A DNA stretch of 46,568 nucleotides. Source: Prauserella aidingensis. Its GTDB lineage: Bacteria; Actinomycetota; Actinomycetes; Mycobacteriales; Pseudonocardiaceae. The DNA is taken from NCBI RefSeq assembly GCF_024171865.1, contig NZ_JAMTCN010000033.1, forward strand, positions 1 to 46,568, given 5' to 3'. Positions 1-46,568 of this stretch are shown piece after piece. Made by a program: the position numbers and the translations under genes. Under the pieces are notes generated by a model. It was not told where the DNA came from, did no database searches, and saw only the letters and a list, made by a program, of their open reading frames with translations. The first letter of the stretch is position 1; each line of letters begins with the position of its first letter.

Positions 1-320
1 ACGGCGTGACCATCGAGCGAGTGCTCACCGACAACGCCTGGTCCTACCGCAAAAACACCTGGCAACAAGCCTGCGCCGACCTGGGCATCGCCCGACGGTT
101 CACCCGCCCCTGGCGCCCACAAACGAACGGAAAAGTCGAGCGCTACCACCGCACCCTGCTCGACGAATGGGCCTACCAACAGCCCTACCACTCCGAAAAC
201 GAACGCCAGCGCGCGTTCGGTGACTGGCTCGACTGGTACAACTTCCACCGACCCCACACCGCAATCCACGGAGCCCCACCAGCCGACCGCGTCACCAACC
301 TCTCCGAATCACACATCTAG
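1..320 (+). CDS. IS481-type transposase, 3' part (cut by window start)
   Basis: The reading frame is open from the window edge and stops with TAG at 318-320, leaving about 104 residues of the C-terminal half of a DDE (rve) integrase core. Visible family motifs are LTDN near the start, carrying the second catalytic Asp, then TRPWRPQTNGKVERYHRTL, carrying the catalytic Glu, and a C-terminal WYNFHRPH motif. These match IS481-family transposases. The N-terminal HTH and the first Asp lie outside the window, so intactness cannot be judged. The in-frame GTG at 6 is internal and not a real start. I saw no clear inverted repeat in the short stretch between its stop and the next gene. Confidence 0.85.
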   Translation, partial: GVTIERVLTDNAWSYRKNTWQQACADLGIARRFTRPWRPQTNGKVERYHRTLLDEWAYQQPYHSENERQRAFGDWLDWYNFHRPHTAIHGAPPADRVTNLSESHI

Positions 321-383
321 CCGTACCGACGACGACGAAGCGCGGCCGTTGTGGCGGTGCCGCCCCTACCGCGGCAGCGGGCG

Positions 384-2240
384 CTACCAGCGCCCGGTCG
401 GCCGCACCACGGCCGCGGAGCCACCGCCGTGCCGTTCCGGCTCCGCAACCGCTTGCGCCCTACCGCCGGGCAGGAGCTCGACCGCAGCCACGACGCCGAT
501 CGACGACGTCTCGGACACCTCGTGGCCGAGTGCCGTGAGCTCGTCACCGTAGGCGTCGACGAAGCCCGGCTCGGCCGTGACCCCGGCCGAGTTGTGCTGG
601 TACGCCCGCGGCGCGGCCACCGCCGACGGCAGGTCCATACCGAGATCCATGCGGTTCACCATCGTCTGCGTGACCGTCGTGATGATCGTCGAACCGCCCG
701 GGGAACCCAGCGCCAGCCACGGATCACCGTCCTCGAAGACGATCGTCGGCGACATCGACGACCGCGGCCGCTTGCCGCCCTCGATGCGGTTCGGATCGGT
801 CTCGTCGTACACGTGGCTGAAATCGGTCAGCTCGTTGTTCAGGATGAAACCCCGATCCGGAACGGTGATGCCGCTGCCACCGGTCTGCTCGATCGTGAGC
901 GTGTACGACACCACGTTGCCCCAACGGTCCGTGACACTCAGATGCGTCGTCGACGGGCCCTCCGAATTCGGCCGATCGGCACGCGGGCCCGTGGCCCCGT
1001 CACACGGCGTCGAGTAGTCGCCGTCCGCGTCCCCGGACGCCACCGGCTTGTCCGCAGCCCGGTTCGGATCCAGCTCGCACGCCCGCTCCGCCGCGAACTC
1101 GTCCGACAACAACTCCTCCAGCGGCATGTCCACGAAATCGGTGTCGCCGCTGTAGGCCGCGCGATCGGCATAGGCCAACGCGGACGCCTCGAGATAGTGG
1201 TGCATCGCGTCCGCCTCGGACATCGACGGCACGTCGAACTGCTCGAGAATGTTCAAGATCTCGGCCGACGTGTGCCCACCACTGGACGGCGGCGCCATCC
1301 CGTAGACCTCGTAACCCCGATACTCATGGCTCGTCGGCTCGGGCGTGTTCACCGCGTACTCGGCGATGTCCTCGGTCGTCATCTCCCCGGGCGCCACCGG
1401 CAGCTCGGCGCCCTCCACGGCCGGCGGGTTCTGCACGGTGTCGGAGATCTCCTCCGCCAAGGCGCCCCGGTAGAAACCGTCCATCCCCTCACGCGCCATC
1501 AAGCGGTACGTCTCCGCGAGATCGGGGTTGCGGAACGTCGAACCGACCGCGGGCGGTTCCCCGCCGGGCAGGAACAACTCCGCCGTCGACGAGATCGCGG
1601 CGAACCGCTCCTGATTGTTCGCCGTCATGCGATGGAACGTCTCGTCGACCTCGAAACCGTCCTCCGCCAACGTCGCCGCCGGCTCCACCGTGTCCGCCAA
1701 CGAACGGCTGCCCCACGAATCCAACGCGGCCTGCCACGTGGCGGGCGTACCGGGCACACCGACCGAGACACCGCTGGTGACCATGTCGGGGAAGAACGGG
1801 TACGTCTCCCCCGTCTCCGGATCGATGAACGCGTCCTTCGGCATCGCCTCCGGCGCGGTCTCCCGACCGTCGATCGTCTCGACCTCGCCGGTCGCCGCGT
1901 CGTAGTGCACGAAGAACCCACCGCCACCGATCCCGGCGCTGTACGGCTCGGTGACCCCCAGTGCGGCGGCCGTCGCGACCGCCGCGTCCGTGGCGTTTCC
2001 GCCCTCGCGGAGAACCTCGATTCCGACGGCCGTGGCGTCAGCATCGACCGAGCTCACCGCACCGCCGCGTCCCTCCGCGACCCACTGTTCGTCCTGCTTA
2101 CCCCGCTCCGGCGGGCCGACCCCGGCCGACGGGCCGACAGGGCCCGCCGCATTGGCGGAGCTCGCGACGACCACCCCGGTCCCCACGGCCACGGCGGACA
2201 GAACGGCCAGCGCTCGAGTGCGCGGACGGCGTGCAGACAT
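384..2240 (-). CDS. ggt: gamma-glutamyltransferase, secreted
   Basis: About 618 residues, the usual length for the family. The enzyme hydrolyses or transfers the gamma-glutamyl group of glutathione and related compounds and matures by self-cleavage. The N terminus (residues 1-32) is a Sec signal peptide: Arg-rich start, hydrophobic core, cleavage after SANA. The autoprocessing site STTHLSVTD places the catalytic Thr at about residue 431, the expected N terminus of the small subunit. Near the C terminus GSPGGSTIIT is the family glycine-rich substrate loop. The ATG at 2240 has an AGGAG ribosome site 5-6 nt upstream. It stands alone, downstream of the GH2 gene on the same strand with a 92-nt gap. 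Confidence 0.93.
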   Translation of the reverse strand: MSARRPRTRALAVLSAVAVGTGVVVASSANAAGPVGPSAGVGPPERGKQDEQWVAEGRGGAVSSVDADATAVGIEVLREGGNATDAAVATAAALGVTEPYSAGIGGGGFFVHYDAATGEVETIDGRETAPEAMPKDAFIDPETGETYPFFPDMVTSGVSVGVPGTPATWQAALDSWGSRSLADTVEPAATLAEDGFEVDETFHRMTANNQERFAAISSTAELFLPGGEPPAVGSTFRNPDLAETYRLMAREGMDGFYRGALAEEISDTVQNPPAVEGAELPVAPGEMTTEDIAEYAVNTPEPTSHEYRGYEVYGMAPPSSGGHTSAEILNILEQFDVPSMSEADAMHHYLEASALAYADRAAYSGDTDFVDMPLEELLSDEFAAERACELDPNRAADKPVASGDADGDYSTPCDGATGPRADRPNSEGPSTTHLSVTDRWGNVVSYTLTIEQTGGSGITVPDRGFILNNELTDFSHVYDETDPNRIEGGKRPRSSMSPTIVFEDGDPWLALGSPGGSTIITTVTQTMVNRMDLGMDLPSAVAAPRAYQHNSAGVTAEPGFVDAYGDELTALGHEVSETSSIGVVAAVELLPGGRAQAVAEPERHGGGSAAVVRPTGRW

Positions 2241-2332
2241 CGACGCTCCTTCGGTTCCTCGTCGCGAAATTGTTGCCCTTCACGTGAATCGGGCACAAGG
2301 AACTTTCGAAGGCCGTCAGGACTGTTCCGACG

Positions 2333-4483
2333 TCACTCCGAACCGGCCTCGATGACCGCGCGGTTGGCCTCGGCCGCGGCATCGCGGTCGACCTTCACCA
2401 CGCGCCGGTCGTAGGTCAGCAGGCCGTTGACCTCGTTCTCGACGTCGGTGGTCTGCGTGTAGACGGCCGCCGACAGGCCGAGGTCCCGCACCACGGTGCG
2501 CAGCTCTCGGGCCACCTCGACGTACCGCCGCGTCAACTCCTCGGCGGAACCGGTCATCTCGTAGGCCACGGGTTCGCCGGGCCACAGGTGCCCGTCGACG
2601 GCCAGCCCCAGCCCGCCGTACTCACCGTCGGCCGTGGCCCGGTGGTCCGTCGCGAGGGGCCTGCCCGGGCCGACGTAGGTGTGATCGTCGTAGACGTGTC
2701 CCGCGCCGGAGTCGGGGTGCGAATGGCAGCAGTTGACGCCGCTGTCGGCGACGACGAGCCGTTCCGGATCGGCCGCCATCAGCCTCTCGGTGATGCGGGC
2801 GGTGTCGTACTCGCCCCAGCCCTCGTTGAAGGGCGTCCACACGACGAGCGACGTCACCGAGCGCAGCGTGGCGACGATGCCGGCCAGCTCCTCCTCGAAC
2901 CGTGCGCGGGCCCGGCCCACGGGTGGCGCCTGCGGCCCCGGTGGGTTGTCGAGCACGATCGGCAGCGACGGGATGTCCTGCCAGACGAGCAGCCCGAGCC
3001 GGTCCGCCCAGTGGTACCACCGGGCGGGCTCGACCTTGACGTGTTTGCGCACCGTGTTGAAGCCGTAGGTCTTCGCCTGCTCCAGGTCGTGGCGCAACGC
3101 CTCGTCGGTGGGGGCGGTGTAGATCCCGTCGGGCCAGTACCCCTGGTCGAGCGGGCCGTGGAGAAACGTGATCCGCCCGTTGAGAGCGATCCGCGGCCGT
3201 CCTTCCGCGTCGGGGACGAGACCGATCGTGCGCAGCCCGACGTGGCTGTGCACCTGGTCGAGGACGGCGCCCCCGGTGGTGCGCAGCCGGACGGTGACCT
3301 CGTACAGGTGCGGATCGTCCGGGCTCCACGGGCGCGGCGACGGCAGCTCGACCCGCACCGGCCGCTCGGCACCGCCCGTGACCGTCACCCCCGCGGCCTC
3401 GACCTCCACGACCGCGGCGATGTCCGGCTCACGGGCACCGGACACGTCTCGGGCGTCGGTGGGCTCCCCGGATCCGGTCGCCCCGGATGCGGTCGCCTCG
3501 GATGCGGTCGCCTCGGGCCCGCGGCGGTCCGGGCCGCCGCGGTGGTGCGCGGCGTCGGCCACGACGGCCGTGACGGTGAAGCCCGTGAGGTCCGGGGTGA
3601 CGTCGAGCCGGTCGATGCGGGTGTGCGGCACGGCTTCCAGCCACACGGTCTGCCAGATTCCCGAGGCGCCCGTGTAGAGGATCCCGCCGGGACGGTTGGC
3701 CTGTTTGCCGACGGGGAAGGTGCCGCGGTTGCCAGTGTCCTCGGCGCGCACCACGATCTCCTGCTCCCCATCGACCCGGCCGTCGGTCGATACGTCCTGC
3801 GGGGCGTCGGCGCGGAGCACGTCCGTGATGTCGACGCTGAACGGTGTGAAGCCGCCCTCGTGGCGAGCGACGAGCTGATGATTGACCCATACCGTGGCGA
3901 CCTGGTCGACGGCCCCGAAGTGCAGCAACGTCCGGTCGCCGCGCCAGTCCGCGGGCACGTCGAACGTGCGCCGGTACCACATCCGCTCGACCCGGCGGCC
4001 GATTCCGGAGAGTGCGGCTTCGGGCGGGAACGGGACGACGATCTCCTCCCTGCCGTGCGGCTCGCCGTCGCGGGCCGCGGCGGTGAACTCCCACCTGCCG
4101 TTGAGGGTGCGCCAGCGGTCCCCACGGATGAGGTGCGGGCGCGGGTGTTCCGGCAGCGGGTCGTCGGGGTCGACGTCGGCGGTCCAGGGCGTGCTCAGCG
4201 GCGCGACCGGCGAGCCGTCGGGACCGGTGGGCGCCGTGCGATCGTCGTCCGGAGCGTCGCCGGTCGGCGACCTGGCAGGCGAGGTCGGCGCCGAGGCCGC
4301 TGCCAACGCGGTCGCGTCGAGGCCCGCGGGAACAGGCGCCGCATCGGCACCATCACCGTCCGTGGCGCCGGGTTGAGCTGAATCCACGTGAGCTGAACCG
4401 GCGTGAGGGGCGCCGGTGTGAGGGGCGCCGGTGTGAGGGGCGGCGGCGTGGGTGGCGGCGTCATCCGTGGCGTCGGCGTTCAT
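2333..4483 (-). CDS. glycoside hydrolase family 2 protein (beta-galactosidase/beta-glucuronidase-like)
   Basis: About 716 residues from the ATG at 4483. Residues ~1-100 are low complexity (Ala/Pro/His/Thr/Asp) with degenerate five-residue repeats (GAPHT, GAPHT, GAPHA). The enzyme then starts: sugar-binding jelly roll with RTLNGRWEF and MWYRRTF, an immunoglobulin-like domain, and a TIM barrel. FNEGWGEYD carries the likely acid/base Glu (about residue 554) and GEYGGLGL the likely nucleophile Glu (about 621). Inside the second domain is another repeat (EATAS, EATAS, GATGS). No signal peptide is seen, so it is probably cytoplasmic. Substrate cannot be told from sequence. The true start could be an internal GTG or TTG closer to the jelly roll, because the N-terminal extension is atypical. 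Confidence 0.85.
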   Translation of the reverse strand: MNADATDDAATHAAAPHTGAPHTGAPHAGSAHVDSAQPGATDGDGADAAPVPAGLDATALAAASAPTSPARSPTGDAPDDDRTAPTGPDGSPVAPLSTPWTADVDPDDPLPEHPRPHLIRGDRWRTLNGRWEFTAAARDGEPHGREEIVVPFPPEAALSGIGRRVERMWYRRTFDVPADWRGDRTLLHFGAVDQVATVWVNHQLVARHEGGFTPFSVDITDVLRADAPQDVSTDGRVDGEQEIVVRAEDTGNRGTFPVGKQANRPGGILYTGASGIWQTVWLEAVPHTRIDRLDVTPDLTGFTVTAVVADAAHHRGGPDRRGPEATASEATASGATGSGEPTDARDVSGAREPDIAAVVEVEAAGVTVTGGAERPVRVELPSPRPWSPDDPHLYEVTVRLRTTGGAVLDQVHSHVGLRTIGLVPDAEGRPRIALNGRITFLHGPLDQGYWPDGIYTAPTDEALRHDLEQAKTYGFNTVRKHVKVEPARWYHWADRLGLLVWQDIPSLPIVLDNPPGPQAPPVGRARARFEEELAGIVATLRSVTSLVVWTPFNEGWGEYDTARITERLMAADPERLVVADSGVNCCHSHPDSGAGHVYDDHTYVGPGRPLATDHRATADGEYGGLGLAVDGHLWPGEPVAYEMTGSAEELTRRYVEVARELRTVVRDLGLSAAVYTQTTDVENEVNGLLTYDRRVVKVDRDAAAEANRAVIEAGSE

Positions 4484-4594
4484 CGCCGTCGATGGTTCCA
4501 GAGACCGGAGGGGCCGTCGGGGTGCGGACGACCGCCGCATCCCCTCACCCGGCCGCTCCGGCGGGTGTCGCTGGCCGGTGCGCGTACCGATGAG

Positions 4595-4606
4595 TAACCT
4601 CCAACC
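4595..4606 (+). promoter_or_regulatory. likely leaderless -10 promoter element of the GT4 gene
   Basis: TAACCT at 4595-4600 is followed by six bases and then the ATG at 4607, with no Shine-Dalgarno in between. In actinobacteria TANNNT placed 6-8 nt before a start codon is the usual sign of a leaderless transcript. No convincing -35 was recognised. Confidence 0.5.
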
Positions 4607-5875
4607 ATGCGCGTGTTGATGCTCTCGTGGGAGTACCCGCCGGTCGTGGTCGGCGGGCTCGCCCGGCATGTCCACGCCCTCGCCCGTCACCTCGTCGCCG
4701 ACGGCCACGACGTGACGGTGCTGTGTCGGCACGTGGCGGGCAGCGATGCCGAGACGCATCCGACGTCCGACGAGGTCGCCGAGGGCGTGCGGATCATCCG
4801 CGTGGCCGAGGACCCGTTGCACGTGACGTTCGAACGCGATCTGGTCGCCTGGACGCTGTCCATGGGCCACGCCATGATTCGTGCCGGGGCGCGGTTGGTC
4901 CGCGAATGGCCTCCGGACGTGGTGCACGCGCACGACTGGCTGGTCACCAATCCGGCCGTCGCGCTCGCGGACACCGCGGACGTCCCGCTGGTCGGCACGA
5001 TCCACGCCACCGAGGCCGGCAGGCACTCGGGGTGGCTGTCGCACCCTCTGAACCAGCAGGTGCACTCCGCGGAATGGTGGCTCGCCAACCGGTCCGACGC
5101 GCTCATCACGTGCTCACAGGCGATGCGACGCGAGGTGGCGCAGCTGTTCGACCTCGACACGGAGTCGATCAGCGTGATCCACAACGGCATCGAGGAGCGG
5201 GGCTGGCAGGTGCCTGCCGCCGAGATCACCACCGCGCGGCGGCACCACAGCCCGGACGATGCTCCCCTGCTGCTCTACTTCGGCAGGCTCGAGTGGGAGA
5301 AGGGCGTGCAGGACCTGCTCGAGGCCCTGCCCGCGGTGCGCGACCGGCATCCGGGCACCCGACTGGTCGTCGCCGGTGTCGGCAGGCACCACGACGAGCT
5401 CGTCGAGCAGGCCCACACTCTCGGCCTGGCGGAGGCGATCGACTTCGTCGGTCACCTGCCCGACCTACGGCTGCGGGCCGTACTCGCAGCCGCCGACGCC
5501 GTGGTGCTGCCCAGCCGCTACGAGCCGTTCGGCATCGTCGCGCTCGAGACGGCCGCGGCCCGGCGCCCGCTCGTGGCCTCCACCGCGGGAGGGCTCGGCG
5601 AGGTCGTGATCGACGGCGAGACCGGCCTGGCGTTCGACCCGGGCGACGTGCGAGCCATCGCGGAGGCGGTCGACACCGTGCTGGCCGACACCGGCGCCGC
5701 GGAGCGGCGTGCCCGCGCCGCACAGTCCCGGCTGGCGGCCGATTTCGACTGGGCACGCATCGCGGCCACCACCGCCGACGTGTACCGCCGCACGCGGCCC
5801 GGCGGCCCGCAGGATCTGCCCCGGCCGAAGATCCCGACCGGCAACGTCTTCGACCGCGACACCACCGAGGCATAG
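4607..5875 (+). CDS. GT4-family glycosyltransferase, glycogen-synthase-like (Rv3032-type alpha-1,4-glucosyltransferase)
   Basis: 422 residues with two Rossmann domains of GT-B fold. The N terminus RVLMLSWEYPPVVVGGLARH contains the KxGGL-equivalent nucleotide-sugar loop typical of bacterial glycogen synthases and of the mycobacterial Rv3032 group, which builds alpha-1,4-glucan for methylglucose lipopolysaccharide. The C-terminal domain has LLYFGRLEWEKGVQDL and the GT4 EPFGIVALE motif, where the two Glu contact the donor sugar. It is divergent from the GH2 gene with 123 bp between. The usual GH57 branching-enzyme partner is absent here. A role in storage glucan or polymethylated polysaccharide is inferred from family only. 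Confidence 0.82.
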   Translation: MRVLMLSWEYPPVVVGGLARHVHALARHLVADGHDVTVLCRHVAGSDAETHPTSDEVAEGVRIIRVAEDPLHVTFERDLVAWTLSMGHAMIRAGARLVREWPPDVVHAHDWLVTNPAVALADTADVPLVGTIHATEAGRHSGWLSHPLNQQVHSAEWWLANRSDALITCSQAMRREVAQLFDLDTESISVIHNGIEERGWQVPAAEITTARRHHSPDDAPLLLYFGRLEWEKGVQDLLEALPAVRDRHPGTRLVVAGVGRHHDELVEQAHTLGLAEAIDFVGHLPDLRLRAVLAAADAVVLPSRYEPFGIVALETAAARRPLVASTAGGLGEVVIDGETGLAFDPGDVRAIAEAVDTVLADTGAAERRARAAQSRLAADFDWARIAATTADVYRRTRPGGPQDLPRPKIPTGNVFDRDTTEA

Positions 5876-6030
5876 CCACCGAGGCACAGCCGCCGACACG
5901 TGAGCACCGAGCGCCACCGCCGACGTTCGGCCACCGGCCCCCGCCTGTTCGACCGGCCCCGCCTGCCCGACCTGCCCCTGCTCCGCATGCCGAAGCGCCG
6001 CTCGCGGCCGCTCCGCACCGTCGCGCCGAA

Positions 6031-6065
6031 CGGGTGGGAACGCCTGCGAGCGGCGTCCCCACCCG
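6031..6065. terminator. bidirectional hairpin between convergent GT4 and protease genes
   Basis: Fourteen-base arms at 6031-6044 and 6052-6065 pair with one mismatch around a 7-nt loop. It lies just after the protease stop codon (6070) on the minus strand and about 155 nt after the GT4 stop, as expected for a shared terminator. No T tract. Confidence 0.65.
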
Positions 6066-6069
6066 GGCG

Positions 6070-6882
6070 TCACGCCCGGTCGGCAGCCAGCTGCCCGGCG
6101 ATGTCGTCGGCGTAGGTGCCGACCCGCGCGTACACACCCGGATAGTTCGGCCGGGCGCAGCCGTTGCCCCACGACACGACGCCGGCCAGCCTTCCGTCGA
6201 CGACCAACGGACCTCCCGAGTCACCCTGACAGGCGTCGACGCCGCCCTCGGGGAGACCGGCGCAGACCATGCCCTGGGCGTCGTACTCGGAGCCGTACGC
6301 CGCGGAACAGTCCGCGTCCGACCTGACCGGCACGGTCCCCTGCAGCAACGTGTCCGACGACGAACCGCCCTCCGACGTGGTTCCCCAGCCTGCGACCGTC
6401 GCGTCGGCACCCGGCGTGTAACTCGGGCCGCCGGGGGCGGAGGCGAGAGCGATCGGTCGACCGTCGGACACCGGCGAGGCGAGGGTGAGGACCGCGACGT
6501 CGGCGCCGGTGGTGACGCTGCTGTAGTCGGGGTGCACCCAGATGTCGCTGACGGGCGTCTCGCTGCCGTCGTTCGTGGTCAGATCGGTGCGGCCGGTGAC
6601 GGCGACGACGTCGGCCGGGTCCTGACCCTCCGCGCAGTGCGCAGCCGTGAGGACCTTGTCCTCGGCGATCAGTGAACCGCCGCAGAACTGGAAGCCCGAC
6701 GCGTCGGTGAGCGCGACGGCGTAGGGGAAATCGGCGATGTCCGCGGGCGATCCGCCGACGACGTCGGGTTTCACGCCGGCGTTCTCGTCGGCGTGGGCGA
6801 CCGTGAGCGATCCGAATGCGACCGCGAGCACCACCGCGCTCACCCCCGCGGCGCGGGCGAAGGTGCGTGCGTTTCGAGCCAT
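6070..6882 (-). CDS. secreted trypsin-like serine protease (family S1)
   Basis: About 270 residues. Signal peptide at residues 1-32 (MARNAR, hydrophobic stretch, AHA). A short propeptide ends before VVGGSPADI, the usual new N terminus after activation. The triad is visible: LTAAHC (His), GADVAVLTL (Asp) and [10 protein letters not shown] with Ser at about residue 222. Asp six residues before that Ser gives trypsin specificity for cleavage after Arg or Lys. Six Cys are consistent with disulfides in a secreted enzyme. The ATG at 6882 has GGAGG (6891-6895 on this strand) eight bases upstream, which makes it preferable to earlier in-frame starts. Single gene, ended by the hairpin at 6031-6065. 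Confidence 0.93.
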
Positions 6883-7241
6883 GGGAGCTGCCTCCAATGT
6901 GGGAAAGTCACTGACCGTCCACCCATGGCAGCGCACCGCGCCTCGCCCCGGCAAGCGACGGAAGGGCCGGCACAACCCGGGCCTTGCGTCGCCACGTGAT
7001 CTGTGTTTTCGCAGCTTGGAGCAGTTCGGTGCAGGTCCGAACCGGTGCGAACGCCCGGTCGCCCCGCCGCGGGCCGTCGCCGTGGGTTCCTCACGCCGTC
7101 ACGAACGGTCCACTCGCGGGCCCACACGACCACGCGAACGGCCCATTCGTGTGGCCCACAGGCGGTCCGGAACCGACCCGCCACCGTGCCCGCCCGGTGG
7201 GTGTCCTCAGCGCGCACGCCCGGCGGGCACCCTCGGCGGCG
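6883..7241. other. intergenic region upstream of the protease gene
   Basis: About 360 bases with no convincing gene. It holds the ribosome site of the protease at 6891-6895 and the pair of direct repeats at 7100-7161. The promoter of the protease must lie here but no clear hexamers were recognised. Confidence 0.5.
7100..7161. repeat. tandem pair of ~31-bp imperfect direct repeats
   Basis: Units 7100-7130 and 7131-7161 align from CACG..AACGG to the GGCCCACA block with a few differences. Each unit carries GTGTGG/CCCACA-like material also found in the repeats at 36677-36820, so the two loci may belong to one dispersed intergenic family. Confidence 0.5.
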
Positions 7242-7640
7242 TCACGACCGGTAGATCGCCTTGTAGGTCTCCCAGCCCTCGGCGTCCGCGGCGTTCTCCC
7301 GCTCCCTGCGGACGGCGCGGGCCTGGCCGTACTCGTAGCCGTGCTTGGCGACGCGCAACTCGACGCTCTCGTCCCCGTAGGCCTGCGAGTAGAACACGCC
7401 CACCACCATCGCCATCAGCGACAGCGACAGTCGCAGGCCCAGCGGTCCGGGCAGCAGGAGCCAGACCGACGCGAGCGGAATCAGGTACACGAGGCTGCGC
7501 GCCGCGAGCCGCCAGCGCCACGCCCTGCTCGTCGCGTCCTTCAGCACCCACGGCGCCAGCTCCGCCGGCAGCCGGCCGCCCACCGAGTACCGGAGCCACT
7601 GCACCGGGCCGGGTCGCACCTTGTCCTCGCTCGCAGCCAC
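7242..7640 (-). CDS. DUF5313-like small membrane protein
   Basis: About 132 residues from the GTG at 7640. The order PVQWLRYSVGGRLP, then WVLKDATSRAWRWR, then a hydrophobic pair (about residues 50-95) and a C-terminal GYEYGQARAVRRERE tail resembles the actinobacterial DUF5313 family, whose function is unknown. Two membrane segments are likely. The start was chosen because TAGCCT (7653-7648 on this strand) lies seven bases before it, a leaderless arrangement, while the earlier in-frame start at 7691 has no ribosome site and would add a non-conserved extension. Family assignment is from memory and moderately sure. Confidence 0.7.
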   Translation of the reverse strand: MAASEDKVRPGPVQWLRYSVGGRLPAELAPWVLKDATSRAWRWRLAARSLVYLIPLASVWLLLPGPLGLRLSLSLMAMVVGVFYSQAYGDESVELRVAKHGYEYGQARAVRRERENAADAEGWETYKAIYRS

Positions 7641-7647
7641 GACAGCC

Positions 7648-7653
7648 AGGCTA
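7648..7653 (-). promoter_or_regulatory. likely leaderless -10 element of the DUF5313 gene
   Basis: TAGCCT on the minus strand, seven bases before the GTG start at 7640; no Shine-Dalgarno is present. Confidence 0.4.
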
Positions 7654-7736
7654 ACCGCAGGCGGCCCGGCGCCGACCCGCAGCGGCCTCACGTCACACGG
7701 TGGCCGCAGGGTCCGTGGTGCGGACTTCCCGTGTCG

Positions 7737-8723
7737 TCACGCAGGCGGACCGCCGTGCGCAGGGCCGGCGGTGGCCGCGGCCCGTACCGCGCCCTTGAGC
7801 TTGCCGATGCCGTAGAGCACGTACCCCACGCCGATCACACCCGCCAGCAGCATCGCGATCATGCCGGCGAACTCGTCGTCACCGGGGTCGAGGAAGCCGT
7901 AGCTGTCCAACCCCGCGGCGAGGTAGAAGACCAGATAGGCCAAGGGGAACGCGATCCACGTCAGCGGATGCCACCACCGCGCCTCGGACTGGTTCCGGCC
8001 CACCGCGCACCAGTCGACCAGCACCAGCAACGGCGTGACGATGTGCTCGAACGGCAGATGGTCGGCGTCGCCGCCCATGATCCCGAAGAATGCGCCGGAG
8101 ACGAGCAGCAACAGCACCGTCGTGGCACCGCGCAGCCAGGGGCCACGAGGTTCGTGTCGTCTCCCTGCCGTGAACAACGGGTACGCCAGCAACCCGAGGT
8201 AGACGATCCCCGCGAGCAGGCTGGCGAGTTGGCTCAGTTCCTCGAAGTTCCGGCTCCAGCCGGTCGCGTCGCCGACGCCGTACAGCGCGCACCCGGCGAT
8301 GAGCAGTCGCCACACGCTGACGCCCGCCAACACCGCGGGATGCACTCCGCCGGGCTGCGGCGCGGTGCCGTGCGGCGGCTGTGGCGGCGGGTACGGCGCC
8401 CCGGGCGGCGGGTACTGGGCCTGCGGGTACGGGGCCGCGGGATGCTGTGGCGACAGGTGGGGCGGCATGTGGGACGGCATGTGCGGCGGCCCGTGATGCG
8501 GAGGCCCACCCTGCGGACCCGGCTGAGCGTGCCCCTGCCGCCCCGGCACCGGCTGCCCCTGCGGAACCGGTGACGCCTGACCGGGACCGTGCTGACCGGG
8601 CTGGGCCTGGCCCGGCGGCACCTGACCCGGCGGTGGCCCGCCCGGCGGCATCTGCCGCGGGTCGCCGTGCGGCTGCTGCGGTCGGGGCCCGTACGCCGGC
8701 CCCTGCGGTGTCCACCCTGCCAT
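7737..8723 (-). CDS. Pr6Pr-like integral membrane protein with Pro/Gly/Gln-rich N-terminal tail
   Basis: 328 residues. Residues 1-130 are almost entirely Pro, Gly, Gln and His in short imperfect repeats (for example PPGQ, HMP) and probably form a disordered cytoplasmic tail. Residues 131-315 hold about six hydrophobic segments beginning VWRLLIAGCALYGV and including WHPLTWIAFPLAYLVFYL, a pattern like the Pr6Pr (FAR-17a/AIG1-like) membrane family. No catalytic motif is recognised. It lies downstream of malate synthase but two hairpins separate them, so it is probably its own transcription unit. Function unknown. Confidence 0.7.
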   Translation of the reverse strand: MAGWTPQGPAYGPRPQQPHGDPRQMPPGGPPPGQVPPGQAQPGQHGPGQASPVPQGQPVPGRQGHAQPGPQGGPPHHGPPHMPSHMPPHLSPQHPAAPYPQAQYPPPGAPYPPPQPPHGTAPQPGGVHPAVLAGVSVWRLLIAGCALYGVGDATGWSRNFEELSQLASLLAGIVYLGLLAYPLFTAGRRHEPRGPWLRGATTVLLLLVSGAFFGIMGGDADHLPFEHIVTPLLVLVDWCAVGRNQSEARWWHPLTWIAFPLAYLVFYLAAGLDSYGFLDPGDDEFAGMIAMLLAGVIGVGYVLYGIGKLKGAVRAAATAGPAHGGPPA

Positions 8724-8753
8724 TCACGCCATCGTGTCAGAGAGCGGTGGTAC

Positions 8754-8783
8754 GGCGGTGGCGGGCGATCTCCCGCCACCGCC
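8754..8783 (-). terminator. perfect 12-bp hairpin downstream of malate synthase
   Basis: Arms 8754-8765 and 8772-8783 pair perfectly around a 6-nt loop. It sits between the malate synthase terminator and the start of the Pr6Pr-like gene, so it may back up termination or lie in the leader of the latter. Confidence 0.45.
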
Positions 8784-8808
8784 ACCGCCGTGCCACGCGC
8801 ACGCGAAC

Positions 8809-8851
8809 GGGCACCGCCTGCCGCACGGCGGGATCGCGGCAGACGGTGCCC
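8809..8851 (-). terminator. terminator hairpin of malate synthase
   Basis: Sixteen-base arms (8809-8824 and 8836-8851) pair at 15 of 16 positions with an 11-nt loop, starting 14 nt after the aceB stop codon. Confidence 0.7.
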
Positions 8852-8864
8852 GGGGTTCGCGCTG

Positions 8865-10472
8865 TCAGACCGTGGCGTTGGTCAGGTAGCGCGCGTACGC
8901 ACCCGTGGTGACGAAGCCCGGCAGCTTCTCCCCGAGCGCTGTCTCGACGAAGAGCTCGCGCGCGTCGGACAGCCGGGTCTCATCCCCAAGATCGGCACGC
9001 ACCGCCGCGAGTTCCTCGTCGAGCCATTCGGTGACCAGCTCACGGCTGACGACGGTGCCGTCGGTGAGCTTGGTGTCGTGGCGGATCCACTGCCACACCT
9101 GGCAGCGGGCGATCTCCGCCGTGGCGGCGTCCTCCATCAGCCCGTGGATGGCGGCGGCGCCGGTGCCGCGCAGCCACGCGTCGAGGTACCGGAGCGTGAC
9201 GTTGATGTTGCCGCGCACGCCCTCCTCGGTGACCTCGCCGCCCGCGCTGGCGACGTCGAGCAGGTCGGCGGCGGTGACGTCGACGTCGTCGCGCCGCACC
9301 GCGAGCTGGTTCGGCTCGTCGCCCAGGACGGCGTCGAACGCCTCCCGGCACGTGCCGACCAGGCCCGGGTGGGCGACCCAGGAGCCGTCGAACCCGTCGG
9401 CCGCCTCACGCTGCTTGTCCTGCCGCACCTTCTCGAACGCGGCGGCGTTCGCCTCCTCGTCCCGGCTCGGGACGGCCGCGGCCATGCCGCCGATCGCGTG
9501 TGCCCCGCGCCGGTGGCAGGTCTGCACCAGCCGCTCGGTGTAGGCCCGCATGAACGGGACGGTCATCGTGACGTCCGCGCGGTCGGGCAGCACGAAGTCC
9601 GCGCCGGCGTCGCCGAAGGTCTTGATCATCGAGAAGATGTAGTCCCAGCGGCCCGCGTTGAGACCCGCGGCGTGCTCGCGCAGTTCGTAGAGGATCTCGT
9701 CCATCTCGAACGCCGCGGTGATGGTCTCGATGAGCACGGTCGCGCGGATCGTGCCCTGCGGCAGACCGATCTCCCGCTGGGCCATGCGGAACACGTCGTT
9801 CCACAGCCGCGCCTCGTGGTGGCTCTCGAGCTTCGGCAGGTAGAAGTACGGGCCGAGCCCCTTGGCCACGAGCCGCTTGGCGTTGTGGAAGAAGTAGAGG
9901 CCGAAGTCGAACAGGCCGGCCGACACCGGGCGCCCGTCGATGCGGACGTGCTTCTCCACGAGGTGCCAGCCACGCGGGCGGACGACGGGTGTGGCGGGGT
10001 CCTCGCCGATCGTGTAGTGCTTGCCGCCCGATTCGAAGTCGATATTGCGACGGATCGCGTCGTAGAGGTTCAGCTGGCCGCCGACCACGTTCTCCCACGT
10101 GGGCGAGGTGGCGTCCTCGAAGTCGGCCAGCCACACCTTCGCACCCGAGTTGAGGGCGTTGACGGTCATCCTGCGGTCGACCGGGCCGGTGATCTCCACC
10201 CGGCGGTCCTCCAGCCCGGGAGCGGGCGCCGCCACCTGCCAGGAGGCGTCGTCGCGGATCGCGGCGGTCTCGGGCAGGAAGTCGAGCTTCTCCTCACCGG
10301 CCGCGATCCGCTCGCGGCGGTGACGCCGCACGTCGAGGAGCTCGCGGCGGCGCTCGGCGAAGGCGTTGTCCAGCTTCGCCACGAACGCGAGCGCGGCCGG
10401 GGTGAGGATCTCGTCGTAGCGGCCTGCGGTCTGGCCGGTGACGGTCAGCCTGTGGTCGAACCTGTCAGCCAT
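8865..10472 (-). CDS. aceB: malate synthase A
   Basis: About 535 residues, close to the ~533 of isoform A enzymes. It condenses glyoxylate with acetyl-CoA to malate, the second step of the glyoxylate shunt. Visible signatures: [20 protein letters not shown] (active-site Arg/Asp region), [10 protein letters not shown], and the family signature [17 protein letters not shown] in the TIM barrel. ATG 10472 has a GAGAGGGG ribosome site about 7 nt upstream. It follows aceA on the same strand but the intrinsic terminator at 10529-10571 lies between them, so it probably has its own promoter. No RamB-like box was seen in the short gap before it. Confidence 0.96.
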
Positions 10473-10528
10473 GATCGGACCCCTCTCGGGCGGGCACTCC
10501 GGGCGACGGTCGCTGCGGAGTGGGGTGG

Positions 10529-10571
10529 AAAAACGGGTGGGCCGGTCCGGTGGAAGTGACCGGCCCACCCG
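10529..10571 (-). terminator. intrinsic terminator of isocitrate lyase
   Basis: Perfect 14-bp stem (10534-10547 with 10558-10571, 10-nt loop) followed on the minus strand by five T (10533-10529). This is the most classical Rho-independent terminator in the window and separates aceA from aceB. Confidence 0.85.
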
Positions 10572-10622
10572 CTATGGGGTGTCACGGGGAGCGCTACGCA
10601 ACGGCCGTGACACGCTGTTTTC

Positions 10623-11900
<1,278 letters not shown>

Positions 11901-11913
11901 CGAACTCTCCACC

Positions 11914-11930
11914 TTTGCGAACTTTGCGAT
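11914..11930. promoter_or_regulatory. RamB-like half sites next to the aceA start
   Basis: GAACTTTGCGAT at 11919-11930 matches the corynebacterial RamB consensus RAAMTTTGCAAA at 10 of 12 positions. The overlapping TTTGCGAACTTT (11914-11925) matches at 10 of 12 on the other strand. The site lies 14-30 nt before the aceA start codon. Confidence 0.45.
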
Positions 11931-11988
11931 TGACTCGCTGTGTAGATCGACCATGACATGCGCTGCGAAAACTCGGCCACATCTCCAA

Positions 11989-12010
11989 TTTGCAAATTTC
12001 TGCAAAATTT
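11989..12010. promoter_or_regulatory. RamB box upstream of aceA/ramB
   Basis: On the minus strand 12000-11989 reads GAAATTTGCAAA, a full match to the C. glutamicum RamB consensus RAAMTTTGCAAA. A second copy overlapping its end at 11999-12010 matches at 10 of 12. The stretch is conspicuously AT-rich for this genome and sits between the divergent aceA and ramB genes, so it probably serves control of aceA and perhaps of ramB itself. Confidence 0.65.
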
Positions 12011-12125
12011 CCGTAGGATGTTGTGAAGGTTGCGAACCAAGCATTCGCACGAACGGGAAAAGACGAAGACTGAACCGGTTACTTGACCGTTTCGGTACGA
12101 AAGATCTACGGGACGTGATGCTGCG

Positions 12126-13559
12126 ATGGACAAGACTTTCGCCGGGGGCAAGCTGCGCCATCTGAGGGAAAGCCGGTCGATGAGCCAGGCGGACATGGCC
12201 AGACTGCTCGACATCTCGCCCAGCTACCTCAACCAGATCGAGCACAACTCCCGTCCGCTGACCGTTCCGGTGCTGCTGCGGATCACCGAGGCGTTCGGTG
12301 TCGACACCGAGTTCTTCTCCAACACCGACACCGCGCGCCTGGTCGCGGACGTCAAGGAGGCGCTGCTCGACGAGGCCGTCGGCATCGAGGCCACGACCGG
12401 CGAGCTCAACGAACTCGCCTCCAACCTGCCCAACGTGGCGTCCGCCCTGGTCAAGCTGCACCGCAGCTACCGCAACGCCGTCGAGACCACCGCCGCGCTG
12501 GTGACGGAGAACGGCATGGGCCAGCACGGCAGCGCCGCCGCTCCCCTCCCCCACGAGGAGGTGCGCGACTTCTTCTACGAACGCGAGAACTACGTCGGCG
12601 AGCTCGACGAACGCGCCGAGCGCATGGCCGCCGACATGGGCCTGCGCCGCGGCGAGACGGTGCACCGCACCCTGCTCGACCGCCTCACCGACCACTACGG
12701 CGTGCAGGTCACCAGCGACGGCATCGACGAGGCAGCCGGTCAGCAGCACCGCTACGAGCCGGACGCGAAGGTGCTGCGCCTGGCCCCGAGCCTGCGCATC
12801 GGGCAGCGGTCGTTCCGCATGGCCTCGCAGATCGCACTGCTCGAGTACGACGACCTGATCACCGAGCTCGCCGACTCGTGGGCGTTCTCCGGCCCCGCGG
12901 CGCGGTCACTGGCGCGCGTGGGACTGGCCAACTACTTCGCCGGCGCGCTGATCCTGCCCTACGGGCCGTTCCTGTCGATGGCGGAGAAGTACCGCTACGA
13001 CATCGAGCGGCTGTGCGACGAGTTCGGCGTGGGTTTCGAGACGGTGTGCCACCGGCTGTCGACGATGCAGCGGCCGAAGGCGCGCGGGGTGCCGTTCTCG
13101 TTCGTGCGCGTGGATCGGGCGGGCAACATGTCGAAGCGCCAGTCGGCGGCGGGATTCCACTTCTCCCGGGTGGGCGGCGCCTGCCCGCTGTGGAACATCT
13201 ACGAGGCGTTCACCTCGCCGGGCAAGGTCATCACGCAGGTGGCGACCTTGCCGGACGGCAAGAGCTACTTCTGGATCGCCCGGACGATCTCGCGCAACGT
13301 CGGCGGCTACGCCAGCCCCGGCAAGACGTTCTCGGTCGGCCTCGGCTGCGAACTGCGGCACGCCCGGCGGCTCGTGTACTCGGCGGGGCTCGACCTGGAC
13401 GACCGCACCGCCGCCACGCCGATCGGCATGGGCTGCAAGGTGTGCGAACGCCCCGCCTGCCCGCAACGGGCGTTCCCCCACATCGGTAAGCAGCTCACGG
13501 TCGACGAGAACACCAGCACGTTCGTCCCCTACCCGGCCGTGCCGAAACCGGAGGAGTGA
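12126..13559 (+). CDS. ramB: RamB-type XRE transcriptional regulator of acetate metabolism
   Basis: About 477 residues. N-terminal Xre/Cro helix-turn-helix (residues 8-65, [30 protein letters not shown]), then an IrrE-like domain and the C-terminal short-chain-fatty-acid regulator domain. Near the C terminus four Cys in [21 protein letters not shown] resemble the conserved Cys-rich end of this family. RamB represses or activates aceA, aceB and other acetate genes in Corynebacterium, and a homologue lies next to icl in Mycobacterium. Here it is divergent from aceA across a 225-bp region with matching boxes. The ribosome site before ATG 12126 is weak. Confidence 0.9.
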
Positions 13560-13611
13560 TAGGCCGCCCGCGACCGGACCGCGGCGCGCGGGGCCCTGCG
13601 CAGGAGGCCGG

Positions 13612-14577
13612 TCACGCCGCGAAGGTGCGGCGGTAGGCGGTCGGCGTGAGGCCCGTGTGCTCGACGAGCCGGGTGCGCAGGTTGGCGGCCGTGCCCAGGC
13701 CGCTCCGGTGCGCGATCTGGTCCACGGCGAGATCCGTTCGCTCCAACAGCCGGCGGGCGTGCTCGACGCGGACCGCCGTCAACCACTGGTTCGGGGTGCA
13801 GCCGAGTTCGGCGCGGAACCGCCGGTGCAGGGTCGCCGGGCTCATGGCCGCCCTGGTGGCGATGTCGGCGACCGTGAGCGGTCCCGTCGCATGGTGTTCG
13901 GCCCAGGTCAGCGCTCCTGCGAGCGGGCTTTCCGCCTCCTTGGGAATGGGCCGTTCGACGAACTGCCGTTGTCCGCCGGGACGGTGTCCCGGAAACACGA
14001 GGCGTCGCGCGACGGCCGCGGCGATCTCGGCGCCGTGGTCGCGGCGCACGACGTGGAGCGCCAGGTCGAGGGCCGCGGCGCTGCCCGCCGCGGTGAGGAT
14101 GTCGCCGTCGTCGACGAACAGGACGGCGTCGTCGACGACCACGCGCGGGAAGCGGTCGCGGAACTCGTCGGCCCACTGCCAGTGCATCGTGGCGCGGCGC
14201 CCGTCCAGGACACCCGCGTCCGCGAGGGTGAACGCCCCGCTGCACATCCCGATCATCCGGGCGCCGCGCTCGTGGGCACCCCGGATCGCGTGCAGCACGT
14301 CGGGGTGGTGCGGGGTGTCGGTGTCGGGGCGGTTGGGGACGATCACCGTGTCCGCGTCGTCCAGCGCCGACAGTCCCGCGATGCCGGTCATGGCGAAGAA
14401 ACCCTGCCGCATCGGCACCGTGGGTTCGCGCGCACACAGCTGCACGTCGTAGAGCAGCCCGCCGACCTCGGGGCGGTCGATACCGAGGACCTCGGTCAGG
14501 CATGCCAGTTCGAAGGGGTTGGAGCCCTCGTCGACGAGCGCGACGACCCGGCGCACCCGCGAGGATTGTTGCGGCAT
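13612..14577 (-). CDS. GlxA-family (DJ-1/PfpI + AraC) transcriptional regulator
   Basis: About 321 residues. Residues 8-180 form a DJ-1/PfpI-like domain (RVVALVDEGSNPFELACLTEVLG; GARMIGMCSGAFTLADAGVLDGRRATMHW, with Cys in the nucleophile-elbow position). Residues 215-315 are an AraC-type DNA-binding domain with two helix-turn-helices (ADIATRAAMSPATLHRRFRAELG, VDQIAHRSGLGTAANLRTRLVEHTG). Ligand unknown. It is divergent from the cupin gene with only 52 bp between the start codons, so that gene is its natural candidate target. CCTTGC (14586-14591) and GCAAGG (14609-14614) form an inverted repeat there. Confidence 0.88.
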   Translation of the reverse strand: MPQQSSRVRRVVALVDEGSNPFELACLTEVLGIDRPEVGGLLYDVQLCAREPTVPMRQGFFAMTGIAGLSALDDADTVIVPNRPDTDTPHHPDVLHAIRGAHERGARMIGMCSGAFTLADAGVLDGRRATMHWQWADEFRDRFPRVVVDDAVLFVDDGDILTAAGSAAALDLALHVVRRDHGAEIAAAVARRLVFPGHRPGGQRQFVERPIPKEAESPLAGALTWAEHHATGPLTVADIATRAAMSPATLHRRFRAELGCTPNQWLTAVRVEHARRLLERTDLAVDQIAHRSGLGTAANLRTRLVEHTGLTPTAYRRTFAA

Positions 14578-14629
14578 ACGCCATTCCTTGCACTGTCGAG
14601 CGAGAAGCGCAAGGCCGGAGGATCGGACC

Positions 14630-15049
14630 ATGACGCATGCGACAGCGAACATCGACACCGTCCTCGCCTCCTTCGAGGAGCGGTGGAGCCCCCGTGTCCT
14701 CACCCGGGTCAACGACTACGACGTCCGGCTGGCCAAGGTGGAGGGCACGTTCGTGTGGCACTCCCACCCGGACACCGACGAGCTGTTCGTCGTGCTCGAC
14801 GGCAGCCTCGACATCCACCTCCGGCAGCCCGGGCCCGGAAACGCCGGCCGGCACAGCGGCGCGACCGAGACCGTCGTGCACCTCGACCGCCACGACGTCT
14901 TCGTCGTGCCCCGCGGTGTCGAACACTGCCCCGCATCGGCCGAGGGCGCGGCGGTGATGCTGCTCGAGCCGACCGGAACCCTCAGCACCGGCGACTACGA
15001 CGGCGACGTCCCCGACCACATCACCTCGACGACCGGCCTGTCCCCGTAG
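14630..15049 (+). CDS. small cupin-domain protein
   Basis: 139 residues with a single cupin barrel. Motif 1 reads VWHSHPDTDELFVVLDGSLDI (two His and a Glu as metal ligands) and motif 2 DVFVVPRGVEHCPAS (third His). Proteins of this size may be isomerases, dioxygenases or metal/sugar sensors; substrate cannot be assigned. The start at 14630 has GGAGG eight bases upstream and gives a protein of normal family length, unlike the earlier in-frame start inside the divergent regulator. It is probably controlled by the GlxA-type regulator. Confidence 0.85.
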   Translation: MTHATANIDTVLASFEERWSPRVLTRVNDYDVRLAKVEGTFVWHSHPDTDELFVVLDGSLDIHLRQPGPGNAGRHSGATETVVHLDRHDVFVVPRGVEHCPASAEGAAVMLLEPTGTLSTGDYDGDVPDHITSTTGLSP

Positions 15050-15101
15050 ACCCGGGCCTGCGGGTGCGCCGGCGACTCAGCGGAACGGCACCGGCCGAGA
15101 C

Positions 15102-15143
15102 GACGCCGAGGGCGGCCCGGAGTTCCGGGTCGCCCTCGGCGTC
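15102..15143. terminator. bidirectional hairpin between cupin and M14 peptidase genes
   Basis: Thirteen-bp perfect outer stem (15102-15114 with 15131-15143) continued after a one-base mismatch by a five-bp inner stem and a four-nt loop. Lies 30 nt beyond the peptidase stop codon on its strand and 53 nt beyond that of the cupin gene. Confidence 0.7.
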
Positions 15144-15172
15144 AGTCGGTACTCTCGGTTTCTCGGGGTGGC

Positions 15173-16465
15173 CTACGGCTCGGCGACCGTGCGCGCCGTG
15201 TCCCCGATACTCGGACCGCGCGGCGGGATCGCGTCGTAGACGGCCGGGTCGAGGTTGTCCACCTGACCGCTCGCCAGCGACGACAACATCCCGGACAGTC
15301 CCGTGTGGACGGTGCGCACGAGTTGTTCACGGTACTTCTGGCCGAGTGTCTGGGTCTGTCCCCGCACCTCGAACAACACCGCACCGCTGCCGTTCAACGC
15401 GAACGAGCCCAACCCCGTCCCCGGCAGGTTGATGTCCTGCGGGTAGAGGGTGATGTTGCCGAACAGCGGGTTGTTGTTCGCCTTGGCCTGCAACGCGTTG
15501 TAGGCCGCGACGTTGAGTTTCTTCGCGTAGTCGAGGTCGTACTCGTCGGCGTACTCCTCATGGCCCGGTGTCTGCGCCGGGTCGTCCACGAACTTGCCGG
15601 AGATCGACATCGTCACGAACCGGTCGGGGTCGTCCGGCATCACGTAGCACGCGCCCTGGTGATGGAGGTCGACGTACGTGTCTACGGTGCCGAACTCCTC
15701 CTCCAGCCCGACGTAGACGTCACGCACGGCGCGTGTCTCCGGCGAGAGGTACCAGCCGGTGTCGGCCGACGTCCCGGGGAAGTCCGCCGCCTGCGGTTCG
15801 TACGAGAGGTCGGGGTTGTAGTCACGGTTGATGTCGAAGCCGGGCCGCTGCGAGTAGTCGTCGCCCTGCAGCTCGCCGGTGTAGTAGTTCCACGCGGGCT
15901 CGGCGCCGGCGAGCTGGGGATACCGCTGGACCGCGTCGTCCCACGTCATGTCGTTGCCGCGGCGGTCGAGTTCGGCGGCGTCGGGATTCATCTTCGGGAT
16001 CGCCACGATGGTCAGTTCGTCGCGCCAGCGCTCGGCCTTCGGGCTGTCACTGGTGCCGACGAAGCGGAGCAGCCGCAACAGTGCATCGGTACCGGTCTTC
16101 TCGTTACCGTGGATCTCGCTGGTCAGCAGGACGGCTGTCGGGCCACTGCCCGCGCGGGCCGACCAGATCTCGCGGCCGCGGTTGCTCCGGCCGATCTCGT
16201 CGACGTCGACCACGCCGCCGGACACGCTCTCGATACGCTGCAGCTCGTCTCCGAGTTCCCGGTGATCGGTGAACTCGTGGACGGGCAGGTCCCGCGGTTC
16301 GTCACTGCACTTCTGGGCTGCGGGTGCACCCGTGGCGGACTGAGTGGACTGAGCCGGCTGAGTGGACTGGGCCGGCTGCTGGGCCGTGGCGGGTGCGGCG
16401 GTGACGAGCGACAGCACGGCCACACCGGCGACGACGGCCGCCTTCGAACGCTCCGGTCTGGACAC
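15173..16465 (-). CDS. secreted M14-family zinc carboxypeptidase
   Basis: About 430 residues from the GTG at 16465, chosen because an AGAGGAG ribosome site precedes it and it opens a normal signal peptide (SRPERSK, hydrophobic core, ATAQQ). A Gln/Ser/Thr linker with QSTQPAQSTQS repeats follows. The catalytic domain has the zinc motif SEIHGNEKTG (His and Glu), the third zinc ligand in YVDLHHQGACY, and a C-terminal LFEVRGQ supplying the general-base Glu. It should cleave C-terminal residues from peptides or cell-wall-linked substrates outside the cell. Single gene. Confidence 0.88.
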   Translation of the reverse strand: MSRPERSKAAVVAGVAVLSLVTAAPATAQQPAQSTQPAQSTQSATGAPAAQKCSDEPRDLPVHEFTDHRELGDELQRIESVSGGVVDVDEIGRSNRGREIWSARAGSGPTAVLLTSEIHGNEKTGTDALLRLLRFVGTSDSPKAERWRDELTIVAIPKMNPDAAELDRRGNDMTWDDAVQRYPQLAGAEPAWNYYTGELQGDDYSQRPGFDINRDYNPDLSYEPQAADFPGTSADTGWYLSPETRAVRDVYVGLEEEFGTVDTYVDLHHQGACYVMPDDPDRFVTMSISGKFVDDPAQTPGHEEYADEYDLDYAKKLNVAAYNALQAKANNNPLFGNITLYPQDINLPGTGLGSFALNGSGAVLFEVRGQTQTLGQKYREQLVRTVHTGLSGMLSSLASGQVDNLDPAVYDAIPPRGPSIGDTARTVAEP

Positions 16466-16544
16466 GGCACTCCTCTGGTGTCGGCGGGCCCCGTGGGACT
16501 CCGCGGGTTCGGCACGGAAATGTCGTGGTGGCGCCACCGGAAAA

Positions 16545-16563
16545 GTTAGTTATAACAGCTAAC
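16545..16563 (-). promoter_or_regulatory. AT-rich palindromic promoter region of the M14 peptidase
   Basis: The minus strand carries TATAAC (16554-16549), a good -10, embedded in the perfect 8-bp palindrome GTTATAAC and flanked by GTTAG/CTAAC inverted arms. It lies about 80 nt upstream of the peptidase start. No matching -35 was recognised. Confidence 0.45.
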
Positions 16564-16642
16564 CACTTGCGGTGGGTGGTACCGAACCACCGAACGGGTG
16601 GACATGTCGTGAGTGGCCCACTGTCGCGGTGACGACGGCGCC

Positions 16643-16662
16643 CACGCCTTCGGGGAGGCGTG
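16643..16662 (-). terminator. short terminator hairpin of the acyltransferase gene
   Basis: CACGCCT (16643-16649) and AGGCGTG (16656-16662) form a 7-bp stem with a 6-nt loop directly after the stop codon of the acyltransferase. Confidence 0.5.
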
Positions 16663-17418
16663 TCAGGATTCGTCGAGGGTCTGCCGCAGGGCTTCGTCGG
16701 CCTTGCGCGCCATGTCCTTGACGGCTTCCCGCCGCTCGGCGTCGGCCTCGTAGTCGGCCCTGCGGTCGCGCACGACCCGTGCGGGCGCGCCGACGGCGAT
16801 GCCGAAGTCCTGGATGTCGCCGCGGACCACGGCGTGGGCACCGAGCACGCAGCCGCGGCCGACGCGGGTTCCCTTGAGGACGGACACCTTGGTGCCGATC
16901 CAGGTGTCGGGCCCGATCCGCACCGGCGCCTTGACGATGCCCTGGTCCTTGATGGGCAGGTTGATGTCGGTGGTCACGTGGTCGAAATCGGTGACGTACA
17001 CCCAGTCGGCGATGATCGAGGATCCGCCGATCTCGATGTCCAGGTAGCCGTTGAGCACGTTCTGCTTGCCGAAGACCGTCTTGTCACCGATGCGCAGCGA
17101 GCCCTCGTGGCACCGGATCGCGTTGCCGTCACCGATGTGCACCCATCGGCCGATCTCCATGCGCCCGTACCCGGGGCGGGCGTGGATCTCGACGTTCTTG
17201 CCGAGGAACACCATCCCGCGCAGCACGATGTGCGGATTCGCGATGCGGAACTTCAGCAGCCGCCAGTACCGGACCAGATACCAGGGTGTGTAGGCCCGGT
17301 TGCGCAGCACCCAGCGCAGCGATTCCCTCGTCAGGAACCGGGTCTGATTGGGATCATTGCGCGTCCGTCGCCAGGCCTGGACGCGGTGCAGTACGGGCGA
17401 ACCCCACATCGACGTCAT
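16663..17418 (-). CDS. hexapeptide-repeat (LbetaH) acyltransferase, Rv3034c-like
   Basis: About 251 residues. The N-terminal ~60 residues are helical and basic (RFLTRESLRWVLRNRAYTPWYLVRYWRLLKF), followed by a left-handed beta-helix of imperfect hexapeptides (IGRWVHIGDGNAIRCHEGSLRIGD, VRIGPDTWIGTKVSVLKGTRVGRGCVLGAHAVVRG) and a short charged C-terminal helix. DFDHVTTD carries the likely catalytic His. The layout resembles mycobacterial Rv3034c, which lies near the methylglucose-lipopolysaccharide genes; that resemblance is recalled, not searched. Acyl donor and acceptor cannot be told. Start at ATG 17418 has only a weak ribosome site. Confidence 0.82.
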   Translation of the reverse strand: MTSMWGSPVLHRVQAWRRTRNDPNQTRFLTRESLRWVLRNRAYTPWYLVRYWRLLKFRIANPHIVLRGMVFLGKNVEIHARPGYGRMEIGRWVHIGDGNAIRCHEGSLRIGDKTVFGKQNVLNGYLDIEIGGSSIIADWVYVTDFDHVTTDINLPIKDQGIVKAPVRIGPDTWIGTKVSVLKGTRVGRGCVLGAHAVVRGDIQDFGIAVGAPARVVRDRRADYEADAERREAVKDMARKADEALRQTLDES

Positions 17419-17493
17419 GCCCCGGAGAGTAGCCGTGCCCCGCAGCGCCACCGGCCGGGAGGTGGCGAGGAGCGTGACAGGCTCGGGTCGTGA

Positions 17494-17538
17494 GAGGCCG
17501 GGGTGTGAGAAGCCGGATCGCGCGAGGCCGGGGTGTGA
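17494..17538. repeat. 15-bp direct repeat pair
   Basis: GAGGCCGGGGTGTGA occurs at 17494-17508 and again at 17524-17538, with a degenerate third version between. It lies in the 138-bp gap between the small membrane protein and the acyltransferase. Confidence 0.6.
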
Positions 17539-17556
17539 CGGCCCGGCCTGGCGCCC

Positions 17557-17751
17557 CTACGTTCCCGACTTCTTCTGCGCGGCGACCGCGGTCCCGATGA
17601 GCACTCCCGCACCCGCCAGTAGCACGACAGCGCCGACGATCATCGTGATCTCCGCCGGCGCCGGCAGATCGAGTACCGCAGCCAGTCCGCCCAGCAGCGC
17701 CGCGAGGCCGCCGAAGCAGGCGGCGAGCGGACCGAACGCCTTGGGGTTCAT
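17557..17751 (-). CDS. small two-helix membrane protein
   Basis: 64 residues (MNPKAFGPLAACFGG...). Two hydrophobic helices (about residues 6-28 and 34-55) are separated by DLPAPAE, and the tail is short and basic. No family recognised. The start at 17751 avoids the basic leader of a longer frame and gives a compact membrane protein. It is on the same strand as the acyltransferase, 138 bp upstream of it. Function unknown. Confidence 0.55.
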   Translation of the reverse strand: MNPKAFGPLAACFGGLAALLGGLAAVLDLPAPAEITMIVGAVVLLAGAGVLIGTAVAAQKKSGT

Positions 17752-17867
17752 AGCGGGACCGTACCGATCGCCCGTCCGGCGACCACGGCCCGGTTGGCAC
17801 GGCCCGGTGGGCTCCGACAGCACCTCCTCCGCACAGCCTGCGTCGACGAATGGCCGACGCGGCCGGG

Positions 17868-19236
17868 TCAGAACGGCGGCGGGTCGCCGTCACCCTCGCG
17901 CGCCGGATCGTTGCGCGGGGCCGGATCGTTCCGTTGCCGTGCACCATCGCACTGTTTCGGATGGTCCCGCTGCCGTGAATGGTCACGCTGTCGTGATCCG
18001 ACCCGCTGCCGCGCGTCGGTGCGATCGCCACGACCGGAACGGGGTTCACCTCCGTTACCGTTCGGCCGCTCCTCATCGGCGGTGCAGCGCTCCCGCGGAG
18101 CCAGCACGGGCTCCCGATGACCGGTGTAGGTGGTGCCGTTCGGCGTGGTCACCGTACTGGTGCCTTGCGCAGGGTCGTAGTGGAAGCCCCACCGCGGGTC
18201 GTTCTTCAGCCGGTGGTGACGTCGGCACCGCGCCCCGCCCTTGGCGACCGAGGTCTCCCCAGCGTGCTTGTCCCACTCCCGTTCGTGATCGCAGTGCCGG
18301 GCAGGCCGATGGCACCACGGAACGACACACTCCCGGTCCCGCGTCCGCACCAGTTGCCGGATCGTCTCGCTGGGCCGTCTCCGCGATCTGCCCAGATCCA
18401 CCGGGTCCCCGGTGCCGGGATCGCACAACACGGCGCGCCACACACTGGCCGGTCCGGTCATGATCTCCCGGGCGATCACGGCGGGCACGGGTCCGTAGCC
18501 ATCCAGCTCGCATCCCTGCTCGGAGATCGACAGGGCCGCGTCGACCGGCATGTGCAGCTGCACCATCACCGGCGCCGCGGGTGGTGCCACTCCGGGATCG
18601 TTGCCCAGCAGCAGCTCCACGGTCACGTCCGCGCGCAGCTGATCCCACGTCCGTCGCTCGCCGCCGCGACGCAGTGAACGGGCCATCGCATCGATCCGCG
18701 CGTAGCAGGCCGCCGCCACCTCGGCAGGCAGCTCCGCCAACAACACCGACACCGCGTTCTCCGCCGGCACGAGTTCGACCCGGCGTTCCGCACGCGCCCT
18801 CCGCGCACGGTCGACCTGTCCGCCCGGGTCGACCTTCTCCACCAACCGCGCCGCACACCGGGTCAGATTCCGCGGTTGCCACAGCGTCACGCCTGCCCCC
18901 GGCGAGCTTCTCCGCCAGCAACCGGTCCACGACGTGAGCCTGCTCGTCGTCCAGCACCGCGGTCGTCGCGAGAACCCGGTGCACGGCGTACGACTCGAGA
19001 TGCCCGGCGCGCATCGATTCGACGAGCCGTGGCATGCGCCGCACCAGGTCGACCGCGCGCCGAATCCGCTCCCGCACGGCCGTCGGCGACGCCCGCAGTT
19101 CCGGCGCCAGCTCCTCCGCGAGACTCCACCAGTCGTCCCCGGCCGCCAGCTCGGCCAGGAACGTCACCTCCTCGGCGTCGACCTGCGCACGGCGCTCACG
19201 CAGGGTGCGCGCACGCTCCGCACGTCCCGTCTCCAC
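17868..19236 (-). pseudogene. DUF222/HNH endonuclease gene interrupted by a frameshift
   Basis: The first part (ATG 19236 to about 18900) encodes the DUF222 N-terminal region (AELAAGDDWWSLAEELAPEL... VHRVLATTAVLDDEQAHVVDRLLAEKLAG). The rest continues one frame over (VTLWQPRNLTRCAARLVEKVDP...) and ends in the HNH domain: CVVPWCHRPARHCDHEREW and RCRRHHRLKNDPRWGF. The frame changes at a run of five C (18896-18900, five G in the coding strand). Removing one base restores a continuous protein reading ...KLAGAGVTLWQ.... The last ~50 residues are low complexity (RQRDH-like repeats). DUF222-HNH genes are multicopy in actinobacteria. It is either a real pseudogene or a homopolymer sequencing error. 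Confidence 0.8.
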
Positions 19237-19316
19237 TCGACCTCCGCCGCAGTCGCATCGACACTCCCTCGCGGCCGTAACCTGGCGGTGAACGACCCGA
19301 ACGGTGAGGAGTGCCC

Positions 19317-20273
19317 GTGGCGCAGAAGCTGATCATCGACACCGATCCGGGCGTGGACGACGCGTTCGCGCTCGCGCTGGCGGCCCTCGGCAGCGATGTC
19401 GAGCTCCTCGGCGTGACCAGCGTGTACGGCAACGTCCCGCTGTCGGCGACGACGATCAACGCCCGCCGGCTCCTGGCGCTGTGCAAACGACCCGACGTGC
19501 CCGTCGCGGCGGGCGCCGCACGGCCGCTGGTCCACCGCCATCCCAACGAGGCCGGATACGTCCACGGCGCCGACGGTCTGTCCGGCCGGTCCACGACGCT
19601 GCCCGAACCGGCCCGCCCGCTCGACGAGCGCGACGCGGTCGCCCTGATGGCGGACCTCCTCGCAGCCGCCGACGAACCGGTGACGATCGCGCCGATCGGT
19701 CCGCTCACCAACATCGCCGCGTTGTTGGCCGCGCACCCGGCCGCGGCCGAGAAGATCGAGCGGGTCGTGATCATGGGTGGCGCGCTGGGCCACGGCAACT
19801 CGACGGCCGCCGCCGAGTTCAACGTCTGGAGCGACCCGGAAGCCGCGCACCGCGTGCTGACCGGCGGTGAGGCCCCGTGCGTGCTCGTGCCGATGGACCT
19901 GACCTATCGCTGCGCGGTGGACGCCGCGTGGCTCGACGAGCTGGCCTCGTCCGGACCGATCGGTGCGGCGCTGCACGCCCTCACCCCGGACTACCGCGAG
20001 CACTACCGCGGCGCGCTCGGCTGGGACGGCATGGTGATCCACGACGCGGTCGCCGTCGCGGAGGCGATCCTGCCGGGAACGCTGCACACCGAACGCGTCC
20101 CCGTGCAGGTCGAGTGCTCGTTCGGACCGGGCCGGGGCGCCACGCACGCCGACCGGCGGCTACCCGCGCTGCGCGCGTCGGGCGCCGACCCCGTCCCGGC
20201 GGCCGAGGTCGAGGTCGCCGTCGACACGGATCTCGACGCGCTGCGCGGACTGCTGCTCGACCGGTTGCGGTGA
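19317..20273 (+). CDS. inosine-uridine-type nucleoside hydrolase
   Basis: About 318 residues. It splits purine or pyrimidine ribonucleosides into base and ribose. The N-terminal calcium-binding motif LIIDTDPGVDDAFA is complete. Other family blocks are VTSVYGN, IAPIGPLTNIAALL, VIMGGALG, and near the C terminus MVIHDAVAVAEAI with the catalytic-region His/Asp. The GTG at 19317 is preferred over the GTG at 19311 because GAGGAG (19306-19311) overlaps the latter and is correctly spaced for the former. It begins about 80 nt from the divergent HNH gene and may read into the NlpC/P60 gene, although that gene has its own promoter-like element. Confidence 0.92.
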   Translation: MAQKLIIDTDPGVDDAFALALAALGSDVELLGVTSVYGNVPLSATTINARRLLALCKRPDVPVAAGAARPLVHRHPNEAGYVHGADGLSGRSTTLPEPARPLDERDAVALMADLLAAADEPVTIAPIGPLTNIAALLAAHPAAAEKIERVVIMGGALGHGNSTAAAEFNVWSDPEAAHRVLTGGEAPCVLVPMDLTYRCAVDAAWLDELASSGPIGAALHALTPDYREHYRGALGWDGMVIHDAVAVAEAILPGTLHTERVPVQVECSFGPGRGATHADRRLPALRASGADPVPAAEVEVAVDTDLDALRGLLLDRLR

Positions 20274-20304
20274 CCTCGACCGTGCCCCGTCCCGCGGCGC
20301 TCCG

Positions 20305-20317
20305 TATCCTCTGAGCC
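20305..20317 (+). promoter_or_regulatory. likely leaderless -10 element of the NlpC/P60 gene
   Basis: TATCCT (20305-20310), then seven bases, then ATG 20318, with no Shine-Dalgarno. Confidence 0.55.
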
Positions 20318-21568
20318 ATGACTTCGGGGGAGACCGAGACAGAGTCGTCCACGGCGCCCGGGCCCGGCTCGACGGCGCCCGCGACGGCCCCGCACGCCCG
20401 GCGCCGCCTCGCCGCGCTGCTCGCCCTCGCCACCGCGGTCGTACTGGCCGCGGGCGTGATCACCGTCGTGCAGTTGACGCCCGCACCCGCCGGTGACACG
20501 GGTGCCGCGGCAGCGGCGGCGGACGGTGCGGCCGCGGGCAGGCAGGCACCCGGCCCCGGCAGTACCCCGGCGTCCGGGCAGACCCCGCAACCGGAATCGA
20601 CACCGCAGCCGACCAGTTCCCGGCCCGCCCGGGACGTGCCGCAGGAGCAGGGCACGCGGTTCGAGGCATGGGTCGACGAGGTCGCGGGGTGGCTCGACAT
20701 CCCGCGTCCCGCCATGCACGCCTACGCCACGGCGACCGTGCGCATGGAGAAGGAGAAGCCGGGCTGCAACCTGTCGTGGGTCACGCTCGCCGGCATCGGC
20801 CGCACCACCAGCGACCACGGCCGGGAGGGTGACCGCACCCTCACGCGGGACGGCACGCCCACCTCGCCCATCGGCACCATCGAGCTGCGCAACTTCGCGG
20901 GCGACGTCATCTCCCAGGAGGGCGCCGAAGGCCCGCTGCAGCTCTCCCCCGCCGTCTGGCAGCAGTGGGCGGCGACCTCGGCGGGCGACGTGCCGAACAT
21001 CCAGGACATCGACGACGCGGCACTCACCGCAGGCCGCGCGCTGTGCGACGGCGGGCGCGATCTGGACCAGGGGCAACAGTGGCTGGCAGGGGTCTCCGCG
21101 CTCCACGACGAACCGCTGTTCCTCCACCGGGTGCTGGCCACGGCCAACGTCTACGGCACGGTCGGCATGCAGGACGAACCGCCCAACGAGAAGGTGCTGC
21201 GGGCGGTCACGTTCGCCATCGAGAAGATCGGCCTGCCGTACGTGTGGGGCGGTAACGGCACGGAACAGGGCGACGCCGGTTTCGACTGCTCGGGCCTGAC
21301 GACCGCGGCGTACGCGTCGGCGGGGGTCTCGCTCGAACGCACCGCCCACTGGCAGTACTCCTCACTCCCGATCATCGGCCCCGACGAGCAGCCCCGGCTG
21401 GGCGACCTGGTGTTCTTCGGCGACCCCGACACGAAGATCCACCACGTCGGGATGTACATCGGCAACCAGCAGATGATCGATGCGCCGACGTTCGGCCAGG
21501 CCGTGCAGGTGCACAACTACCGCAAGCCCGGTGATTCCTACGCCGGCGCGGGCAGACCGGTGGCATGA
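20318..21568 (+). CDS. cell-wall hydrolase: transglycosylase-like domain plus NlpC/P60 peptidase
   Basis: 416 residues. A short cytoplasmic N terminus, one membrane anchor (about residues 28-50), a Pro/Gln/Thr-rich linker (55-110), then a lytic-transglycosylase-like domain (about 120-275) and a C-terminal NlpC/P60 domain (about 288-416). The peptidase carries its Cys (FDCSGLT, about residue 324) and His (HHVGMYIG, about 376), so it should cut peptidoglycan stem peptides. In the first domain the usual catalytic Glu in the G-R-x-E-S-x-H-G motif is Thr (GRTTSDHG, residue 164). LQLSPAVWQQW and other features keep the fold. So the transglycosylase part may only bind glycan. Confidence 0.88.
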   Translation: MTSGETETESSTAPGPGSTAPATAPHARRRLAALLALATAVVLAAGVITVVQLTPAPAGDTGAAAAAADGAAAGRQAPGPGSTPASGQTPQPESTPQPTSSRPARDVPQEQGTRFEAWVDEVAGWLDIPRPAMHAYATATVRMEKEKPGCNLSWVTLAGIGRTTSDHGREGDRTLTRDGTPTSPIGTIELRNFAGDVISQEGAEGPLQLSPAVWQQWAATSAGDVPNIQDIDDAALTAGRALCDGGRDLDQGQQWLAGVSALHDEPLFLHRVLATANVYGTVGMQDEPPNEKVLRAVTFAIEKIGLPYVWGGNGTEQGDAGFDCSGLTTAAYASAGVSLERTAHWQYSSLPIIGPDEQPRLGDLVFFGDPDTKIHHVGMYIGNQQMIDAPTFGQAVQVHNYRKPGDSYAGAGRPVA

Positions 21569-21635
21569 CCCGCGCGGGCCCCGGTACGCCCCGGACATCA
21601 CACGGTTCGACCACGACTGCGTCAGGAGCGTGACC

Positions 21636-22490
21636 ATGGAGACGACGAGCGATTCCTTCCGCACCTCCACCGGGGTCGACCTCGGACTGGAACACTTCGG
21701 TGATCCGGCGGCACCGCTCGTCCTGCTCGTCGGAGGCCCGACGATGCTGTCGTGGCCCGACGAACTCTGCGAGGCACTGGCTCGCCGGGGACGCCACGTC
21801 GTGCGCTACGACCTGCGCGATGCGGGCGCGTCGACCACCGGGGACCCGGACGCCCCGGACTACACCCTGCGCGACCTCGCCCGCGACGCCGCCGTGCTCG
21901 CCCGCGACCTCGACGATCTACCTGCACACCTGGCCGGTATCGGGATCGGCGGCATGGTCGCCCAGGTGGCCGCGCTCGACCACCCCGACGCGTTCTCGGC
22001 GCTGACCCTCGCGGGCACGCGGCCCGTCGCTCCGGGCCCGGTCGACGCCGACCTGCCCGACCACGACGCCCACACCATGGAACGGGCGTTCGCGCTCCCG
22101 GCTCCGGACTGGTCCGACCGCGACGCCGTGGCCGACTTCGCCGCCGCGAACGCCGAGGTCCTCGGCAACGACCCGACGGCTGCACGCGCCACCGCGGCCC
22201 GCATCTTCGACCGCACGCCGTCGGCGGAGCCTGCGGTGCACCGCGCCAACCAGCTGGGCACGGTCTTCGCCGCACTGGACTGCACACCGCGCTGGCGGGA
22301 GCGACTCTCCGAGTTGGCCGTGCCGACGCTCGTCGTCCACGGCAGGCGCGACCCGTTCTTCCCCGTGGGCAACGGCGAAACCCTCGCCACGGAGATCCCC
22401 GACGCCCGGTTGCACGTGCTCGACGAGGCGGCGGCCGCGATCCCCCACGATCTCGTCGAGGAGGTCGCGGCCGCCATGGTCGCGCGGTAG
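21636..22490 (+). CDS. alpha/beta-hydrolase fold protein lacking the nucleophile Ser
   Basis: About 284 residues, similar in layout to RdmC-like esterases: LVLLVGGPTMLSWPDELCEAL, RYDLRDAGASTT, then the nucleophile elbow. The elbow reads GIGIGGM (residues 101-107) where active members have GxSxG, so the nucleophile position is Gly103. The acid motif VVHGRRDPFFPV and a C-terminal His in IPHDLVEE remain. It may be a non-catalytic binding protein or use another mechanism. ATG 21636 has GGAG eight bases upstream; GTG 21630 is an alternative. It converges on the P450 gene with 42 bp between. Confidence 0.82.
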   Translation: METTSDSFRTSTGVDLGLEHFGDPAAPLVLLVGGPTMLSWPDELCEALARRGRHVVRYDLRDAGASTTGDPDAPDYTLRDLARDAAVLARDLDDLPAHLAGIGIGGMVAQVAALDHPDAFSALTLAGTRPVAPGPVDADLPDHDAHTMERAFALPAPDWSDRDAVADFAAANAEVLGNDPTAARATAARIFDRTPSAEPAVHRANQLGTVFAALDCTPRWRERLSELAVPTLVVHGRRDPFFPVGNGETLATEIPDARLHVLDEAAAAIPHDLVEEVAAAMVAR

Positions 22491-22532
22491 ACCGCCGACC
22501 GGGCCTGTCGAACCCGCCTGGTCCGTCGGCCG

Positions 22533-23771
22533 TCACGGCCGCCAGGTGACCGGAAGCGCGTGAACACCGTAGATGTTCATGTCGGTCCTGAGTGGAACGT
22601 CGTCGGCGGGCACGGCGAGCCGGAGCGTCGGGAAACGCCGTAACAGCGCTCCGAAACCGGCACGCAGCTCCATCCGGGCCAACTGGCCTCCGAGGCACTG
22701 ATGCACCCCGTGGCCGAACGCCACCTGGCCACGGGCATCGCGGCGGAGGTCGAGCGTGTCGGGATCGTCGAACCGCCGCGGATCGCGGTTGGCTGCCAGC
22801 AGTGACACCACGACGGTCGACCCGGCATCGATGGTCTCGCCGCCCAACGGGATGTCCTCGGTGGCATAGCGGTAGAAGATGTCGGCGACGGACAGGTAGC
22901 GCATCAGCTCCTCCACCGCCCGTGGCAGCAGCTCCGGATCGGCCCGCAGCGCGGCCGCCTGCTGCGGATGCTGCAGCAGTGCGAAGGTGCCGAGCCCCAA
23001 CATGTTCGCCGTCGTCTCGTACCCGGCGAGCATCAGCAGGAAGGCCGTTCCGGTCAGTTCCCCGATCGTCAGGTCGTCCTGCCCTGCCAGCTCGGAGAGG
23101 ATGTCGTCACCGGGCTCGGCCCGTTTGCGGGTGACGAGTTCGGCCAGATACGTCGTCATGGCCGAGTAGGCCGCCATCTTGTCCTCGAGCGACGGATCCC
23201 GCATCAGGAAGGTGGCGGCGTCCTCCTGGAATCCCTGCCGGTCGGCGTAGGGCACCCCGAGCAGTTCGCAGATCACCAGCGACGGCACCGGTAGTGCGAA
23301 CTCGGCCACCAGGTCCACCGGTGATTGCTTCAGCGACATCGCGTCCAGAACCCCTTCGACGACGTCGACGACGCGCTGCTCCAGCTGCTTCATCCGGGTG
23401 GCGGTGAACGCGGCGGTGAGCCTGCGCCGCAGCCGCGTGTGATCCGGCGGGTCCATCGCGATGAACAGTCCCGGCGTCGGTGGGCTCGGCTCGGTCTGTA
23501 CCGGCATGCCCGGGGTCTCGTACGGCACGTGCACGACGCCGAGGTCCTGCCGGGAACTGAACCGGGTGTCCGCCAGCAGTCGACGTGCCTCGTCGTGGCC
23601 GGTGACGAGCCAGCCCCGGTGTCCGTCGGGGAAGCCGAGCGGACTGACCGGGCGCACGTCGCGCAGAGCGGCGAGGGCGCCGGGCGAATCGAAGGGTCCC
23701 CGGTCGCGTTCCGTGGGGAGTCGCTGCGGTACGGGGGCCGCACCGCCTGCGGGTGTGTTGGCGTGTGGCAT
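22533..23771 (-). CDS. cytochrome P450 monooxygenase
   Basis: About 412 residues, the usual length for soluble bacterial P450s. Landmarks: I-helix oxygen-binding motif LMLAGYETTAN, K-helix EELMRYL (ExxR), and heme loop FGHGVHQCLGGQLAR with the iron-ligating Cys at about residue 359. MDPPDHTRLRRRLTAAFT is the C-helix block. ATG 23771 has GGAGG seven bases upstream. It starts 45 nt after the ABC permease on the same strand, so it is probably co-transcribed with the exporter, as for a tailoring or detoxifying enzyme. Substrate unknown; it needs ferredoxin and reductase from elsewhere. Confidence 0.95.
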   Translation of the reverse strand: MPHANTPAGGAAPVPQRLPTERDRGPFDSPGALAALRDVRPVSPLGFPDGHRGWLVTGHDEARRLLADTRFSSRQDLGVVHVPYETPGMPVQTEPSPPTPGLFIAMDPPDHTRLRRRLTAAFTATRMKQLEQRVVDVVEGVLDAMSLKQSPVDLVAEFALPVPSLVICELLGVPYADRQGFQEDAATFLMRDPSLEDKMAAYSAMTTYLAELVTRKRAEPGDDILSELAGQDDLTIGELTGTAFLLMLAGYETTANMLGLGTFALLQHPQQAAALRADPELLPRAVEELMRYLSVADIFYRYATEDIPLGGETIDAGSTVVVSLLAANRDPRRFDDPDTLDLRRDARGQVAFGHGVHQCLGGQLARMELRAGFGALLRRFPTLRLAVPADDVPLRTDMNIYGVHALPVTWRP

Positions 23772-23816
23772 TCGCGTTCCTCCGTAGGGTTTCACCGATC
23801 CGAGAGCGTTGCTCGG

Positions 23817-24644
23817 TCAGTGGGGGTATTCGCGGTTGAACAGGCGGCGTGACCACAGGTAGCCGGCCGCGGCGCACAGCACGCACCAGCCGAGCGCGAA
23901 CCACGCCTCGTTGCCGATCGGGCCGCCGGTCAGCAACCCGCGCAGGGTCCCGATGATCGGCGTGAACGGCTGGTACTCGGCGAACCACCGCAGCCCCGCG
24001 GGCATCGACTCCACGGGCACGAACCCGCTGCCGAGGAACGGCAACAGCACCAGCGGCATCAGCACGTTGCTCGCGGTCTCGACGCTCGAACACGCCTGTC
24101 CGGCCGCGACCGCGAGCCACACCAGGGCGAACGTGACGGCCAGGAGCAGTCCGGCCGCGGCGAGCCAGGCCGCCGGCCCCGCCGACGGCCGGAAACCGAC
24201 GAGCAACGCGACCCCGATCACGACGACGAGCGCGATCGCCGCCTGGATGACACTGCCCAGTACGTGGCCGGTCAGGACCGACATGCGGGCGATGTGCATG
24301 GTGCGCAGCCGCGCGACGATGCCCTCGGTCAGGTCCGTGGCGACCGAGATCGCGGTACCCTGCACGGTGGAGGTCACGGTCATCACGATGATCGCGGGCA
24401 CGACGTAGGCCACGTACTCGGCGCGGCCGGCTCCGGCTGTTCCCGCGATGCCGGCTCCCAGTGCGTCGCCGAAGACGTACACGAACAGCAGCAGGAACAC
24501 GACCGGCATGCCGACGAGGGTCAGCGTCATCGACGGATACCGGAGCATGTGACGGAGGTTCCGCCGGAGCATGGTCGCCGAGTCCCGCAACGGGTGTATC
24601 TGTCCAATGTGGACCTGGGTCGTAGGGGTGGTGGTGTGGGTCAT
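23817..24644 (-). CDS. DrrB-type ABC-2 exporter permease
   Basis: About 275 residues with six predicted membrane helices, beginning in MTLTLVGMPVVFLLLFVYVFG and ending in ALGWCVLCAAAGYLW. A VVPAIIVMTVTSTVQGTAISVATDLTEGIVARLRTM block is typical of the ABC-2 transporter family that includes daunorubicin-resistance DrrB. It forms an exporter with the ATPase encoded just upstream: the two genes overlap by four bases (ATGA at 24641-24644), a sign of translational coupling. Substrate unknown; the following P450 suggests a small hydrophobic compound. Confidence 0.9.
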   Translation of the reverse strand: MTHTTTPTTQVHIGQIHPLRDSATMLRRNLRHMLRYPSMTLTLVGMPVVFLLLFVYVFGDALGAGIAGTAGAGRAEYVAYVVPAIIVMTVTSTVQGTAISVATDLTEGIVARLRTMHIARMSVLTGHVLGSVIQAAIALVVVIGVALLVGFRPSAGPAAWLAAAGLLLAVTFALVWLAVAAGQACSSVETASNVLMPLVLLPFLGSGFVPVESMPAGLRWFAEYQPFTPIIGTLRGLLTGGPIGNEAWFALGWCVLCAAAGYLWSRRLFNREYPH

Positions 24645-25597
24645 GGCGTACCCGCTTTCTCGTCGGCCGGATGTCCGGTGAGTGCCAGGAAGACGTCGTC
24701 GAGATCGGGCGTGTGGATCGTCAGGCCCTCGACGTCGATACGGTGGTGGTCGAGCAGGCCCAGCAGGGTCCGGAGTGATCCGACACCGCCGTCGCCGGGC
24801 ACCTGCAGCGCGAGCGCGTCGTCGTCCCGCGTCGCGGACCCGACCACCCGTGACGCGGCCTCGAGTGCGCCGATGTCCCCGAACTGCAACCGGACGTGCC
24901 CACCGGGGATGCGCCGTTTCAGTTCGTCGGGTGTCCCCTCGGCGACGAGACGGCCGTGGTCGAGCACGGCGACCCGGTCGGCGAGTGCGTCGGCCTCGTC
25001 CAGGTACTGCGTCGTCAGGAACACTGTGACGCCGCCGGCGACGAGTTCGTCGACGATGCGCCACATGTCTCGGCGGCTGCGTGGATCGAGTCCGGTGGTC
25101 GGCTCGTCGAGAAAGATCACCCGCGGCCGGCCCATCAGCGTCATGGCGAGGTCGAGCCTCCGCCGCATACCGCCGGAATAGGTGGAGGCGGGTTTTCCCG
25201 CGGCATCGGTGAGGTCGAACCGTTCGAGCAGCTCGGCCGCGCGGGCTCGGCCCGTGGCACGGTCGAGGTGGTGCAGGTCGGCCATCAGCCGCAGGTTCTC
25301 GGCGCCGGTGAGCAGTCCGTCCACGGCGGAGAACTGCCCGGTCACGCCGATGGCGGCCCGCACGGCGTCGCGGTCGGCGGCCACGTCGTGCCCGGCGACC
25401 CGCGCGCTGCCGCCGTCGGCGGCGAGCAGGGTGGTGAGAATCTTGACGGTCGTCGTCTTGCCGGCACCGTTGGCGCCGAGCAGGGCGAACACCGTGCCGG
25501 ACGCGACGGTCAGGTCGAGACCGTCGAGAACGACGTGGTCGGCGAACGACCGGCGGAGCCCGTTCACGGCGATCGCCGGTGGACTGTGATTGGTCAT
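24641..25597 (-). CDS. DrrA-type ABC exporter ATP-binding protein
   Basis: About 318 residues. Walker A LGANGAGKTTTVK, Q-loop VTGQFSAVDGLLTG, signature YSGGMRRRLDLA, Walker B RVIFLDEPTTGLDPRSRR and H-loop QYLDEADALADR. The C-terminal ~90 residues (LQFGDIGALEAASRVV..., LTIHTPDLDDVFLALTG) match the DrrA-type extension seen in antibiotic-resistance exporters. ATG 25597 has AAAGGA upstream. The 256-bp space before it, on the side of the DUF4097 gene, is long enough for a separate promoter. Confidence 0.93.
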   Translation of the reverse strand: MTNHSPPAIAVNGLRRSFADHVVLDGLDLTVASGTVFALLGANGAGKTTTVKILTTLLAADGGSARVAGHDVAADRDAVRAAIGVTGQFSAVDGLLTGAENLRLMADLHHLDRATGRARAAELLERFDLTDAAGKPASTYSGGMRRRLDLAMTLMGRPRVIFLDEPTTGLDPRSRRDMWRIVDELVAGGVTVFLTTQYLDEADALADRVAVLDHGRLVAEGTPDELKRRIPGGHVRLQFGDIGALEAASRVVGSATRDDDALALQVPGDGGVGSLRTLLGLLDHHRIDVEGLTIHTPDLDDVFLALTGHPADEKAGTP

Positions 25598-25647
25598 GGT
25601 CGTCCTTTCTGGACAGGAGGCATCGACGGCGAAAAGGGGAATTCGAG

Positions 25648-25735
25648 GGAGAACCGTTCGCCGAATGCGGGAACGGCACGAGTCGACCGCCGTGTCGGTC
25701 ACGGATCACGAGCGGTGAGGAGAACGGTTCGCCGA
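25648..25735. repeat. 17-bp near-identical repeat pair upstream of drrA-type gene
   Basis: GGAGAACCGTTCGCCGA at 25648-25664 and GGAGAACGGTTCGCCGA at 25719-25735 differ at one base, 71 bp apart. The core GAACSGTTC is itself close to palindromic. Location 51-138 nt before the ATPase start suggests an operator pair. The rest of the 25598-25853 gap holds short purine-rich GGCGAGRTG repeats and no convincing gene. Confidence 0.45.
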
Positions 25736-25853
25736 GGTGAGATACGGCGAGATGCGGCGAGGTGAGAGGACGCGAGGCGGAACGGACTCGGTGTGCGAAC
25801 CGACCGGGAGCGGTGCCGGCGGATCGCCGACCGGTGACCGCGCCGGGGTCGCG

Positions 25854-26702
25854 TCAGGCGCGGCGGACGGTGACGTCGCCGGTCGAGGTGCGACCCCGGA
25901 CCTCGACGGTCCGGTCGGACTCGTCGGGGCCGAGTGCGTCGTCGAGCAGGTTGCGGAGTTGGCCGAACGTGGTCTCGACGTCGAGCCACGCGGCGGTTCC
26001 CGCGGCGATGCCGAGGTCGAGGTCGCCCATCGACGTACCCAGTTCCACCCTGCCGCGTGCGATCTCACCGAGCCGGATGGGGCCGTTGTGGGTCCTGACG
26101 TCGACGTTCGCACCGGCCTCGTCCACGAGGATGGCCCCGTTGGCGGAGCGGACGCGCAGGTCTCCGGCCACGGCGTCGATCTCGGTGTCGCCGTTGGAGT
26201 TCTTGATCCCGGCGTCGCCCTCCACCCTGCCGACACTGACCTTGCCCGAACCGGTGCGGATGTCACCGTCGCCGTCGATCCTGTCGACGGTGACGTGACC
26301 GGCGCCGGTGCCGAGCTGTGCGGGGCCGCTGCGTTCGACCCGGATGTCGCCCATCCCGGTCTTGAGCTTCACCCCGCCCAGCGCGCCCTCGCACCGGACA
26401 CCGCCCATGTGGAGCCTGCCGTCCACTCGGGACCCGGCGGGCAGTTCGATCGTGATGTCGGCCGAGCGGGTCTTGCGGGAGAAGTCGAACGCGCGGGGCT
26501 TCTGCCCGGTCACCCGCACTTCGTCGCCGGACTGGTCGACCCGGACCTTGCCGGCTGCCTCCACATCGGACTCGTTCGACGGGTCGCTCGCGGCGACCTC
26601 GACGACCGTGTCGGCCCGGTCACTCGCGACGATGTGGACGTCACGGGCGACACCGAGGTCGAGCATTACGAAGACAGGCCCGGGAGTGTCGAAGACAAGC
26701 AT
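25854..26702 (-). CDS. DUF4097-family beta-strand repeat (adhesin-like) protein
   Basis: About 282 residues made largely of short beta repeats containing G-D-I/V motifs (TGMGDIRVE, TGAGHVTVD, GDGDIRTGSGKVSV, NGDTEIDAVAGDLRVRSANGAI, TSTGDVTVRR), the right-handed beta-helix pattern of DUF4097. No signal peptide or membrane anchor, so it is probably cytoplasmic. Molecular role unknown for the family; in actinomycetes it is often found between a small RHH regulator and a DrrAB-type exporter, as here. ATG 26702 is preferred over the GTG two codons earlier because the AAAGG ribosome site is well spaced for it. Confidence 0.85.
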   Translation of the reverse strand: MLVFDTPGPVFVMLDLGVARDVHIVASDRADTVVEVAASDPSNESDVEAAGKVRVDQSGDEVRVTGQKPRAFDFSRKTRSADITIELPAGSRVDGRLHMGGVRCEGALGGVKLKTGMGDIRVERSGPAQLGTGAGHVTVDRIDGDGDIRTGSGKVSVGRVEGDAGIKNSNGDTEIDAVAGDLRVRSANGAILVDEAGANVDVRTHNGPIRLGEIARGRVELGTSMGDLDLGIAAGTAAWLDVETTFGQLRNLLDDALGPDESDRTVEVRGRTSTGDVTVRRA

Positions 26703-26797
26703 GATCACCCTTTCTCACGTGCCGGCACCGCCGGCCGGACGGCCGGGAGCCGGGCGATGGCGTGCTGACGTGGAGCACGTGCGGACATGCGGACCGG

Positions 26798-27325
26798 TCA
26801 CCGCACCCAACCGGTGAACTGCTGCCGCGAGCGGACTCCCGACGCGGCGCCGCCACGGCGCCCGTCGTCGCCCTCGCCGCCCAGTGCCGCCGCGGCAGCG
26901 CGCACCAGCCAGGCGTTGACCGACCGGCCCTCCTCGGCCGCGGCCTCGTCCACCGCCGCCTTCAGCTTCTCGGGCAGGCGGACGTTGATCCGCGTGGTCG
27001 GGCCGTCCTCCGCGATCGAGACCGCGGACTCGGACCTGCCAGCGGTCGGCGGCGTGCGGTCGCCGACCGGCCCCGACGCTTCGGGCGTCGGTGTCACGAC
27101 GAACTCGGGATCACGGCCCCGCAACCGCAGTTCGACCGCCCCGGGAGCCAGGTCCCGGGTGATCTCGTCGGCAGCCCCCGACAACGCGTCGAGCAGCGTC
27201 ATCCGGATCGCCGATTCGAGCGAACCCGCCAGCCGCTCGACCAGTGCGCGAGCGTCCTCGCCACCAGCCTCGGCGAGCGCGGCGAACTCCCGGCCGAGGT
27301 TGTCCACGTACACGTTCAACTCCAT
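26798..27325 (-). CDS. ribbon-helix-helix (HicB/Arc-like) regulator
   Basis: 175 residues. N-terminal helical part MELNVYVDNLGREFAALAEAGGEDARALVERL, a flexible Pro/Thr/Ser centre (about 82-110) and a C-terminal Arc-type ribbon-helix-helix at about 112-150 (TRINVRLPEKLKAAVDEAAAEEGRSVNAWLVRAAAAAL). Such proteins are often labelled HicB-family antitoxin, but no toxin gene is next to it, so a plain repressor is more likely. It leads the cluster with the DUF4097 gene 95 nt downstream. A strong promoter with a perfect palindrome in its spacer lies directly before it (27332-27360), suggesting autoregulation. No Shine-Dalgarno; the ATG is six bases after the -10. Confidence 0.85.
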   Translation of the reverse strand: MELNVYVDNLGREFAALAEAGGEDARALVERLAGSLESAIRMTLLDALSGAADEITRDLAPGAVELRLRGRDPEFVVTPTPEASGPVGDRTPPTAGRSESAVSIAEDGPTTRINVRLPEKLKAAVDEAAAEEGRSVNAWLVRAAAAALGGEGDDGRRGGAASGVRSRQQFTGWVR

Positions 27326-27496
27326 GGCTCAACTATGGCATCACCGTGATGCCAATGCAAGCCCTGTTGGCTCAGGAACGGCTCGAGATGCGCCAAGACG
27401 AGAGTGCCGACCCCTTTCACCAGGGACAACTCGGGGCGTCAATCGTGAGCCAATGCGGTGCCACAGGTGGCTCATGTAGGCTCATCCTCTGGCTCA
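27325..27496. repeat. array of TGGCTCA boxes upstream of the RHH cluster
   Basis: TGGCTCA occurs on the + strand at 27325-27331, 27368-27374, 27468-27474 and 27490-27496, on the minus strand at 27452-27446, and as AGGCTCA at 27478-27484. The three at 27468-27496 are spaced 10 and 12 bp, about one helical turn. The first overlaps the start codon and the gap between -10 and start. Confidence 0.6.
27332..27360 (-). promoter_or_regulatory. promoter with palindromic operator for the RHH-DUF4097 genes
   Basis: On the minus strand: -35 TTGCAT (27360-27355), 17-bp spacer, -10 CATAGT (27337-27332), then six bases to ATG 27325. A perfect inverted repeat with nine-base arms (TGGCATCAC at 27336-27344, GTGATGCCA at 27346-27354, one central base) fills the spacer. 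A repressor bound there would block RNA polymerase, and the RHH protein encoded next is the obvious candidate. Confidence 0.7.
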
Positions 27497-27585
27497 CCCG
27501 GGCGCACCCGATGGCCGGCCGGTGCTCGCCGAGGGGGCGGTGCCGCCAACGCCGTTCGCCGCCGCGGCGGTGAACGGCGGCGTGG

Positions 27586-28758
27586 TCACGGGCGCGGGTG
27601 GCGCAGTCGCGCTGCCTGCCGGGTCAGGTGCTCACGCTCGGGAACGCTCGTGGCAGCGCGGGCGGCCTCGGCGTACAGGTCCGCCGCACGGACGTGCTCG
27701 CCCGCGCGCTCGTGCAGGTAGGCCAACGCGGCGGCGTACCGCGGAAGGCTGGGATCCACCTGCTCGAGCGCCGCCAAGCCCGCTCGGGCCCCGTCGGCCT
27801 CCCCGACCGCGACCGCCCGGTTCAACCGCACCACGGGGCTGCCGGTGAGTCGGAGCAGTTCGTCGTACCACTCCACGATCTGCGGCCAATCCGTCTCGGC
27901 CGCCGTCGGGGCATCGGCGTGCAACGCGGCGATCGCCGCCTGGGCCTGGTACTCGCCGAGCCGATCCCGCGCGAGGGCCGCCTGCAGGATCTCCACGCCC
28001 TCCGCGATCAGCCCGGTGTCCCAGCGGCCACGGTCCTGCTCGGCGAGGGGTACCAGCCGTCCCTCCGCGTCCGTGCGGGCCGCGCGGCGGGCGTGGTGCA
28101 ACAGCATCAGCGCCAACAATCCCGCCACCTCGGGGTCATCGGTCAACGCGGCGAACTGGCGGGTCAGCCGAACGGCCTCCGCCGCCAGGTCGACGTCGCC
28201 GCCGTAGCCCTCGTTGAAGACGAGGTACAGCACCCGCAACACCGTCGCCGGGTCGCCGGACCTGTCGAACGACTCGCCCGCGATCCGCCGCTTGGCCCTG
28301 CTGATCCGCTGCGCCATCGTCGCTTCGGGCACCAGGTACGCCGCGGCGATCTGCCGCGTGGTGAGGCCGCCGACGGCACGCAGCGTCAGCGCGACCGCCG
28401 ACGCGGGAGACAGCGACGGATGGGCGCACAGGAAGTACAGCCGGAGCGTGTCGTCCGTGACCGGGGTGGGGCCCGGCGGGGGCTCGGCCGCCACCGCGAC
28501 CTCGCGCCCCCGCCGCGACTCCTCCGCCCGCCGGGCGTCGACGAACCGGCGCCACGACGCCGCGATCAGCCACCCCTTCGGGTCGCGCACGGGCTCCGCA
28601 CCGCCGGACGAGTGTGACGGCGAGCCGTCGGGCCACGTCTCCAGCGCCCGGATCACGGCCTCCTGCACCGCGTCCTCCGCCGACGCGAAGTCCGCCCCGC
28701 GCCGGACGAGCACCCCGATCACGGCGGGCACCAGCTCCCGCAGCGCCGCCGGATTCAC
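27586..28758 (-). CDS. ECF42-type sigma factor with C-terminal TPR-like extension
   Basis: About 390 residues. Sigma region 2 at residues 1-75 (RGADFASAEDAVQEAVIRALETWP; PKGWLIAASWRRFVDARR), region 4 at about 105-165 (SAVALTLRAVGGLTTRQIAAAYLVPEATMAQRISRAKRRI), then ~220 residues of helical repeats (DUF6596 type: FNEGYGGDVDLAAEAVRL, LLALMLLHHARR, PQIVEWYDELLRLTGSPVVRLNRAVAV, YAAALAYLHERAGEHVRAADLYAEAA). This layout defines the ECF42 group, which lacks an anti-sigma factor and is paired with DGPF proteins. Its GTG start at 28758 overlaps the DGPF gene stop by four bases (GTGA), so the two are coupled. Confidence 0.92.
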   Translation of the reverse strand: MNPAALRELVPAVIGVLVRRGADFASAEDAVQEAVIRALETWPDGSPSHSSGGAEPVRDPKGWLIAASWRRFVDARRAEESRRGREVAVAAEPPPGPTPVTDDTLRLYFLCAHPSLSPASAVALTLRAVGGLTTRQIAAAYLVPEATMAQRISRAKRRIAGESFDRSGDPATVLRVLYLVFNEGYGGDVDLAAEAVRLTRQFAALTDDPEVAGLLALMLLHHARRAARTDAEGRLVPLAEQDRGRWDTGLIAEGVEILQAALARDRLGEYQAQAAIAALHADAPTAAETDWPQIVEWYDELLRLTGSPVVRLNRAVAVGEADGARAGLAALEQVDPSLPRYAAALAYLHERAGEHVRAADLYAEAARAATSVPEREHLTRQAARLRHPRP

Positions 28759-29162
28759 TCGGCGGTCTCGGCCTTGTTCGACAGGAACGGCCGCAGTTCG
28801 AGCCATTCGTGGATCGGCTCGCCGTTCGGACCGGGAGCCGCCGACAGTTCGCCCGCCAGTTCGAGCGCCCGCTCGTAGGATTCGACGTCGATCACCATCC
28901 AGCCCGCGACGAGATCCTTGGTCTCGGCGAACGGCCCGTCCGTCACCGGCGGGCGCCCCTCGCCGTCGTAGCGCACGAACGTGCCCTCGGGCGAGAGCGC
29001 CTGTGCGTCGACGAACTCACCCGTGGACTGCAGTTTCGCCGCGAAGTCGCTCATGTAGCGCATGTGCGCGTCGACCTCGTCGGGGCTCCAGCGGTCGATC
29101 GTTCCGTAGTCGACGACCGGCTCCGGCCCGCCCCGGTAGTGCTTCAGCAGCAGGTACTTCAT
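28755..29162 (-). CDS. DGPF (YCII-related) protein paired with ECF42
   Basis: 135 residues with the family motif VTDGPFAETKDLVAGWMVIDVESYERALELA at about 73-103 and an N-terminal MKYLLLKHYRGG strand. DGPF/YCII proteins have a ferredoxin-like fold of unclear activity and are the standard genomic partners of ECF42 sigma factors, probably as targets or modulators. ATG 29162 has AGGAGG seven bases upstream. The gene overlaps the sigma factor gene by four bases and has a candidate ECF42 promoter upstream (29214-29240), so the operon is probably autoregulated. Confidence 0.9.
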   Translation of the reverse strand: MKYLLLKHYRGGPEPVVDYGTIDRWSPDEVDAHMRYMSDFAAKLQSTGEFVDAQALSPEGTFVRYDGEGRPPVTDGPFAETKDLVAGWMVIDVESYERALELAGELSAAPGPNGEPIHEWLELRPFLSNKAETAE

Positions 29163-29213
29163 GGTGCTCCTCCTTCGCCGTGGCGGCCCTCGTGGCCGCT
29201 CGCATGCCCCTGG

Positions 29214-29240
29214 GACGGAGCCGGCTCCTCATTCTCGACA
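29214..29240 (-). promoter_or_regulatory. candidate ECF42-dependent promoter
   Basis: On the minus strand TGTCGA (29240-29235), 17 bp, CGTC (29217-29214), about 52 nt before the DGPF start. The hexamer and the CGWC -10 are the motif reported for ECF42 sigma factors (recalled from the S. venezuelae study). Confidence 0.55.
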
Positions 29241-29287
29241 CGACGAGAGCACTTTTCCCGAATTTTCCGGCGCACTCGGACGGGCGT

Positions 29288-30199
29288 TCACAGACTCAGG
29301 ACGGTCTCGCGGGTGACGCGGGAGAGCTTCTCGGGGTTGCGGACTCCGTAGAGGCCGCTGACCAGGCCGTCGTCGATGCGCACCGCCACCACGGTGTCGA
29401 CCTCGTCGCCGCGCCACAGCACGAGTGCCGGGTGCCCGTTCACGCTCGCCGGGGCGAGCGTGCCGATCTCGGGAACATGCCAGGCGCCGGCCGCGAGGAC
29501 CCTGCCCACCCTGTCCGAGCCCACGATCGGGTTCGGCACCGCCTGCGCGAGACCGCCACCGTCACCGATCAGCACGACGTCGGGGGCCAGGATGTCCAGC
29601 AGGCCCTGCAGGTCACCCGTGTCGACCGCGCGGCGGAACGCGTCCAGCGCCCGCCGCGCCTCGTTCGGAGACGCCGGGCCGCGCGGCCTGCGGGCGGCGA
29701 CGTGGCCACGGGCCCGGTGGGCGATCTGCCGGACCGCCGCGGCGTTCTTGCCGACCGCCGCGGCGATCTCCTCGTACTCGACGGCGAACACGTCCCGCAA
29801 CACGAACACGGCGCGTTCGGTCGGCGACAGGGTCTCCAGCACCAGCAGCATCGCCATCGACACACTCTCGGCCAGCTCGACGTCGTCGGCCACGTCGGCC
29901 GCGGTGGCCAGCGGCTCGGGCAGCCACGCGCCGACGTAGGTCTCCTTACGCCTCCCGAGCGAGCGCATCCGCGTGAGCGCCTGCCTCGTCGTGATGCGCA
30001 CCAGGTACGCCCGCCGGTCACGCACCCGCGCCAGTTCGACGCCCGTCCACTTCAGCCACGTCTCCTGCAGCACGTCCTCGGCGTCGGTGGCCGAGCCGAG
30101 CATCTCGTAGGCGACGGTGAACAGCAGGTTCCGGTGTGCGACGAACACCTCGGTGGCCGCGTCGACGTCCGGCGCGGGCGGGTGCGGCGTGGCGGTCAT
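29288..30199 (-). CDS. ECF41-type sigma factor with SnoaL-like C-terminal domain (SigJ-like)
   Basis: About 303 residues. Region 2 (NLLFTVAYEMLGSATDAEDVLQETWLKW), the linker motif WLPEP, region 4 (LSPTERAVFVLRDVFAVEYEEIAAAVGKNAAAVRQIAHRAR) and a SnoaL-like C-terminal domain with LIGDGGG and NPEKL, the two motifs typical of ECF41. In this group the C-terminal domain regulates the sigma factor in place of an anti-sigma. ATG 30199 has AAGGGAG upstream. Divergent from an AhpD/CMD-like gene, the usual ECF41 partner, with matching promoter motifs for both genes in between. Confidence 0.93.
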   Translation of the reverse strand: MTATPHPPAPDVDAATEVFVAHRNLLFTVAYEMLGSATDAEDVLQETWLKWTGVELARVRDRRAYLVRITTRQALTRMRSLGRRKETYVGAWLPEPLATAADVADDVELAESVSMAMLLVLETLSPTERAVFVLRDVFAVEYEEIAAAVGKNAAAVRQIAHRARGHVAARRPRGPASPNEARRALDAFRRAVDTGDLQGLLDILAPDVVLIGDGGGLAQAVPNPIVGSDRVGRVLAAGAWHVPEIGTLAPASVNGHPALVLWRGDEVDTVVAVRIDDGLVSGLYGVRNPEKLSRVTRETVLSL

Positions 30200-30228
30200 G
30201 AGTCTCCCTTCTGCGGTGACACCCCTAC

Positions 30229-30256
30229 GACGCCGCAGGCCGCCGCGGTGTGACAC
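30229..30256 (-). promoter_or_regulatory. candidate ECF41 promoter for the sigma factor gene
   Basis: On the minus strand TGTCACA (30256-30250), 17 bp, CGTC (30232-30229), 30 nt before the ATG. The published ECF41 consensus is TGTCACA, about 16 bp, CGTC. Implies autoregulation. Confidence 0.6.
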
Positions 30257-30290
30257 CCGCGGCCGTCACGGACCGGTGGCGACCGCGGGT

Positions 30291-30317
30291 GTCACAGGCC
30301 CCGCACCGCCGGCGTCT
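30291..30317 (+). promoter_or_regulatory. candidate ECF41 promoter for the CMD/AhpD-like gene
   Basis: TGTCACA (30291-30297), 16 bp, CGTC (30314-30317), 84 nt before ATG 30402. Full match to the ECF41 consensus. Its -35 region and that of the divergent promoter form a 14-bp inverted repeat (30250-30263 with 30284-30297). Confidence 0.7.
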
Positions 30318-30401
30318 TCTGGTCGCCCCCCGGCGAACGTCCCCGCACGACACACGTCGTCCGGCGACATCGCCACCGCAGCAACGAGGAGGACCACCGC
30401 A

Positions 30402-30896
30402 ATGGAAACCCGATTCGACATGTTCGGCAACGAACTGGCGCTCAAGTTCGCCAAACGGTTCGCGAACGCAGGCGCGGTCATCACAGACTCACCGCTGCCC
30501 ACATCCATCCAGGAGCTCGTGTCACTGCGGGCCAGCCAGATCAACGGCTGCGGCTGGTGCGTCGACATGCACACCAAGGAGGCCGCCGCCCACGGGGAGA
30601 GCGCCGAGCGGCTCAACCTCGTCGCCGTGTGGCGGGAGACCACCGTCTTCACCGCCGCCGAGCGCGCCGCACTCGCCTTCGCCGAGGAGGGCACCCGGCT
30701 CGCCGACGCCCACCAGGGCGTGTCCGACGACACCTGGGCGGCGATCCGCGAGCACTACGACGACGACGAGACCGCGGCGCTCGTGGCGCTGGTGAGCCTG
30801 ATCAACGCGGCCAACCGCATGGCCGTGATCGTCCATCAGAAGGGCGGTTCGTACCGGCCGGGCATGTTCGAGGCCGCCCTGTCGGGACAGTCGTGA
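30402..30896 (+). CDS. carboxymuconolactone decarboxylase/AhpD-like protein, ECF41 partner
   Basis: 164 residues, all-helical. QINGCGWCVDMHTKEA supplies the CxxC...H motif of AhpD-type peroxidase/reductases, followed by FTAAERAALAFAEEGTRL and LVALVSLINAANRMAV. Members act on peroxides or other small electrophiles through the two Cys; the physiological substrate is unknown. AGGAGG lies about ten bases before ATG 30402. It is divergent from the ECF41 sigma factor and carries a matching promoter, so it is the expected direct target. Ends at a 40-nt perfect palindrome. Confidence 0.92.
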   Translation: METRFDMFGNELALKFAKRFANAGAVITDSPLPTSIQELVSLRASQINGCGWCVDMHTKEAAAHGESAERLNLVAVWRETTVFTAAERAALAFAEEGTRLADAHQGVSDDTWAAIREHYDDDETAALVALVSLINAANRMAVIVHQKGGSYRPGMFEAALSGQS

Positions 30897-30901
30897 CAGG
30901 A

Positions 30902-30941
30902 CGGCGGTGCGGGGGCGCTCGCGAGCGCCCCCGCACCGCCG
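30902..30941. terminator. 40-nt perfect palindrome between convergent CMD and SDR genes
   Basis: Twenty-base arms (30902-30921 and 30922-30941) are perfectly complementary. It begins five bases after the CMD stop codon and ends 38 bases past the SDR stop on the other strand, so it can serve both directions. Confidence 0.8.
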
Positions 30942-30979
30942 CGGAATCTGGCTCTCGCCTCCGGGGAACGGTGCAGCGG

Positions 30980-31741
30980 TCAGACGACGCCTGCGCGGAT
31001 CTCGTCGTAGATCCGGCGAGGATCGCCTGCCAGCGACGCCTTGACGTGCGCGCTCCAGTCATCGGCGAGAACCTCGACCGAGCCCGCCTCGACGCCGTCC
31101 AGGCCCGCACCGGCGACCACAGCCGGGTCACCCTTGGGGCCGTTGTAGGCAGCGCTGAAGTCGGTGTCGACGGCACCCAGGTGCAGGCCGGTGACCAGCG
31201 TGCCCTGGTTGTCGAGCTCGGTGCGCACCCCGTTCGTCAGCGCCCATTGTGCCGCCTTGGCGGCGTGATAGCCGTTCGTGCCGGGGTAAGCGTGCCAGGA
31301 CTGCGCGGACAGCACGTTCAGCATTGCCCCGCCCCCACCCGCCGCCAGCACGGGGGCGAACGCCCGTACGACGGCCAGTGTTCCCCAGAAGTTCGTCTCC
31401 ATCTCCGCACGAACGGCTGCGAGGTCCGAGGTGACGAGGTCGGTGAAGTTGCTGACACCGGCGTTGTTCACCAGCAGCGTCACGTCGTCCGCCGCGGCGG
31501 CCGCGGCGCGGACCGTCTCGTCGTCGGTCACGTCCAGCCGCAGCGGAACGGTGCCGGGCAGGTCGATCGTCTCCGGCCGCCGCGCCGTCGCGTACACGCG
31601 GGCCGCGCCGCGGTCGAGGAGCTGCCGGACGAAGTGGCGGCCCAGTCCGCGGTTCGCTCCGGTGACGAGTGCGACGGTGCCCTCGATGCGCAGGCCGGAA
31701 ACCGGGGCGGCGAACCGGCGGGATTCGGTGTTCGGTGTCAT
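30980..31741 (-). CDS. short-chain dehydrogenase/reductase
   Basis: 253 residues, classical SDR. Cofactor motif VTGANRGLGRHF, then RLDVTDDE, LVNNAGV, and the catalytic Ser (LNVLSAQSW) with YHAAK (Tyr and Lys). The Arg-rich TARRPE after the second strand suggests NADP(H). Substrate unknown. The gene is divergent from a MerR regulator and its promoter (TAGCGT -10 seven bases before the ATG) has the stretched spacer of MerR-controlled genes, so it is probably induced by the MerR ligand. Confidence 0.92.
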   Translation of the reverse strand: MTPNTESRRFAAPVSGLRIEGTVALVTGANRGLGRHFVRQLLDRGAARVYATARRPETIDLPGTVPLRLDVTDDETVRAAAAAADDVTLLVNNAGVSNFTDLVTSDLAAVRAEMETNFWGTLAVVRAFAPVLAAGGGGAMLNVLSAQSWHAYPGTNGYHAAKAAQWALTNGVRTELDNQGTLVTGLHLGAVDTDFSAAYNGPKGDPAVVAGAGLDGVEAGSVEVLADDWSAHVKASLAGDPRRIYDEIRAGVV

Positions 31742-31748
31742 GTCCCGT

Positions 31749-31780
31749 ACGCTAGAATCTCACGTGGACGTGAGGTGCAA
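31749..31780 (-). promoter_or_regulatory. MerR-type promoter and operator of the SDR gene
   Basis: On the minus strand -35 TTGCAC (31780-31775), a 20-bp spacer, -10 TAGCGT (31754-31749), then seven bases to ATG 31741. The spacer holds the perfect palindrome CTCACGT-CC-ACGTGAG (31759-31774). A 19-20 bp spacer with a central dyad is the hallmark of promoters activated by MerR proteins through DNA untwisting. Confidence 0.75.
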
Positions 31781-31813
31781 GTCGTGTGCCAGGATTCCGG
31801 GAGAAGGGAAGCC

Positions 31814-32161
31814 GTGCGCATCGGAGAGATCGCCCGGCGGTCGGGTGTCAGCGTCCGCGCGCTGCGGTACTACGAGGAGCAGGGACTGCTCGTCCCCGGC
31901 CGCAGCCCCGGAGGGCAGCGCGAATACAGCCAGGACGCCGTCCAAACGGTTCGGGCCATCCAACAGCTCTACGCCGCAGGCCTGTCCAGCCGCCGCGTTG
32001 CCGAGCTGCTCCCCTGCATGGACACCGGCACCACCACCGACCATCAGCGAGCGATGCTCAAGGCCGAACGCGACCGCATCCGCGCACAGATCAAGGAGCT
32101 CACCGCCACGCTCGCCCGTCTCGATGAACTCGTCGACGCCGCCGACCGCCGCGGATCGTGA
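31814..32161 (+). CDS. MerR-family transcriptional regulator
   Basis: About 115 residues from GTG 31814 (AAGGGA ribosome site). N-terminal winged helix RIGEIARRSGVSVRALRYYEEQGLLVPGR, wing RSPGGQREYSQDAV, and a C-terminal coiled coil (QRAMLKAERDRIRAQIKELTATLARLDELVD) for dimerisation. A single Cys (LLPCMD) lies before the coil. The effector-binding part is very short, as in small MerR proteins sensing metals, oxidants or small electrophiles. Divergent from the SDR gene with a long-spacer promoter between them. Confidence 0.92.
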   Translation: MRIGEIARRSGVSVRALRYYEEQGLLVPGRSPGGQREYSQDAVQTVRAIQQLYAAGLSSRRVAELLPCMDTGTTTDHQRAMLKAERDRIRAQIKELTATLARLDELVDAADRRGS

Positions 32162-32193
32162 ACGCCGTCACCGGCGCTCACCGAGCGCGTCGG

Positions 32194-32619
32194 TCAGCTC
32201 GCCTCGACGCGGCCGTGGGTCAGAGCGGCCAGCGCGTCGGCGAGCTTCCGGTGCTGTCGCGTGACCAGCGGGCCGTACTGGATCGCCTTCGACTTGATAC
32301 CGAGTTCCACCCGCGTGCCCGTGGGCTCGGGCGTGACCAGGACCGGGTAGAAGAAGCCCCACGTGGTGGCCGACATCCCCGATTCGAGTAGCACCATGCC
32401 GCGCCCGGGATCGGCGTCCGCCACGCTGAACCCGGGAGGACAGTGCTGCGTGACCCAGCCGTAGACGTGCTGCGGCGGCGCTCCCGTCCGCACGACGCAC
32501 CGGCGTTTCGTCATGGGCACCGTGGTGAGTGATCCCTTCCGCCTCAGCGCGAACAGCACGAGGACGGTGACGCCGGCCGCCGCGCCCAACAGGGCCAACA
32601 GGAACGTGACGATGTCCAT
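32194..32619 (-). CDS. membrane-anchored protein, SRPBCC-like soluble part
   Basis: 141 residues. One N-terminal membrane helix (about 3-24), then a soluble domain (KRRCVVRTGAPPQHVYGWVTQHC ... GMVLLESGMSATTWGFFYPVLVTPEPTGTRVELGIKSKAIQYGPLVTRQHRKLADAL). The strand-loop pattern and VTPEPTGTRVELGIKSK resemble polyketide-cyclase/SRPBCC-type folds, but that is weak. No ribosome site is evident before ATG 32619. It is minus strand, convergent with the MerR gene and downstream of the THUMP-like gene. Function unknown. Confidence 0.6.
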   Translation of the reverse strand: MDIVTFLLALLGAAAGVTVLVLFALRRKGSLTTVPMTKRRCVVRTGAPPQHVYGWVTQHCPPGFSVADADPGRGMVLLESGMSATTWGFFYPVLVTPEPTGTRVELGIKSKAIQYGPLVTRQHRKLADALAALTHGRVEAS

Positions 32620-32725
32620 GGGCGCCGATTGTGCCTCGACGCCGGGCCCTCGAAGTGTCGGCACCGTCCAATCGGCGTGCCGACGTGACGAACCCCGCAG
32701 CATCGCTCCCGCGTGACTGCCCGCG

Positions 32726-33916
32726 TCAGGCGGGCACGCGTTCGGCCTTGCAGACGAACGCCGTCGGCCGCCGCCCGATACGGGTGAGCACGACGCTCGC
32801 CTCGCCCGATCCGGACGGCTTGAGCCTGCGGCGCAGCGTGTTCGGGTCGACGTCCAGCCCGCGCACGAGGATCTCGACCCTGCCGACGTCGTGGCGCCGC
32901 AGCATCGCCCGCAGTTCCTTCTCGCTGTAGCGGCCGAATTCCAGCACCCGGAACGCACGCACCCCGGGTGGCGGCTCGTCGCCGGTGAGGTAGGCGATGC
33001 GCTCGTCCAGTTGCCACAGACCGTGCCGCGCTCCGTAGTGCCGCACCAGCCCCGCCCGCACGACCGCGCCGTCGGGATCGACGAGCCACTCCCCCGGCTC
33101 ACCGACGCCCGCGTCGTCCGGCTCGTCGTCGGTGATCGTCCACTGTGGCCCGCCGGTCCCGGCCTCGCCGGAGCGCAGGACCGTGGCGCGCCTGCGTGCC
33201 GTGGCGAGGCCGCCGGACCACAGACACGATTCCCGCACCTGCCCGTCGAGTGACACGAGCTCGACCTCGCGCGCCCACGGCGCGATCGAGGTGTCGAGGC
33301 CCGGCGCGCACTTCACGACCAGGTCGCGCCCGTCGTAGGCGGTGGCCAGCTCGTCGAGCGCGGGCACGAAGTCGCCCGGTTTCCACGTGCGGCGACCCGA
33401 CGAGTCCCGCCGGGCGGGGTCGGCCACCACCACGGCGTCGCGGGTGACCGGCGCGAGCGCGTCCGCACGCACCACCGTGGGAGACACCCCGGCCACGGCG
33501 GCGTTGTGCCGCGCCATCGCCAGCCGCGCCGGATCGAGGTCCGAACCCACGCACCGGGCCGCAGTCCGGGCCAGCTCGACGAGGTCGGCCCCGATCGAGC
33601 ACGTCACGTCGTGTACGTCGCGGCCCGCGAGCCGCTCCGCACGGTGGCGCGCCACCAGCGAGGCGCTCGCCTGTTGCAGCGCGTCCGAGGTCAACAGCCA
33701 CGACGCCGGATCATCCAGTTTGGACGCCGCTTTCCGGCGCAGCAGGACGGTTTCCAGCACGGCGGCGTACCGTTCGCTTACGAGACGACGGGCACTGGTC
33801 ACATCGGACAGCCAGCTCGCGTCGGTCAACGCCAGCCCGTCGCAGGCCGCGATCGCCTCCACACCCTCGGCCGAGGCCAGGAAGGCGACGTCGTCGGGTG
33901 AGAAGGCGTACGGCAA
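32726..33916 (-). CDS. class I methyltransferase with C-terminal THUMP-like domain
   Basis: About 396 residues. An N-terminal helical part (FSPDDVAFLASAEGVEAIAAC), a Rossmann methyltransferase core (motif I DVTCSIGADLVELA, then VGSDLDPARLAMARHNAAVAG and VVVADPARRDSSGRR), and a C-terminal THUMP-like region (LVRHYGARHGLWQLDERIAYLTG, VEILVRGLDVDPNTLRRRLKPSG). This actinobacterial family is presumed to act on RNA; target unknown. The only plausible start matching family length is TTG 33916, with AGGAG about 11 nt upstream. It lies 31 nt after the next methyltransferase gene. Confidence 0.85.
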   Translation of the reverse strand: MPYAFSPDDVAFLASAEGVEAIAACDGLALTDASWLSDVTSARRLVSERYAAVLETVLLRRKAASKLDDPASWLLTSDALQQASASLVARHRAERLAGRDVHDVTCSIGADLVELARTAARCVGSDLDPARLAMARHNAAVAGVSPTVVRADALAPVTRDAVVVADPARRDSSGRRTWKPGDFVPALDELATAYDGRDLVVKCAPGLDTSIAPWAREVELVSLDGQVRESCLWSGGLATARRRATVLRSGEAGTGGPQWTITDDEPDDAGVGEPGEWLVDPDGAVVRAGLVRHYGARHGLWQLDERIAYLTGDEPPPGVRAFRVLEFGRYSEKELRAMLRRHDVGRVEILVRGLDVDPNTLRRRLKPSGSGEASVVLTRIGRRPTAFVCKAERVPA

Positions 33917-33947
33917 CGGTTCCCGTGCTCCTACTGCGGCGAGCCGG

Positions 33948-34952
33948 TCACGGCTCGACGGGCTCCGGCGGCTTGGTACCCGTGAGCATCACGTTGTAGA
34001 ACAGCTCGCGCGGCAGCACCTTGGACAGCAACTTCTTGTCCACAGCGGACAGTCGTAGCCACAGCTTGTAGGCGAACAGCCGCCACCGCAGCGTCAACTT
34101 CTCGTCCGGCACAGCGGCCTCGAACGTCCGGATCGGCCAGCCCGCCAGCGCCGCGCTGAACTCGTCCGTGACCGCCCGGACGTCGGCCGCACCCGCCGAC
34201 GACGCCGTGCGCTCCAACTCGGACGGATCGAACGTGTGCAGGTCGACCACGGCCTCCAGCGCCGCGGCGCGCGAGGACTCATCCAGCTCGGCCTGCGGCC
34301 GCCGCCACCCACTCAGCGCGGGCAACTTCGTGACGGTCGTCGTCAGCCACCACGTCAGCTGACCCAGCCTGCGGGCGTAGAAGTCGCCGACCTTCGTCGG
34401 CTCACCCGCGAACAGGAACCGCCCGCCCGGCTTGAGCACGCGCAGCACCTCACGCAGCGACGCCTCGACGTCCGGGATGTGGTGCAGCACGGCGTGCCCG
34501 ACCACCAGGTCGAAACTGTTGTCCTCGTACGGGATCCGCTCGGCGTCCGCCACCCGGCCGTCGACGTCGAGCCCCAACTGCTCGGCGTTGCGCAGCGCGA
34601 CCTCGACCATGCCGGGCGAGAGGTCCGTCACCGAACCCTTCTTGATCACCCCGCCCTGCATCAGGTTCAGCAGGAAGAAACCCGTGCCGCTGCCCAGTTC
34701 CATCGCGGTGGGGTACGGCCGGTCGGCCTCCCCCGCCACGGCGGTGAACACGTCGGTGGCGTACTCGATGCAACGCTCGTCGTACGAGATCGACCACTTC
34801 TCGTCGTACGTGCCCGCTTCCCAGTCGTGGTAGAGCACGTTGGCGAGCTTCGGGTCGGCGTAGGCGGCCTGCACCTCGTCGGCGCTCGCGTGCGGATTCG
34901 GCGCGGGATCGAGGCGGCGTTCCTGCTCGGTGGGCTCGGTCGCGTCGGACAC
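33948..34952 (-). CDS. class I SAM-dependent methyltransferase
   Basis: About 334 residues. Motif I is MELGSGTGFFLLNL, then VTDLSPGMVEVA, DGRVADAERIPYEDNSFDLVVGHAVLHHIPDVEASLREVLRVLKPGGRFLFAGEP, a methyltransferase type-11 arrangement. The C-terminal 130 residues are helical. The substrate is unknown; such proteins modify small molecules or lipids. GTG 34952 has AAGGGG eight bases upstream. GTG 34958 is an alternative that would overlap the preceding enoyl-CoA hydratase stop by four bases. Probably an operon with that gene. Confidence 0.86.
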   Translation of the reverse strand: MSDATEPTEQERRLDPAPNPHASADEVQAAYADPKLANVLYHDWEAGTYDEKWSISYDERCIEYATDVFTAVAGEADRPYPTAMELGSGTGFFLLNLMQGGVIKKGSVTDLSPGMVEVALRNAEQLGLDVDGRVADAERIPYEDNSFDLVVGHAVLHHIPDVEASLREVLRVLKPGGRFLFAGEPTKVGDFYARRLGQLTWWLTTTVTKLPALSGWRRPQAELDESSRAAALEAVVDLHTFDPSELERTASSAGAADVRAVTDEFSAALAGWPIRTFEAAVPDEKLTLRWRLFAYKLWLRLSAVDKKLLSKVLPRELFYNVMLTGTKPPEPVEP

Positions 34953-34954
34953 GG

Positions 34955-35734
34955 TCACTTCCCCTTGAACTGGGCCTTGCCGGGGCCGTTCTCGATGAAC
35001 GACTCCATGCCGGTGGCCTGGTCCTCGGTGGCCCACAGCGCCGTGAACAGCTGCGTCTCGAGCTTCAGCGCGTTGCGCAGGTCCATGTCCTGCCCGCCGT
35101 CGATCGCGGCCTTGGCGGCCTTCAGCGCGACCGCCGGACCGTTCGCGAACTGCGAGGCCCACGTGTGCGCCGCGGTGTACACGTCGTCCGGGGCGACGAC
35201 CTCGTCGACCAGGCCCATCGCGAGCGCCTCCTCGGCCTTCACGAACCGTCCCGTGTAGACGATGTCCTTGGCCTTGCTCGGGCCCACGAGCCGCGTCAGG
35301 CGCTGCGTCCCACCCGCGCCGGGGATGATGCCGAGCTGGATCTCCGGCTGGCCGACCTTCACGTTGTCCCCGACGATCCGGCGGTCGGCGGTCATCGCCA
35401 ACTCGAGACCCCCGCCGAGCGCGTAGCCGGTCACGGCCGCGACCGTCGGCTTCGGCAACTCGGCGATCGTCGCCAGCGACGCCTGCAACTCGGCGCCGAA
35501 CTCGTTGATCTCGACGTAGGACTTGGCCGCCATCTCCTTGATGTCGGCGCCACCCGCGAACGTCTTCTCCCCGCCGTAGAGGATCACGGCGCGGACGTCG
35601 TCGCGGCCCGCGGCCTCCTTCGCGGCCTCGGCGAGCTCACGCTGCACCTGGTTGTTCAGCGCGTTGACCGGGGGCCGGTCCAGCCTGATGGTGCCGACGC
35701 CTGCCTCGACCTCGAGTCGTACGAACTCGCCCAC
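34955..35734 (-). CDS. enoyl-CoA hydratase/isomerase family protein
   Basis: 259 residues, crotonase fold. Oxyanion-hole blocks FAGGADIKEM and GYALGGGLELAM are present. Two catalytic Glu are in place (GGLELAM and QPEIQLGIIPGAGGTQRL), as in true hydratases of fatty-acid beta-oxidation (EchA8-like). GTG 35734 has a perfect AGGAGG site. It heads a minus-strand operon with the methyltransferase, and possibly the THUMP-like gene. Confidence 0.94.
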   Translation of the reverse strand: MGEFVRLEVEAGVGTIRLDRPPVNALNNQVQRELAEAAKEAAGRDDVRAVILYGGEKTFAGGADIKEMAAKSYVEINEFGAELQASLATIAELPKPTVAAVTGYALGGGLELAMTADRRIVGDNVKVGQPEIQLGIIPGAGGTQRLTRLVGPSKAKDIVYTGRFVKAEEALAMGLVDEVVAPDDVYTAAHTWASQFANGPAVALKAAKAAIDGGQDMDLRNALKLETQLFTALWATEDQATGMESFIENGPGKAQFKGK

Positions 35735-35797
35735 GCCTTCCTCCTTGAACGCTTGCTCGACGTGCCTGCGACCGGAAGCTACCGGTCGGTAATGAGC

Positions 35798-36649
35798 TTA
35801 CCTGCGCCGTGCGAAGAAGCGATCACCCGAGCGCTCCAGCACGAGGTCCTGGCCGAACGTAGCCGACAGGTTCTCCGCCGTCAGCACGTCGTCGAGCAGA
35901 CCACCGGCCACCGTGCGCCCCTCGGCCAGCAACAGTGCGTGGGTGAACCCGGGCGGAATCTCCTCGACATGGTGGGTGACCAGCGCCATCGCCGGCGCAT
36001 CCGGGTCGAGCGCCAGCTCCGAGAGCCGCGCCACGAGGTCCTCGCGGCCGCCGAGGTCGAGCCCCGCGGCCGGCTCGTCGAGCAGCAGCAGCTCGGGGTC
36101 GGTCATCTGCGCGCGGGCGATGAGGGTCCGCTTGCGCTCACCCTCCGAGAGCGTGCCGTACTCCCGCGTGGCCAGGTGGGCGATACCCAGCGCGGCCAGC
36201 AACTCGTCGGCCCGCTCGGTGTCCAGCTCGTCGTAGCGCTCACGCCAGCGGCCCATGACCGCGTAGCCGGCGCTGACGACGACGTCACGCACCTTCTCGT
36301 CACCCGGAACCCGCGCGTTGACCGCCGCCGACGTGAACCCGATCCGCGTGCGCAGCTCGAACACGTCCGTGCGACCGATCTTCTCCCCCAGCACGTGCAC
36401 GGTGCCGGTCGTCGGGTGCAGCTCCGCCGCCGCCAGCTTGAGCAGCGTGGTCTTGCCCGCACCGTTCGGGCCGAGAATCACCCAGCGTTCGTCCAGTTCC
36501 ACCGACCAGTCGAGATCGGCGAGCAGCTTGTTGCCGCCCCGCCGGACCCCGACACCCGAAGCGTGGACCACCAGGTCCTCGAGGTTCTCCGGCTGCCCGG
36601 TGCTTGCGTCGTCCCGTGGAGTGTCGTGCGCCGCGTTCACGAGTGCCAT
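35798..36649 (-). CDS. stand-alone ABC ATP-binding protein
   Basis: About 283 residues with Walker A ILGPNGAGKTTLLKLA, signature TLSEGERKRTLIARAQ, Walker B LLLLDEPAAGLDLGG and VTHHVEEIPPG. RIGFTSAAVNARVPGDEKVRDVVVSAGYAVMGRWRERYDELD is a Q-loop region seen in soluble ModF-like ATPases. No permease gene is nearby, so partner and substrate are unknown. ATG 36649 is without a strong ribosome site. It lies downstream of glgP on the same strand, separated by a 26-27 bp tandem repeat tract. Confidence 0.88.
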   Translation of the reverse strand: MALVNAAHDTPRDDASTGQPENLEDLVVHASGVGVRRGGNKLLADLDWSVELDERWVILGPNGAGKTTLLKLAAAELHPTTGTVHVLGEKIGRTDVFELRTRIGFTSAAVNARVPGDEKVRDVVVSAGYAVMGRWRERYDELDTERADELLAALGIAHLATREYGTLSEGERKRTLIARAQMTDPELLLLDEPAAGLDLGGREDLVARLSELALDPDAPAMALVTHHVEEIPPGFTHALLLAEGRTVAGGLLDDVLTAENLSATFGQDLVLERSGDRFFARRR

Positions 36650-36676
36650 TCTCACCGACCGGTCGCGCGCGCCCGC

Positions 36677-36820
36677 GTGTGGGCCCGCATCACGCCGACA
36701 CGACTCCCGCCACCGTGCCCGCCCTGTGGGCTCACGCCACCCTGCCTTCATGTGGACTCCCGCCACCGCGCCCTCCCTGTGGACTCACGCCACCCTGTGC
36801 TCCATGTGGGCTCACGCCAC
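36677..36820. repeat. 26-27 bp tandem repeats at the 3' end of glgP
   Basis: Units at 36726-36751, 36752-36778, 36779-36805 and the partial 36806-36820 each open GTGGRCTCMCGCCACC. Two more degenerate units lie before them (36677-36725). Each unit can pair GTGG with CCAC. The last one contains the glgP stop codon (36812-36814). Confidence 0.7.
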
Positions 36821-39367
36821 GACGACCTTGCCGAGCTCGGCAGGGCTGGCCAACAGCCGGTGCCGCGGCAACACCCGCACCGTGTAGCCCAGTGCGCCCG
36901 CGTGCGGCAGCCGCAGCCGCGCCTCGAACACGCCACGTTCCACCGGCTCCATCGCCACCTGCACACCGTCGGCCAGCTCGTCCGTGTCGCCGACCCTGCC
37001 GACCACCGCCTGCACCTCGACGTCGGCCGGGTCCAGGCCCGCCAGGTCGACCTGCGCCCGCACCCGCACGTCCGCGCCCACGACGAGCGTCTCCGCCCCG
37101 TCGGCGGACAGCTCCGTGTCGGCGACACGCACCTTCGGCCACGCCTCGTCCAGCCGCGTGCGGTAGTCGTGGAACGCGCGGGAGCCCGCGTAGCCGCCGG
37201 CCGTGGCCTCGGCAACGGTCTCCGCCGCGGGCAGGTAGTACGACTCGACGTACTCGCGCACCATCCGCGAGGCCTGCACGTTCGGACCCAGCGTGCGCAA
37301 CGTGTGCCACACGCGCGAAAGCCAGCCCTTCGGCACGCCCCGTTCGTCGCGGTCGTAGAACAGCGGCGCGATCTGCTGGCCGAGCAGGTCGTACAGAGCG
37401 GCCGCCTCGAGGTCGTCCCGTTGCAGCGGGTCGGCGACGCCGTCGGCCGTCGGGATCGCCCAGCCGTTGCTGCCGTCGTAGAACTCGTCCCACCAGCCGT
37501 CGCGGATGGACAGGTTCAGGCAGCCGTTGAGCGCCGCCTTCATCCCGGAGGTGCCGCACGCCTCGAGCGGGCGCGTCGGGTTGTTCAGCCACACGTCGCA
37601 GCCCCGGTACAGGTAGCGGGCCATCTGCATGCCGTAGTCCGGCAGGAACACGATGCGCCTGCGCACGTCGGGGTCGTCGTCGATGAACCGCACGATCTGC
37701 TGGATGAGCGCCTTGCCACCCTCGTCGGCCGGGTGCGACTTGCCCGCGACGACGATCTGGATCGGCCGGTGCTCGTCGAGCAACAGGGCCCGCAGCCGCT
37801 CCGGGTCCCGCAACATCAGCGTCAGCCGCTTGTACGTCGGCACCCGCCGGGCGAACCCCACGGTCAGCACGTCCGGGTCGAAGATCCGGTCCGTCCAGCC
37901 CAGTTCGAGCGCCGAGGCGCCGCGCTGCAGCCACGCCTCCCGCGCGCGCCTGCGCACCTCGCCGACCAGGTTGGACCGCAGTTCCCGGCGCAGCTCCCAC
38001 AACTGTTCGTCGGTCACGTCGGCGGCGATGCGGGTGCCGTCCCCGTCTCCCTCGTGGCCCCACTCCTCGTCGTTGCCGCCGAGCAGCGCGGTCATCTCGC
38101 GCGCCACCCACGTCGGCCCGTGCACGCCGTTGGTGACCGAGCGGACCGGCACCTCGTCGACGTCGAAACCCGGCCACAACCCCGCGAACATCCGCCGCGA
38201 CACCCGGCCGTGCAGTTCGGAGACGCCGTTGGCGCGCTGGGCCAGCCGCAACCCCATGTGCGCCATGTTGAACATGCCCGGGTTGTCCTCCGCGCCGAGT
38301 GCGAGGACCCGCCGCGGATCGACGTGCGGCAACAACGTGCCGTCACCGAAGTAGTGCTGCACCAGGTCCACGGGGAACCGGTCGATCCCCGCGGGCACGG
38401 GCGTGTGCGTCGTGAACACCGTGCCTGCGCGGACCGCCGACAGCGCCTCGTCGAACCCCAGCTCGCCGCCTTCGAGGATCTCGTTGGCACGTTCCAGTCC
38501 GAGGAAACCCGCGTGGCCCTCGTTGGTGTGGAACACCTCCGGCTGCGGATGCCCCGTGAGTTCGCAGTACCGCCGCACCGCGCGCATGCCCCCGATCCCG
38601 GCGAGGATCTCCTGGCGGATGCGGTGGTCGGCGTCCCCGCCGTAGAGGCGGTCGGTGATGCGCCGCAGGTCGTCGTCGTTGCCGTCGACGTCGGTGTCGA
38701 GCAGCAGCAGCACCGCCCGCCCGACGCTCGCCTTCCACAGTTGAGCGCGCAGCTCGCGGCCGCCGGGCATCGCGACGCTCACCATGGCGGGCTGTCCCCA
38801 CTCCTCGGTGACGAGTTCGAGGGGCAGGCCGTCGGGATCGATCACCGGGTAGTGCTCGACCTGCCAGCCGTCGAGCGACAGCGACTGCCGGAAGTACCCG
38901 GCGCGATACAGCGGGCCGACACCGATGATCGGCACCCCCAGGTCGGAGGCGGCCTTGAGGTGGTCGCCCGCGAGCACACCCAGCCCGCCCGAGTAGTTCG
39001 GCAGCGCCTCGTGCACGCCGAACTCCATCGAGAAGTAGGCGACCGCCGACGGCACTCGCTCGTGGTCGTCGGCCAGTCGTTGGTACCAGCGCGGCTCGGT
39101 CAGGTACCGGTGCAGACCGTCCACGGCCGCGCGGGTGCGTTCCAGGAACGCCTCGTCGTGGGCCAGTTGCTCGAGCCGGTCGGCGGGCATCTCGGTGAGC
39201 ATGCGCAACGGGTCGCGGATCCGCCGGAACAGCGCGTCGTCCATCGACGCGAACAGGTCGCGCGTCGGCGGGTGCCACGTCCAGCGCAGGTTCGTGGCCA
39301 GCGCGGTGAGCCCGGCCAGCCGGTCCGGGATGCGCGCGTGCACGGTGAAGCGGCGGACTGCTCTCAT
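36812..39367 (-). CDS. glgP: glycogen/alpha-glucan phosphorylase (GT35)
   Basis: About 851 residues, the short actinobacterial phosphorylase type. It releases glucose 1-phosphate from alpha-1,4-glucan. Blocks visible: VAYFSMEFGVHEALPNYSGGLGVLAGDHLKAASDLG near residue 90, VFHTNEGHAGF, FTTHTPVPAG, VTNGVHGPTW, and the pyridoxal-phosphate site EACGTSGMKAALNG with Lys at about 610. ATG 39367 gives the expected N terminus (RAVRRFTVHARIP). A TAGGTT hexamer lies ten bases before it, consistent with a very short leader. glgE and glgB, its neighbours in mycobacteria, are absent, but a thioredoxin-TPR gene like that near mycobacterial glgP occurs 3 kb away. Confidence 0.95.
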   Translation of the reverse strand: MRAVRRFTVHARIPDRLAGLTALATNLRWTWHPPTRDLFASMDDALFRRIRDPLRMLTEMPADRLEQLAHDEAFLERTRAAVDGLHRYLTEPRWYQRLADDHERVPSAVAYFSMEFGVHEALPNYSGGLGVLAGDHLKAASDLGVPIIGVGPLYRAGYFRQSLSLDGWQVEHYPVIDPDGLPLELVTEEWGQPAMVSVAMPGGRELRAQLWKASVGRAVLLLLDTDVDGNDDDLRRITDRLYGGDADHRIRQEILAGIGGMRAVRRYCELTGHPQPEVFHTNEGHAGFLGLERANEILEGGELGFDEALSAVRAGTVFTTHTPVPAGIDRFPVDLVQHYFGDGTLLPHVDPRRVLALGAEDNPGMFNMAHMGLRLAQRANGVSELHGRVSRRMFAGLWPGFDVDEVPVRSVTNGVHGPTWVAREMTALLGGNDEEWGHEGDGDGTRIAADVTDEQLWELRRELRSNLVGEVRRRAREAWLQRGASALELGWTDRIFDPDVLTVGFARRVPTYKRLTLMLRDPERLRALLLDEHRPIQIVVAGKSHPADEGGKALIQQIVRFIDDDPDVRRRIVFLPDYGMQMARYLYRGCDVWLNNPTRPLEACGTSGMKAALNGCLNLSIRDGWWDEFYDGSNGWAIPTADGVADPLQRDDLEAAALYDLLGQQIAPLFYDRDERGVPKGWLSRVWHTLRTLGPNVQASRMVREYVESYYLPAAETVAEATAGGYAGSRAFHDYRTRLDEAWPKVRVADTELSADGAETLVVGADVRVRAQVDLAGLDPADVEVQAVVGRVGDTDELADGVQVAMEPVERGVFEARLRLPHAGALGYTVRVLPRHRLLASPAELGKVVVA

Positions 39368-39475
39368 GCTGCGATTCAACCTACTGGATCACTCACGCGC
39401 CGCACGGGGGCCGTGATCATCGACATTCCGAGTACCCGATGTCCGGATCGCCGCGTGTCCCGCGCCGGCACTCAG

Positions 39476-39489
39476 TAAGGTGCACCCCC
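39476..39489 (+). promoter_or_regulatory. likely leaderless -10 element of the lipoprotein gene
   Basis: TAAGGT (39476-39481), eight bases, then ATG 39490; no Shine-Dalgarno. Confidence 0.45.
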
Positions 39490-40962
39490 ATGAGGACAGG
39501 GGGGCGCCCGGGGCGCGTCAACGCAGCACGGATCATCGCCGGACTGGCCGTCGTGGCCCTGACCGCGACCGGCTGCGCCGGCGAACAGGTCACCGGCGAA
39601 CTGCAGACGGTGGGGGACGTCGCCGGACTGCCGGTGACGCACTTTGAAAGCGGACTCAAGGACGACGCGCCGAAGCCGGACGTCCAGGCCGAAGGCGCGA
39701 CCGACGCCGTCGAGGACCGGCTGGCGCTGGCGTCGATCGCCGACGTGACCGACTACTGGGACGAGCAGATGCCGGAGCACTTCGGCGAGAAGTTCGAACA
39801 CGTCGACAAGCTCATGTCCTACGACCCCGAGGGTCCGGCGCAGGAGGTCTGCGGCACCAGCACCCGGGACATGGCGCTCAACGCCTTCTACTGCCCGCCG
39901 GAGGACCTGGTCGCCTGGGACCGCGGCGTCCTGCTTCCGCTGCTGCGCGAGAAGTTCGGCGACATGGCCGTCGCGGCCGTGCTGGCACACGAGTTCGGGC
40001 ACGCGGTCCAGACCCGGCTCGGCGAGAAGGCCGGCATCGACGAGGGAACCTCGACGATGGTCAAGGAACAACAGGCCGACTGCTTCACCGGCTCGTACAT
40101 GCGGTGGATCGCCGAGGACACGAGCAAGTACTTCGAACTGTCGACGTCCGACGGCGTGAACGAGGTGCTCGGTGCCCTGTTCCTGATCCGCGACGCTCCC
40201 GGCTCGCACGCCAACGAACAGGGAGCCCACGGCTCCGGGTTCGACCGCACCTACGCCGTGCAACTCGGCTTCGAGGAGGGCGCGACACGCTGCGCGGAGA
40301 TCGACAAGGCCGAGGTCGACCAACGCATCACCGAGGTGCCGTTCAAGAACGCCACCGACCAGGCGCAGCAGGGCCAGGCACCGATCACGGGCGGCACGAT
40401 GGTCCACGTGCAACGCAGCCTCGACCAGGCGTTCTCCGCCACCGGTGTCGATCCGCCGCAGATCGTGGAGGGCGACGGCACCTGTCAGCAGGGCCGCTCC
40501 ACCCCGCCGGTGTCGTACTGCGAGCAGAAGAACGAGGTCGTCATCGACCTGGCCACGCTCGAGAAGATCGGCCAGCCCGCCGACCAGGTGGGTGAGCTGA
40601 CCGGGAAGAAGTCGCCCGACGCGGGCCTCGGTGACTTCGCGGTCTTCTCCGAGGTGGCGTCCCGGTACGTGCAGGGGATCCAGAAGGGCGTCGGGGCGCC
40701 CACCGAGGGCGGTCAGGCGGGGCTGCGCACGGCCTGCCTCGTCGGCGCGTGGGCCAAGTTCGCCAACAACCCTGACAGCGGCTCGACGCTGTACCTGTCC
40801 CCCGGCGACCTCGACGAGGCGATCGCCGAGCTGTTGCAGCCGCGCAGCCTGCTGGCCGCCGACATCAACGGACACCGGGTCGCCAACGGGTTCGCCCGCA
40901 TCGAGGCCCTGCGCAACGGCTACCTGGAGGGCTCCTCGGTCTGCACCGAGACCTACAAGTAG
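39490..40962 (+). CDS. lipoprotein with neutral zinc metallopeptidase domain
   Basis: About 490 residues. Lipoprotein signal peptide with lipobox LTATGC (Cys at about residue 31), so the mature protein is anchored outside the membrane. VAAVLAHEFGHAVQTRLGEK gives a HExxH-type site (first His about 167), and EQQADCFTGSYMRW supplies the usual downstream ligand region of YpfJ-like neutral metallopeptidases. Several Cys in the second half (CQQGRSTPPVSYC) may form disulfides. Similar to mycobacterial LpqM-type putative lipoprotein peptidases. Substrate unknown. Confidence 0.88.
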   Translation: MRTGGRPGRVNAARIIAGLAVVALTATGCAGEQVTGELQTVGDVAGLPVTHFESGLKDDAPKPDVQAEGATDAVEDRLALASIADVTDYWDEQMPEHFGEKFEHVDKLMSYDPEGPAQEVCGTSTRDMALNAFYCPPEDLVAWDRGVLLPLLREKFGDMAVAAVLAHEFGHAVQTRLGEKAGIDEGTSTMVKEQQADCFTGSYMRWIAEDTSKYFELSTSDGVNEVLGALFLIRDAPGSHANEQGAHGSGFDRTYAVQLGFEEGATRCAEIDKAEVDQRITEVPFKNATDQAQQGQAPITGGTMVHVQRSLDQAFSATGVDPPQIVEGDGTCQQGRSTPPVSYCEQKNEVVIDLATLEKIGQPADQVGELTGKKSPDAGLGDFAVFSEVASRYVQGIQKGVGAPTEGGQAGLRTACLVGAWAKFANNPDSGSTLYLSPGDLDEAIAELLQPRSLLAADINGHRVANGFARIEALRNGYLEGSSVCTETYK

Positions 40963-41028
40963 CGGCGTCCTACGGGAGGCGCAGGCCCGACGCTGCGGCG
41001 GATGTCCGCTCGACGCTCGGCCACGGCG

Positions 41029-41502
41029 TCATTCGGGTGGCAACAGCGGGCCTGCGTCCCAGCGTTCGAAGACGAGATTCGTGTGGACCAGCGCGACCTC
41101 GGGACGGTCGGTGAACTCGTCGAGGACCAACCGCTGGAGGTCGTGCGGGTTCTCGGCGGCCACGTGCACGAGGAAGTCGTCGGGCCCGCTCACGTGGTAG
41201 AGCTCGAGCGTCTCCGGCAACGCGAGTACGTGCTGAACGAACGGGTCGACCAACGGACGCCGGTGCGGCTGGACACGGATGTACAGAAGTGCCTGCAGCG
41301 GCCGTCCGATCTTCTCGGCGTCGACGCGCACGCTGTAGCCGACGATCACGCCCGCCTCGCGCAGCCGGTTGACCCGGTCGAGGCAGGTCGACGGCGCGAT
41401 GCCCACCGCGCGCGCGAGGTCCTTGTTCGGGATCCGGGAATCGTTCTGCAACGCCGCGAGTATGCGGACGTCGACCGAATCCAGTTCGGCATTTCTGCTC
41501 AT
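41029..41502 (-). CDS. Lrp/AsnC-family regulator
   Basis: About 157 residues. N-terminal helix-turn-helix (VDVRILAALQNDSRIPNKDLARAVGIAPSTCLDRVNRLREAGVI) and a C-terminal RAM domain (LYIRVQPHRRPLVDPFVQHVLALPETLELYHVSGPDDFLVHVAAEN). It senses an amino acid and should control the divergent LysE exporter. The start at ATG 41502 is seven bases after TATGGT, a leaderless arrangement; an in-frame ATG at 41514 is the alternative. The intergenic region holds a 25-bp inverted repeat. Confidence 0.92.
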   Translation of the reverse strand: MSRNAELDSVDVRILAALQNDSRIPNKDLARAVGIAPSTCLDRVNRLREAGVIVGYSVRVDAEKIGRPLQALLYIRVQPHRRPLVDPFVQHVLALPETLELYHVSGPDDFLVHVAAENPHDLQRLVLDEFTDRPEVALVHTNLVFERWDAGPLLPPE

Positions 41503-41507
41503 TCGTA

Positions 41508-41532
41508 GAACCATAGCCGGCATCCATGGTTC
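41508..41532. promoter_or_regulatory. inverted repeat operator between lrp-type and lysE-type genes
   Basis: GAACCAT (41508-41514) and ATGGTTC (41526-41532) are perfect seven-base arms around 11 bp. On the minus strand the first arm overlaps TATGGT (41516-41511), the probable -10 of the regulator, so binding would repress its own gene. Confidence 0.6.
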
Positions 41533-41593
41533 CCGGCCGACTCCTGCCCGATGCTGCGGGGCGCATCCGTCCCCATCGACGCGGGAGCGTCCC

Positions 41594-42214
41594 ATGCCGC
41601 AGGAACTGTCCGTGTTCGTCGCGACCACTCTGCTGATGCTCGTCGTACCCGGGCCCGACTTCGTCCTCGTGACACGCAACACCGCCGCCGGTGGCCGTCG
41701 CCGCGGGCACGCGACCACGCTCGGCATCTGCGGGGGCCTGGCGCTGCTGACACTCGTCGCCGCGGCCGGGGTGACCGCGGCGGCCACGCAACCGGACGTA
41801 CTCACGGCACTTCGGGTCTGCGGCGGCGGATACCTGGTGCTGCTCGGGATGTCCTTCGCTCTGTCCGCGCGTTCCGGGCGCACCGAGGACTCCGCCGCCG
41901 GCACCCGGTCGCGCATCGACTCACCGGTGCTGCAGGGGTTCACCTGCAACGTGCTCAACCCGAAGGCGCTGATCTTCTATCTGACGTTCCTGCCGCAGTT
42001 CGTGCGCGCGGAGGGCTCGGTCCCGCTGCAGACACTGGCGCTCGGCGGTCTCGTGATCGGGTGCGCAGCGCTGTGGTGGACGATCTACGTCGCGACGCTC
42101 GGTTCCCTCGGCAGGGTGCTGGCCCGGCCCCGGGTGCGCCTGGGGCTCGACGTCGGCGCGGGTGTGGCCCTCTGTGCGCTGGGCGCGACGACTGTCGCGG
42201 GTGCACTGGGCTGA
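41594..42214 (+). CDS. LysE/RhtB-family amino-acid exporter
   Basis: 206 residues with six predicted membrane helices. The N-terminal signature LLMLVVPGPDFVLVTRNTAAGGRRRGHATTLGICGG is characteristic of LysE/RhtB exporters, as is GFTCNVLNPKALIFYLTFLPQFV. It exports an amino acid or derivative, probably under the divergent Lrp-type regulator. ATG 41594 has GGGAG upstream. Ends at a double hairpin shared with the convergent thioredoxin gene. Confidence 0.93.
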   Translation: MPQELSVFVATTLLMLVVPGPDFVLVTRNTAAGGRRRGHATTLGICGGLALLTLVAAAGVTAAATQPDVLTALRVCGGGYLVLLGMSFALSARSGRTEDSAAGTRSRIDSPVLQGFTCNVLNPKALIFYLTFLPQFVRAEGSVPLQTLALGGLVIGCAALWWTIYVATLGSLGRVLARPRVRLGLDVGAGVALCALGATTVAGALG

Positions 42215-42216
42215 GC

Positions 42217-42282
42217 ACGTCCGCGTTCCGGCCGGAACGCGGACGTCGGGCCGGGGCGACCGTAAGCCGCCCCGGCCCGACG
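42217..42282. terminator. double hairpin terminator between convergent genes
   Basis: First hairpin: a perfect 30-nt palindrome at 42217-42246. Second: 15-bp stem 42244-42258 with 42268-42282 around a 9-nt loop. The two share three bases, so they are mutually exclusive at the junction. They sit right after the LysE stop and 39 nt past the thioredoxin-gene stop. Confidence 0.8.
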
Positions 42283-42284
42283 CG

Positions 42285-42316
42285 CGGTGTGTTCGGGGCC
42301 CGGTGTGTTCGGGGCT
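42285..42316. repeat. 16-bp tandem duplication
   Basis: CGGTGTGTTCGGGGCC (42285-42300) is repeated at 42301-42316 with one change, immediately before the stop codon of the thioredoxin-TPR gene. Confidence 0.75.
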
Positions 42317-42320
42317 CGGT

Positions 42321-43304
42321 TCAGAACAGGGCGCTGGCGAGGTCGCGGCGCGCCTTGGCGACGCGTTCGTCGGCCGGGTCGAACAGCTCGAACAGTCCGA
42401 CCAAGTGCTCCCGGACACGGTCTCGGTCCGGCCCCGCGGTGCGGCGGATGGCGTCGATGAGCCGGGCGAACGCCGCCTCGACCTGCTGCTGCGCGACCTC
42501 CTGGTCGGCCGCGGCGAGCTGGGCGTCGAGATCGGAGGGGTCGGCGTCGGCCTTGGCGATCGCCGACGAGTCGGACTCCGCCGTCCTGGCGGCGAACCGC
42601 ACCTGGTTCAGCGCGGCCTTCGCCTGCTCGTTGGCGGGCTCGGCGTCGAGGATCCGCTGATAGGCCGCCTCCGCGGCGGTGAGGTCGCCGCGCGCGAACG
42701 CGTCCTCGGCCTCGGTGAATCGCTCGTCCTCCGGCTCTTCCACCGGCTCGGCGGCGGCGCCTTCCTCCGCGGCGCGGATGCCGGGCAGCTTGTCGCGCAG
42801 CGCATCGAGCAGCTTGTTCAGCCACTGCTTGATCTCGGGCTCCGGCAGCGCGCCGGAGAAGGCGTCGACGGGCTGTCCGCCCGCGATCGCCACGATCGTC
42901 GGGATCGACTGCACACCGAACAACTGCGAGATGCGCGGGTTGGCGTCGACGTCGACCTTCGCCAGCACCCACGCGCCGTTCGCCTCACCGGCGAGCTTCT
43001 CGAGCACCGGGCTGAGCTGCTTGCACGGCCCGCACCAGTCGGCCCACAGGTCGACGACGACGAGCGTGTTCATCGACCGCTCGACGATCTCGGCCTGGAA
43101 CGACGACTCGGTCACGTCGATCACGGCACCGCCGGTGGCTCCGGAACCACCACCGGCGCCCGCGGCCTGCGGCGTGGCCTCCCCACTCGACGCGGACGGA
43201 CCGGCCTGCTGCTTCGAGGCCTCGGCGCGCTGCTTCAAACCGGACAGATCGACCGCTCCGGAGAGGGCCGCCGGTACCCCTGGAGTGTTGCGTGGCTGTG
43301 TCAC
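42321..43304 (-). CDS. thioredoxin domain with C-terminal TPR (CnoX/YbbN-like)
   Basis: 327 residues. A low-complexity N-terminal 60 residues, a thioredoxin domain (about 62-168) with an intact [10 protein letters not shown] redox site (Cys91 and Cys94) and IPTI cis-Pro loop, an acidic linker (EEPEDER), then helical TPR-like repeats ([37 protein letters not shown]). YbbN/CnoX proteins protect substrates from oxidation and hand them to chaperones. Mycobacterial Rv1324, near glgP, has this build. GTG start at 43304; the 161-bp gap before it has no obvious ribosome site. Confidence 0.9.
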
Positions 43305-43465
43305 GGTTCCATCCTGGCACGGACTACTGGGAGCTGGGTCACTGGTGGAATCCTAGCGAATCCGCAGCTCGGCGCCCCTCCCACGGGCGGCGCGGACCGA
43401 TCCCTCACCAGGGTTCTCCAACGTCATCCCCGGCTCCCCTCCGCGGGCGGTACGGACGCGGGCGT

Positions 43466-43768
43466 TCACGCGTCGCGCAGGTGCGCCTCGACGCGGTCGA
43501 GCTTGGCGTCGAGCTGGCCGGTGTAGCCGGGCCGGATGTCGGCCTTGATCACCAGGCCGACCCTCGCGGCGCCCTCACCCGCGGCGTCGGTCGCGCGCTT
43601 GACCACGTCCATCACCTCGTCCCACTCGCCTTCGATCTCGGTGAACATGGACCCGGTGCGGTGCGGCAGGCCGGACTCGCGCACGACCCGCACGGCGCGG
43701 GCGACGGCCTCGCTCACCCCTCCGTCGGAGTCGGCGGCGGCCGGGCTGACGCTGAACGCGACGATCAT
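43466..43768 (-). CDS. MTH1187-family thiamine-binding protein
   Basis: 100 residues, ferredoxin-like fold. MIVAFSVSPAAADSDGGVSEAVARAVRVVRESGL and GSMFTEIEGEWDEVMDVVKRA, ending in ADIRPGYTGQLDAKLDRVE, match the MTH1187/YkoF-type small proteins reported to bind thiamine. Its cellular role is not known. ATG 43768 has GGGAG seven bases upstream. It lies upstream of the thioredoxin gene on the same strand. Confidence 0.87.
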   Translation of the reverse strand: MIVAFSVSPAAADSDGGVSEAVARAVRVVRESGLPHRTGSMFTEIEGEWDEVMDVVKRATDAAGEGAARVGLVIKADIRPGYTGQLDAKLDRVEAHLRDA

Positions 43769-43963
43769 TGGGACTCCCTGAGCTCTGGTACCGGTTCTCT
43801 CGTGCCGGTTCTCTCGCGCCGGTGGTCTCGTGCCTCCCCGACCGGCTCGTGGCCCCAGTGTTCTACCCCGATCCCGCCCCGGCCGGCAGCACCGGCCACG
43901 ACACGTCGGGGCGACCGGCGCCGGCGGCTCGGGGCGAGTGCCCGGCGACCGGGTCCGCGCTGC

Positions 43964-43977
43964 TAACTTCGGGCGCC
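43964..43977 (+). promoter_or_regulatory. likely leaderless -10 element of the MarR gene
   Basis: TAACTT (43964-43969), eight bases, then ATG 43978; no Shine-Dalgarno. Confidence 0.5.
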
Positions 43978-44478
43978 ATGAACCGTCCGTTGCCGTTCGA
44001 CCCGATCGCCCGCGCGGCGCAACTGTGGGAGGACCGCATCGGGCCTTCCGACACCATGGCGGCCGTCACCGGCGTCATGCGGGTGCAGCAGATCGTCCAG
44101 TCGGCGGTCGACGGCGCGCTGAAACCGCACGGGCTGACGTTCGCCCGCTACGAGGCGCTGGTCCTGCTGACCTTCTCCCGCCAGGGCTCGCTGCCGATGC
44201 GGGTCATGGGGGAACGGCTGCAGCTGCATCCGACGAGCGTCACCAACATCGTCGACCGGCTGGAGTCCGGCGGGCTGGTCGCGCGGACGCCGCATCCGAC
44301 CGACCGGCGCACGACGCTCGTCGAGATCACCGACGACGGGCGCGCCCGCTACGAAGTGGCGACGAAGGCCGTCACGGACATCGACTTCGGGCTCAGCGGG
44401 CTGACCGGACGGCAGACTCAGCAGCTCACCGACCTGTTGACCAAGGTACGCAAAGCGGCGGGCGACTTCACCGAGTGA
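43978..44478 (+). CDS. MarR-family transcriptional regulator
   Basis: 166 residues. Helical dimerisation N terminus, winged helix-turn-helix at about 60-130 (LTFARYEALVLLTFSRQGSLPMRVMGERLQLHPTSVTNIVDRLESGGLVARTPHPTDRRTTLVEITDDGRARYE) with the wing motif DRRTTLVEIT. No Cys in the sensor region, so a small-molecule ligand is more likely than thiol oxidation. Target unknown; it converges with the DUF3817 gene and is divergent from the MTH1187 gene. Confidence 0.92.
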   Translation: MNRPLPFDPIARAAQLWEDRIGPSDTMAAVTGVMRVQQIVQSAVDGALKPHGLTFARYEALVLLTFSRQGSLPMRVMGERLQLHPTSVTNIVDRLESGGLVARTPHPTDRRTTLVEITDDGRARYEVATKAVTDIDFGLSGLTGRQTQQLTDLLTKVRKAAGDFTE

Positions 44479-44514
44479 GCCGCCCGCCTGCTTCGTTGCG
44501 GGAGTGAGCGGTGT

Positions 44515-44871
44515 TCAGGCGCCGACCGGCTCGCGGAACAGCGCCGTGCCGCCCTGCCGGGAGCGCTGCGGGCCGTCGAGCTTGCCGCGGCGCAGCGCCC
44601 ACGTCTCGAACCACCAGGTGAACAGCGGCGGGATGCTCGCGAGGAGTGCGGTGACGGTCGTACCGGCCGTCCAGCCCAGCGGCTTCGCGACGCCCAGCGT
44701 CACGGCCAGGTACACCACGAACATGGCGCCGTGCACGGCACCGAGGACGGGAACGCCGCCCTCACCGAGCTCGACGACGTACTTCAGGAACATGCCGATC
44801 AGCAGGCCGGCCCACGACAGCGCCTCGGCCACGGCGACCACGCGGAACAAGACGGCGGCCTTGTTCGACAA
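44515..44871 (-). CDS. DUF3817 membrane protein
   Basis: About 118 residues with three membrane helices (VLFRVVAVAEALSWAGLLIGMFLKY; PVLGAVHGAMFVVYLAVTLGV; TTVTALLASIPPLFTWWFE), the pattern of the actinobacterial DUF3817 family. Some relatives are fused to or near MarR and MFS-type genes; function unknown. TTG 44871 is preferred because GGAGGAG lies six bases upstream, and the longer frame would add a non-hydrophobic extension. Confidence 0.8.
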   Translation of the reverse strand: MSNKAAVLFRVVAVAEALSWAGLLIGMFLKYVVELGEGGVPVLGAVHGAMFVVYLAVTLGVAKPLGWTAGTTVTALLASIPPLFTWWFETWALRRGKLDGPQRSRQGGTALFREPVGA

Positions 44872-45192
44872 CGGTTTCTCCTCCGCTCGGATGGGGCCAC
44901 CTCGGACGGCGGCCACGTCACTTGCTGTATACGCCAACGCCGCCCGCGACGCGCAACCTGCCCGTACGTTCCGTGACGGCACTCACGAACGCAGGTTGAC
45001 CTGGTGAGACCGTGACCACACGTAACCGCGCGGTGCGCCGTGTCACCGCTTCGGGCGGCGCGGCGGGAGTCGCCGCGCCGCCCGGCCGGACTGCTGCCTC
45101 GCAACCGGGCACGGCCGCACCCGGCGATCGGCCCGCACCGCCGCCCACTCGGCACCATTGATGGGTCCCGGTGACTGTGTGACGATGCGATC
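44872..45192. other. 321-bp divergent intergenic region
   Basis: No convincing gene on either strand. It holds the ribosome site of the DUF3817 gene, the strong hairpin at 45052-45084 and the upstream region of the MetE-like gene. I looked for a cobalamin or SAM riboswitch pattern and did not recognise one. Confidence 0.5.
45052..45084. other. perfect 14-bp GC hairpin upstream of the MetE-like gene
   Basis: Arms 45052-45065 and 45071-45084 pair perfectly around a 5-nt loop. It is terminator-like but lies between divergent genes, about 108 nt before ATG 45193, with no gene reading into it. It could be an attenuator in the 5' leader or a barrier between promoters. Confidence 0.55.
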
Positions 45193-46314
45193 ATGGCTCA
45201 GCGTCAGACACCGCCGTTCCGCGCAGACCACGTCGGCAGCCTGTTGCGCCCCGCGCAGCTCCACCGGGCGCGGGAGCAGGCGGCACAGGGCGCCATCACC
45301 GCCGAACAGCTCCGGTCCGTCGAGGACGAGGCGATCCGCGGCGTCGTCGCGATGCAGCGCCGGGCCGGACTGCAGTCGGCCACCGACGGCGAGTTCCGCC
45401 GCTCGTCGTGGCACATGGACTTCATCTACCAGCTCGACGGCGTCTCGAAGAGCGACGAGAAACTGCAGGTGAGTTTCCGCAACGCCGACGGCGAACTCGA
45501 GTTCAGCTCGTCCGCCCTCAAGGTCGACGGCAGGGTCGGCCTCGGCCAGGCGATCTTCGCCGACCACTTCGACTTCCTCAAGTCCACTGTGGACTCCGAC
45601 GTGACGCCGAAGCTCACGATCCCGTCGCCGAGCATGGTCTACTACCGGGGCGGCAGGGCGGCCGTCGACGGATCCGTCTACCCGGATCTCGACGACTTCT
45701 TCGCCGACCTCGGCTCCGCCTACGCCGAGCAGGTCGCCGCGATGGGCCGACACGGCTGCCGGTACCTGCAGCTCGACGACACGAGCCTGGCCTACCTCAA
45801 CGACCCGAACCAGCGCCAACTCGTCGCCGACATGGGCTTCGACCCCGAAACGCTGCACCTGCGCAACATCCGGACGATGAACGCGGCGATCGCCGCCAAG
45901 CCCGACGACATGGCGATCACCACCCACCTGTGCCGCGGCAACTATCGCTCGTCCTGGGCCGCGGAGGGCGGCTACGACTTCGTCGCCGAGGCACTGTTCA
46001 ACGAACTCGACGTGAACGGCTACTTCCTCGAGTTCGACGACGAGCGCTCGGGCGGCTTCGCACCGCTGCGGTTCGTGCCGAAGGGCAAGTACGTCGTGCT
46101 CGGCCTGGTCACGACGAAACGCGGCGAGCTGGAGACGGTCGACGGGCTGCAGCGGCGCATCGAGCAGGCGTCGCAGTACATCGACGTCGACCAGCTCTGC
46201 CTGTCCCCCCAGTGCGGCTTCTCCTCCACCGAGGAGGGCAACGACATCACCGAGGACGAGCAGCTCCGCAAACTCGAGCTGATCGTCGAGACGGCCGAAC
46301 AGGTCTGGGGCTGA
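45193..46314 (+). CDS. MetE-like cobalamin-independent methionine synthase family protein
   Basis: 373 residues, matching only the C-terminal catalytic barrel of MetE. FRADHVGSLLRP at the start and TDGEFRRSSWHMDF are typical of the short MetE-II/YxjG-like group. The zinc site is indicated by THLCRGNYRSSWAAEGGY (His and Cys), FLEFDDERSGGF and SPQCGFSSTEEGN (second Cys). YLQLDDTSLAYL is the substrate-binding block. It probably transfers a methyl group to a thiol, perhaps from a donor other than polyglutamyl methyl-THF. Single gene; ATG 45193 has no strong ribosome site. Confidence 0.9.
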   Translation: MAQRQTPPFRADHVGSLLRPAQLHRAREQAAQGAITAEQLRSVEDEAIRGVVAMQRRAGLQSATDGEFRRSSWHMDFIYQLDGVSKSDEKLQVSFRNADGELEFSSSALKVDGRVGLGQAIFADHFDFLKSTVDSDVTPKLTIPSPSMVYYRGGRAAVDGSVYPDLDDFFADLGSAYAEQVAAMGRHGCRYLQLDDTSLAYLNDPNQRQLVADMGFDPETLHLRNIRTMNAAIAAKPDDMAITTHLCRGNYRSSWAAEGGYDFVAEALFNELDVNGYFLEFDDERSGGFAPLRFVPKGKYVVLGLVTTKRGELETVDGLQRRIEQASQYIDVDQLCLSPQCGFSSTEEGNDITEDEQLRKLELIVETAEQVWG

Positions 46315-46568
46315 CACCTGCACCCGCGGCGTAGCGTCGGGACCTACGTGGTCGACGAGCCCCGTCACGCCCGCGACCCGTGCGGCCTGGCGCGCCGACG
46401 GAATGCCGCGCCAGACGATCACGACGACGGCCGCCCCGAGCACGCCGGCACGACCCGGAATCACCGATCTCAATCATTGAGGTTTTCTCGGTAAGTTGAT
46501 CTTTGCTGGCTGTCGTCGACCGGCTGGGGTCAAGCCTGGCTGTGGATAGGCGTAGAGCCCCTGGTAGG
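46315..46568. other. terminal non-coding region, possible mobile-element edge
   Basis: No gene supported. From about 46470 the sequence becomes less GC-rich and loses coding character (TTGAGGTTTTCTCGG, then a stretch ending in GTAGAGCCCCTGGTAGG), as at the edge of an insertion sequence. The window ends before any transposase frame, so this is only a suspicion. Confidence 0.3.

Follow-up and report, generated by a model that had tools for sequence, protein, structure and literature searches.

Candidate phased autorepression operators that run through the leaderless start codons of RHH genes in RHH-Toastrack operons

Autorepressors with a ribbon-helix-helix (RHH) fold are well known, and several described regulators resemble in part the system reported here. 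The Arc repressor of phage P22 carries an asparagine in the middle of its DNA-reading strand with an arginine after it, and is a protein of about 53 amino acids that has no N-terminal domain and uses another operator. MetJ, which requires S-adenosylmethionine, acts at met boxes, which are rows of contiguous 8-bp quasi-palindromes. The heptads of the omega repressor of pSM19035, a member of the MetJ/Arc family, likewise adjoin one another. Autoregulatory omega dimers occupy rows of these short repeats (NATCACN) over the promoter, in both palindromic and nonpalindromic arrangements, which provides a precedent for RHH dimers on rows of boxes (PMC4803016). In the crystal structure of AmrZ from Pseudomonas aeruginosa with DNA, two half-sites (TGGC...GCC) are bound, and Val20, in the middle of the strand, makes contact with the two cytosines opposite GGC. 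Its authors argue that thymine at those cytosines would clash with Val20, and a mutant site in which GGC is changed to GTC is bound 9.8-fold more weakly (PMC3325190). Operons of Actinobacteria that combine genes for an RHH protein, a Toastrack (DUF4097) protein, and an ABC transporter have already been noted in a survey of PSP systems, where Toastrack proteins are proposed to assemble signalling complexes at the membrane; the survey text on these operons concerns gene arrangement and gives no operator, promoter, or specificity classes (PMC11237479).

The window analyzed here, a stretch of 46,568 nucleotides of Prauserella aidingensis DNA, holds genes in the same arrangement. On the minus strand, an RHH regulator gene (26798–27325; 175 amino acids) is followed by a DUF4097 gene (25854–26702; 46.7 bits against a cut-off of 22.9), whose probable ATG at 26702, chosen by eye, comes after AGAAAGGG. 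Next are an ABC-2 type exporter gene (23817–25709; ABC2_membrane, and weakly DrrB-like at scores below the NCBIfam cut-offs) and, 21 bp after it, a cytochrome P450 gene (22533–23795). DUF4097 is thus encoded beside an RHH regulator and an ABC transporter, the combination by which Toastrack/PSP-linked operons are recognized. Unlike the omega heptads, the putative binding sites at this locus are 8-bp boxes spaced at about 11 bp, with the start codon included in the last one, and the operon carries a Toastrack gene. What appears to be new is an operator with a phase of about 11 bp that runs through a leaderless start codon and differs by one base between paralogue classes. No published description of this operator was found in the literature searched, which was covered at the level of titles and abstracts and with most subscription journals outside its scope. 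A 'HicB-like' protein encoded next to DUF4097, in itself an annotation dead end, would in this way become a testable switch.

The RHH protein consists of an N-terminal helical/beta-hairpin domain, a disordered linker, an RHH domain with the strand RINVRL, and a disordered tail ending in FTGWVR. Residues 111–146 exceed the Pfam cut-offs for RHH_5 (28 bits; cut-off 26), RHH_1 (27; 20.5), and Arc (21.6; 20.4). The HicB profile also scores above its cut-off (24.8 bits; 21), with only its positions 19–49 of 51, the RHH part, being aligned. An AlphaFold2 model made with 49 relatives (pTM 0.32), with high confidence largely confined to the helices of the N-terminal and RHH parts, predicts a helical N-terminal part at residues 3–56, a beta-hairpin at 64–77, a low-confidence linker at 83–109, RHH helices at 119–132 and 136–149, and a low-confidence tail. 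The best Foldseek matches of the RHH part are to Arc (1baz and 1par; E 0.1–0.2), and AmrZ (3qoq) is matched as well, with all E-values above 0.1; for the N-terminal domain, no PDB match was recognized in the Foldseek list. With the register set by eye, the strand is Lys-Val-Arg in AmrZ versus Arg-Asn-Arg or Arg-Thr-Arg in the proteins of the present family. The FTGWVR tail, encoded at 26801–26818, is predicted to be disordered, and a G-W/Y motif near the C terminus is kept in relatives with Asn (143/144), Thr (56/69), or Ser (13/18) in the middle of the strand, as might be expected of a docking peptide.

Upstream of the RHH gene, the minus strand reads TTGCAT (27360–27355), a 17-bp spacer, CATAGT (27337–27332), TGAGCC, and then the ATG (27325). 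Six bases between the -10 hexamer and the ATG correspond to the geometry of leaderless genes, which are common in Actinobacteria, and transcription of the RHH gene would thus begin at its ATG. On the plus strand, positions 27336–27354 read TGGCATCAC C GTGATGCCA, a perfect 19-bp dyad with 9-bp arms. The palindrome, both hexamers, and the six-base gap had been described in an earlier note on this DNA, and direct reading confirms them all. The same note had the dyad exactly filling the spacer, which needs correction: the spacer is 27338–27354, and the dyad also overlaps the -10 hexamer, at its first two bases. The two hexamers match the consensus at 3/6 and 4/6 bases, and a generic sigma-70 consensus scan of 22400–28900 found no promoters and did not list this one. 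Support for the promoter comes from its conservation and not from its agreement with a consensus.

At the 71% GC of the window, a palindrome of the 9+1+9 form is not unusual by chance, with two observed compared to a mean of 0.875 in 40 dinucleotide shuffles, although shuffling of the 260-bp intergenic region gave one in only 4 of 1000 trials. A stronger signal than the palindrome itself is how densely (A/T)GCCA occurs. Eight copies on either strand are present at 27323–27585 versus 1.7 in shuffles, a count reached in 0 of 2000 shuffles and by no other 263-bp segment of the window taken in 20-bp steps.

Related promoters were collected through loci chosen for the similarity of their proteins, a choice made before any of the promoters had been inspected. 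The first searches for relatives yielded 31 orthologue loci and 40 regions among the matches listed, and a further search yielded 30 loci and 40 regions, again among the matches listed; all 80 loci of one further set and 30 of the 37 nonwindow rows of another were also used. L008–L019, which are paralogues or gene pieces mostly counted under other locus identifiers, were left out of the counts. The paralogue L011 of genome G006 is counted nowhere, and one G006 gene was sampled twice (L007 and L079). Merging of identical upstream regions reduced 221 loci to 202, and the 232 promoters used for the class comparison below are all different. Two classes are distinguished by the residue at the middle of the DNA-reading strand: Asn in class N, to which the window gene belongs, and Thr in class T. 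The class T protein of the window genome (P0004, at G000:C5) is a longer paralogue that shares both domains, N-terminal and RHH, with the window protein and whose gene is likewise followed by DUF4097. Counts of promoter geometry are based on distinct sequences, namely 139 promoters of class N and 56 of class T.

In these relatives, the leaderless geometry is well conserved. An A at -11 together with a T at -7, as in the -10 hexamer of the window (27332–27337, minus strand), is found in 136/139 class N and 53/56 class T promoters. The TTG of the -35 hexamer (27355–27360, minus strand) is present in 133/139 class N promoters, at -35 in 114 and at -36 in 19 more, and all but one of the 139 have an ATG start (138/139). 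A Shine-Dalgarno-like motif at -16 to -5 is missing from 138/139 class N and 55/56 class T promoters.

As judged from these alignments, the conserved unit is a row of 8-bp boxes with the core GCCA, about 11 bp apart, and not the palindrome. The boxes lie at -7 to +1, -18 to -11, and -29 to -22, often with another at -46, and cover the spacer, the -10 hexamer, and the start codon. Box 1 (TTGAGCCA; 27325–27332, minus strand) begins with the last T of CATAGT and is closed by the A of the start codon; class N promoters have GCCA at -3 (99/139) or TGGC at -7 (40/139) in this place. Box 2 (TGATGCCA; 27336–27343, minus strand), of which the C and A of CATAGT are a part, has GCCA at -14 in 129/139. 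For box 3 (TGGCATCA; 27347–27354, minus strand), whose strong half is on the left, the counts are 103/139 for GCCA at -25 and 34/139 for TGGC at -29, and for box 4 (TGAGCCA; 27368–27374, minus strand), upstream of the -35 hexamer, 85/139 have GCCA at -46. Furthermore, TGGC, the reverse complement of GCCA, is found at -39 in 52/139, and boxes at -67 and -68 each occur in about a fifth to a quarter of class N promoters. When the 139 distinct class N promoters are aligned at the ATG, the background for all these counts is a median of 0–1 per position.

Among 75 promoters (74 loci and the window, with six loci omitted for their short flanks), the spacing between cores of the same orientation peaks at 11, 21–22, and 32 bp, and core density is 4.0 per 50 bp at -50 to -1 and drops to 0.12–0.23 beyond -150. 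Steps of about 11 bp place the boxes on one face of the helix. With the start codon lying inside the operator, promoter, protein, and binding site are linked to one another, and most of these RHH genes would carry their own operator in a form that can be read from sequence.

The dyad is thus very probably one part of a phased operator through which the RHH protein represses its own gene. RHH dimers would bind the quasi-palindromic 8-bp boxes, with GCCA on either strand, in steps of about 11 bp, over a stretch that begins near -50 and ends with the A of the ATG. When occupied, the boxes would cover the spacer, the -10 hexamer, and the start point and would shut off the leaderless RHH transcript, and this shutoff probably extends to the DUF4097 and exporter genes (and the P450 gene, where present) behind it. 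There is a small chance that the protein is mainly an activator or a dual regulator, given that omega and AmrZ both activate and repress (PMC4803016; PMC3325190), that boxes lie upstream of the -35 hexamer, and that the window holds a distal cluster of five GCCA-type boxes (27446–27496; at 27446, 27457, 27468, 27478, and 27490, in steps of 10–12 bp) some 120–170 bp upstream of the ATG (about -121 to -171). However, the best conserved boxes cover the spacer, the -10 hexamer, and the start, and a protein bound there should keep polymerase out.

Autorepression from a row of boxes must also be weighed against a simpler arrangement, in which the 19-bp palindrome is the sole operator and binds one RHH tetramer. 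Its arms do face each other like those of the AmrZ site TGGC...GCC, and the dyad is perfect both in the window species and in its nearest relative, L005. The dyad arises here because the strong halves of boxes 3 and 2 lie left and right, respectively, so that the two boxes face each other across 3 bp. Elsewhere, boxes 3 and 2 usually have the same orientation, and a perfect dyad is therefore seldom met. Conservation of the dyad in aligned upstream regions of homologous loci, which the earlier note had proposed as a check, did not hold: it is perfect in only 2 of 139 class N promoters and reaches 8/9 in 9 more (8/9 or better in 11/139). The perfect dyad is a local variant, and boxes 1, over the ATG, and 4 are conserved as well, which makes a single palindromic operator improbable. 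The palindrome as the conserved unit was rejected on these counts. Of the repressor-controlled leaderless promoter that had been proposed, the repressor-type operator, the conserved hexamers, the six-nucleotide gap, and the missing Shine-Dalgarno motif are all supported, whereas the identification of the operator with the palindrome does not. In its own genome, the dyad occurs without mismatches in a single place, and two other places match it with three mismatches.

Class T promoters share the geometry of class N and have GTCA in place of GCCA as the core, with the consensus box TGACGTCA and with box 3 placed 1 bp further upstream. GACGTC is the core both of this consensus box and of the met box. 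At the middle position of the DNA-reading strand, occupied by Asn114 in the window protein, members of the GCCA class have Asn (mostly R-I-N-V/F/L-R) and members of the GTCA class have Thr (R-I/M/V/T/L-T-L/V-R). Across the 232 different promoters, GCCA is more frequent than GTCA in 141 of 144 that belong to Asn proteins (2 opposite, 1 tie), and GTCA is more frequent than GCCA in 64 of 69 that belong to Thr proteins (3 opposite, 2 ties). The 18 Ser proteins divide into 10 with GTCA, 3 with GCCA, and 5 ties; the single Asp protein goes with GTCA. The cognate core is found in all three canonical boxes in 114/144 class N and 53/69 class T promoters, and the core of the other class in 1/144 and 1/69, respectively; in the Ser class, all three carry GTCA in 6/18 and GCCA in 1/18. 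The class N exceptions are L105, which has no array, L230, which is mixed, and L227, which has GTCA in the -10 and spacer boxes despite its Asn. In class T, GCCA is at least as frequent as GTCA in L052, L055, L065, and L118. Within the Ser-class family f16 (RISLR), no clear array was seen in L124, L125, L127, L128, L130, L139, and L141, and these relatives may have lost autoregulation.

It is plausible that the middle strand residue helps to select GCCA or GTCA, with Asn114 favoring GCCA in the window protein and Thr favoring GTCA in the paralogue. The GGC-to-GTC change made in the AmrZ site differs from the GCCA/GTCA difference between the classes and shows only that the middle base matters. 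A Fisher test of residue versus core (p 1.4e-47) counts related rows and is not a phylogenetic test. Trees were made of 122, 125, and 124 rows, for which part of classes N and T was a random draw, with L317 omitted from the last. The wider tree has three Asn/Thr changes at its best topology, of which starred branches force one, and the smaller tree has one change for class N. At most three independent Asn/Thr pairs are available. In an AU test, class N as one clade is not rejected (p 0.917), and the switch may therefore be a single evolutionary event kept ever since. Repeated independent switches are unsupported, given that a single Asn clade passes the AU test and the starred branches force just one change. 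Even so, the two classes form a natural data set on specificity change in beta-strand regulators. We lean toward the broader view that these are class-wide, self-repressing RHH-Toastrack modules with operators through leaderless start codons, in which Asn reads GCCA, Thr reads GTCA, and paralogue operators are private. If so, two paralogues in one cell would hold separate operators of the same architecture.

Because site conservation by itself does not reveal which protein binds, an additional concern is that a different, global regulator binds the array and that the RHH gene is merely one of its targets. A model of the class N promoter was built from sequence only, using 32 class N promoters with the window included, and the best 150 of about 900–3100 first-look candidates per genome were scored (about 900–8800 for all genome model searches), so that weak targets may be missed. 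In its own genome, the RHH promoter, which is part of the model, scores E 1.4e-11, and the next best match scores 0.17. The promoter of the class N gene is the best match in each of the four genomes of the genus that carry one (E 1.4e-11, 1.5e-5, 1.8e-5, and 0.0025), whereas the three genomes without a class N gene have no match below E 0.1 (best E 0.11, 0.33, and 1.3). In 25 further genomes, which were selected for having a class N gene, all 34 matches at E ≤ 0.01 are promoters of the RHH family (28 class N, 6 class T); several of these belong to the model's own set, and the point of this count is thus the lack of other targets. At E ≤ 0.05, the matches number 42, and the 8 weaker ones (E 0.01–0.05) comprise 2 paralogue promoters, 3 family promoters matched on the opposite strand, and 3 nonfamily genes (E about 0.02) that by eye resemble TetR (two genomes) and LysR regulators.

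A global regulator as the binder is very unlikely in view of the 34/34 matches at RHH-family genes among the 150 candidates scored per genome, the three genomes of the genus that lack both the class N gene and any match below E 0.1, and the change of the box core with RHH class. Binding by the RHH protein encoded next to the operator, as originally suggested, is the most probable reading of these sequence comparisons. A broader regulon was also considered and is unsupported, since, among the 150 candidates scored per genome, all 34 class N model matches at E ≤ 0.01 in the 25 genomes are family promoters. With a class T promoter model, the paralogue's own promoter is the best match in 7/7 genomes of the genus. 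Its 11 matches at E ≤ 0.01 include two at class N promoters, one to the opposite strand of a class T promoter, and one away from any RHH gene (G003:C4, E 0.0027).

The gene neighborhood is informative as to what an autorepressing RHH protein might control. In 81 loci (80 of class N plus the class T locus of the window genome, with flanks of at most 4 kb except for L237), a DUF4097 homologue lies downstream from the RHH gene in 81/81, an exporter homologue is present in 73/81, and a P450 homologue is present in 17/81, downstream in 16. Control of a DUF4097/exporter/P450 cluster, as the earlier note had it, would therefore be general only in part, with the first two genes recurring in all or most loci and the P450 gene in few. 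The operon would probably be self-limiting, and repression would be lifted by a signal, from the envelope or from export, that DUF4097 relays. Release might follow from engagement of the RHH protein through its N-terminal domain or its tail; DUF4097 as the partner in this step would be a guess. The operator would offer a handle on what DUF4097-exporter operons respond to. Just upstream of the RHH gene and on the same strand lies a gene for an ECF42-like ECF sigma factor with DUF6596 (27586–28806). Its position and the conserved hexamers could suggest that the pattern is only the promoter class of a special sigma factor with a conserved start region, a highly improbable reading because a homologue of the sigma gene is near the RHH gene in only 5/81 loci and the boxes go on beyond -35, to -46 and at times to -67/-68.

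Two additional features of the upstream DNA can be recorded. L005 has a cluster comparable to the distal one in the window, at a similar distance, and L006 a weaker one, with none at that distance in L007. The distal cluster might have a role in looping or belong to a second promoter. The DNA between the distal cluster and the promoter looks diverged in L005 and L006. Separately, a TGACCWGM element is found at about -82 to -105 upstream of class N genes in 14/75 promoters, in several cases with a run of T after it.
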